Source: Archangium sp. (GTDB lineage Bacteria; Myxococcota; Myxococcia; Myxococcales; Myxococcaceae). From it: a stretch of 39,838 nt of DNA. This document shows positions 1 to 39,838 of the stretch, one piece after another. The stretch is from positions 1 to 39,838 of the forward strand of contig JAUYRZ010000127.1 in assembly GCA_030695565.1 (NCBI GenBank), written 5' to 3'. The notes beneath the pieces were generated by a model that saw only the letters and a program-made list of their open reading frames with translations, made no database searches and was not told the DNA's origin. Every line of letters begins with the position of its first letter. The first letter of the stretch is position 1. The translations under genes were made by a program, and so were the position numbers.

Positions 1-1
1 T

Positions 2-304
2 TCGAAGACTCTACGGACTGCTTCCGGCTTCACCTTCCTCGAGGCGGGCATCCTCGAAGACGATCATTCGGCAAGCGCGGAGTCGATCGAGTTTCAAAAA
101 GTGATCGAACTTCAGCGGTTTAAGATGCGCTCACCCTGCCTCCGGGGAGAGGGTTGGGGTGAGGGGCCGTCACGCCCCCGAAGTAGCCGGCAGCACCTCG
201 ATGCGGCCCAATGCTGCGCGCCCGGGTTCCCCGCGTCATCCCGGCTTTCCCCCGGGTGTGGATCGGGTAACGCCTACTTCAGCGGCGAAGGCGGGCGGGT
301 GTGA
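2..304 (+). CDS. Possible 3' end of an upstream gene, hypothetical
   Basis: The plus strand is open from the window edge to a stop at 302-304. The first ~40 codons read like ordinary protein, with acidic residues and a stretch FTFLEAGILEDD. From about base 124 the frame runs into a C/T- and G-rich REP-like element (131-167), and the rest of the translation (Arg/Gly/Ser/Pro-rich) looks non-native. The true gene may have ended near the element and been extended by its insertion. I do not recognise a family, and the start lies outside the window. An alternative is that the whole stretch is intergenic and open by chance because of high GC. Confidence 0.3.
   Translation, partial: SKTLRTASGFTFLEAGILEDDHSASAESIEFQKVIELQRFKMRSPCLRGEGWGEGPSRPRSSRQHLDAAQCCAPGFPASSRLSPGCGSGNAYFSGEGGRV
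131..167. repeat. REP-like C/T-rich palindromic element, copy 1
   Basis: Partly degenerate copy of the element seen elsewhere in the window: a pyrimidine-rich arm, a short loop, then GGGGAGAGGG, then a TTGGGGTGAGGGG tail. It lies at the 3' side of the leftward gene ending at 274 and inside the possible rightward gene end at 2-304, so it is at a convergent junction. Confidence 0.7.
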
Positions 305-858
305 GGCGGAATCGCCTGCAGGGTCGGCATTCCCGGCGTGCGCTCGGTGGCCACCGTCCCGCCCAACCGCTGCTGCGAGGCGGAGAGCCCGGCTTTGCAG
401 CGCTGATTGGCAGGCTCTTGCTCCACGCAGCGACTGAACACTTCGTGCGCGGACTGCAGTCGCTCGAGCCCCGGGTTCGTCTCCGCCATCATGGCCTCGG
501 CGTAGTCGAGCTCCTTCGATTCCCCGGTGAACGGGCTGGGCGCGACGTCAGCGGCGGGCGGGGGCGCGTTGGGCTCCACCATGCGCGGCATCACCGGCGC
601 GGCGTTCACCTGCTGCAGCGGACCTTGCCTGGGCGCGAGCATGGCGGCTTCGGCTTCTGCCCGATTCACGGCCTGCCGCCCTGTGCTGGGCATGGCAAGC
701 GAGGGGGCGGGCTGGTTGTCCTCCACGGGGATCAACGTGGTGGGCGTCACCACCATCGGTGCAGGCACCGGCACATCACTGACCAGGGTGCGTGAAGCGA
801 AGAACGCACCGGCCAGCACCAACACACAAGCGACGATCAGAATCAGAGGAGACCGCAT
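274..858 (-). CDS. Membrane-anchored Pro/Ala-rich hypothetical protein
   Basis: 194 residues. Residues 4-22 form one hydrophobic segment with few charges before it, which suggests an N-terminal membrane anchor or uncleaved signal, with the rest in the periplasm. A long Pro/Ala-rich linker (about 30-115) follows. It ends in a short helical stretch (about 125-165) with an Ala/Leu/Cys pattern like a single TPR-type hairpin, including two cysteines. The start lies only 3 bases after the stop of the dehydrogenase gene, so the two are probably cotranscribed. No family recognised; the function is unknown. The gene is likely real because of codon bias and the tight spacing. Confidence 0.65.
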   Translation of the reverse strand: MRSPLILIVACVLVLAGAFFASRTLVSDVPVPAPMVVTPTTLIPVEDNQPAPSLAMPSTGRQAVNRAEAEAAMLAPRQGPLQQVNAAPVMPRMVEPNAPPPAADVAPSPFTGESKELDYAEAMMAETNPGLERLQSAHEVFSRCVEQEPANQRCKAGLSASQQRLGGTVATERTPGMPTLQAIPPHTRPPSPLK

Positions 859-861
859 GTT

Positions 862-1743
862 TCAGCTCACCTTCGTGCCAACGAGATCTTCGAACGCGGT
901 GATCACCGCAGAGATGTCCTGCCCACCGTGACCTGACGCGCGCGCCAGGTTGTACGTCTCACGCAACGAAGCCGCGGTCGGCGTGGGCACTCGATGCGCT
1001 GCTGCGTTGTCGAGGAACAGCGAGAGATCCTTGTGCATCAGATCGATGGAGAAGTGCGTGGTGAAGTCGCGCTCGAGCATCGCCTTGCCCTTGAACTCGA
1101 AGTACGGCGAGCGGAAGCCCGAGGCCTGCACCACCTCGATGAGCTTGCGGGGATCGACGCCGGCCACCTTCGTCAGCAGCAGCCCTTCGCTGAAACACTG
1201 CAGCATGCCCGCGATGAGCGCGTTGCCGGCCAGCTTCACCTGCGTGCCGGTGCCCACCTCGCCGCAGTGAATGACCTTCTCGCCGACCGCCTCGAAGATC
1301 GGCGTGGCGCGCGCGAGGGTGGCCGCGCTGCAACCCGTCATGATCACCAGGGTGCCTTTTTCGGCACCACTGCGCGAGCCGGTCACCGGCGCGTCTGCGA
1401 AGTCGACGCCCTTCGCGGCGAAACGTGCGGCGAGCGACTCGATCAACGGCACCGACACGGTGGAGAAGTCGATGAACAGCTGGCCGGGGCGGGCGTTCTC
1501 CAGCAGCCCTGCCGCCACGCCTTCGAGTGCCGCGGGGTCGGCCACGCAGGTGCAATACGCGTCGACCTGCGCTGCGAGCGCCGCGGGGCTGGCCGCGACC
1601 TCGATGCCGTCGGCCTTGAGGGCCTCGGCACGCTCGGGCGAGCGGTTCCACACCACCACCTGAAAGCCCTTCTTCTTCAGGTTCTTCGCCATGGGCGCGC
1701 CCATGGTGCCCAGGCCCAGAAAGCCGACGCGCGAGATGCTCAT
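862..1743 (-). CDS. NAD(P)-dependent beta-hydroxyacid dehydrogenase family protein
   Basis: 293 residues, the usual length for the 3-hydroxyisobutyrate/6-phosphogluconate dehydrogenase-like family, which oxidises or reduces small hydroxyacids and aldehyde acids. The N-terminal Rossmann motif is GLGTMG (G10, G12, G15). The substrate-loop motif is DAPVTGSRSGAEKGTL (118-131), and the catalytic Lys is K170 in QVKLAGN with N174. The frame stays open 105 codons upstream to 2058, but similarity to the family starts exactly at the ATG at 1743 (MSISRVGFLG), so that start is chosen. Closest subgroups are glyoxylate/succinic-semialdehyde reductase-like enzymes; the exact substrate cannot be read from sequence. 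First gene of a two-gene leftward operon. The 99 bases upstream are shared with a divergent gene pair. Confidence 0.9.
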   Translation of the reverse strand: MSISRVGFLGLGTMGAPMAKNLKKKGFQVVVWNRSPERAEALKADGIEVAASPAALAAQVDAYCTCVADPAALEGVAAGLLENARPGQLFIDFSTVSVPLIESLAARFAAKGVDFADAPVTGSRSGAEKGTLVIMTGCSAATLARATPIFEAVGEKVIHCGEVGTGTQVKLAGNALIAGMLQCFSEGLLLTKVAGVDPRKLIEVVQASGFRSPYFEFKGKAMLERDFTTHFSIDLMHKDLSLFLDNAAAHRVPTPTAASLRETYNLARASGHGGQDISAVITAFEDLVGTKVS

Positions 1744-1842
1744 GGTTCGGGCGAGTAGCACTGGTGCGCGCGGGAGGGGAACTCCCCCCTTTCTGCCTGG
1801 TGGCTTCGCACCGGCCCAGTCTGCGGTAAGACTCACGGCGCC

Positions 1843-2055
1843 ATGCCCCTGCGCTTCTTTCGCAAAGAGAACTCGAGTGTGGCCCAACGCGAACGCGCCG
1901 AGAAAATCGAACGCGCCGTGGTCGACGGGTTCCGCCAGCTCTCCGTGTTGTTCAAGAAGGCGGCCGACGTGATCGAGACCAAACGGCTCGAGCGAAACGG
2001 CTACGACAAGCAGGAGAAGTTCCTCGAGCGCACCACCCCGAAGGATCCGCGCTGA
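1843..2055 (+). CDS. Small charged hypothetical protein, 70 aa
   Basis: Encodes 70 residues, rich in Lys/Arg/Glu and predicted largely helical (about residues 12-50). It has no signal peptide and no cysteines. The stop at 2053-2055 is one base before the ATG of the acyltransferase gene, so translation of the two is probably coupled. Tight spacing and a coding-like base pattern support a real gene. No family recognised. It could be a soluble partner of the acyltransferase, but that is only inference from position. Confidence 0.6.
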   Translation: MPLRFFRKENSSVAQRERAEKIERAVVDGFRQLSVLFKKAADVIETKRLERNGYDKQEKFLERTTPKDPR

Positions 2056-2056
2056 C

Positions 2057-3376
2057 ATGTTCTATCGAGCATTCCGAGCGCTGGCTTCGCTGGCGCTGCG
2101 CCTCTTCTTTCGCGTGGAGGCGCCGGTCGATCCCACCGCGGCGTTGAACCTCGAAGGGCCCGTGATGTTCGTGGGCAATCACCCCAACGGCCTCATCGAT
2201 CCCGGCATCCTGCTGATCCTCGCGCAGCGAAAGGTCACCTTCCTCGCCAAGGAGCCGCTCTTTCGCATGCCGGTGCTCGGGCAGATCATGCGCGGCATGG
2301 ATGCCCTGCCGATCTTCCGCAAACAGGACGGTCCGGGCGACACCACGAAGAACGAAGGCACGCTCACCGCATCGGTGGACGCCTTGTTACAGGGCAGGGC
2401 GATCACCCTGTTTCCCGAGGGCAAGAGCCACAGCGAACCGCAGCTCGCCGAACTCAAGACCGGCGCTGCCCGCATCGCGCTGGAGGCCGCTCGCAAAGGT
2501 GCGCCGGTGAAGCTGGTGCCCGTGGGCATCACCTACGAAGCGAAGAACCGCTTCAAGAGCCGGGTGCACGTCGAGGTCGCTCCGGCGGTCAACGCCACCG
2601 ACTTCCTCGAGAAGGCGGGCGAAGATCCTCACGAGGCCGCGCGAAGGTTCACCGACGCCATCGCCACCGCGCTGCGGCAGGTGACGCTCAACCTCGACGC
2701 CTGGGAAGACCTGCCCATCCTCGAGACCGCGGAGTCGCTCTACGCCCTCGCGCGCGGTGAACAGGCCGGCAGCGCCGATCGCCACAAGGCGTTTGCCCGC
2801 GGCATGTCGCTGTTGCGCGAGGAGCAGCCCGCGCGTTTCGAGAAGCTGAAGAACGAGCTGGCCGCCTATCGAGCGCGCCTCGCGTTGCTCTCGGTGACCG
2901 CCGACGATCTCACCTCGCAGTACCGCCCACGCACGGTGGCCTTCTTCATCGTGCGAAACCTCTTCGCGGTGCTCTCGGCGCCGCTGGTGCTGCTCGGCTT
3001 CGCGCTGTTCGTCATTCCGTATTACCTGCCGCTGCTCGCGGTGAAGGCCGCCAAGCCGGAGCAGGACACCGAGTCGACCGTGAAGGTGCTCACCTTGCTG
3101 CTGCTCACGCCGCTCTGGTGGGCGCTGCTGGTGGTGCTGGCCGGGTGGAGTGGCGGTCTGGGCCTGGGGCTCTTCACGCTCTTCGCCGTGCCTCCGCTGG
3201 CGCTGTTCACCCGCTACTACCTCGAGCGTCGCGCCGTGGCCTGGCACGACGCGCGGACGTTCTTCGTGCTGCTCAATCGCAAGCGCTTGCAGGCGGGGCT
3301 GCTGGCGGAAGGCCAGGCCCTCGCTGCCGAAGTCGAAGGTCTGGTCACCGAGTTGGCGCCGCGCCTCGCTTCGTAG
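2057..3376 (+). CDS. PlsC-like lysophospholipid/glycerol-phosphate acyltransferase, membrane protein
   Basis: 439 residues. The N-terminal half is a PlsC-type acyltransferase domain: motif I NHPNGLID at 41-48 and motif III FPEG (about 117-120). Family members transfer an acyl chain from acyl-ACP or acyl-CoA to glycerol-phosphate or lysophospholipid. Motif I is H-X5-D rather than the textbook H-X4-D; this NHPNxLID form is known in a separate branch of the family. After a helical middle region come two strongly hydrophobic blocks (about 295-330 and 345-380), consistent with two to four membrane helices, then a short cytoplasmic tail. It is longer than a standalone PlsC (~250 residues). It follows the 70-aa gene by one base and ends just before a strong terminator hairpin. 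Exact substrate unknown. Confidence 0.85.
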   Translation: MFYRAFRALASLALRLFFRVEAPVDPTAALNLEGPVMFVGNHPNGLIDPGILLILAQRKVTFLAKEPLFRMPVLGQIMRGMDALPIFRKQDGPGDTTKNEGTLTASVDALLQGRAITLFPEGKSHSEPQLAELKTGAARIALEAARKGAPVKLVPVGITYEAKNRFKSRVHVEVAPAVNATDFLEKAGEDPHEAARRFTDAIATALRQVTLNLDAWEDLPILETAESLYALARGEQAGSADRHKAFARGMSLLREEQPARFEKLKNELAAYRARLALLSVTADDLTSQYRPRTVAFFIVRNLFAVLSAPLVLLGFALFVIPYYLPLLAVKAAKPEQDTESTVKVLTLLLLTPLWWALLVVLAGWSGGLGLGLFTLFAVPPLALFTRYYLERRAVAWHDARTFFVLLNRKRLQAGLLAEGQALAAEVEGLVTELAPRLAS

Positions 3377-3383
3377 AAACAAA

Positions 3384-3408
3384 GAGGCCCGGGGGTTGCC
3401 CGGGCCTC
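3384..3408. terminator. Bidirectional intrinsic terminator
   Basis: Perfect 10-bp stem GAGGCCCGGG/CCCGGGCCTC with a GGTTG loop, between two convergent genes. The upstream flank (GAAACAAA) gives a T-rich tail for the leftward gene; the rightward tail (GTTCACTTC) is weaker. Confidence 0.85.
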
Positions 3409-3432
3409 GTTCACTTCAATTCAGCTGAAGTC

Positions 3433-4827
3433 TCACTGGCACTGGCCGCTGACCGTGCTGCAGGTACCCGTGCTGCAACCCGTGATGGTGCAGTCGGGGT
3501 AGCAGATGTTGGTGGTGCCACCGGACAGCGCGAAGCAGCTGTAGCCCGGGTTGCGGCAGGTCGAGCGGCCGCCCGGCGTGGCGCAGGTCTTGAGGCACAG
3601 GTCGCTGGTGTTCGGCGCCTGACCCAGGGTGACGCAGGTGGCGGTCGATCCGCAGAAGTTACCCGTGTTGTCGAACGAGCAGTCGGCCGTGCAGTAGCCC
3701 TGCGTCCAACCGGAAGCGCCACCGTCGGGCAAGTTCGCCTTGAGACACACCGAGAGCAACGGGTTCATGCCGGAGGGCTGGCAGGTGTCGACGGTGCACG
3801 CGTTGCCGCTGTTGGTCGCCTGGGCGCCACCATTGAAGTTCGGAATCGGGTCGAGCCAGCACACGCCCGGCATTCCCGCTTCGTTGAACTCGCAGGTGTA
3901 ACCGGAGCGGCAGGTGGAGATGCTGCCCGCCGACGGACAGCTGTTCACGCAGAAGCCGGCCGACTCACCGTAGAACTGCAGGGTGGACTGCGAGCCGCCG
4001 ATGCACTCGTTGCCGGCGCCGCACTCGGTCGAGGCCGCGCACGGCTTCGTGCAGTATCCGCTGGGGTAGACCACGTCACCGCGCGTCGTGGTCGTCTTGC
4101 AGGTCAAGCCCGAAGCGCAGTTCGAGGTCGAAGCGCAAGCGCCGCCGACGGGCTGATTGGTCGTCGAGCCACCGCCACCACCCGTGGTGCCGCCGCCGCC
4201 ACCCGTGACACCGCCGCCGCCACCGGTGCCGCCGCTGCAGAGGTAGTTCACGCAGGTCTGCGTGCCCGAGCAGGTCGCGCACTGCACGCCACCCTGGCCG
4301 CACAGCGTGTTGTTGTTGGAGTTAACCCGGCTGATGCAGCTGGGCCCGTTCGGTCCCTGGAAGATGCAGCCGTCGCACGAGCCGCCGCCGCCGCCCGTCA
4401 CGCCGCCGCCGGTGCCGCCGCCCGTCGTGGTGCCGCCGCCCGTGCCGCCACCCGTCGTCGCGCCGCCGCCCGTGCCGCCACCCGTCGTGGTGCCGCCGCC
4501 CATGCCGCCACCCGTCGTGGTGCCGCCCCCCATGCCGCCGCCCGTCGTCGTGCCGCCGCCGGTGCCGCCGCCATTGCCGGTGCCGCCACCGTTGCCGCTG
4601 GCCGTGCACGAACCGAAGTTACAGACCTGAGCGATCTGGCAGACCTGGCACATGGTGCCGAGCTGACCGCACGTTCCGTTGGAGTTCCCCAGCTGACACT
4701 GACCGGATGAATCGCAGCACCCGGTACAGTTGCTCGGGCTGCAGTTCTTGGCAGGACCACAGGACGGCGCAATCGCCATGACGACGCCGATCACAAAACC
4801 GGCGAGCAGATGCTTCACGTTCTTCAT
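3433..4827 (-). CDS. Cysteine-rich secreted lipoprotein with Gly/Thr repeat linkers
   Basis: 464 residues. The start is the ATG at 4827, with GAGG seven bases upstream; the frame is open to 4902 but those codons add nothing. Residues 1-22 form a signal peptide and Cys23 (AIAPSC) is a likely lipidation site. A Cys-rich head (23-76) is followed by a Gly/Thr repeat linker (79-149), a small Cys module (150-198), a second Gly-rich linker (199-222), then a long series of Cys-rich modules to the C-terminus. Cysteine spacing suggests many disulfides, so the protein should be exported. It shares architecture and exact pieces (LPDGGASG, the YCT that follows, C-terminal SGxC) with the gene at 34721-36259, so the two are paralogues. 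It is divergent from the ABC transporter pair. Surface or matrix protein is a reasonable guess; no enzyme motif seen. Confidence 0.8.
   Translation of the reverse strand: MKNVKHLLAGFVIGVVMAIAPSCGPAKNCSPSNCTGCCDSSGQCQLGNSNGTCGQLGTMCQVCQIAQVCNFGSCTASGNGGGTGNGGGTGGGTTTGGGMGGGTTTGGGMGGGTTTGGGTGGGATTGGGTGGGTTTGGGTGGGVTGGGGGSCDGCIFQGPNGPSCISRVNSNNNTLCGQGGVQCATCSGTQTCVNYLCSGGTGGGGGVTGGGGGTTGGGGGSTTNQPVGGACASTSNCASGLTCKTTTTRGDVVYPSGYCTKPCAASTECGAGNECIGGSQSTLQFYGESAGFCVNSCPSAGSISTCRSGYTCEFNEAGMPGVCWLDPIPNFNGGAQATNSGNACTVDTCQPSGMNPLLSVCLKANLPDGGASGWTQGYCTADCSFDNTGNFCGSTATCVTLGQAPNTSDLCLKTCATPGGRSTCRNPGYSCFALSGGTTNICYPDCTITGCSTGTCSTVSGQCQ
4381..4593 (-). repeat. In-frame ~30-bp tandem repeat coding a Gly/Thr linker
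   Basis: On the coding strand this stretch encodes about six imperfect copies of the 10-residue unit GGGTTTGGGM/T, preceded by a degenerate part. Unit length is 30 bases, so copy-number change would keep frame. It separates the Cys-rich head from the rest of the lipoprotein. A related but irregular Gly-rich tract lies at 4162-4233. Confidence 0.85.
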
Positions 4828-4895
4828 TGAGATCCTCAGCTTGTTCCGCCGGCCGCGGGGAACAGAGTGCATGTCGTACCTGAAACTTCGGCCTG

Positions 4896-4913
4896 CTGCC
4901 AATCTACTGGCAG
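4896..4913. promoter_or_regulatory. Inverted repeat, candidate operator
   Basis: CTGCCA-N6-TGGCAG, a perfect 6-bp inverted repeat, lies 18 bases before the ABC ATPase start and 68 bases before the divergent lipoprotein start. Position fits a regulator site for either gene, but six-base palindromes are common and no regulator family is identified. Confidence 0.25.
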
Positions 4914-4931
4914 GGGCTACAGTCCCCGTCC

Positions 4932-5699
4932 GTGACGTTGGATTCAGCGGTGGAGGCCAAAGGGCTCCTCAAGCGTTTCGGGACCTTTACCGCCGTCGAC
5001 GGTCTCGACATGGTCATCCCCAAGGGTGCGTTCTACGCCTTCCTGGGTCCCAACGGCGCCGGCAAGTCGACCACCATCTCCCTCATGACGGGCACCTACG
5101 GTCCCGACGGGGGCACCTTGCGCATCCTGGGCCGGGACGCGTTGAGCGAGCCGCTCCAGATCAAGAGCCGACTGGGCGTGGTGCCCGAAGAGCTCTCGTT
5201 GTTCGAACGCCTCACCGGCCGGCAGTACCTCGTGTTCAGCGGCCGCATGCATGGGCTGGGCGGTGATGAAGCGGCTGCGCGTTGCGAAGAGCTGCTGCGG
5301 CTGACCGAGCTGAGCTCCAAGGGCGGCAACCTGGTGGCGGAGTACTCCAAGGGCATGCGGCGTCGCCTGGCGATCGCGGCCGCGCTCATTCATGCGCCTG
5401 AGCTGGTGCTGCTCGATGAACCCTTCGAAGGCATCGACGTGCTGGCGGCCGGCGTCATCCGCGAGCTGCTCTCCGAACTCTCGCGCCGCGGTGTGACCTT
5501 GTTGCTGACCACCCACGTGCTGGAGATCGCCGAGCGCCTGGCCACCCACGCGGGCGTGATTCGCGCCGGAAAGCTGGTGGATGAAGGGCCCGTGGCCGAC
5601 CTGAAGGGCCGACACGGCTGCGACTCGCTCGAGCAGGTGTTCGAGAAGTTGATCGGCGTGCCGGTGGCGCGCGACGCGAGCCTGAGCTTCTACAAGTGA
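4932..5699 (+). CDS. ABC transporter ATP-binding protein
   Basis: 255 residues, the normal size of a standalone ABC ATPase that powers an export or lipid/drug permease. Walker A GPNGAGKST is at 39-47. The Q-loop position reads VVPEE, with Glu where Gln is usual. The signature is YSKGM in place of LSGGQ, Walker B is LVLLDEPFEGID, and the switch His is in TTHVLE. These variants are typical of ATPases paired with ABC-2-like exporters. The start is a GTG with no clear Shine-Dalgarno; a second GTG at 4950 is possible. The stop overlaps the permease start (GTGA, 4 bases), which indicates translational coupling and one complex in the inner membrane. Confidence 0.9.
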   Translation: MTLDSAVEAKGLLKRFGTFTAVDGLDMVIPKGAFYAFLGPNGAGKSTTISLMTGTYGPDGGTLRILGRDALSEPLQIKSRLGVVPEELSLFERLTGRQYLVFSGRMHGLGGDEAAARCEELLRLTELSSKGGNLVAEYSKGMRRRLAIAAALIHAPELVLLDEPFEGIDVLAAGVIRELLSELSRRGVTLLLTTHVLEIAERLATHAGVIRAGKLVDEGPVADLKGRHGCDSLEQVFEKLIGVPVARDASLSFYK

Positions 5700-7342
5700 A
5701 GCCGCCGGGGTTCTTCACGCACCTGCTCCTGCTCTGGAGACTGCGGCTCACCATCGCGCTCAATCGCGGCACGAAGTCGCAGTGGTGGCTGGCGGTGGCG
5801 GCGTTCGTCTTCTCCAGCGCGCCCGCGGTGGTGTTGGCGGCCGGTTTCTTCGGGCTCATTCGCCTCTCGTCGAACCTGGAGCTGGAGCTCTGGCCCGACT
5901 TCATTCTGCGCCTGCTCTCCTTCGTGACCACCTGCGTCTGGGTGACCTGGCCGGTGTTGTCGGCGGGCGTCGATGATCACTCCGAGCTCTCGCGGTATTC
6001 GGCGTTTCCCATCTCGTCGTTGCGGCTGATGCTGGCCTCCACGTTGGCGAGCCTCGCCGAGCCGCGCTCGCTCGTCTTCTACGGCCCGTTGGTCGGCGCC
6101 ACGCTCGGCTATCTGACCATCCGCACGGTGGAGTACCCGCTGCTGGTGGCGCTCGGGTTCGGCGCGTACGTGATGTTCAACGCCGCGCTCTCCCGCGTCG
6201 GCCTGCACATCGTGCTCACCGTGCTGCGGCAACAGCGCAGCGCGGAGTTGATCGGCGCCGGCTTCTTCGTGAGCCTGGTGATCGCCTCGTTCATTCCGCC
6301 GGTCGACACCTCGTGGCTCTTCAACATCGGCAAGGTCGGCGTGCAGGCGGTGCCCGACACGCTCGTGCAAGACGCCACCCGCGCGCTGGGCCGTTTCCCC
6401 ACCGGCTTCTTCGCGCACGCGCTGACCATGTCGGCGGTGGGGGAGGGCGTGAAGGCGCTCGCCGACGTGATGCTGCTGGTCGAGATGACCATCATCGCCA
6501 TGGTCGTCGCGTGGGGGCTGCTCATCGACTTCCACCGCAACTCCGGGCGCGGCGCGACGCTCTCGGGTGCAGAGCGGGCGAGCAACCCCTTCGTGGCGCC
6601 GAAGACGCTGTTCGGAACGCTGGTGGTGAGGGAGGCGGTCGACCTCTGGCACAACCCGCGCGCGCGGCTGTTGGTCGCGGTGCCTTTCGTGCTGGGCATC
6701 TTGTTCAAGCTGCTCTCAGGCCGGGCGCTGTTCGCCTTCTTCCTCGGAGAGACGACCGACGCGTGGCTGCTGGGCGGGCTCTGCGTCTACGGGGCGATCG
6801 TGATGGGCTCGACGTTCTCTCAGAACGCGTTCGCCTACGACGGGCACGGCTTCTCGGCGTTCGTGGTCGCGCCCATCGATCTGGGCCTGGTGTTGCGAGC
6901 GAAGAACGTGGTGCACGCGTGCGCGGGCTCGGGCCTGGCGATGCTGGTGGCGATCTTCTACGTGGCGTACTTCCGGCACGGTGGGCCGCTCGACGTGGTG
7001 CTCGCGCTCGCCTCGGTGGCGACCTTGATCCCCGTGGTGCTCACCGTGGGCAACGCGCTGTCGCTGTATTTTCCGGTGAAGTTCCACGCGAACTTGAAGC
7101 GGCGCGACAAGCTGCCTTTCGTGGCCTCGATGTTCGGCGTCGCTGCGGCGGGTGTGGGAACGTGGCCGCTGGCATGGGCGTTGAGGCAGTGCGGCGAAGC
7201 GGGGCCAACCTTCGCGAGCCTGACGTTCGTATTGGGCGCAGCCACCATGGCCTGGGGCGTCTACGCGTTGACCCTTCCGCTCGCGGTGGGGAAGTTGGTG
7301 GAGCGAAGAGAGTTGATCCTTCGGGCGGTTACACGCGAATAG
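5696..7342 (+). CDS. Putative ABC transporter permease, multi-spanning
   Basis: 548 residues with about ten or more hydrophobic segments spread over the whole length. The N-terminus is short and cytoplasmic-looking and basic loops fall between segments. It starts at GTG inside the stop of the ATPase gene (4-base overlap), so it is most likely the membrane partner of that ATPase. No strong family motif is visible, which is normal for ABC-2-like permeases. The substrate is unknown. The gene ends 34 bases before yccF, which has its own ribosome binding site and could be a third gene of the operon. Confidence 0.75.
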   Translation: MKPPGFFTHLLLLWRLRLTIALNRGTKSQWWLAVAAFVFSSAPAVVLAAGFFGLIRLSSNLELELWPDFILRLLSFVTTCVWVTWPVLSAGVDDHSELSRYSAFPISSLRLMLASTLASLAEPRSLVFYGPLVGATLGYLTIRTVEYPLLVALGFGAYVMFNAALSRVGLHIVLTVLRQQRSAELIGAGFFVSLVIASFIPPVDTSWLFNIGKVGVQAVPDTLVQDATRALGRFPTGFFAHALTMSAVGEGVKALADVMLLVEMTIIAMVVAWGLLIDFHRNSGRGATLSGAERASNPFVAPKTLFGTLVVREAVDLWHNPRARLLVAVPFVLGILFKLLSGRALFAFFLGETTDAWLLGGLCVYGAIVMGSTFSQNAFAYDGHGFSAFVVAPIDLGLVLRAKNVVHACAGSGLAMLVAIFYVAYFRHGGPLDVVLALASVATLIPVVLTVGNALSLYFPVKFHANLKRRDKLPFVASMFGVAAAGVGTWPLAWALRQCGEAGPTFASLTFVLGAATMAWGVYALTLPLAVGKLVERRELILRAVTRE

Positions 7343-7376
7343 GCAATCTCCGGCGCCGCTGGCCGTAGGAGGCATC

Positions 7377-7751
7377 ATGCGATTCATCCTGAACATCCTG
7401 TGGGCGATCTTCGGCGGTGGCGTGGTGATGGCGCTCGAGTACGCGCTGGTCGGGCTGGTCTGCTGCGTGACGCTCATCGGCATCCCGTTCGGGATGCAGT
7501 GCTTCAAGCTCGCGGGCCTGGCGCTCTTCCCGTTCGGCAAGGACTACGACGACAGCCGCCAGCGCGGCACGGGCAACGTGCTGCTGAACATCATCTGGTT
7601 CCTCTTCGCGGGCGTGTGGATCTGCATCACCCACCTCGCCGCCGCGGTGCCGCTCGCCGTGAGCATCATCGGGATCCCGTTTGCGCTGCAGCACGTGAAG
7701 TTCGCGTTGCTCGCGCTCTCGCCGTTCGGAATCCGGATTCGCGAAAGCTGA
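7377..7751 (+). CDS. yccF: YccF/DUF307 family inner-membrane protein
   Basis: 124 residues containing two copies of the same domain. Each has an N-terminal LNI(L/I)W segment, a hydrophobic middle and a GIPFxxQ...(L/F)xPFG ending (about 5-60 and 65-120). This is the pattern of YccF/DUF307 small membrane proteins. Their function is not established. The start is set by a strong AGGAGG four bases ahead of the ATG. The stop is three bases from the stop of the convergent TfoX-like gene. Confidence 0.9.
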   Translation: MRFILNILWAIFGGGVVMALEYALVGLVCCVTLIGIPFGMQCFKLAGLALFPFGKDYDDSRQRGTGNVLLNIIWFLFAGVWICITHLAAAVPLAVSIIGIPFALQHVKFALLALSPFGIRIRES

Positions 7752-7754
7752 AAC

Positions 7755-8189
7755 CTAAGCCTTCTTCGTCTTCTTCTTCGGCACCGACGCTGCGCTCGCG
7801 CTCCCTCTCCCCCGAGGGGGAGAGGGTCGGGGAGAGGGCTTACCCTTCTTCTTCACCGGCTGACTCATCGCCATCCGATGAGCCTCCTCGAGCCAGGGCT
7901 GCAGCGCCTCGACGTCGTCGATCATCGTCTCAGGCATGGCGACCCAACCGCGCATGGTCTTGCCGGTGCCCATGGGATCGAACATCCCCGATCCCTCCAG
8001 CCCCTCCGCCGCGAGGAACCGGGCCTCGACGGGAAACCGCAGCAGAATCCGCCCGTCCCACACGATCGAATAGATGTTCGAGTTGGCGAAGAACGCATCG
8101 CTCCCGAACATCCTCCGCTCAGTCACCTCAGGGAGCTCCGCGCTGAGCTCAGCCACGAGCTCCTTCAGATGCGCGTTCAACGTGCTCAT
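7755..8189 (-). CDS. TfoX/Sxy N-terminal domain protein with repeat-invaded C-terminus
   Basis: 144 residues. Residues 1-108 match the TfoX N-terminal domain, with the typical EVTERRMFGSDAFFAN (21-36) and SIVWDGRILLRFP (41-53). This domain occurs in competence regulator Sxy/TfoX, but many standalone copies in other phyla have unknown roles. Its ATG at 8189 overlaps the stop of the TonB-like gene (ATGA), so the two are translationally coupled. The C-terminus is odd. A Lys-rich tail is split by residues 117-134, which are encoded by a REP-like element and read SPRPSPPRGRG. The Lys-rich pieces on both sides suggest a once continuous basic tail. Confidence 0.85.
   Translation of the reverse strand: MSTLNAHLKELVAELSAELPEVTERRMFGSDAFFANSNIYSIVWDGRILLRFPVEARFLAAEGLEGSGMFDPMGTGKTMRGWVAMPETMIDDVEALQPWLEEAHRMAMSQPVKKKGKPSPRPSPPRGRGSASAASVPKKKTKKA
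7802..7838. repeat. REP-like C/T-rich palindromic element, copy 2 (inside a CDS)
   Basis: CCCTCTCCCCC-GA-GGGGGAGAGGG core, a perfect 11-bp inverted repeat, followed by TCGGGGAGAGGG. It lies wholly inside the 3' end of the TfoX-like gene and is translated in frame on the minus strand. Confidence 0.9.
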
Positions 8190-9313
8190 TGCAGTGCAGG
8201 CGCACTCTTCACGCGCCACGCGTTGAGCAACCGCACGCGAACATCAGGGGGCTCCCAGGTGAACTGCCACCGGGTGCGCCAGCTCGAAGTCCCGAGCATC
8301 TTGTCGTCGTTGTCCGGGATGGTCCGAGCCACCTTGCGACTGAAGTGCAGCACCGACTCATCGAAGCGAGAATCACCCGAGCGTTCGATGATGCTCACGT
8401 CAGAGAGAATGCCGTTCGCGTCGGTGGTCACCTCGAGCACGGTGCGCAGGCGAGCGCGGGTGATGCGCTCCTTGATGTTCTCGCTCTGCGCGAGCATCTG
8501 CATCGAGCTCTCGCGGAAGCGTTGATCGTCGACGGTGGGCGACATCACGTTCTGGCTGGTCACGCTTCGGCCGAGCGGCGAGTCGCTGACCTTCTTCGAC
8601 GCCTCCGCCGAAGGGCCATTGTTGAACATGATCCCCGCCACGTCGCGCGCGATGTCGCCACCGCTCATCGGAGTGCGATCGATGGTCGACTTCGGCAGCA
8701 TCGTGCGCATCGCGTTCTCGTAGCGCTTGAAGTGATTGGGCACGTTGCCGACGCCGACGGCAGCCATGCCGACCTCCTGCTGGAGATCGTCGTTCAACTT
8801 CCGCGTGAGCACCTCGCCGGTGTACTCGTTGAGCGATCGGGGATCAGGCGCTTCACCGGGCCCGTTGCGAATCGTCGAGCCACGCACTGGCTCTTCGCGC
8901 CCGCCGGTTCCCAGCGACATCGCAAAGCCATCACTCGGCGTCAGGCTCGGGCGGGTGCCGATGGGCAGATCACCCCGCGTGCCGACCTGAGGTCCTGCCT
9001 CGACGACCGCGCTGCCTTGATCCGGCTGGCCACTCACCACGGGCGGAGCGACCTCGCTCACCTGTTTCTTCTTCTTCGGATCGACCTGCGTCTTCTCGAC
9101 CTTCAAAGGCGGCTGCGTCGGCGCAGGCTCCGGAGTGGGGGCAGGGCGCGTCTCCACCCAGGCCAGCTCCAGCTCCACCGGCTTGTTGCGCTGAAGCTGC
9201 GCAGGCTCGAGCAGGGCCAGAGACCAGAAGACCAACGCGTGCAAGACCACCGAGACGCCGATGAGCGTCAGGAGCCTCGAGCGATCGCGTTTGTCCTCCA
9301 CTCCTCTGCACAT
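8186..9313 (-). CDS. TonB-like energy-transducer family protein
   Basis: 375 residues. A short basic N-terminus is followed by one membrane helix (about 15-37). A Pro-rich periplasmic stretch (about 52-100, including a KKKK run) leads into a long variable middle. The C-terminal region (about 295-350) has the TonB-type strand pattern RTVLEVTTDANGILSDVSI with a following SGDSRFDES motif. TonB-like proteins couple inner-membrane energy to outer-membrane receptors; no ExbB/ExbD or receptor gene is nearby. The chosen start is the ATG at 9313. A GTG four codons downstream, directly after AGAGGA, is possible. It is divergent from the DNA ligase with a ~34-base gap and coupled downstream to the TfoX-like gene. 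Confidence 0.75.
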   Translation of the reverse strand: MCRGVEDKRDRSRLLTLIGVSVVLHALVFWSLALLEPAQLQRNKPVELELAWVETRPAPTPEPAPTQPPLKVEKTQVDPKKKKQVSEVAPPVVSGQPDQGSAVVEAGPQVGTRGDLPIGTRPSLTPSDGFAMSLGTGGREEPVRGSTIRNGPGEAPDPRSLNEYTGEVLTRKLNDDLQQEVGMAAVGVGNVPNHFKRYENAMRTMLPKSTIDRTPMSGGDIARDVAGIMFNNGPSAEASKKVSDSPLGRSVTSQNVMSPTVDDQRFRESSMQMLAQSENIKERITRARLRTVLEVTTDANGILSDVSIIERSGDSRFDESVLHFSRKVARTIPDNDDKMLGTSSWRTRWQFTWEPPDVRVRLLNAWRVKSAPALQ

Positions 9314-9347
9314 AACACGGTGGCGGAACCGCAGTAGAAGGCCGCCA

Positions 9348-10403
9348 ATGCTCCCTTTCCAGTCGCCTCTCGAGCCCATGCTGGCGGCTGCGGAGGAAGA
9401 AATTCCTGCCGGCGACGGCTGGCTCTACGAGCCCAAGTGGGACGGATTTCGCGCCATCGTCTTTCGCGAGGGCGACCGCCTGCACCTGTGCAGCCGCAAC
9501 GGCCAGCCGCTCGAGCGCTACTTCCCCGAGGTGGTCGAAGGCCTCAAGAAGGCGCTTCCGCCCGAGATCGTGGTGGACGGCGAGATCATCCTGCCCGGCG
9601 CCAAGGGCCTCGACTTCGAAGCGCTCTCGCAGCGCATTCATCCCGCGGCTTCCCGGGTCAACAAACTCTCGGTGGAGACGCCCGCGGGTTTCGTCGCCTT
9701 CGATTGTCTGGCACTGGGTGGCGAAGACCTGCGCGGTCTGCCCAACCAGGTGCGGCGTGAGAAGTTGATCGCGCTCTTTCAGGGACACGAGGGCTTCTTC
9801 GTCACCCCGCAGACCGTGAACCTGGAGACTGCCAAACAGTGGTTCCACGAGTTCGAAGGCGCGGGCTGCGATGGCGTGATCGCGCGCCGGCTCGACCTCG
9901 ACTACCGCCCGGGCGAGCGCGTGATGGTGAAGATCAAACACGGGCGCACCGCTGACGTGGTGGTGGTGGGGTATCGCGAAGGCAAGACGCCGGGCACCGT
10001 CGGTTCGTTGCTGCTCGGGGTGTACGACGAACGCGGCGAGCTGCTGCACATCGGTCACACCTCATCCTTCAGCGCGAAAGAGAAGAAGGCGCTGCGCGAG
10101 AAGTTGAAGCCGCTCGAAGCCGGTGCCCCGGTGTTCCCCGGCAAGCTCGAGTCGGCCCCCAATCGCTGGAGCAAAGGTCAGGAGAAGGCCGCCCCCACGC
10201 CGCTCACGCCCACCCTGGTCTGCGAAGTCCGCTACGACTACCTGCAGGGCACGCGTTTTCGTCACGCCTCGACGTTCCTCCGCTGGCGCGAAGACAAGGC
10301 GCCGAAGAGCTGCCTGTTCTCGCAGCTGCTGCCGCCCCATCCTTTCAGCCTCGCGAAGATCGTCGCGTTGAGCCCCACCAAAGCCCGTGTCACTCCGACC
10401 TGA
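9348..10403 (+). CDS. ATP-dependent DNA ligase (LigC/LigD-type)
   Basis: 351 residues: an adenylation domain (about 1-200) plus an OB-fold domain (about 210-330), the minimal two-domain form seen in bacterial LigC and in the ligase part of LigD. The nucleotidyl-acceptor Lys is K30 in EPKWDGFRA. Other nucleotidyltransferase motifs are FVAFDCLAL and GVIARRLD, and motif V is RVMVKIKHGRTADVVVVGYR. Such enzymes join nicks or ends in Ku-dependent end joining or repair. No Ku or polymerase/nuclease domain is in the window, so its pathway is open. The ATG at 9348 matches the family N-terminus. The last 17 bases overlap the next gene. Confidence 0.93.
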   Translation: MLPFQSPLEPMLAAAEEEIPAGDGWLYEPKWDGFRAIVFREGDRLHLCSRNGQPLERYFPEVVEGLKKALPPEIVVDGEIILPGAKGLDFEALSQRIHPAASRVNKLSVETPAGFVAFDCLALGGEDLRGLPNQVRREKLIALFQGHEGFFVTPQTVNLETAKQWFHEFEGAGCDGVIARRLDLDYRPGERVMVKIKHGRTADVVVVGYREGKTPGTVGSLLLGVYDERGELLHIGHTSSFSAKEKKALREKLKPLEAGAPVFPGKLESAPNRWSKGQEKAAPTPLTPTLVCEVRYDYLQGTRFRHASTFLRWREDKAPKSCLFSQLLPPHPFSLAKIVALSPTKARVTPT

Positions 10404-11775
10404 AGAGCTCACGCTGATCGCCGCGGAGCTCGATCGGGAGCTCAGTGGCGGCGTCGTGCAGAAGGTCTACGCCCCCACGACCACGCGCGTGTACCTCGAG
10501 GTGCGCGTGCCGGGCCGCAGCGAGCAGCTGCTGGTCTGCAGCGATCCAGGGCTCGCGCGCATCTCGGCGATCACCGAACGCCCGTCGAACCCACCCACGC
10601 CCCCCAGTTGGCAATCAGTGCTGCGCCGCGATCTCACCGGCGCGAAGTTGATCGACGCCGAGGCGCTGCCCGCGCGCAAGACGCTGCTGCTGCACTTCAC
10701 CAAAGACACCAGGCACCTCACGCTCGTGCTGGAGGCCACCACCGCGCCGCTGATCGCCTTGTGCACGAAAGACGCGAAGGTGCTCGCCATGTCGACGCCC
10801 ACCCGGCCCGGGGTGCGCATCGGTCAGCCGTGGGCACCGCTGGAGGAGCAGCCCATCAAACCCGCGCCTTCACGCTTGATGGGCGATCACGTATCGCTCC
10901 GGCTCGCGCACGCCGCCGAGGCGCTGCTGGCCACCGCGGAGCAAAAGACCTGGGTCGACGCCCGCCGCGCGCCCCTGCTTTCGAAGCTCAAGAAGATCGA
11001 GCGCACCAAAGAGAAGGTGCGCGTCGAGGCCGAACGCACCGGCAAGGCCCACGAGCTCCGCAGGGCAGGGGAGCTGCTCGCGCAGAACCTCTACCTCGTG
11101 AAGCGCGGCCAGAAGTCAGTCACGCTCACCGAGTATCTGGAGGACGGCAGCACCCACGAGGTCGAGGTGGAGCTCGATCCCAAACGCACTCCGCAGCAAG
11201 AGGTGGAGTGGCGCTTCCACCAATACAAACGAATGCTGCGCGGCGCCGAGATGGCGAAGAGCCGGCTGGTGACGTTGGAGGCCGAGAGTGCGGCGCTCCA
11301 GGCCCAGCTCACCGCGCTCGACACCGCCCCGCCTGAACCACCCGCCCTGGGAGCGCCGCGGGTGAAGGCCGGGCCCCAACCGGCGCTGCCGCCGTATCGC
11401 GAGTACCTGGGCCACGGCGGGCACCGCATCTGGGTGGGGCGGGGGTCGAGTCACAACGACGACCTGACCTTTCACGTGGCCAAGCCCTTCCACGTCTGGC
11501 TGCACGTGCGCGGCCTGCCCGGCTCGCACGTGGTGATCCCCATCGAGAAGAACACCGAGGTGTCAGGGGAGCTGTTGCTTGACGCGGCCACCCTGGCGGC
11601 GCACCACTCCGACGCGAAAGGCGAGCCGCGGGTCGAGGTCAGCTACGTGCCTGCCAAGTTCGTGCGGAAGCCCAAAGACGCGGCCCCCGGCGCGGTCACG
11701 TACACCCGGGAGAAGACGCTCCTGCTGCGCCTGGAGACGAATCGGCTTCAGCGCCTGCTGGCGACCTGCGTGTGA
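10387..11775 (+). CDS. NFACT family protein (RqcH/Rqc2-like)
   Basis: 462 residues, start GTG. An NFACT-N-like region (about 1-190, beginning LRPEELTLIAAELDRELSGG) is followed by a charged helical region with coiled-coil character (about 190-315). The C-terminal NFACT-R domain (about 335-460) has GHRIWVGRGSSHNDDLTF, DPWHVW-like PFHVWLH, HSDAKGEPRVEVSY and KFVRKPKDAAPGAVTY. Family members bind stalled large ribosomal subunits; RqcH adds Ala tails to stalled chains. It is shorter than typical RqcH (about 550-600), so full activity is not assured. Overlap of 17 bases with the ligase gene suggests cotranscription, though the functions are not obviously linked. Confidence 0.85.
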   Translation: MSLRPEELTLIAAELDRELSGGVVQKVYAPTTTRVYLEVRVPGRSEQLLVCSDPGLARISAITERPSNPPTPPSWQSVLRRDLTGAKLIDAEALPARKTLLLHFTKDTRHLTLVLEATTAPLIALCTKDAKVLAMSTPTRPGVRIGQPWAPLEEQPIKPAPSRLMGDHVSLRLAHAAEALLATAEQKTWVDARRAPLLSKLKKIERTKEKVRVEAERTGKAHELRRAGELLAQNLYLVKRGQKSVTLTEYLEDGSTHEVEVELDPKRTPQQEVEWRFHQYKRMLRGAEMAKSRLVTLEAESAALQAQLTALDTAPPEPPALGAPRVKAGPQPALPPYREYLGHGGHRIWVGRGSSHNDDLTFHVAKPFHVWLHVRGLPGSHVVIPIEKNTEVSGELLLDAATLAAHHSDAKGEPRVEVSYVPAKFVRKPKDAAPGAVTYTREKTLLLRLETNRLQRLLATCV

Positions 11776-11788
11776 GGCGCGGCCCGCC

Positions 11789-12931
11789 TCAGTAGGTGGC
11801 CGAGAGCGAGAAGCCCACCGCGGTGTTGTTGTTCGCCAACCCGGTCACGTCGATGAGCGGGAAGCGCACCGACTTGTTGTCGGCCGTCAGCAGGGGGGCG
11901 AAGTTGAACAGGTAGAGCGTGCCGCTGATCGAGTTGGTGAGGTTGAACGACAGCGAGACCGACGCGCTCTGGGTATCGCTGCGGCTCATACCCGTGCGAG
12001 CGACCGGGTTTCCGTTCGTGTCGCGCGTGGGAGGCGTGAACTCGTCCACCGTCGTCGCAGCCGCGTACAGGAATGACGTCTGCATGCCGTAGCCGAGCGT
12101 GAGGAAGATGCCATCGCGAGCGACCCAGGTGACGTTGAGTGAGCCCTGGAGCGCGAGGAAGGAGTTGTTGTTGTTGATGCCGCAGGCCGTCTCGCCGGTC
12201 CTGCACAAAACCAGCTGGTGTCCTGCGGGATCTTTCAAGGTGGTCGGCCGCACCACGCTCTGGCTGTTGGTGTAGAGGCCGATCGTTCCCAGCCCGCCGA
12301 AGTTGGCGATGATGGTGCCGATGGGCGTCTTGAAGTTCTTGTTCATCGACAAGCCGAAGCCCAGGCGGGAGATCAAGCCGGCGCCCCAGCTCTCGATGGT
12401 GGTGGGCACGATGACGTTGAACGAAGGGGTGATGACGATCCCCGTGTTCTTCTCCTTGATCAACGCGGGCATCGACAGCGCGACGCGGGCGTCAGACCAG
12501 CTCCAGCGGCGGCCGTTGGCTGCGTCTGGCAGCGTGTATTCGTAGCTGAAGCCCAGCAAGCCGAAGGGCTGAAAGCCGATCGAGAAGGCCTTGCCGAGCA
12601 AGCGCGTACGGTAAGAAATGAACGCGTTGATGTTCGCCGACAGGTTCGCGTACAGCTGCGGGTCGACGAAGGTGCCGAGCCCCAGCAGGTGGTCGACGCT
12701 GAAGCTGAAGAAGAACCCGCTGAGCATGGCGAGCTGCTCAGGCGTCAAGACGGCGGAGCCAGCTGACGCGGTGGCAGGAGCAGTCGACGTCGTGGTCGTG
12801 GCCGTGGCCGTGGCCGCCGGTGCGCCAGTCGCCGGGGCAGCAGGGCTCGCCGCAGGCGGAGTGGCCGGGGCCGTCTGAGCCATCGCCTGAACGGCAACCA
12901 GGAACACCACCAGCACAGTGAGACGATTCAC
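11789..12931 (-). CDS. Probable outer-membrane beta-barrel protein
   Basis: 380 residues. An N-terminal signal peptide (about 1-18, ending AMAQ) is followed by a low-complexity Ala/Thr/Pro stretch (19-60). The rest has alternating polar/hydrophobic patterns with many aromatic and Gly/Asn residues, ending in a beta-strand with terminal Tyr (SLSATY), the usual C-terminal signature of barrels. A clear GGAGG lies shortly before the GTG start. No enzyme motif. The exact family is not recognised; transport or structural porin-like roles are possible. It ends 13 bases from the convergent NFACT gene with no visible terminator. Confidence 0.7.
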   Translation of the reverse strand: MNRLTVLVVFLVAVQAMAQTAPATPPAASPAAPATGAPAATATATTTTSTAPATASAGSAVLTPEQLAMLSGFFFSFSVDHLLGLGTFVDPQLYANLSANINAFISYRTRLLGKAFSIGFQPFGLLGFSYEYTLPDAANGRRWSWSDARVALSMPALIKEKNTGIVITPSFNVIVPTTIESWGAGLISRLGFGLSMNKNFKTPIGTIIANFGGLGTIGLYTNSQSVVRPTTLKDPAGHQLVLCRTGETACGINNNNSFLALQGSLNVTWVARDGIFLTLGYGMQTSFLYAAATTVDEFTPPTRDTNGNPVARTGMSRSDTQSASVSLSFNLTNSISGTLYLFNFAPLLTADNKSVRFPLIDVTGLANNNTAVGFSLSATY

Positions 12932-13577
12932 GTAAACCTCCTACGACTGACGAGCCCGCGCATCAGGCAAGGTTCATGCCCTTCCGTCGAAGACGGCAAG
13001 GCTCTACGAAGCACCGGAATTGAGTCGGTTTTCGCCCGGTTCGAGGTCGACGCCGAGCGATTCACCACGCCAGCCCGCCGCCCGTTCGCCAGTCGACGAC
13101 CAGCGGTCGACAGGAAAACGGCATGCTGTTCCACGGGCGTGATCAAAGGACGGCGCACCTACCACAGCGGCCAGCGCGCGATCAACGTCCCCCCTGAAGC
13201 GGCTGCCCTGATTGATCGGGCCCGGAAAGCTGTGCTAGGGGCACGTTCCTTTCCTCGCCGTACCTCCGCTTCACCCAAGGTGCCGATTTGCTGGCGTTCC
13301 CGCTCACCTCCGCCGTCGCTCCGCTAACGCTCGGCGTTGGTGCTGCCACACCAGGGTGTTTTCTGTTGAGCCACCGCGGGCCCACTTTCGCAGCGAAATC
13401 AATGGCCTTCGCGCTCTCGACGGGGCGAAACCCCAACGGCACACAACTTGCGCTAGGGCCCGCGCCAACCCGGAGGTCTGCGTGAACGCATCGAACTCAA
13501 CACCGACCACCGCCTCTTCTTCCGCGCCTCGCGCTTCCTTTCGCCTCAGCCTTCAAGCTCTCACCACCGGAGAAATC
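12932..13577. other. Long gene-poor control region upstream of the metalloprotease operon
   Basis: About 645 bases between divergent genes. Short open frames on both strands look like chance products of high GC and have no recognisable family. It holds a possible promoter (13212-13241), a palindrome TTTCGC-A-GCGAAA (13386-13398), a small hairpin GGGG-CGAAA-CCCC near 13424-13436, and a second GCTAGGGC motif at 13452-13459. A strong GGAGG (13472-13476) sits just ahead of an in-frame GTG at 13482. No tRNA-like cloverleaf or known riboswitch was recognised. Confidence 0.6.
13212..13241 (+). promoter_or_regulatory. Candidate housekeeping-sigma promoter
   Basis: TTGATC (13212-13217), 18-base spacer, TAGGGG (13236-13241). 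The -35 is fair and the -10 poor but fits the loose, GC-rich promoters of this type of organism. If used, the leader before the metalloprotease would be over 300 bases. The same GCTAGGG word recurs at 13452. Confidence 0.2.
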
Positions 13578-16500
13578 ATGAACCGTCGCTCCACCAACTG
13601 GCGCTCACTGAGTGTCGCGATGCTCGCGTTGTTCGCGTTCAGCTGTGCGCAGATGAATGGCGACGTCGTTCGCATTCAGCCCAACGTCGTGCGCAAGTCT
13701 GACCTGCTCGACGGGCAGTGGTTCTTCCGCAACACCGTGACCTGGACGCCGTTCAACACCCAGTTCACCTTCCCCGGCCAGACCGGCAACATGGAAAAAC
13801 TGGTCTGGGAGATCCAGGAAGGCAACCTCGTCGGCTACCGCTCCTATGCGTACACGGTCGGAGCAGACTCGATCGTCGACCCCAACTCGAAGATCGCGGG
13901 CACCACGGGCAAGTACTGCGACGCCGCGGGCAAGTGCACCGGCGGCCAGAAGTACTACGGCGCCCCGGTGGTGGCCTTCCCCATCGTGAGCCACTTCGAC
14001 ATTCAGCGCGGCTACAACGCCGCCACGGGCGAGGTGAACAACGTCATCAGCGAGAACACCACCGACCGCTTCTGGAATCAGCGTGAGTACATCCGCGTGA
14101 ACTGGTCGACGAACGTGCTGAACAAGGCGTCGGGCCTCAACTGGGGCACCGTGCAGAACCCCCAGTCGGGCGTGACCAACTCGAACTGGATTCAGCCCAA
14201 CGAGCCCGGCAGCGACCCGTACGACTGGCCGACCTTCGAGTACAAAGACCCGGACGGGAAAGACGGCCCGCTCGAGGAAAAGCTCACCTACTTCGACGTG
14301 ACCGGCCGCTACATGGCCATGCCGGACTCGATCTACTTCGAGGGCTACGGCAACATTCCCCTCTGCTGGTTCGCCTCGGGCATCTACGACTGCAGCGCCA
14401 GCGAGATCCACATTCGCACCTCGATCGCCAAGGTCGACACCACCTGGTCGCGTGACTACGAGCCGCTCCAGTTCCCCAACGATCTGATGTCGTACTTCGG
14501 TTACTTCCGCACCGACCGCCTCAACTACGACCGCAAGTTTGGCTACAACGATCAGGCCGTCATCCGCCTGGCGAACCGTCACCGCGTCTGGAAGGAGTAC
14601 TACCAGAAGGCCGACGGTGAGGTGACTGACCAGCCCATCGCGATGGCCGCCCGCACGCCGGAGCCCATCAAGTACTACTTCACCCCTGCCTCGCGCATGG
14701 GCGGGGTCGAGCGCTACGACGAATTCTGGGAGCCGGGCCGCATCATCGAGCGCGACTACGACCGCGCCTTCCGCCGCGCCATCGGCGCCGCCCAGCAGAA
14801 GGATCCGTCGACCGTTCGCCAGATGTTCTACGTCTGCAACAGCCCGGTGAAGTCGGGCGATCCGGCCGAGTGTGGCAACGCGGGCTTCTCGCCGAAGATC
14901 GGCGACCTCCGCTACAGCTTCATCAACACCATCGCCGAGCCCGTCGCCAACGGCCTGCTCGGTTACGGCCCCAGCTCGGCCGACCCTGAGACCGGGCAGG
15001 TCATCTCGGGCATGTCGAACACGTACACCTGGGGCGTCGACCTGTACGGCCGCGACGTCACCAACTGGATCCTCCTGTTGAACAAGGAGAAGTCGACCCA
15101 GGACTACATCAGCGGCGTGGACGTGGCCGACTTCGTCAAGAACAACCCCACCTACAACATCAAGGGTATTCAGAAGTCGGGCCTGCTTCAGTCTGAGCTT
15201 CAGGGCATCTCGACCCGCAACGAAGAGACGAAAGGCGCCTGGGATCGTCCCACGCAGCGCATGGCCTCGGTCGTTCAGAGCATCCTGCGTGACAAGAGCA
15301 CCATCTCGTCGAAGGGCGACCAGCTGAAGAAGGCCGCTGACGAGCTGGCGAAGAACCCGGCCCTCGAGGCGGCAGTGCTCGACAACCCCGACGTGCAGAA
15401 CGACCTGCTCAACCTGCTGCCCCCGTTCGCTCGCGGTGTCGCCGCTCGTGACCCGAACTTCCTGCGTCAGGCCTCACGCTCGGTGCTCACCAACATCAAG
15501 ACCTCGCAGAACTGGGAGAAGCAGCGCATCGAGTGGCTGACGAAGAACAGCATCACCACCTTCGACTTCTACGACCGCACCTTGATCGGCATCGCCACCG
15601 AGAAGCTCAACTACCGCAACGCCCGCGTCGCGGCGCTGGTCAACGGTGGTGCAGGTCTCCTCGAAGTCGATGCCAAGCGCATCGCTGACGACGAGATCGC
15701 CAAGCAGGTTCGCCAGCAGGTCTGGCTCGCCACCTCGCTCCACGAGGCCGGTCACACGCTCAACCTGCGGCACAACTTCCAGGGCTCGTACGACGCGATC
15801 AACTACTTCGACGAGTACTGGGACATCCGCAAAGACACCATCACGGTGCAGCAGAACAACCAGGCGAAGCTGCCTCGCACCCCGGCCGATATGAAGAAGG
15901 CCGCCGAGGGCACTGAGGCGCAGCTCATCACCGGCATGCACAACCACGAGTACTCCTCGATCATGGATTACTCGGGCAAGATCTTCACCGACTTCAACGG
16001 CCTGGGTAAGTACGACGAAGCGGCCATCATCTTCGCCTACTCGGGTGATACGCAGCCCGGTTACGTCGAGGTGTTCGACAACGCGCGCAAGACCTCGAAG
16101 GTCATTCCGACCTCCGACGGCCTGACCATGACCATCTCGGGCGCCGGCGCCGACCTGCCCATGGTCAACGTCACCCACACCAACCCCAACATCCGCAACT
16201 ACACCGAGCGCTTCCACTACTCGACGGTGCCCCTGCACTTCGGCGAGGGTTCAGACGTCGTGTCGATCATGAACGACGGTCTGCTCAAGCTCCGCCAGCG
16301 CCGCTTGGCGAAGTGGAGCGACGTGATGGCCGACGAAACGCGCGTGCGTGATGCGCTGAGGGCCGACCCGACGCTGATCAACGACCCTGACCGCGCCGCC
16401 GGCGTGATCGGCAACGTGCAGCTGCGCGTGCCGTACATGTTCTGCAGCGACGAGTCGGCCGACGGCCCGGTGCTCTCGTGCAACCGTTTCGACCGCGGCC

Positions 16501-17873
16501 CCGACTACTACGAGATCACCCGCACCAAGCTCGAGGACTACTGGAACTACTACCTCGACACCCACTTCCGCCGCGACAGCGTCTTCTTCTCGGGCAACAG
16601 CGCGGTGGGCCGCACCTTCAACACCTTCTACACGGTGGCCAACTCCTACAAGCACTGGGTCTACGAGGTGTACCAGAAGAGCTCGCGCAATCAGGAGCAG
16701 GTCGCGCGTTACAAGCTCGACCCCATCCTCCAGGACTACTGGACGATGGCCGTGCTCGACGGCGTCAACCAGCACCTCAACGTGATGTCGGTGCCTCCTG
16801 ACGGGTTGTTCATGTACCGCAACCTGCGTGGTGGCCCCCGTTGGGACCTCATCAGCCAGGGTGAAGACTTCGACTACTTGAACCCCACCGGCCGCGCCGC
16901 GCTCGAAGAGCTCTACACCAGGCGCTTCGCCGCTCAGGACTTCATGGTCATCCCGCGTGGTCTGGGCCGCCGCATGTACAGCCGCTACGACTTCAAGTCG
17001 GGCTTCGGCTTCTGGAACCGCATGCTCGAGGCCGGTCACTACAACGACCAGGTCGGTGCGATGTTCGCGGCCGTCATCCCCGAGATCGACATCCAGGGCG
17101 TGGACATCACGGCCGACCAGGATCGGTACGCCATCCCGTACTACCTGACGTTCCGCGACGAGTTCCAGAGCACCTTCAGCTCGCTGTGGGCCAACGACGA
17201 AGAGAAGATTCGCCCCGTCGCCTACAAGGCTGTCAACGAGGTCAACGCCGTTCAGGACAGGGCCGCCATCGAGTGGCGCACCTACGTTCGCGGCACCGAC
17301 TTCTTCACGAACTTCAACTACCCCCGCGAGCGCGCGAACTGCGCGGCAGGTCAGCAGCCCTACCGCGACGAGTGCTGGGTTCCCAATCAGCGCGCCGCGC
17401 CTGCGAACATCCAGCTCACCTGGACCAGCCGCATCTACGGCCTGTTCCTGGGCATGGCGCTGTTCCGCGTGAACTACGACCTCGACTACGCCAAGGCCAA
17501 CCAGGTCTTCAAGTTGGGCTCGGGCGAGGCCTTCCAGGTCGCGGCCGGCTACCACACCGTCGAAGTGCCTGACGTCACCACCGGTCATCGCTACGCGGCG
17601 ATCGAGAAAGACGGCGCGCCCCCCAACAGCACCGGCGCCATTCGCATGGTCGACATCGCCAACCAGTACCTCGTCATGGTTCGCGACCCGGCCACCTGCC
17701 CGCTGCCCGACTACGTCTTCTTCCAGGGCTTCCAGTGCTTGCCGGCAGACCAGGCCAACAACCCCGCGCTCCTCGAGGACCGCCGCAAGTACTGGACTGA
17801 GATCTTCCAGGACTCGATTCGCGACCTCGGCCTGCAGCGCAGCATGTACCAAATCTACGGGAAGGCGTTCTGA
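13578..17873 (+). CDS. Giant zinc-dependent metalloprotease lipoprotein, metzincin type (paralogue A)
   Basis: 1,431 residues. Signal peptide 1-22 ends in FAFS-Cys23, a lipobox-like site, so it is probably an exported lipoprotein. The zinc motif HEAGHTLNLRH (H722, E723, H726, H732) is followed by NF, and a Met-turn SIMDY lies ~64 residues later (M796): together the metzincin signature. Asn729 replaces the usual Gly of HExxHxxGxxH, a substitution tolerated in some metzincins. About 700 residues precede and 630 follow the catalytic core; both flanks align with the next gene. The ATG at 13578 has GGAG six bases ahead; an in-frame GTG at 13482 with a stronger GGAGG would add 32 residues. Substrate and role (nutrition, predation, envelope processing) are not shown by sequence. 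Confidence 0.88.
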   Translation: MNRRSTNWRSLSVAMLALFAFSCAQMNGDVVRIQPNVVRKSDLLDGQWFFRNTVTWTPFNTQFTFPGQTGNMEKLVWEIQEGNLVGYRSYAYTVGADSIVDPNSKIAGTTGKYCDAAGKCTGGQKYYGAPVVAFPIVSHFDIQRGYNAATGEVNNVISENTTDRFWNQREYIRVNWSTNVLNKASGLNWGTVQNPQSGVTNSNWIQPNEPGSDPYDWPTFEYKDPDGKDGPLEEKLTYFDVTGRYMAMPDSIYFEGYGNIPLCWFASGIYDCSASEIHIRTSIAKVDTTWSRDYEPLQFPNDLMSYFGYFRTDRLNYDRKFGYNDQAVIRLANRHRVWKEYYQKADGEVTDQPIAMAARTPEPIKYYFTPASRMGGVERYDEFWEPGRIIERDYDRAFRRAIGAAQQKDPSTVRQMFYVCNSPVKSGDPAECGNAGFSPKIGDLRYSFINTIAEPVANGLLGYGPSSADPETGQVISGMSNTYTWGVDLYGRDVTNWILLLNKEKSTQDYISGVDVADFVKNNPTYNIKGIQKSGLLQSELQGISTRNEETKGAWDRPTQRMASVVQSILRDKSTISSKGDQLKKAADELAKNPALEAAVLDNPDVQNDLLNLLPPFARGVAARDPNFLRQASRSVLTNIKTSQNWEKQRIEWLTKNSITTFDFYDRTLIGIATEKLNYRNARVAALVNGGAGLLEVDAKRIADDEIAKQVRQQVWLATSLHEAGHTLNLRHNFQGSYDAINYFDEYWDIRKDTITVQQNNQAKLPRTPADMKKAAEGTEAQLITGMHNHEYSSIMDYSGKIFTDFNGLGKYDEAAIIFAYSGDTQPGYVEVFDNARKTSKVIPTSDGLTMTISGAGADLPMVNVTHTNPNIRNYTERFHYSTVPLHFGEGSDVVSIMNDGLLKLRQRRLAKWSDVMADETRVRDALRADPTLINDPDRAAGVIGNVQLRVPYMFCSDESADGPVLSCNRFDRGPDYYEITRTKLEDYWNYYLDTHFRRDSVFFSGNSAVGRTFNTFYTVANSYKHWVYEVYQKSSRNQEQVARYKLDPILQDYWTMAVLDGVNQHLNVMSVPPDGLFMYRNLRGGPRWDLISQGEDFDYLNPTGRAALEELYTRRFAAQDFMVIPRGLGRRMYSRYDFKSGFGFWNRMLEAGHYNDQVGAMFAAVIPEIDIQGVDITADQDRYAIPYYLTFRDEFQSTFSSLWANDEEKIRPVAYKAVNEVNAVQDRAAIEWRTYVRGTDFFTNFNYPRERANCAAGQQPYRDECWVPNQRAAPANIQLTWTSRIYGLFLGMALFRVNYDLDYAKANQVFKLGSGEAFQVAAGYHTVEVPDVTTGHRYAAIEKDGAPPNSTGAIRMVDIANQYLVMVRDPATCPLPDYVFFQGFQCLPADQANNPALLEDRRKYWTEIFQDSIRDLGLQRSMYQIYGKAF

Positions 17874-17905
17874 ACATGGAACTCCGCACTCTTGAGGGAA
17901 AGAAC

Positions 17906-20900
17906 ATGAACAGCCTCTTCCGCGCAGTCCTCCTCGTCACCACCGCGCTCGTCGCGGTGGGTTGTGGTCAGCCCGAGCTGATCGATCGCACCGGCCCGAA
18001 CTACATCAAGAAGTCCGACCTCCTCGAGGGCGCCTGGTACATTCAGGAGTCCATCATCGACGCCCCGAAGACGCCCAACGGAACGGCGACCATCGGCTAC
18101 GGCGGGAAGATGGAGAAGATCCGCTGGGAGGTGCAGGAGGATCTGCTCGTTGCCTACCGCTCCTACGAGATCGTGGCCGGCGCCGACCCGCGCGTCGACC
18201 GCGAGAACTCGAAGCTCGGCAAGGTCGTCTTCAAGGACGGCCGCCCGTACAAGGGCAACCCGGTCTTCGCGTACAGGATCCAGAGCCACTTCGATCGCCA
18301 GCGTCAGTACAACGCGGCGACCGGTGAGCAGCGCAACGTGCTCGTCGAGGACACTTCGGATCGTCCCTGGTACGAGCGGCAGTACATGCGGGTCAATTGG
18401 GCGCGCAACGAGATCACCAACTTCGATTCTGACTGCACAGCGGCCAATCCAGGCAGGTTCGGGTGTATCAACTCTGACCACCCCGGCCTCTACATTCGCT
18501 ACCTGACTAATCAAGACGAGCAGCCGCAAGACCAGGCGCTCGCGTTCACCAAGGGCGCCGACGGCAAGCTGAACTACTTCGATTGGACGACTCAGGCGAT
18601 CATTGACCCGCCGAGCATCCACTACGAGGGCTACGGCGAACTGCCGTTCTGCTTCTTCAACCCCACCTTCGACTGTGAGAGTGTTGACGTGCGCATTCGC
18701 ACCTCGGTGCTGAAGGTCGACGAAGCGGTCAGCAACGACTACGAGCCGCTCGTTTACAGCGACAAGCTGATGGTGAAGTTCGGCTACTTCCGCCAGGAGT
18801 CGTACAGCTACTCGAAGGACTACTACTACACGTACTCCGGCCAGCAGTTCTTCGCGATGCGCCACAACATCTGGCAGCGCGCGCATGACGCCCAGGGCAA
18901 CACCATCCCCGTGGTCGAGCGCAGCCTGCGCCCGATCGTCTATTACATGACGCAGAACACCCCCACGTACCTCGAAGGCGTGGCCGCTCAGCACCTCGCC
19001 ACCGGCCAGGGCATGGACCCCAGCCAGACCATCGAAGCCTCGTGGGATCGCGCCTATCGCCGCGCGGTCGCCGTGCCTCGTGGTCTCGAGGTCAGCGACG
19101 TGCCCCAGATGTTCTATGTGTGTGAGTCGCCCGTTCGTGAAGGCTCGCCCGCTGCCTGCGGCAAGCCCGGCACCTACGCGCGCATCGGTGACCTGCGCTA
19201 CCACATGATCCCCTACGTCGATCAGAACGCCGGCGGTCTGCTCGGCCTCGGCCCGTCCTCGATGGACCCCGAGACCGGAATGATCGTCAAGGCAGCGGCC
19301 AACGTGTACGGCCCGGGCCTCGACACCTGGTCTGGCAGCTCGCAGCAGGTCATCGACGTCGTCAGCGGTGAGCTCACCTTGAGCGAGCTCATCACCGGCA
19401 AGGACATCAAGGACTACGTCGCGGCGAACCTGAACCCCACCGACCCCCGCCGCCCGGCGAACGGGCCGTGGAACTCGCAGCAGCCCCTCGTCTCCGAGGC
19501 CACCCGGCCCACCGGTTCGTTCGGCAACCTCGATGGCAAGCTGAAGACCCTCTCGAACCAGTGGCGTCAGAACGGCAGCCTGCCGCTCGCCAAGGAGAAC
19601 CGCCGCGCGGTGGTCGACCAGCTGATCAAGGGCAACCCCTCACTCGAGGAAGAGCTCGTCAACCTGCCTGAGGTGCGCGTCGCCATTCAGTCGCTCACCA
19701 CCAACAAGGGCTTCCAGGCCAAGGTGCAGACCGACTCGGCGTTCTACCGCACGGTCGCGCGCAACCTGCTGCTGGGCAACGACCCCATCGAGGCGGCGAT
19801 CACCAGGTCGCGCAACACCCCTGACCCGAAGATCGGCTGCTTCTTCGAGTTCTCCTACAGCGACGAAGACTACTTCGGCCTCGCCCAGCGCAAGGTCGCG
19901 CTGCAGACCAGCCTCGTCACCAAGTTCAAGCAGCAGGGTCAGTCTGACGAGCTGGCGCTCACCAACGCGAAGGCCGAGGTCTACAACAGCCTGCGCCGCG
20001 AGGCCTACCGCTCGGTCACCGAGCACGAGATCGGCCACACGGTCGGCCTCATGCACAACTTCGTCGCCTCGGCTGACGCGCTCAACTACCACGACGGCTA
20101 CTGGGATCTCCGCAAGGAGACCATCGGTGTCAACGTCGGTGGCCGCCGCGTGTTGCCCGTGACGCCGCAGAACCTGTCGGATGCCGCCAAGCCCAACCAG
20201 CGCCAGCTCGACGCCTCGATGTACGAGTACACCTACTCGTCGATCATGGACTACGGCGCGCGCGTCAACGCGCAGAACCGCGGCACCGGCAAGTACGACG
20301 AAGCGGCGATTCTCTTCGCCTACTCCGGTGGTTTCGAGCCGGGCTGGGTCGAGGTCTTCAACGAGCTGCGCCCCAACTACGAGAGCCCCAACATCACGGT
20401 GCCGCTCGACAACCAGGCGAAGGTCTTCACCGTGCGCGGCGCGCAGGTCGAGATTCCGCTGGCGCACGTCGAGCACTACACCCCGGCCTCGTCGTTCTAC
20501 ACCGACAAGTACCACTACACGACGCTGCCCTTCCATTTCGCGGACCAGCAGCCGTCGTTCGAAGGCATGCTCGACCAGGGCATCTCGCGCATGAAGAACC
20601 GCTCGTTCCGCAAGTGGAGCGAGATGTCGGTTCACTACAAGCGCATCGAAGAGGAGCTCAAGAGGTTCAACCTCTCGCAGTCGGGTCTGTCTGAGAACGA
20701 CTACGCCCGCGCTCGCGACATCATCAACGCGGCCGGTGGTGCGAACGTGCCGGTCGAGGTGCCCTACATGTTCTGCTCCGACTACGAAGTCGGCGCGAAC
20801 CTGCTGTGCAACCGCAACGACCAGGGCGCCGACGTCTTCGAGATGACCTCGAAGTGGATGGAGCGCTTCAACCAGTCGTACGTGTTCTCGAACTTCCGCC

Positions 20901-22114
20901 GCGACCGCCTCATCTACTCGCCGGCGGCGGTTGCGTCGGGCAAGTTCGGCCGCTTCCTCGGGAACATCCCCAACGTCTACCAGCAGTGGCTCTTCAACAT
21001 CTTCTACCTGGCCAAGTACTACCAGCTGACCCCCGAGGAGATGGACAAGTTCTACGGCCTCGGCGACCCCATCTGGCAGAACTACTGGACGATGGCGGTG
21101 ATCGACTCGACGAACCTGCTGATGCAGCAGATCTCGATCCCGAGCGCCGGCTACCACGGCAAAAAGACCGACGGCAGCTGGGAGTACGTGCCCACGGGTG
21201 ACCCGCAGAACGTTCGTCTCCCGGCCGCGAGCGAAGCGGCGCTGAAGACGTCGCTCCAGAACCCCCTGAACGGTGGCTACTCAGACATCGCCTACGTGCC
21301 CCGCGGCCCCGGCCGCAGCATGTTCACCGTCTACGACACGTTCGGCTACGACGGCTTCTCGCGCGTCAACGAGGCCGGCCACTTCTGGGACGTGTACGCG
21401 GCGATGCTCGCGCTCACCACCAGCGAGACGAACTTCCTCGGCGTCGACCGCGGCTCCGATGCGCTGCGGTACTCGCTGCCGTACTACACGACGTTCAACC
21501 TCGAGCTGGCTCCGCTCTTCAACAACTACTGGACCCAGAACGTCTCGTACTACTCGCCCCAGATGGCCAAGCAGGCTGACGGCACGGCGCTCATTCAGCT
21601 GCCCACCTACATCCGCGCTCAGGACTTCATCCCCGGCTTCGTCTACCCCGCGGCCCCGGTCGTTCCGGTCGACGGTTCGGGTCAGCCGATGGTGATGTCG
21701 AAGGTGGCCCCCGTCTCGACCTGGAGCTCGCGGTTCTACGCTCAGGTCTGGTCGATGGCGTTCTTCACGGCCAACTTCAACCTCGAGTTCGCGAACTTCA
21801 ACCAGGTCTTCCGGTTGGGCTCGGGCGACAACCTCACCCCGGCGGCCGGCTTCTCGGTCGTCACCTACGAGGATCCGTTCGGCGGCGGCTACGTGTACGC
21901 GGCGATGAAGAAGACGGGCCAGCTGGTGCCCACCGCCGGTGTCGAGATGGTCGAGCGTGCGGCGCTCGCGAAGACCAAGTGGGAGGCCGCCCTGGCCGCC
22001 AACGCGCCGGTCGACGGCAAGACGGCAGCCCAGTGGGAGACCGACCTGCGTGGCTCGACCCGCACGCTGGAGATGATGCGCGGTCTGTACGACATCTTCG
22101 GCAGCGCCTGGTAG
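17906..22114 (+). CDS. Giant zinc-dependent metalloprotease lipoprotein, metzincin type (paralogue B)
   Basis: 1,402 residues. Signal peptide 1-19 ends VAVG-Cys20, a good lipobox. Zinc motif HEIGHTVGLMH (H707, E708, H711, H717), with the canonical Gly, and Met-turn Met781 in SIMDY. It is paralogous to the preceding gene over its length. Shared blocks include KKSDLL/RKSDLL, SHFD-QR-YNAATGE, YEGYG, YDEAAI-FAYSG, PYMFCSD and NYWTMAV. The frame is open to 17876, but the ATG at 17906 is followed directly by the signal peptide and has GAGGG upstream. The gap to paralogue A is 32 bases, and a terminator follows the stop, so the two form an operon. Likely anchored at the cell surface or periplasm. 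Function beyond proteolysis unknown. Confidence 0.9.
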   Translation: MNSLFRAVLLVTTALVAVGCGQPELIDRTGPNYIKKSDLLEGAWYIQESIIDAPKTPNGTATIGYGGKMEKIRWEVQEDLLVAYRSYEIVAGADPRVDRENSKLGKVVFKDGRPYKGNPVFAYRIQSHFDRQRQYNAATGEQRNVLVEDTSDRPWYERQYMRVNWARNEITNFDSDCTAANPGRFGCINSDHPGLYIRYLTNQDEQPQDQALAFTKGADGKLNYFDWTTQAIIDPPSIHYEGYGELPFCFFNPTFDCESVDVRIRTSVLKVDEAVSNDYEPLVYSDKLMVKFGYFRQESYSYSKDYYYTYSGQQFFAMRHNIWQRAHDAQGNTIPVVERSLRPIVYYMTQNTPTYLEGVAAQHLATGQGMDPSQTIEASWDRAYRRAVAVPRGLEVSDVPQMFYVCESPVREGSPAACGKPGTYARIGDLRYHMIPYVDQNAGGLLGLGPSSMDPETGMIVKAAANVYGPGLDTWSGSSQQVIDVVSGELTLSELITGKDIKDYVAANLNPTDPRRPANGPWNSQQPLVSEATRPTGSFGNLDGKLKTLSNQWRQNGSLPLAKENRRAVVDQLIKGNPSLEEELVNLPEVRVAIQSLTTNKGFQAKVQTDSAFYRTVARNLLLGNDPIEAAITRSRNTPDPKIGCFFEFSYSDEDYFGLAQRKVALQTSLVTKFKQQGQSDELALTNAKAEVYNSLRREAYRSVTEHEIGHTVGLMHNFVASADALNYHDGYWDLRKETIGVNVGGRRVLPVTPQNLSDAAKPNQRQLDASMYEYTYSSIMDYGARVNAQNRGTGKYDEAAILFAYSGGFEPGWVEVFNELRPNYESPNITVPLDNQAKVFTVRGAQVEIPLAHVEHYTPASSFYTDKYHYTTLPFHFADQQPSFEGMLDQGISRMKNRSFRKWSEMSVHYKRIEEELKRFNLSQSGLSENDYARARDIINAAGGANVPVEVPYMFCSDYEVGANLLCNRNDQGADVFEMTSKWMERFNQSYVFSNFRRDRLIYSPAAVASGKFGRFLGNIPNVYQQWLFNIFYLAKYYQLTPEEMDKFYGLGDPIWQNYWTMAVIDSTNLLMQQISIPSAGYHGKKTDGSWEYVPTGDPQNVRLPAASEAALKTSLQNPLNGGYSDIAYVPRGPGRSMFTVYDTFGYDGFSRVNEAGHFWDVYAAMLALTTSETNFLGVDRGSDALRYSLPYYTTFNLELAPLFNNYWTQNVSYYSPQMAKQADGTALIQLPTYIRAQDFIPGFVYPAAPVVPVDGSGQPMVMSKVAPVSTWSSRFYAQVWSMAFFTANFNLEFANFNQVFRLGSGDNLTPAAGFSVVTYEDPFGGGYVYAAMKKTGQLVPTAGVEMVERAALAKTKWEAALAANAPVDGKTAAQWETDLRGSTRTLEMMRGLYDIFGSAW

Positions 22115-22138
22115 TTCTCAGGCGAGGTTGAAACACCC

Positions 22139-22178
22139 GGCGCTCGACCCTGCAGTGGGGTCGGGCGCTGGTTGTTTT
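22139..22178 (+). terminator. Intrinsic terminator of the metalloprotease operon
   Basis: 11-bp stem GCGCTCGACCC/GGGTCGGGCGC (one G-T wobble), 7-base loop, then TGGTTGTTTT. It starts 24 bases after the stop of paralogue B. Confidence 0.88.
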
Positions 22179-22211
22179 CAGGGTGCTTCGCTTTCGCTAC
22201 AACGGGACCTC

Positions 22212-23066
22212 GTGCAGCTCGCGCCGCGTCAGTTGGATCTCTTCGGGAGGCTCTCGCGCCCGGCCAGCGTGCCCGCGCGCGCGCCGGTCGAGCCCTCGAA
22301 GCCGGTGCAGCCCGACCCGCCGCCCCTGCTCAAGGCCGTGCCGGTCGCGTTGCTCGAGGTGGCCGAACGCCTGCCCACCCGGCAGGAGACGTTGGCCCGG
22401 GCTCGCGCGCTGGCCGCGCGCATCGCCGAGGTGCTCGGCCCTGAGCTCAAGGTGCTGCTGACGGTGCACGACAACCGCTCGACGATGATCAGCTTCCGGC
22501 GCCAGCCGCCGCTGCTGAAGATCCGCGCGCACCACATGTTCCTCGATGCGCCGGTCGAGGTGGTGCAGTCGATCGCCGACTACGCCGGGCGCGGCAAGAC
22601 CAGCGCGGGCGTCGAGCTCGACGACTACATCGCCGCCCAGCAGAAGCGCATTCGGGCGATTCCCACCAAGCTCTCCCTGCTCGAGTCACGCGGGGCGTGT
22701 TTCGATCTGCAGGATCTCTTCGTGAGCATGAACGCCGCGCACTTCGACAACGCGGTGGTGGCCCGCATCGGGTGGGGGCGCAACACCAGCAAGCGGCGGC
22801 GAAAGTCGATCCGCCTGGGGGTGTACGATCACAAGGCGCGCGAGATTCGCATTCACCCCGCGCTCGACCGGCCCGACGTGCCGCGCTTCTTCGTGGAGTT
22901 CATCGTCTTCCACGAGATGCTCCACCAGCTCTTCCCCAGTGATCGCGACACCGGCCGGCACGTGCATCACCCGCGGGCCTTTCGTGATCGCGAACGCGCC
23001 TTCCCCAAGTACGCCGCGGCGATGGCCTGGGAGCGGCAACACCTGCAGGAGCTGCTGCGCCGCTAG
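22212..23066 (+). CDS. SprT-like zinc metalloprotein
   Basis: 284 residues from the chosen GTG at 22212 (VQLAPRQLDLFG). The frame is open to a TTG at 22128, but that part runs through the terminator hairpin, so the later start is preferred. The C-terminal region resembles SprT-like proteins: DLFVSMNAAHFDN, a basic RRRKSIRLGVYDHKAREIRI, then the metal motif HEMLH (H234, E235, H238) and a further His cluster HVHHPRAF. SprT/SPRTN-like proteins are minigluzincin peptidases, some acting on DNA-bound proteins; bacterial roles are poorly known. The N-terminal ~100 residues are Pro/Arg-rich. It ends convergent with the ASCH gene, separated only by a REP-like element. Confidence 0.75.
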   Translation: MQLAPRQLDLFGRLSRPASVPARAPVEPSKPVQPDPPPLLKAVPVALLEVAERLPTRQETLARARALAARIAEVLGPELKVLLTVHDNRSTMISFRRQPPLLKIRAHHMFLDAPVEVVQSIADYAGRGKTSAGVELDDYIAAQQKRIRAIPTKLSLLESRGACFDLQDLFVSMNAAHFDNAVVARIGWGRNTSKRRRKSIRLGVYDHKAREIRIHPALDRPDVPRFFVEFIVFHEMLHQLFPSDRDTGRHVHHPRAFRDRERAFPKYAAAMAWERQHLQELLRR

Positions 23067-23074
23067 CCGACCAA

Positions 23075-23100
23075 CCCCCTCTCCCCCGAGGGGGAGAGGG
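23075..23100. repeat. REP-like C/T-rich palindromic element, copy 3
   Basis: Perfect CCCTCTCCCCC-GA-GGGGGAGAGGG hairpin filling most of the 34 bases between two convergent stops, directly abutting the leftward stop codon. It could double as a terminator. Confidence 0.9.
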
Positions 23101-23709
23101 CTACCTCTTCTTCTTCTTCGCCGTCAGCGCGAGGTACCGCTGCCCACGGGGCGAAACCTCGTACCCGACCTCGAACGACTGCGTGAGACCCAGCTTCTTG
23201 AGCTTGCGCACGTCGATCTTGAAAGGCTCGGTCTCGCGCGCCAGCTTCTTGGCCAACTGCGAGGCCGCGACACGCGGGTGTTTGCCGATCAGCTCCATCA
23301 CCTTGCGCACCCACGTGCCGTCGCGCTCGAGGCGTTCCACCCGCTTGCCCAGGTCAGCCAACGCTTCATCCGTCAGCTCGCTGTCCAAAGCGATGGCTAC
23401 CCGATCGCCGTCGCCGCCATGCACGAAGCCCACCCGAAACACCGGCGTGGCGGGTGTCAGCGCCTTCTTCGCCACCGGCGCCATGTACGCGAGCAGCTCG
23501 TCGCGCGACGCGAAACCGCCTTCCTGCGCCTCGAGCTCCGTGATGTCAGCCAGTTTCACCGAGTCGACGCTGTGCACCTCGACCACGCCGATCGGGTGAA
23601 CGCGGTACCGACCTCCCACTTTGACGTGGGGCTTCTCCCAGAGGCGAAAGGTGAGACGCACTGCGCCATCGACGATGCCGACATGAAAGCGCTTCTGGAA
23701 GAGCAACAC
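23101..23709 (-). CDS. ASCH-domain protein
   Basis: 202 residues from GTG at 23709. The frame is open further upstream, but the family-like sequence begins with LLFQKRFHVGIVDGAVRLTF, which matches the start of ASCH domains. The motif continues as RLWEKPHVKVGGRYRV, then VVEVHSVDSVKLADIT (domain about 1-80). ASCH domains are RNA-binding beta-barrels; some members are nucleases or coactivators. The C-terminal part (about 120-202) looks like a winged-helix-type helical segment with a basic KKKKR tail, so nucleic-acid binding is plausible. The gene starts only 22 bases from the divergent pyk start. The function is not further defined. Confidence 0.7.
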   Translation of the reverse strand: MLLFQKRFHVGIVDGAVRLTFRLWEKPHVKVGGRYRVHPIGVVEVHSVDSVKLADITELEAQEGGFASRDELLAYMAPVAKKALTPATPVFRVGFVHGGDGDRVAIALDSELTDEALADLGKRVERLERDGTWVRKVMELIGKHPRVAASQLAKKLARETEPFKIDVRKLKKLGLTQSFEVGYEVSPRGQRYLALTAKKKKR

Positions 23710-23731
23710 CCTCGTCCGTATAACCCCACGA

Positions 23732-25162
<1,431 letters not shown>

Positions 25163-25170
25163 TTCCTGTC

Positions 25171-25320
25171 TCCCTCTCCCTGCGCGAGCGGGGAGAGGGT
25201 CGGGGTGAGGGGCCGCGCTGAGCACGCGACAACGGTACGCCTCCCCCATGCGTGGTCTTGGTCGTGCTGGTGCTTGTGGCCCCTCACCCCAACCCTCTCC
25301 CCGCTTCGCAAGGCGAGGGG
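25171..25320. repeat. Inverted pair of REP-like elements (REPIN-like doublet), copies 4 and 5
   Basis: Copy 4 (25171-25213) and copy 5 (25279-25320) are near-identical in opposite orientation: CCCTCTCCC... with GCGGGGAGAGGGT(C/T)GGGGTGAGGGGC read in each. They flank a 65-base non-coding spacer. The whole stretch lies between the convergent stops of pyk and the HD-GYP gene and could fold into one long hairpin. Confidence 0.85.
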
Positions 25321-25323
25321 GCC

Positions 25324-26850
25324 TTATTTCGATTTGAGCGCACGCTTGGGCACGTCGGCCTCGACGAAGATCCTGAACAGATCCTTGTCGAGCTGCCCGC
25401 TCTCCGATTCCTTCCGCAGAATGTCGAGGGCGAGATCGTGCGGCACGGCCTTCTTGTACGGCCGGTCGCTCGCGGTCAGCGCATCGTAGATGTCGGAGAT
25501 CGCCATCATCTTCGACTGCACGGGGATCTGCTCCGAAGAGACCGCCCGCGGGTACCCCTTGCCATCGAGCTTCTCGTGATGCGCGTAGGCGATCTCCGGC
25601 ACGCGCTTGAGCGTCTTGGTCCACGGGATCTGCGAGAGGAACCGGAACGTGTGCGTCACGTGCGACTCGATTTCACGCCGCTCGGTGGGTGACAACGAGC
25701 CGCGTGGAATCGACAACACCTGCACGTCATTGGGCGTCAGCAGCATCTGCGGCCGCTCGCGCGAGTCGTTGTACGAGAGCCCGGCCAAGCCGGTGAGCCG
25801 CTCGAACCCGCCCTGCGCCAGCACGGTGGGCCGGTTGCACTGGAGCACGAACTCCAGCGCCTCATCGATCTCCTTGAGTTCACGCACCAGCCGCTCGTTC
25901 TCCTCGAGTTCGATCTCCTCGACCGCACGCTCGCCGCGCAGCTTCACCGCGTCGAGGCGCCGCATCATCGAGGCCATCTGCCGATCTTTCCGCGCGAGAT
26001 CGAAGCGATGTTTGAGCACCTCGAGTTCATGCGGGTACAGCTTCTCGGCCTTCACCAGCACGGGCTCGCGCACGCCGATCTTCCCGAAGTCGTGCAGCAA
26101 CGACGCGTAGCGGATCTCCTGAAGCTGCTCGGAGCTGAACTTGAGATCCTTGAACGGCCCGCCCGGCGACTGCTCGGTGGCCTCCGCCAGCGACACGGTG
26201 AGTGACGCCACCCGGCCCGAGTGACCGGCGGTGGTGGGGTCGCGCGACTCGATGGCCATCACCGAGGCCTGCACGAAGCCCTCGAACAGGCGGCTGATGT
26301 CTTCGTGCAGCATGGCGTTCTCGATGGCCTGCGCCGCCTGCCCGCCGAGGGCGATGAGCAGCTCTTCGTCTTCTTCGTCGAAGACGCCGCCGACCGCGTT
26401 GAGGGCCTGGATGACGCCGGTGACCTCACCCCTGGTGTCGCGCATCGGCACGCAGAGCACGCTCTTGGTGCGGTAGTCGGTCTTGAGATCCCAATCGCGG
26501 TTGAAGCGCGGGTCTTCGTAGGCGTCGCGCAGGTTCACCACTTCGCCCTTCTGCGCCACCGAGCCCGCGATGCCCTGGCCCAGCGGCACGCGGATCTCCT
26601 GCTTGGCGCCCTGGGCGACGCGGCTCCACAGCTCGTTGCGTTGGCGATCGAGGATGAAGAGCGAGCAGCGGTCTGCTTCGACCACCCGCGCGGCTTCACG
26701 AAGGATGAGGGGGAGCAGCTCATCGAGGCTGTGCGCCGCGGCCATGGCCTTGGCCACCTCCAGGATCGCCTGCAGCTTGTCGACGCGCCGGAGAGCCTGC
26801 TTCAGCGGAGACATGGACGGCGAGGTCTTCTCATCCTGGTCGTGATCCAC
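25324..26850 (-). CDS. GAF/HD-GYP domain phosphodiesterase-like signalling protein
   Basis: 508 residues from GTG at 26850, which lies 12 bases after GGAGG; an ATG at 26814 is an alternative. A GAF domain (about 25-180) precedes an HD-GYP domain (about 195-508) of the type that degrades cyclic di-GMP or related dinucleotides. Key residues are H210 with SGRV, H253-D254 in HDFGK, and HHEKLDGKGYP (424-434), all present. About 115 extra residues (roughly 268-385), charged and helical, separate the HDxGK helix from the next conserved helix. The GAF domain could sense a small ligand. Cytoplasmic, no membrane segment. Divergent from rpe with a 97-base gap. Confidence 0.9.
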   Translation of the reverse strand: MDHDQDEKTSPSMSPLKQALRRVDKLQAILEVAKAMAAAHSLDELLPLILREAARVVEADRCSLFILDRQRNELWSRVAQGAKQEIRVPLGQGIAGSVAQKGEVVNLRDAYEDPRFNRDWDLKTDYRTKSVLCVPMRDTRGEVTGVIQALNAVGGVFDEEDEELLIALGGQAAQAIENAMLHEDISRLFEGFVQASVMAIESRDPTTAGHSGRVASLTVSLAEATEQSPGGPFKDLKFSSEQLQEIRYASLLHDFGKIGVREPVLVKAEKLYPHELEVLKHRFDLARKDRQMASMMRRLDAVKLRGERAVEEIELEENERLVRELKEIDEALEFVLQCNRPTVLAQGGFERLTGLAGLSYNDSRERPQMLLTPNDVQVLSIPRGSLSPTERREIESHVTHTFRFLSQIPWTKTLKRVPEIAYAHHEKLDGKGYPRAVSSEQIPVQSKMMAISDIYDALTASDRPYKKAVPHDLALDILRKESESGQLDKDLFRIFVEADVPKRALKSK

Positions 26851-26947
26851 GAGCGTGATGTTCCTCCCTCGGGGCGGTCGGAGCAACCACGGTGACCAAC
26901 CCGTTGAGAGGCTCGACTCCGCCGAAGGGGAGCGGTACCAAGGGCTC

Positions 26948-27601
26948 ATGACGAACCGCGTGCGCATCGCGCCTTCGATTCTCTCGGCGGACTTCGGCCG
27001 GCTGCACGACGAGGTGAAGGCCCTCGAGACGGCTGGCGCCGACTATGTGCACGTCGACGTGATGGATGGCCGCTTCGTGCCCAACATCACCATCGGGCCG
27101 CTGGTGGTGGAGGCCGTCAAGCGCGCCACCACGCTCCCGCTCGACGTGCACCTCATGATCGTCGAGCCCGAGAAGTACATCGACGACTTCGTGAAGGCGG
27201 GCGCGAGCATCATCACCGTGCACCAGGAGACCTGCGCGCACCTGCACCGCACGCTGCAGCAGATCCGCGCGGCGGGAGCGAAGCCGTCGGTGGTGCTCAA
27301 CCCCAGCACGTCGTTGTCGACCCTCGAAGAGGTGCTCAGCGAGGTCAGCCAGGTGCTGCTGATGTCAGTCAACCCCGGCTTCGGTGGGCAGGCGTTCATT
27401 CCGGCCACCGTCGACAAGGTGCGCAGGCTGCGCGCGATGATCGATGCGCGGGGGCTGCAGGTCGACATCGAGGTCGACGGGGGCATCAACCCGGTCACTG
27501 CGAAGCAGGTGGTGGCGGCCGGGGCGAACGTGTTGGTGGCGGGGAATGCGGTGTTCAAGACCCCTGATTACAAGGCGGCGATTGCGGCGCTGAGGGGCTG
27601 A
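26948..27601 (+). CDS. rpe: Ribulose-phosphate 3-epimerase
   Basis: 217 residues, normal length. It interconverts ribulose 5-phosphate and xylulose 5-phosphate in the pentose phosphate pathway. Family motifs: APSILSADFGRL at the N-terminus, HVDVMDGRFVPNITIGP with the metal-binding His and catalytic Asp, HLMIVEP, SVNPGFGGQAFIP and IEVDGGIN with the second catalytic Asp. The ATG at 26948 agrees with the family start; the frame is open upstream to 26855 without similarity. No strong Shine-Dalgarno is seen. It probably has its own promoter in the 97-base divergent gap. Confidence 0.97.
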   Translation: MTNRVRIAPSILSADFGRLHDEVKALETAGADYVHVDVMDGRFVPNITIGPLVVEAVKRATTLPLDVHLMIVEPEKYIDDFVKAGASIITVHQETCAHLHRTLQQIRAAGAKPSVVLNPSTSLSTLEEVLSEVSQVLLMSVNPGFGGQAFIPATVDKVRRLRAMIDARGLQVDIEVDGGINPVTAKQVVAAGANVLVAGNAVFKTPDYKAAIAALRG

Positions 27602-27616
27602 GAGGAAGAGGGGATA

Positions 27617-27652
27617 GCCCTCTCCCCAACCCTCTCCCCCTCGGGGAGAGGG
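27617..27652. repeat. REP-like C/T-rich palindromic element, copy 6
   Basis: GCCCTCTCCCCAA tail followed by the core CCCTCTCCCC-CT-CGGGGAGAGGG. It lies 16 bases after the rpe stop and 26 bases before the stop of the convergent lipoprotein gene. Confidence 0.88.
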
Positions 27653-27678
27653 AGCTCGTTGAGCTCGCTGCTCGTGAT

Positions 27679-29826
27679 TCAGCGAACGACGACTTGTTGA
27701 GATTCACCTTCAGCCGTGCGCACTTCGATCACGTGCTCACCACCGAGAATCAGCCGCGGGTGCTGCACCTGCAGCCGGCCCATCGAGTCGGTCTTCTGCC
27801 AGGTCGACCAGAGCCCCTTGTCGACCCGCCACGAGTACTGCTGACCGACGCGCGCCTCCAGTGACGCGGCGTCGTTCGACTTCACCGCCGAGCGAATGAG
27901 CTCCGACGAGACGTGCTTCGCCTTCGCCTTGCACATCTGACCGCCCGAGAGCAGCTCGGCGTACAGGCCGACGTGGTTGTAGGTCATGCTGCCCGACACC
28001 CGGCCGATGCCGCGTGCGCCGACCAGCTGCAGCTGAAAGCCGTTGAACGCGGGAATGGTGAAGCTGGTCAGCCCCGTGGCGAGCTGCGGCTCAGCCAGGG
28101 TGAGCAACGAAGGCACCAGGTTCTGCAAGACGGTCAGCGGCTCGGCCAGGATCTCCGAGTTCTTCACCCGCACGTTGGTGATGGCGCCCGTGAGGCTGCC
28201 CACCACCGGCGTCACGCCGGAGCACCCGTCGAGCGTCACACCCAGCGGCAGCGAGAGGTCGGCGGCCACGGTGAAGAGGCGCGCCTGGCGGTCATCGAGC
28301 AGCGCGTAGGCGTCGATCTCCAGGTCGCGCCAGTTGAGGCGCAGGAGCGGATCGAGCGGCCGGCCATCGGGGTCGACGGTGCCTTCACCCACCACCGCGG
28401 TGGGCGGCGTCACCGGCCTGATCACGATGCGCAGCGGCACGTTCTTGCCGTCGGTGAGCAGCCCCAGCGAAGGGAGCAGGGTGGCCAGCACGCCCGACTC
28501 GAGCGCGCTGACCGTTTCATTGCTGATCTCCAGGCACAGGGCCCCCGATTGCTGCGCGCGGAAGAGCACCTCGCTGATCATCTGCCCGGAGACCGAGATG
28601 CCCACGTCATACGGCGCGGGCGCGTCGAGCTCGAAGTCAGGCAGCGCCAACATCGGCGGGGCAGGGCGCGTCGCGGGCGCCACGCAGTCAGCCACCACCA
28701 CTTCTTTGGCGCCACCGCGCAGGCCCACCGTCAGACCGGTCGCGCTGGCCTCCGCGCTGCCACCCGCGCCGAAGGAGAGTTCGATGGCCGAATCGATCGG
28801 AGCGCCCAGCGTGCCGAGCGCCTGCCCGACCTCCAGCCGGCCCTCCGCGCCCAGCAGCCCGGGTACGCATTTCCCCGTCGCCGAATCGAGGCAGACCCCC
28901 GCATCGGGCTCGCAGCTCGAGGTCGCTACGCCGGCGCCGCCATCGAACGAGGGGCACTCACCCATCGGGCCGCACGAAGCGCAGTTGGCCTCGGCGAGCG
29001 CGTCGGTGATCTGCGTCTTGAGCGAGGCGGTGAGCTGGTTGATCAGCAGCGACTTCACGGCGCCGATGCGGGCGATGTCGAGAGCACTGCAGCCCTCGTT
29101 GAGGATCAGCATGTCGTTGGGATCGATGCAGTTGGGCGGCATCACGCTGCCCGAACACGCCTGCGTGTTGCCGATGTTCGCGACCTCGAGCGAAAGGAGC
29201 TGATCCCACTTCGTGTCGATGGCGAACTTGATGTCGAGCGCGAGGTCGGTGCTCGAAGGTGCCGCGCGCGCGGTGTCGAGATCGACGGTGAACTTCGCCC
29301 TGCCGTTGAAGAAGCACAGCGCCGAAGCGCCGCCGCCGCGCGAGGAGATCGGAATCGGTCCCGTCGCCACGGTGGCGGTCACCTTCGCTTCGAGAATGTC
29401 GGGCGATTTGGGGGCGAAGGTGAGCGAGGTGAAGTTGAGCGTCACGGCCTGGCCTACGTCGATGTTCGGGTCACACGTGCCGTTCATGCGGCCGCAGCTC
29501 TCTGCGTTGCAGCCCAGCGACCCCGTGTCGGCGACCGCCAACTGCACCACGGGAAATCCAAGGATGCTCGTCTGCTCGATGCTGCAGGGCACCGGAACCT
29601 GCAGCACGCCGCCGGGCGCGAAGAACGCGAGGATCGAGGCGGCATTGGCGTTGAGGGTGGTGAAGCCCTGCGACGACATGCGCGCGGCCCCCGCGGCGTT
29701 GAGCTTGGTACCCGTGTACGAACCCTGCGGGAGCGGCGTGAACCCGCCGCACGCACAACCCGACGGCGCCGTGCAGGCCCACAGGCCCGCCACACACCAC
29801 GCGAAGATCCACGAGCGACGAATCAT
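27679..29826 (-). CDS. Large lipoprotein, hypothetical
   Basis: 715 residues. The signal peptide ends LWA-Cys18, a clear lipobox, so an outer-membrane or inner-membrane lipoprotein is expected. A cluster of Cys residues near the N-terminus (24, 26) and Cys-containing loops in the first half suggest disulfides. The rest is beta-rich in appearance with repeated hydrophobic/Asp-rich strands. A short segment about residues 285-325 has CASCGPMGECPSF and SCEPDAGVC, like the Cys-rich secreted proteins of myxobacteria. The C-terminus (about 650-715) looks like a small beta domain (YSWRVDKGLWS...). I recognise no family; its overall pattern of long paired halves could be a lipid-binding fold, but this is only a guess. 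Confidence 0.7.
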   Translation of the reverse strand: MIRRSWIFAWCVAGLWACTAPSGCACGGFTPLPQGSYTGTKLNAAGAARMSSQGFTTLNANAASILAFFAPGGVLQVPVPCSIEQTSILGFPVVQLAVADTGSLGCNAESCGRMNGTCDPNIDVGQAVTLNFTSLTFAPKSPDILEAKVTATVATGPIPISSRGGGASALCFFNGRAKFTVDLDTARAAPSSTDLALDIKFAIDTKWDQLLSLEVANIGNTQACSGSVMPPNCIDPNDMLILNEGCSALDIARIGAVKSLLINQLTASLKTQITDALAEANCASCGPMGECPSFDGGAGVATSSCEPDAGVCLDSATGKCVPGLLGAEGRLEVGQALGTLGAPIDSAIELSFGAGGSAEASATGLTVGLRGGAKEVVVADCVAPATRPAPPMLALPDFELDAPAPYDVGISVSGQMISEVLFRAQQSGALCLEISNETVSALESGVLATLLPSLGLLTDGKNVPLRIVIRPVTPPTAVVGEGTVDPDGRPLDPLLRLNWRDLEIDAYALLDDRQARLFTVAADLSLPLGVTLDGCSGVTPVVGSLTGAITNVRVKNSEILAEPLTVLQNLVPSLLTLAEPQLATGLTSFTIPAFNGFQLQLVGARGIGRVSGSMTYNHVGLYAELLSGGQMCKAKAKHVSSELIRSAVKSNDAASLEARVGQQYSWRVDKGLWSTWQKTDSMGRLQVQHPRLILGGEHVIEVRTAEGESQQVVVR

Positions 29827-29900
29827 CCGGCGCGTCTAGCAGGAGTCGGCCTGGCCGTCGTGTGAGGGCGGGCGAAACGTACGGAGCGAAAGGCACTGAC

Positions 29901-29930
29901 CACCGTTCGCATCGAGCGAGTCGAGATGCC
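29901..29930. repeat. Interspersed repeat, copy A
   Basis: ACCGTTCGCATCGAGCGA followed by GTCGAGATGCC. The same sequence, with one base difference, recurs at 39811-39838. It lies in the intergenic gap between the lipoprotein and SDR genes, 32 bases before the SDR start. Confidence 0.7.
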
Positions 29931-29961
29931 ACTTCCCTCCGGGCAGTCGTAGAACGCACCC

Positions 29962-30774
29962 ATGAGCGATGTCTTTCTGCTGACGGGTTGTGCCAGCGGC
30001 ATTGGCCGCCACCTCACGCGTGCCCTCTCTTCGTTGGGCCATCAGGTGGTCGCCACCGACATCAACGAACAGGGCCTCACCGACGCCGCCCGGGCCGACG
30101 GCTGGAGCGAGACCCAGGTCATCCGCCGCCGCCTCGACGTGCGCGACGGTGCCGACTGGCAACGCGCCCTCGACGCCACCGTGGCCGCGTTCGGCCGCCT
30201 CGACGTCTTGATGAACATCGCCGGCTACCTGCTGCCCGGCTGGTCGTGGGAGCTCGACGCCACGCAGATCGATCGGCACCTCGACATCAACGTCAAAGGC
30301 CTGATGCACGGCGTGAGCGTCGGCGCGAAGTACTTCGTGGGGCAGGGCCGGGGGCACCTCATCAACATCGGCTCGTTGGCCTCGCTCGCTCCCGTGCCGG
30401 GGCTGAGCCTGTACTCGGCCAGCAAGTTCGCGGTGCGCGGCTTCACCCTGGCCGTCGCGCAGGAGCTGCGGCCCAAGGGCGTGAAGGTGAGCCTGGTGAT
30501 GCCCGACGCCGTGCAGACCCCGATGCTCGATCTGCAGGTCGGCTACGAGCAGGCGGCGATGACCTTCTCCGGCCCGCGCGCCCTCACCGTGGAGGACATC
30601 GAGCGGGCGATCATCGACGAGGTGTTACCGAACGCACCCCTCGAGCTGCCCATCCCCTTCGGCCGGGGGGCGGTGGCCCGCTTCGCCACCTTTCTTCCCG
30701 CGGCGGCCATGACGCTGGGGCCCCTGTTCACCCGGAAGGGCAAACAGGAGCAGGCCCGGCGGCAGAAGAAATGA
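29962..30774 (+). CDS. Short-chain dehydrogenase/reductase (SDR) family protein
   Basis: 270 residues, classical SDR size. The cofactor motif is TGCASGIG (8-15), which fits NAD(P) binding, and D60 lies in the adenine-binding LDV. The NIAG motif is at 85-88, with catalytic S138, Y151 and K155 (YSASK). The C-terminal part is basic with a hydrophobic segment (about 232-255), as in SDRs that associate with membranes. Such enzymes reduce or oxidise carbonyls of fatty acids, sugars or steroids; the substrate is unknown. It ends at a convergent junction carrying a REP-like element. Confidence 0.9.
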   Translation: MSDVFLLTGCASGIGRHLTRALSSLGHQVVATDINEQGLTDAARADGWSETQVIRRRLDVRDGADWQRALDATVAAFGRLDVLMNIAGYLLPGWSWELDATQIDRHLDINVKGLMHGVSVGAKYFVGQGRGHLINIGSLASLAPVPGLSLYSASKFAVRGFTLAVAQELRPKGVKVSLVMPDAVQTPMLDLQVGYEQAAMTFSGPRALTVEDIERAIIDEVLPNAPLELPIPFGRGAVARFATFLPAAAMTLGPLFTRKGKQEQARRQKK

Positions 30775-30782
30775 ACGCCATT

Positions 30783-30826
30783 CCCTCTCCCCCCCGGGAG
30801 AGGGTCAGGGTGGGTCAGGGTGAGGG
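30783..30826. repeat. REP-like C/T-rich palindromic element, copy 7
   Basis: CCCTCTCCC-CCC-GGGAGAGGG hairpin with a duplicated tail GTCAGGGTG. It lies between the convergent stops of the SDR and SRPBCC genes. Confidence 0.85.
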
Positions 30827-30833
30827 CTTCGAA

Positions 30834-31559
30834 TCACCGCCTGGACTTCTTCTTCGCGATCTTCTTCGCGACCTTCTTCTTCACAGCCGGCTTCGGCACC
30901 TTCTTCAAAGCCACCTTCGAAACAGCCTTCTTCTTCTTCGCAGCGGGCTTCTTCGCCTTCTTCTGAGCGCCCTTCACCAGCGCCTGTACCTTCTGACCGA
31001 CCGCCTTGAGCTGCGCCGAGGCGCGTTTCTGCACCTTCTTCACCGCCTGCACGGCCTTGACCGCCTGCTTGCGAGCGCTGGTGCGGGCGTCTTCGACCAC
31101 CCGCATCGCGTCTTCGGTCGCCGCCTCGAACTGTTGGGTGATCCGTTCACTCACCTCCCGCACCTGCTCCATCGGGGAGCCGAAGAAAGCCTTCATTGGT
31201 GCGAAATAGTGTTCATCCCAACCCAGCGCGTACGCCTCGCTTTGCCCCTCAGGAAGTTCCTCGTGCACCACTGTCACCTTCGTTCCCCCGTCCACCTTCG
31301 CGAACGAAATCGTGAGAACGGAATCAGGCAGATCGCTGGGAAACTCAGTGGTGCGCCACGCCTGAACAATCTTCGAGTGCGGCACGGAGGACACGGTCCT
31401 TCCGGTGATGTACCCATCCCAGGCGCTGAATCGCCCATCCCCTTCATCGGTGGCGATGGCGCCGGTCATGCGCGCGTGCTCCTTTGGGTCGAGCCACGCG
31501 CTGTACACGCGCTCAGGTGGAGCGGGGATGATGTCCGACACCTTGAGGTTCTCAGCCAT
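30834..31559 (-). CDS. SRPBCC (AHSA1-like) protein with Lys/Ala-rich histone-like tail
   Basis: 241 residues from ATG at 31559, preceded by GGGAGGG. Residues 1-128 form an SRPBCC/AHSA1-type domain: IPAPPERVYSAWLDPKEHARMTG, SKIVQAWRTTEFP and TKVTVVHEELPEG, then LGWDEHYF. These folds bind hydrophobic ligands or act as Hsp90 ATPase activators. Residues ~130-195 form a long amphipathic helix. Residues 196-241 are almost only Lys, Ala, Pro and Val, like the tail of histone H1. The tail suggests DNA, RNA or membrane-surface binding, but this is inference. It shares a 73-base gap with the divergent DD-peptidase gene. Confidence 0.8.
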   Translation of the reverse strand: MAENLKVSDIIPAPPERVYSAWLDPKEHARMTGAIATDEGDGRFSAWDGYITGRTVSSVPHSKIVQAWRTTEFPSDLPDSVLTISFAKVDGGTKVTVVHEELPEGQSEAYALGWDEHYFAPMKAFFGSPMEQVREVSERITQQFEAATEDAMRVVEDARTSARKQAVKAVQAVKKVQKRASAQLKAVGQKVQALVKGAQKKAKKPAAKKKKAVSKVALKKVPKPAVKKKVAKKIAKKKSRR

Positions 31560-31632
31560 GGGTGATCCCTCCCGGAAAATGGCGCCAGACTTTCGCGCCG
31601 AGCCTGAAAGGCAGTTAACTCCACTCACCCCG

Positions 31633-33828
31633 ATGCGTTCCACACAACTCGCAGCACTCCTTCTTCTCGTCGCCGTCGCAGCTCCTGCGGCACCTCCGCG
31701 TTCGTCCGATCGCGAGGCGCTCAAGAAGACGATGGAGTCCGTGCTGGAGAAGTCGAGCCTGCGCAACGCCCGCGTCTCGGTGCAGGTGCGCAGCCTCGAA
31801 GACGGGGCCGTGGTGTTCTCACGCGATCCCGACGAGCTGCTCAACCCCGCGTCGAACGTGAAGCTGTTCACCGCCGCCGCGGCCATCTCGCGCCTGGGCC
31901 CCGAGTACCGCTTCGAGACCGAGTTCCTCGTCGATCAGGAGTTCAAGGACGGCAAGGCCAAGACCCTCTACGTGCGCGGCCGCGGCGACCCGAGCATCAC
32001 CACCGAGCGCCTCTACGGCATGGTCAGCGAGCTGGTGCACGCGGGCCTCAAAGAGGTGAACGAGATCGTGGTCGATGACTCGTGGTTCGACACCGAGCGC
32101 CTGCCGCCCGGCTTCGATCAGGAGTACGGCGACAAGGCGTACCTCGCCCCCACCGGCGCGCTCTCGCTCAACTGGAACACCGTGGGCGTCTACCTGCGCC
32201 CCGCGGAACAGGTCGGCGGCAAGGCGACCATCGAGGTCGAGCCGCCCTCCGACTACTTCGTGATCGAAGGCGACGTGGCCACCGGCACCAAGACGCAGCG
32301 CCGCTTCACCGTCGCCAGCACCATCGACAAGGATCGCATTCGCCAGAAGATCGAAGCGCAAGGCGTGGTGCCCTCCGACAAGGGCACCTGGTCGGTGTGG
32401 AAGAAGATCGACCAGCCCGGCCTCTACTTCGGCTTCACCCTGCGGGCGTTGCTCACCCAGCGCGGCGTGAAGGTCAAGCCCCGGCTGCGCGGCGGCGTGG
32501 TGCCCTACGGCCAGAAGATGCTGCACGTGGCCCAGAGCGACACGCTCGACATCGTGCTCAAGAAGCTCAACAAACACTCCTCGAACTTCGTGGCCGAGCA
32601 GCTGATCAAGACGCTCGGCGCCGAAGGCCGTGGGGTGCCCGGCAGCCACGCCAAGGGCATCGACGTGGTGGAAGATTTCCTCGAGCGCGACGTGGGCATC
32701 GTGCGCGGCAGCTACGTGATGAAGAACGGCTCGGGCCTCAACGACGCCAACCGGTTCTCCGCCGCGCAGACCAACAAGCTGCTGGTGCACATGATGTCGC
32801 GTTTCCAGGTGATGCCCGAGTTCATCTCGTCGGTGGGCATCGCCGGCAAAGACGGCACGCTCAAGTACCGCTTCGAAGGCAGTGACGCGGTGGGCATGTT
32901 GCGCGCGAAGACGGGCACGCTCGAGACGGTCTCGGCGCTCTCAGGCTACGTGCAGTCGGTCGGCGGCGAACGGTTCGTGTTCTCCATCATGGTCAACGAC
33001 TTCTCCGGCCGCGCGGGCACGGTGGTGCCCAACATCGACGCGCTCGGTGCGGCGGTCGCAGCGTCTGGTTCGAAGGGCGGCCCGTCGGCGGGTGTCGCCG
33101 CGCTGACGCCCTCCAACGTGGTGGGCCCGTTCGCTGAGCTGAAGCTTCGCCTGCAGACCTACGTGGGCCTCGCGCAGAAGGGCGAGAAGCGCAACGTGGC
33201 GCTGCTGCGCACGGCCTGGCGCAGCGAGAAGGATCCCGCGGTGCGGGCGATCATCGCCGACGCGCTCTACCAATCTGATCCGCGTGAGGGTGCCAACGTG
33301 CGCACGCTGCTCGACAGCGCGCTGGCCACCGACGACGTGTACGGGCGCATCAAGAAGGCCTCGCTCGAGGCGGGTTTCGATCTGCCCGTGCTGCCTTCGC
33401 TGGTGGAGCTCGCTTCGGCGGGCAACGTCGACGCCGCTTCACGGCTGTTCGAGTTCGTGCGCGTCGACGCGAGCGACGAACGCGCTTCGGCGTGGCTCTC
33501 GGAGCAGCTGGCCGTGGTGGCCACCGATGCTCCGCAGGAGCTGCTGCTCGCCCTCAAGTCCACTCCCGAGAACGAGCGGGCGGTGGTGATCGACTGCCTG
33601 GTGCGCGGCCTGGTGAAGGCGGCGCAGCCTGAAGCGCCGCTCTGGGCCGTGCTGCGGCAGTCGCAAGGCGCGGCCGACCCCACCATGGTGATGTTCGCCA
33701 AGGGGCTCGAGACCACGCTCTCGCTCAAGATCGCCGAAGCGAAGGCCCCCGGGCTCGCCCCGGTGCTGATCGTTCCGGTGAACCCCGAGGCGCCCAGCGG
33801 CACCACCGCGGCCACGCCCGGCGGGTAA
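31633..33828 (+). CDS. dacB: D-Ala-D-Ala carboxypeptidase/endopeptidase, PBP4 (DacB) type, with C-terminal extension
   Basis: 731 residues; the usual PBP4 is about 450-500. The signal peptide is 1-20. Penicillin-binding motifs are S74-x-x-K77 (SNVK, nucleophile Ser74), S316-x-N318 (SSN) and K426-T-G (KTGTLETVSALSGY). It trims or cleaves peptidoglycan peptide cross-links in the periplasm. After the catalytic region a Gly/Ser linker (about 475-490) leads to ~230 residues that look alpha-helical and repeat-like (Ala/Leu/Arg, HEAT-like), ending in a Pro/Thr/Gly tail. This extension is not part of ordinary PBP4. The ATG at 31633 gives the signal peptide; the longer frame upstream is not coding-like. 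Divergent from the SRPBCC gene. Confidence 0.9.
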   Translation: MRSTQLAALLLLVAVAAPAAPPRSSDREALKKTMESVLEKSSLRNARVSVQVRSLEDGAVVFSRDPDELLNPASNVKLFTAAAAISRLGPEYRFETEFLVDQEFKDGKAKTLYVRGRGDPSITTERLYGMVSELVHAGLKEVNEIVVDDSWFDTERLPPGFDQEYGDKAYLAPTGALSLNWNTVGVYLRPAEQVGGKATIEVEPPSDYFVIEGDVATGTKTQRRFTVASTIDKDRIRQKIEAQGVVPSDKGTWSVWKKIDQPGLYFGFTLRALLTQRGVKVKPRLRGGVVPYGQKMLHVAQSDTLDIVLKKLNKHSSNFVAEQLIKTLGAEGRGVPGSHAKGIDVVEDFLERDVGIVRGSYVMKNGSGLNDANRFSAAQTNKLLVHMMSRFQVMPEFISSVGIAGKDGTLKYRFEGSDAVGMLRAKTGTLETVSALSGYVQSVGGERFVFSIMVNDFSGRAGTVVPNIDALGAAVAASGSKGGPSAGVAALTPSNVVGPFAELKLRLQTYVGLAQKGEKRNVALLRTAWRSEKDPAVRAIIADALYQSDPREGANVRTLLDSALATDDVYGRIKKASLEAGFDLPVLPSLVELASAGNVDAASRLFEFVRVDASDERASAWLSEQLAVVATDAPQELLLALKSTPENERAVVIDCLVRGLVKAAQPEAPLWAVLRQSQGAADPTMVMFAKGLETTLSLKIAEAKAPGLAPVLIVPVNPEAPSGTTAATPGG

Positions 33829-33904
33829 CCCTTTGGAACGATGAGTGGCGTCCGGGTTCCGGATCCACTTGTCGGACCCCCATGCTATTGCCTGCGCTCC
33901 ACCA

Positions 33905-33927
33905 CAACCTCTCCGCAACGGAGAGGT
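33905..33927 (+). promoter_or_regulatory. Perfect hairpin in the ssb leader
   Basis: AACCTCTCCG-CAA-CGGAGAGGTT, a perfect 10-bp stem with a 3-base loop, ends 19 bases before the ssb ATG and just ahead of its AAAGGAG. No T-run follows, so it is unlikely to be a plain terminator. It could affect mRNA stability or be a protein-binding site. Confidence 0.5.
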
Positions 33928-33946
33928 TCTCGAAAGGAGCAACACC

Positions 33947-34426
<480 letters not shown>

Positions 34427-34453
34427 GCTGCAGCCCCATCGCCTGAAGTGCCG

Positions 34454-34491
34454 CCGCCGTGCCTCTTTTCAAGCGGCGCGGCGGTGTTTTT
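34454..34491 (+). terminator. Intrinsic terminator of ssb
   Basis: 10-bp stem CCGCCGTGCC/GGCGCGGCGG (one G-T pair), 11-base loop, then TGTTTTT. It lies 28 bases after the ssb stop. Confidence 0.85.
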
Positions 34492-34720
34492 CGAACGCTG
34501 GTTTCGCCGAGCAGATCGACACTTCCCGACCGCTGGCGCGCGCTTCACGAGTCGAAGTAGGGTGCGTTTTCGAGAGGCAGGAGCGTGCCGGCGCTTCGGA
34601 AGAGCACTTGACGAAGTAGTCGGCTTTCTGTTTTGTGCCCCGCCATTCAACCGATACACCTTTCACGACATCAGCGCCGAGCCCGGTCAGCGCTGAACAC
34701 CACGACGTAGGAGTAGCCCG

Positions 34721-36259
34721 ATGAACGTTAGAGCACTCGCGCTCGGAGCCCTGGTTGGCTTCGTGGTCGCATTTACCCCCTCCTGTAGCCCTCCCAAGTG
34801 TGGCCCGCAGAACTGTGACGGCTGCTGCGACACCAAGGGCACCTGCGTCAAGAAGCCCAACAACAACAACAACACCACCTGCGGATCGGCGGGAAACACC
34901 TGCAGCGATTGCGCGATGCAAGGCTCGACCTGTAACTCCGCCACCTCCACCTGCGGCACCACGGGCGGCGGCACGGGCGGTGGCACGGGCGGCATGGACG
35001 CAGGCGGCTGCGACGGCTGCCTGCTCCCCAGCGGCGCTTGCGTGGCCCTGTCCCGCACCTCGGTGATCAACTGCGGCCGCAATGAAGCGCGCTGCGCTGC
35101 CTGCGCCTCGGGCGAGCTGTGCACCGCGGGCGTGTGCGAAGTGCCAATCGGCTCGAAGAAGGTGGGAGAAGCCTGCTCGACCGACATGGAGTGCCAGGGC
35201 TCTGGCATGGGCTCGCTCGGTCCGAGCGCGATCTGCAAGAAGACCACGACCAGCGGCAACGGCACCTACGCCGGCGGTTACTGCACCCTGCGTTGCGGCA
35301 CGGCCGGCACCTCGTGCCCGACCGGCTCGACCTGCGTCGGCCTGCTGCCCGCGTACGGCGAAGCCGACACCATTTGCTGGGACAACTGCAGCGCCAGCGG
35401 CGCTGGCGACGTGTGCCGTACGCCTGGCTACGGCTGCTACCGCGTCGGCAACAACAACGCCTGCTGGATCAACCCCCCCCCGGAGGTCGACGCCGGCGTC
35501 CCTGCCGACAAGGTCGGCAACGCCTGCACCAGCACCGCCCAGTGCATCAACCCGCCCGAGACCGGCGGCGTCTGCCTCAGCCGCGAGTTCAACTACAGCT
35601 GGGAGAGCTTGGGCGGCTCCTGCTCGAAGCAGGGCTGCCTCAGCAACAGCGAGTGCTCCAGCGACGCGGGCGCGCTGTGCATCGACTTCACCGGAGACGA
35701 TCCAAGCATCTGCGTGGCCAAGTGCGCTGACTCCCGCGACGGTGGTCAGTCCACCTGCCGCAACGGGTTCCTCTGTGAGCCGTACGTGACCGGTCTGCCC
35801 GACGGCGGCCGCATGACCTCGACCGACGGCTTCTGCGTGCCTCCCGAGGCGCCGGTTCCCACCTCCGTGGGCGAAGCGTGCACCGTGGCCGCTGACTGCA
35901 GCGTCCCCACCGGCGCCATCGCCGACTGCTTCCCGCCCACCCTGCCTGACGGTGGCGCGAGCGGCTTCACCGGCGGTTACTGCACGCGGTTCCAGTGTGC
36001 GGGCGACAGCGACTGCAGCGCTGACGGTGGTTCGCAGTGCTTCGGCATCGGCGCGAACAACACGGCCTGCTTCCGTGGCTGCCCCGCGTCGGACGGTGGT
36101 CAGTCGACCTGCCGTGCCGGCTTCGTCTGCGCGGCCTACGGCCTGGCGGACGGTGGCTCGAGCATCGACGGCATCTGCGACCGCGCGTGCAACGCGGTGG
36201 GCGCTCCTGCCTGCCCGATGGGCCGCACCTGCAGCCCGACCAGCGGCTACTGCGAATAA
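34721..36259 (+). CDS. Cysteine-rich secreted lipoprotein (paralogue of the gene at 3433-4827)
   Basis: 512 residues. The signal peptide ends VAFTPS-Cys22, a likely lipidation site. An N-terminal Cys module resembles the paralogue (NCDGCCDTKGTC versus NCTGCCDSSGQC), with an Asn run NNNNN. A short Gly/Thr/Met linker (about 86-98) follows, much shorter than in the paralogue. Then several Cys-rich repeats of EACSTDMEC / GACTVAADC type occur, with repeated SDGGQSTCRxGF(L/V)C motifs at about 337 and 456. LPDGGASGFTGGYCT and a C-terminal SGYCE also match. AGGAG lies nine bases before the ATG. A strong terminator follows. No catalytic motif; probably a disulfide-rich surface or matrix protein. Confidence 0.82.
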   Translation: MNVRALALGALVGFVVAFTPSCSPPKCGPQNCDGCCDTKGTCVKKPNNNNNTTCGSAGNTCSDCAMQGSTCNSATSTCGTTGGGTGGGTGGMDAGGCDGCLLPSGACVALSRTSVINCGRNEARCAACASGELCTAGVCEVPIGSKKVGEACSTDMECQGSGMGSLGPSAICKKTTTSGNGTYAGGYCTLRCGTAGTSCPTGSTCVGLLPAYGEADTICWDNCSASGAGDVCRTPGYGCYRVGNNNACWINPPPEVDAGVPADKVGNACTSTAQCINPPETGGVCLSREFNYSWESLGGSCSKQGCLSNSECSSDAGALCIDFTGDDPSICVAKCADSRDGGQSTCRNGFLCEPYVTGLPDGGRMTSTDGFCVPPEAPVPTSVGEACTVAADCSVPTGAIADCFPPTLPDGGASGFTGGYCTRFQCAGDSDCSADGGSQCFGIGANNTACFRGCPASDGGQSTCRAGFVCAAYGLADGGSSIDGICDRACNAVGAPACPMGRTCSPTSGYCE

Positions 36260-36281
36260 GCGGTAGCAGTTCATGATTCAC

Positions 36282-36323
36282 GGGGGGCGGCACTCTCTTC
36301 GAGTGGCGCCCCCCTTTCTTTTT
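36282..36323 (+). terminator. Intrinsic terminator after the cysteine-rich lipoprotein gene
   Basis: 14-bp stem GGGGGGCGGCACTC/GAGTGGCGCCCCCC with one mismatch, 5-base loop, followed by TTTCTTTTT. It sits 22 bases after the stop. Confidence 0.9.
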
Positions 36324-36340
36324 CCGATGGAGCCTTACCG

Positions 36341-37225
36341 ATGGCTGACTCGATCGTTCGAGCCCTCTTGCAGGACAGCAACCTGAAGGTGTCCGTGGCG
36401 GTGCTCACCCAGACTGCCCGCGATGGGCGGCAGCGGCATCACCTCAAGGCGGCCTCGGCGTCGCTCTTCGCCCAGGGCCTGCTGGGGGGCGCGTTGATGG
36501 CCTCGTTGCAGAAGGGCGAGACGCGCATCAACCTGCAGCTCGAGTGTGATGGGCCGATGCGCGGGTTCTTCGTCGATGCCGCTGCGGAGGGCGACATTCG
36601 CGGGTACGTGAAGAACCCCGACGTCGACATGGAGCTCTCGGAGGGCGTCTTTCAGTGGCGCGCCGCGCTGGGCAACTCGGGCTTCATCTCGGTGCTGCGC
36701 GACACGGGCGGCGAGTACTACCGCTCGTCGGTCGAGCTGATCTCGATGCGCCTGGCAGACGATCTGAATCACTACTTCAAGACCTCCGACCAGGTGGCCA
36801 CCCGCGTCGCGCTGACGGTTCAGCGTGAGGGCAAGGAGGGCCTGGGCAAGGTGGCGGGCGTGCTGGTGCAGGCGTTGCCCGACGCCGACCTGGAGGCGCT
36901 CAAGCGCATCGCGGGCGATCTGGAGAGCCGGCTGCACGACGCGGTGGAGAAGACCGACCCGCTCGACGCGAACGCACTGCTGGCCGCCTTGTTCCCCGGG
37001 GTGCCTTCGATGATCGAGACGCCGGTGCGGTTTGCCTGCACCTGCAGCCACGAACGGGCGATGACCACGCTGGAGAGCCTGGGCGCGACCGAGGTGCAGA
37101 CCATCGTCGACACCCTGGGCAGCACCGCGGTGACCTGCCAGTTCTGCGGCACCAAACACGAGATCTCGCTCAAGGATCTCTGGGCGATCCTCGAGCGGCT
37201 GGGTCACCCGCAGCACCGCAACTGA
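36341..37225 (+). CDS. hslO: Hsp33 family redox-regulated chaperone
   Basis: 294 residues, standard Hsp33 size. The N-terminal substrate-binding domain starts DSIVRALLQDSNLKVSVAVL. The C-terminal zinc/redox switch has C233-x-C235 (FACTCSHERA) and C266-x-x-C269 (TCQFCGTKHEIS), the four conserved cysteines. Under oxidation zinc is released and the protein becomes an ATP-independent holdase in the cytoplasm. Its start is 17 bases after the upstream terminator, so a promoter must overlap that hairpin region or transcription must read through. It ends three bases from the convergent OmpA-family gene. Confidence 0.95.
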   Translation: MADSIVRALLQDSNLKVSVAVLTQTARDGRQRHHLKAASASLFAQGLLGGALMASLQKGETRINLQLECDGPMRGFFVDAAAEGDIRGYVKNPDVDMELSEGVFQWRAALGNSGFISVLRDTGGEYYRSSVELISMRLADDLNHYFKTSDQVATRVALTVQREGKEGLGKVAGVLVQALPDADLEALKRIAGDLESRLHDAVEKTDPLDANALLAALFPGVPSMIETPVRFACTCSHERAMTTLESLGATEVQTIVDTLGSTAVTCQFCGTKHEISLKDLWAILERLGHPQHRN

Positions 37226-37228
37226 GGG

Positions 37229-38083
37229 TCACTGCCTGGCGTCGAGGGCCTTGAGCTCTTCGAAGCCGGGCAGCTGCGAGAGGTCGGGCACGATGATGAT
37301 CTCGATGCGCCGGTTCTGCGCCTTGGTCTCCTTCGAGTCATTGGAGGCCACCGGGCGGGTCTCGGCGAACGACGCGGCCGAGATGCGCTCGCCGGGCAGG
37401 CCCGCCTCGACCATCGCCTTGAGCACCGTGATGGCGCGTGAGGAGGCCAGCTCCCAGTTGCTGGGGTACTGGGCCGAGGCGATGGGCACGTTGTCGGTGT
37501 GGCCTTCGACCTGAAACCCACGCCTGGGGATCGACGCGAGCACCTGGCCGACCTCGGCGATGGCGGCCTTGCCCTCCTTGGAGAGGCTGGCCGAACCCGA
37601 GGCGAAGAGGATGTCGGTGGCGAGCACCACCACCATGCGGCCTTCGACGATCTTCACCTTCAACTTGCCGGCGTCGATCAAGCTGCGGAACCGGGCGATC
37701 AGGTTCTTGAACTCGGCGATGCGGCCCTCGGCCTCGGCGCGGCGTTTCTCCAGCTCGGCCAGGGCGCGGGTCATGTCTTCCACCGACGATTGCAGGCGGC
37801 TCTTGTCTTTGGTCACCGCGGCCATGTCGGCGTGCAGCTTGTCGATGCGGGCGCCCAGAGCTCTGGCCTTCTCCTGCTCGTCGGTGAGCTGGGCCTCGAG
37901 CGACTGCTTGTCGGCGGCCAGGCGCTTCTGCTTCGCCTCCAGCGCGGCCAGCGCCCTGTTCTTCTCTTCCAGGGTGGTCTCCAGCCCGTCGCGTTCGGTC
38001 TGCAGGGCGTCGAAGGTCTTCTGGGTCACGCAAGCCAGCGGAGTCAGCAGGATCAAGATCAGAAGGCGTCGCATGGCGGGCAT
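37229..38083 (-). CDS. OmpA-family peptidoglycan-binding lipoprotein
   Basis: 284 residues from ATG at 38083. Alternatives are ATG 38074 and ATG 38095; 38083 is favoured because GAGG lies 10-12 bases upstream. A short signal peptide ends near TPLA-Cys, a less typical lipobox. Residues ~20-130 form a long coiled coil rich in Leu/Glu/Lys/Ala. The C-terminal OmpA domain (about 150-265) has LFASGSASL, EGHTDNVPI, NWELASSRA and KAQNRRIEI, with the conserved Asp and Arg that bind diaminopimelate in peptidoglycan. It likely spans from the outer membrane to the cell wall, as in MotB/Pal-type proteins. It is convergent with hslO and divergent from the HEAT-repeat gene. Confidence 0.88.
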   Translation of the reverse strand: MPAMRRLLILILLTPLACVTQKTFDALQTERDGLETTLEEKNRALAALEAKQKRLAADKQSLEAQLTDEQEKARALGARIDKLHADMAAVTKDKSRLQSSVEDMTRALAELEKRRAEAEGRIAEFKNLIARFRSLIDAGKLKVKIVEGRMVVVLATDILFASGSASLSKEGKAAIAEVGQVLASIPRRGFQVEGHTDNVPIASAQYPSNWELASSRAITVLKAMVEAGLPGERISAASFAETRPVASNDSKETKAQNRRIEIIIVPDLSQLPGFEELKALDARQ

Positions 38084-38142
38084 GGTGCCATACACCTCAG
38101 CTGGTTCAACTCAGGCCCGCGGAGGTCTAGCGTCGGTCACCT

Positions 38143-39768
38143 ATGGATCCGTTGGAGCGAATCGCGAAGCTGCTCGACGACGAGTCACCCCGCAAACGCA
38201 TCGCCGCCGCGGTGGTGCTCGGTGAGCTGAAGGTGAAAGACGCGGGCGTGGTGGCGCGGCTCATCGCCATGGCGAAAGACCCCATCGACGCCTACGCCGA
38301 GGCGGGCGTGGAGGCGCTGGGCAGCATCCGCGCGGTCAAGGCGCTGCCGGTGCTCTTCGAGACGCTCGCGCGCGGCAAGGAGCTGCAGCTCAAGGCCCGG
38401 GCCGCGATCGCCGAGCTGGGCGAAGACGCGTTGCCCGAGATCCGCGCCCGCCTGGTCAACGCCACGCCCGAAGTGCGCGCGGTGCTCTCGCAGCTGCTGC
38501 CCGCGGTCGGAGGCCGGCAGAGCTTCGAGCTGGCGCTCGAGGGCCTGCGTGATCAGCCATGGGACGCGATCAACAAGGTCGCGCTCTCGGTGCGCCAGGA
38601 GGCGCGGAGCATGAGCGAGGCCGAACGCCGCGTGATGAAGACGCAGTGCGAGAAGTTCCTGGCGAAGAAGAAGTCAGCCGATGACGAACCCGCGGTGCGC
38701 GGCATCATCAAGATCCTCGGCTTCCTCGAGCTGGCCGACACGCAGGATCTGATCATCACGTACCTGGGCACCAAGCAGCCGCCGGCGATTCGCATGGAGG
38801 CCACCACCGCGCTGCGCTTCGCCCTCGCGAAGGGGCCCTCGAAGAAGGCGCTGCGCCGGTTGATGGAGCTGCTGCTCGACGCCGACCCGCTGGTGGGACG
38901 CGCGGCGAGAGACTCGTTGACGGTGCTGAAGATCGGCGCGGAGTTCTCAGAGGAGTTGGCCGAACTCTGCGCCTCGGAGATCGGTGAGGTCGCGTTGTGG
39001 GCCATCGGCCACCTGGGCGCCCTGGCGGTGAGCGAGAAGGGCGCGGCGGGCAAGCTCGCGGCCAGGACGTTGCTGCCGGTGGCGCGCAGTGCCGAGCGGG
39101 CCCGTGCCGAAGCCGCCTCGAAGGTGCTCGCGCAGCTGCCCGGTGGTGACTCGCTGCTCGCCGAAGCGTTGGCCGAAGCGGAAGACGAGACGGGCGCGCA
39201 GGTATTGGCCGACGTGCTGGGGCCGCTCTCTGCTGCGCTAGGCAAGAAGGACGTGAAGCGGCTGCTGGATGCGGGCGGAAAGAACCTCACCCAACACCTC
39301 GCCGTCGCGCGAAAGCAGCTCGAGCCAGTGCGCGCCGCCGCCCCCGAAGCCTGGGCCGAGGTGCTTCGCGAAAAGGCGAAGTCGCTCCAGAAGAAGGACC
39401 CCGCGAGGGCCGAAGCGATTGGTCAGCTGCTCGGCCGCTCGATGGTGGCCACCACGGCGGATCGGTTCGGCCTGGTGGTGCAGCAGCTCTCGCACTCCAG
39501 CCTCGACCCGCACCCCCGCGCACGTCAGCGTGATCCCGCGTTGGCCGAGTTGGAGAAGCTCCACCAAGAAGGCTTCAAGATCGGCGACGCGGTGAACAAG
39601 GACAAGAAGGTCACCGACGAGGCCCGCTACTACGTGGGCGTGCACTTCGCGGAGAAGCCCCTGTTCGAGCTGAAGAACCTCGGCGCGGAGATTCTCGAAG
39701 GGCTTGCCACGGGGAAGACGAAGATCGCGCGGGCAGCGAAGAACAAGCTGAAGCTGCTCCAGCTCTGA
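38143..39768 (+). CDS. HEAT-repeat protein, hypothetical
   Basis: 541 residues, almost all alpha-helical. The N-terminal half shows several HEAT-type helical pairs, for example SPRKRIAAAVVLGELK (15-30), IDAYAEAGVEALGSIRAVKA (about 47-66) and LKARAAIAELGEDALPEIRARL. Further degenerate repeats are around 180-330. The C-terminus (about 400-541) is Lys/Arg/Glu-rich with less clear repeats. HEAT arrays serve as protein-binding scaffolds; no enzymatic motif, signal peptide or membrane segment is present. The ATG at 38143 is the only start that fits the first repeat. It shares a 59-base gap with the divergent OmpA-family gene. Confidence 0.85.
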   Translation: MDPLERIAKLLDDESPRKRIAAAVVLGELKVKDAGVVARLIAMAKDPIDAYAEAGVEALGSIRAVKALPVLFETLARGKELQLKARAAIAELGEDALPEIRARLVNATPEVRAVLSQLLPAVGGRQSFELALEGLRDQPWDAINKVALSVRQEARSMSEAERRVMKTQCEKFLAKKKSADDEPAVRGIIKILGFLELADTQDLIITYLGTKQPPAIRMEATTALRFALAKGPSKKALRRLMELLLDADPLVGRAARDSLTVLKIGAEFSEELAELCASEIGEVALWAIGHLGALAVSEKGAAGKLAARTLLPVARSAERARAEAASKVLAQLPGGDSLLAEALAEAEDETGAQVLADVLGPLSAALGKKDVKRLLDAGGKNLTQHLAVARKQLEPVRAAAPEAWAEVLREKAKSLQKKDPARAEAIGQLLGRSMVATTADRFGLVVQQLSHSSLDPHPRARQRDPALAELEKLHQEGFKIGDAVNKDKKVTDEARYYVGVHFAEKPLFELKNLGAEILEGLATGKTKIARAAKNKLKLLQL

Positions 39769-39810
39769 CTGAACCGAATCGTCACCGGCCAGTCCTCGCA
39801 AGGAACAGCC

Positions 39811-39838
39811 CCACCGTTCGCATCGAGCGCAGTCGAGA
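39811..39838. repeat. Interspersed repeat, copy B (cut by the window edge)
   Basis: ACCGTTCGCATCGAGCGC then AGTCGAGA, nearly identical to 29901-29930. It lies downstream of the HEAT-repeat gene and continues past the window. Confidence 0.7.

Follow-up and report, generated by a model that had tools for sequence, protein, structure and literature searches.

In the Fap system, a 12-stranded channel is coupled with a protease, FapD, that is needed for secretion (PMC5557850). In the COG4313 group, the channel that has been studied is a poor conduit for polar solutes, and hydrophobic solutes are its presumed substrates (PMC4493636). For the Met-zincin family defined by the domains DUF4953 (PF16313), DUF5117 and DUF5118, a full-text literature search found no described function, and nothing specific was found on the family, or on pairs of a barrel and metzincins, in Myxococcota. 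Met-zincin is also in use as a general class name. Here, a window of 39,838 nucleotides of Archangium sp. (the whole stretch of DNA that was analysed) was examined, in which two tandem genes, A and B, encode large lipoproteins of the Met-zincin type. The features discussed below are as follows.

11789..12931, minus strand: divergent 380-aa outer-membrane barrel, of a family normally found directly upstream of gene A
13278..13486, plus strand: remnant of the region ahead of a deleted ancestral barrel, 70% to positions 3247-3455 of locus L051
13578..17873, plus strand: protease A (P0001), 1431-aa lipoprotein Met-zincin
13644-13646, plus strand: lipid Cys23 of protease A
15741-15773, plus strand: zinc motif HEAGHTLNLRH of protease A, residues 722-732
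15954-15971, plus strand: Met-turn SSIMDY of protease A, residues 793-798
17874..17905, plus strand: intergenic gap between A and B, 32 bp
17906..22114, plus strand: protease B (P0002), 1402-aa lipoprotein Met-zincin
17963-17965, plus strand: lipid Cys20 of protease B
19331..19975, plus strand: mostly helical insert of ~200 residues, B residues ~476-690, placed by spacing against canonical DUF4953 proteins and by model helices
20024-20056, plus strand: zinc motif HEIGHTVGLMH of protease B, residues 707-717
20237-20254, plus strand: Met-turn SSIMDY of protease B, residues 778-783
22137..22171, plus strand: intrinsic-terminator-like hairpin 3' of B, 16 pairs

Both reading frames (13578-17873 and 17906-22114) are open, without stops. 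A GTG start at 13356, given for A by the ORF finder, finds no support in the homologues, which begin at the lipoprotein signal instead. An earlier note on this DNA had described two adjacent paralogues of ~1,400 residues in one operon, each with long flanks around a catalytic core, and this description holds: the products of 1431 and 1402 aa align over their full length with 33% identity and 49% similarity, and the positions of the zinc motif and the Met-turn leave about 700 residues on either side of the core. The arrangement is operon-like, with the 32-bp gap (26-59 bp in most pairs elsewhere, up to 149 bp in some) and a strong terminator hairpin after B, whose region has a folding energy of -38.4 kcal/mol (z -4.1) and is followed by a T-rich, imperfect tail.

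The full zinc motif and Met-turn claimed for both copies were confirmed, with intact ligands, catalytic Glu and SSIMDY in each; an inactive paralogue was thus rejected for A as well as B. Among 100 relatives, all retain the three His ligands and 99 the catalytic Glu (L120 being the exception), and nearly all have a Met-turn of the form [STA]-[ST]-x-M-[DE]-Y downstream of the third His. Motif position 8 is Gly in 82 relatives and Asn in 12, protease A among them; the same replacement is known from some M43 homologues, one of which has a solved structure (PMC3890501). Since the His, Glu, Met-turn Met and lipobox are kept across relatives, the motifs of A and B are not a matter of chance. Most likely, A and B are catalytically competent zinc endopeptidases of the metzincin type, with activity itself being what we infer from these residues. 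The AlphaFold2 model of B (residues 21-1200; pLDDT 85.9, pTM 0.89) has metzincins as its top three structural matches (astacin, Z 5.3; ADAM17, Z 5.2 and 4.7) and PAPP-A at rank 5 (Z 4.0), all metzincin matches being at Z<8. Foldseek with the whole 1180-residue model returned no significant match, a PDB sequence search with P0002 returned none, and MMP-1 is a weak sequence match around the zinc motif (E 0.013). For the N-terminal domain of the model (11-252), the matches are weak only (Z 3-5) and fall on small barrels, PsbO and lipocalins among them; no known fold is claimed for it.

Profile comparison links A and B, at a distance, to the Pfam DUF5117-DUF4953 Met-zincin proteins. Protease B scores 32.6 bits with DUF4953 (PF16313), above the curated cut-off of 24.2 bits, and A scores 23.6 bits as a single protein and 26.4 bits when neighbouring in-frame matches are summed; all 32 family members scanned match at E<=1. 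A profile-profile comparison with canonical DUF5117-DUF4953 enzymes gave E=1.7e-21 for residues 257-465 of B, a match colinear with that of HExxH and Met-turn, while 20 column-shuffled profiles all gave E>=0.24. The DUF5117 model (PF17148; cut-off 27 bits) has no match in A, B or G000 and a weak one (E 0.0074) in 1 of 32 members scanned; this part of the homology is visible profile to profile only. The relationship to DUF5117-DUF4953 was absent from the earlier note. In B, the insert follows the 'DPETGMI' strand and precedes the HExxH helix, near the active site, and it is the most diverged part of the proteins, with 17% identity between A and B vs about 40% in the two preceding domains. Different substrates for the two copies, as suggested in the earlier note, would be a possibility.

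The signal peptides end in ALFAFS-C23 in A and ALVAVG-C20 in B. Neither conforms to the strict lipobox L-[AST]-[GA]-C, and both match the relaxed lipoprotein pattern. The lipid anchoring read from the sequence earlier is borne out by a lipobox in 95 of 96 family members, which also rules out a simple secreted protease. In lipoprotein sorting of M. xanthus, Lys at +2 marks the inner membrane and Ala at +7 the extracellular matrix (PMC3222651). The +2 residue is never Lys in the family, and under this rule the residues from the lipid Cys on (CAQMNGD in A, CGQPELI in B) predict that both proteins are outer-membrane lipoproteins. The surface display suggested in the earlier note is one possibility for them.

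The barrel at 11789-12931 has a signal peptide, a disordered Ala/Pro/Thr-rich linker of ~45 residues, 12 membrane strands and a C-terminal Tyr, and its predicted model has 12 long strands (pTM 0.71). This linked barrel had been missed by the earlier note. At 27 of 61 checkable loci, a member of the barrel family is the immediate upstream neighbour of the first protease gene, on the same strand. Targeted profile searches placed one there in 17 of 22 tandem loci, and 16 of 18 pair-bearing genomes have one. A separate paralogue in the genome of the window (C112) has its own overlapping barrel, as does the protease of the one-contig genome G040. Of 39 single-copy loci whose upstream sequence was long enough, 29 have no detectable barrel directly upstream, so that not every member can depend on one. 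Tandem pairs formed repeatedly next to a barrel, which points to some importance of two distinct proteases for each channel. In the window itself, comparison with related loci indicates that the ancestral barrel was deleted and that a divergent homologue is now inverted beside the pair. The remnant match stops at the start codon of the L051 barrel, the ancestral coding region is missing from the window, and the next homologous stretch is at 13555-13569, near gene A, corresponding to L062 4661 and L051 4646. The divergent barrel of this sub-lineage is 36% identical to the usual barrels, and in genome G003 it lies on another contig. Loss of the ancestral barrel and relocation of a divergent one argue against a rigid, highly specific interface between barrel and protease.

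The family was found in 79 of 195 Myxococcota genomes and 60 of 90 sampled genera (loci L132-L135 lie outside the analysis); this phylum-wide distribution was not part of the earlier note. The family tree groups A and B as sister clades (16 rows each, support 100), whose members are always ordered A-B and close together. The duplication proposed earlier is upheld by this tree, which places it as a single old event with both copies inherited together; a recent duplication was rejected because the two clades predate the sampled lineages. Other lineages have separate tandem pairs, and several diverged copies occur per genome. Locus L104, titled 'Bdellovibrio', was considered as spread to Bdellovibrionota, but the match in its genome G195 equals that in G065, a Myxococcota genome, down to the contig coordinates, and therefore no spread beyond Myxococcota is claimed. 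Within the family to which the window belongs, genomes of many genera lack the proteins, for which reason a general role in predation is not favoured.

We give a probability of roughly 55% to the reading that A and B are active endopeptidases anchored in the outer membrane, paired, and acting with a dedicated 12-stranded channel. The proteins would be exported through Sec, lipidated and retained in the outer membrane, and would function as a pair in the cell envelope, together with the channel. With their different substrate-facing inserts, they would cut polypeptides beside the channel, which would let the products, or polypeptide chains, through the outer membrane. Computation supports this with sequence homology, active sites whose residues are intact, a lipobox in each protein, a barrel fold in the model of the partner, linked genes and the old, co-inherited duplication. 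From these we infer catalytic activity, outer-membrane location and physical contact with the barrel. A two-protease, one-channel machine of Myxococcota that couples cleavage to polypeptide passage is put forward tentatively; if true, it would be an undescribed outer-membrane complex. The family itself, of very large envelope proteases, appears old, phylum-wide in Myxococcota and unstudied, and the channel link makes an anonymous metalloprotease a testable module.

Foldseek with the barrel model found the COG4313 channel 4rl8 (E 1.4e-8, Z 18.7) and FapF (about 5e-8, Z 17.6). The closest fold being an uptake-type channel, it is conceivable, if doubtful, that A and B face outward and digest external proteins for nutrients, with the channel importing peptides or hydrophobic products as in SusCD but without TonB. 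Two canonical DUF4953-type genes (Bacteroides, Segatella) adjoin a SusC/RagA transporter gene, and cysteines with a conservation of at least 90% in the alignments of the family fit an extracytoplasmic protein. However, the barrel has no plug domain in its model, no Pfam TonB-receptor match and 12 strands, not 22, the COG4313 channel is poor for polar solutes (PMC4493636), and the proteins are missing from many genera in the family of the source organism.

FapF and COG4313 together are the folds nearest to the barrel, and the Fap system offers the precedent of a 12-stranded channel with a required protease (PMC5557850). A FapF-like barrel might thus export a polypeptide, or the proteases themselves, with A and B processing the chain, in analogy to the need for FapD in the Fap system. 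FapF is also the top PDB sequence match of the barrel, at a non-significant E of 0.23; the COG4313 family model PF13557 reaches E 0.04 in 1 of 28 members only. Such a secretory role seems unlikely: neither beside the pair in the window nor among recurrent neighbours could a cargo gene, a C39 protease or a chaperone be recognised, and the conserved operon is barrel-A-B only.

BepA has a quality-control role, trimming or clearing outer-membrane barrel proteins. A and B might likewise face the periplasm with the linked barrel as client or sensor, consistent with the gene linkage and with predicted outer-membrane lipoproteins lacking the matrix-export signal (PMC3222651). We consider this improbable, given that the patchy presence (79/195 genomes) is unlike a housekeeping factor, that genomes hold several diverged copies, and that a different barrel has taken the place of the original one in the lineage of the window. 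That A and B are non-proteolytic binding proteins with a purely structural zinc site would suit their large size, their big non-catalytic regions and the Glu-less L120, but is very improbable, since 99 of 100 members, highly divergent as they are, retain the catalytic Glu.

Active, channel-associated endopeptidases remain our preferred reading, and as such A and B can be set against known systems. They share HExxHxxGxxH and the Met-turn with metzincins of solved structure (astacin, ADAM, matrixin, pappalysin; clan MA(M)), which also give the model its best structural matches, all at Z<8, but an insert interrupts their catalytic domain and the motif Gly is Asn in A. With DUF5118-DUF5117-DUF4953 proteins, they share the colinear blocks PIxYY, GDLRY/DxRYN, DPxTGEI, HExGHxxxLxHNF, SxMDY and G.[YW]D. 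Unlike canonical DUF4953 proteins (810-880 aa), the family measures about 1250-1900 aa (mostly 1300-1500), has a helical insert of ~200 residues ahead of HExxH, a longer segment leading up to the Met-turn and an additional, long C-terminal region, and often occurs in tandem pairs linked to a 12-strand barrel. That barrel resembles FapF and COG4313 channels in having 12 strands and an N-terminal segment before strand 1, yet it is linked to metzincin lipoproteins rather than to fap or degradation genes and has no significant sequence match to them. As in SusCD units, an outer-membrane pore and a large lipoprotein are encoded together; in contrast to SusCD, the barrel is of 380 aa, with 12 strands and a plug-less model, and the lipoprotein is a predicted enzyme.

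The best-supported reading of the tandem genes is that their products, A and B, would be active, outer-membrane-anchored Met-zincin endopeptidases, inherited together and encoded in gene linkage with a small 12-stranded channel. All functional statements on A, B and this barrel are computational. The genes concerned are as follows.

13578-17873, + strand: protease A (P0001), complete ORF, 1431 aa
17906-22114, + strand: protease B (P0002), complete ORF, 1402 aa
11789-12931, - strand: barrel gene, the sole match in the window's genome at E<=0.01
L007:5739-10469, on contig C112 of the same genome: third family copy, 1576 aa

A and B are 33% identical end to end in a protein alignment, and their genes are separated by 32 bp, with a strong hairpin and T-rich tail 3' of B. 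Each protein carries an N-terminal lipoprotein signal (lipid Cys23 in A, Cys20 in B), an intact zinc motif (HEAGHTLNLRH at 722-732 in A, HEIGHTVGLMH at 707-717 in B), the Met-turn SSIMDY, and ~700 residues on each side of the catalytic core. The earlier note's description of the tandem lipoprotein pair is accurate, but it missed the barrel partner, and its interpretation of the pair is supported in part. The product of the gene after B (22128-23066, + strand) contains the motifs FHEMLHQLFP and HVHHPRAFRDRERAFP and has no Pfam match at 1e-3; we suspect it to be a SprT-like zinc protein. Its C-terminal RERAFP...LLRR motif recurs in ORFs just 3' of B at six other loci (L046, L047, L049, L054, L059, L062). 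A 715-aa ORF (27679-29826, - strand), also without a Pfam match at 1e-3, resembles ORFs that lie 3' of the pair in L051, L053, L056 and L061.

Among 100 family members, the three zinc histidines are kept in all, the catalytic Glu in 99, and the Met-turn is near universal. The sole member without the Glu (L120:8412-12467, HAFGH for HEFGH) is possibly a pseudo-enzyme. The zinc motif of A has Asn in place of Gly, a substitution that other metzincin families tolerate (M43; PMC3890501). A lipobox is found in 95 of 96 members, with +2 usually Ala or Gly and Lys in none. Under the M. xanthus rule, by which +2 Lys marks the inner membrane and +7 Ala the matrix (PMC3222651), the residues from the lipid Cys onwards (CAQMNGD in A, CGQPELI in B) predict an outer-membrane location for both lipoproteins. 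Divergence between A and B is fastest in an insert beside the active site (17% identity), which would fit, but does not show, the different substrates that had been suggested.

An AlphaFold2 model of B (residues 21-1200, 87 family rows; pLDDT 85.9, pTM 0.89) places HExxH where a long helix ends, and the insert is largely helical with some low-confidence stretches. VIA-align ranks metzincins top: astacin (3vtg, Z 5.3, 149 residues, 4.2 A), ADAM17 (9q7y, Z 5.2; 8snl, Z 4.7) and, at rank 5, PAPP-A (8a7d, Z 4.0), each alignment covering the catalytic domain on both sides of its interruption. Given the modest Z values and a Foldseek search of the B model that returned no significant match, the predicted fold supports metzincin membership of B but alone is no proof of it.

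Of 195 Myxococcota genomes, 79 carry the family, which is represented in 60 of the 90 genera; within the window's own taxonomic family, however, many genera lack it in every genome sampled. The nearest relatives are titled Myxococcaceae or Archangiaceae bins. One member (L104:1664-5839) lies in a record titled Bdellovibrio, whose genome is seemingly identical to one from the window's phylum (G065); the record is likely a mislabelled bin. The tree places A and B in two fully supported sister clades, each of 16 rows. Linked pairs always have the order A-B, and the gaps in this lineage are 32-75 bp, most commonly 32. Further tandem pairs lie elsewhere in the tree (L081, L086, L092, L095, L101, L103; also L067, L071, L112, L119) and derive from separate duplications.

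At many loci, the gene immediately 5' of the first protease gene, in the same orientation, codes for a protein of ~330-440 aa (counted from the start codon) that has a signal peptide, a low-complexity linker and a C-terminal strand of outer-membrane type. Among the 61 loci where the upstream sequence extends for 1.3 kb or more, this barrel is directly upstream in 27 (17 of 22 tandem and 10 of 39 single-gene loci), counts that represent non-independent events since the loci share descent. It lies directly downstream at L089, L091 and L109, and is present in 16 of 18 pair-bearing genomes. The C112 protease copy has its own barrel, which overlaps the protease start, and the one-contig genome G040 has the same barrel-protease order. 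G040 also carries a second family ORF (L138:12138-17204, ~1689 codons), which lies ~3 kb 3' of the ORF linked to the barrel and has no barrel of its own nearby. We regard the barrel as a putative outer-membrane channel partner of the proteases, of which we found no earlier report in the literature.

In the window, the barrel has been exchanged. Positions 13278-13486 match the L051 DNA ahead of the usual barrel, up to its start codon, and the next homologous stretch starts at 13555-13569, close to gene A; the barrel coding region between is missing, as it is in L062. The window barrel is only ~36% identical to the usual barrels, although with the same relatives A and B share 80-89% identity. 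The orthologue of the window barrel in G003 (78% identity) is on another contig, and in the barrel tree the two cluster together, apart from the nearest relatives' barrels, with moderate support. The missing coding region, the low identity and the barrel tree thus indicate that the ancestral barrel was deleted and that a divergent homologue now adjoins the pair, inverted. The stretch 13278-13578 is a deletion scar of the ancestral barrel, with the retained barrel start region in frame with gene A, so that an ORF finder also proposes an extended reading frame starting at 13356. Near the barrel, the product of 8186-9379 (- strand) matches the TonB C-terminal domain (PF13103) at 22.1 bits (cut-off 22); to our knowledge, a 12-stranded barrel does not need TonB.

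Gene linkage suggests that A, B and the barrel would act together. On the sequence evidence, the channel may import protease products, polypeptides may be exported and trimmed in a Fap-like manner (secretion by the Fap system requires a protease, PMC5557850), or the proteases may police envelope proteins. An obligatory, highly specific protease-barrel complex is disfavoured, as both the barrel swap and the single-copy clades without a barrel argue against it.

Among solved folds, the nearest to the window barrel model (12 membrane strands, pLDDT 75, pTM 0.71) are 4rl8, a COG4313 channel (Foldseek E 1.4e-8, Z 18.7), and FapF (about 5e-8, Z 17.6); sequence searches of the barrel against either gave no significant match. 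As for the proteases, the Pfam family DUF4953 "Met-zincin" matches A and B over only 25-30 residues around HExxH (B 32.6 bits, above the cut-off; A 23.6 bits, slightly below), and among 32 representative members scanned it is matched by all, and DUF5117 weakly by one. When a profile of 100 relatives was compared by hhalign with six canonical DUF5117-DUF4953 metalloproteases, homology was found (probability 99.4, E=1.7e-21) over B residues 257-465, which exclude the zinc motif; a second, colinear alignment spans HExxH, the Met-turn and a "G-x-[YW]-D" motif but is not significant alone. In controls with 20 column-shuffled versions, the reversed profile and the unrelated profile of the barrel, no E was better than 0.17. 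These profiles indicate a relationship deeper than the short Pfam match. The main difference is in the spacing from the "DPETG" strand to the HExxH helix, ~45 residues in canonical members and ~245 in the A/B family (~200 extra), together with a longer segment ahead of the Met-turn and a long region at the C-terminus. The A/B family is a new and more elaborate branch of a protease family that is known but functionally undescribed. On Bacteroides and Segatella plasmids (L126 and L127), a SusC/RagA transporter gene follows a canonical DUF4953-type protease gene, a second pore-protease neighbourhood that is unlike the barrel one.
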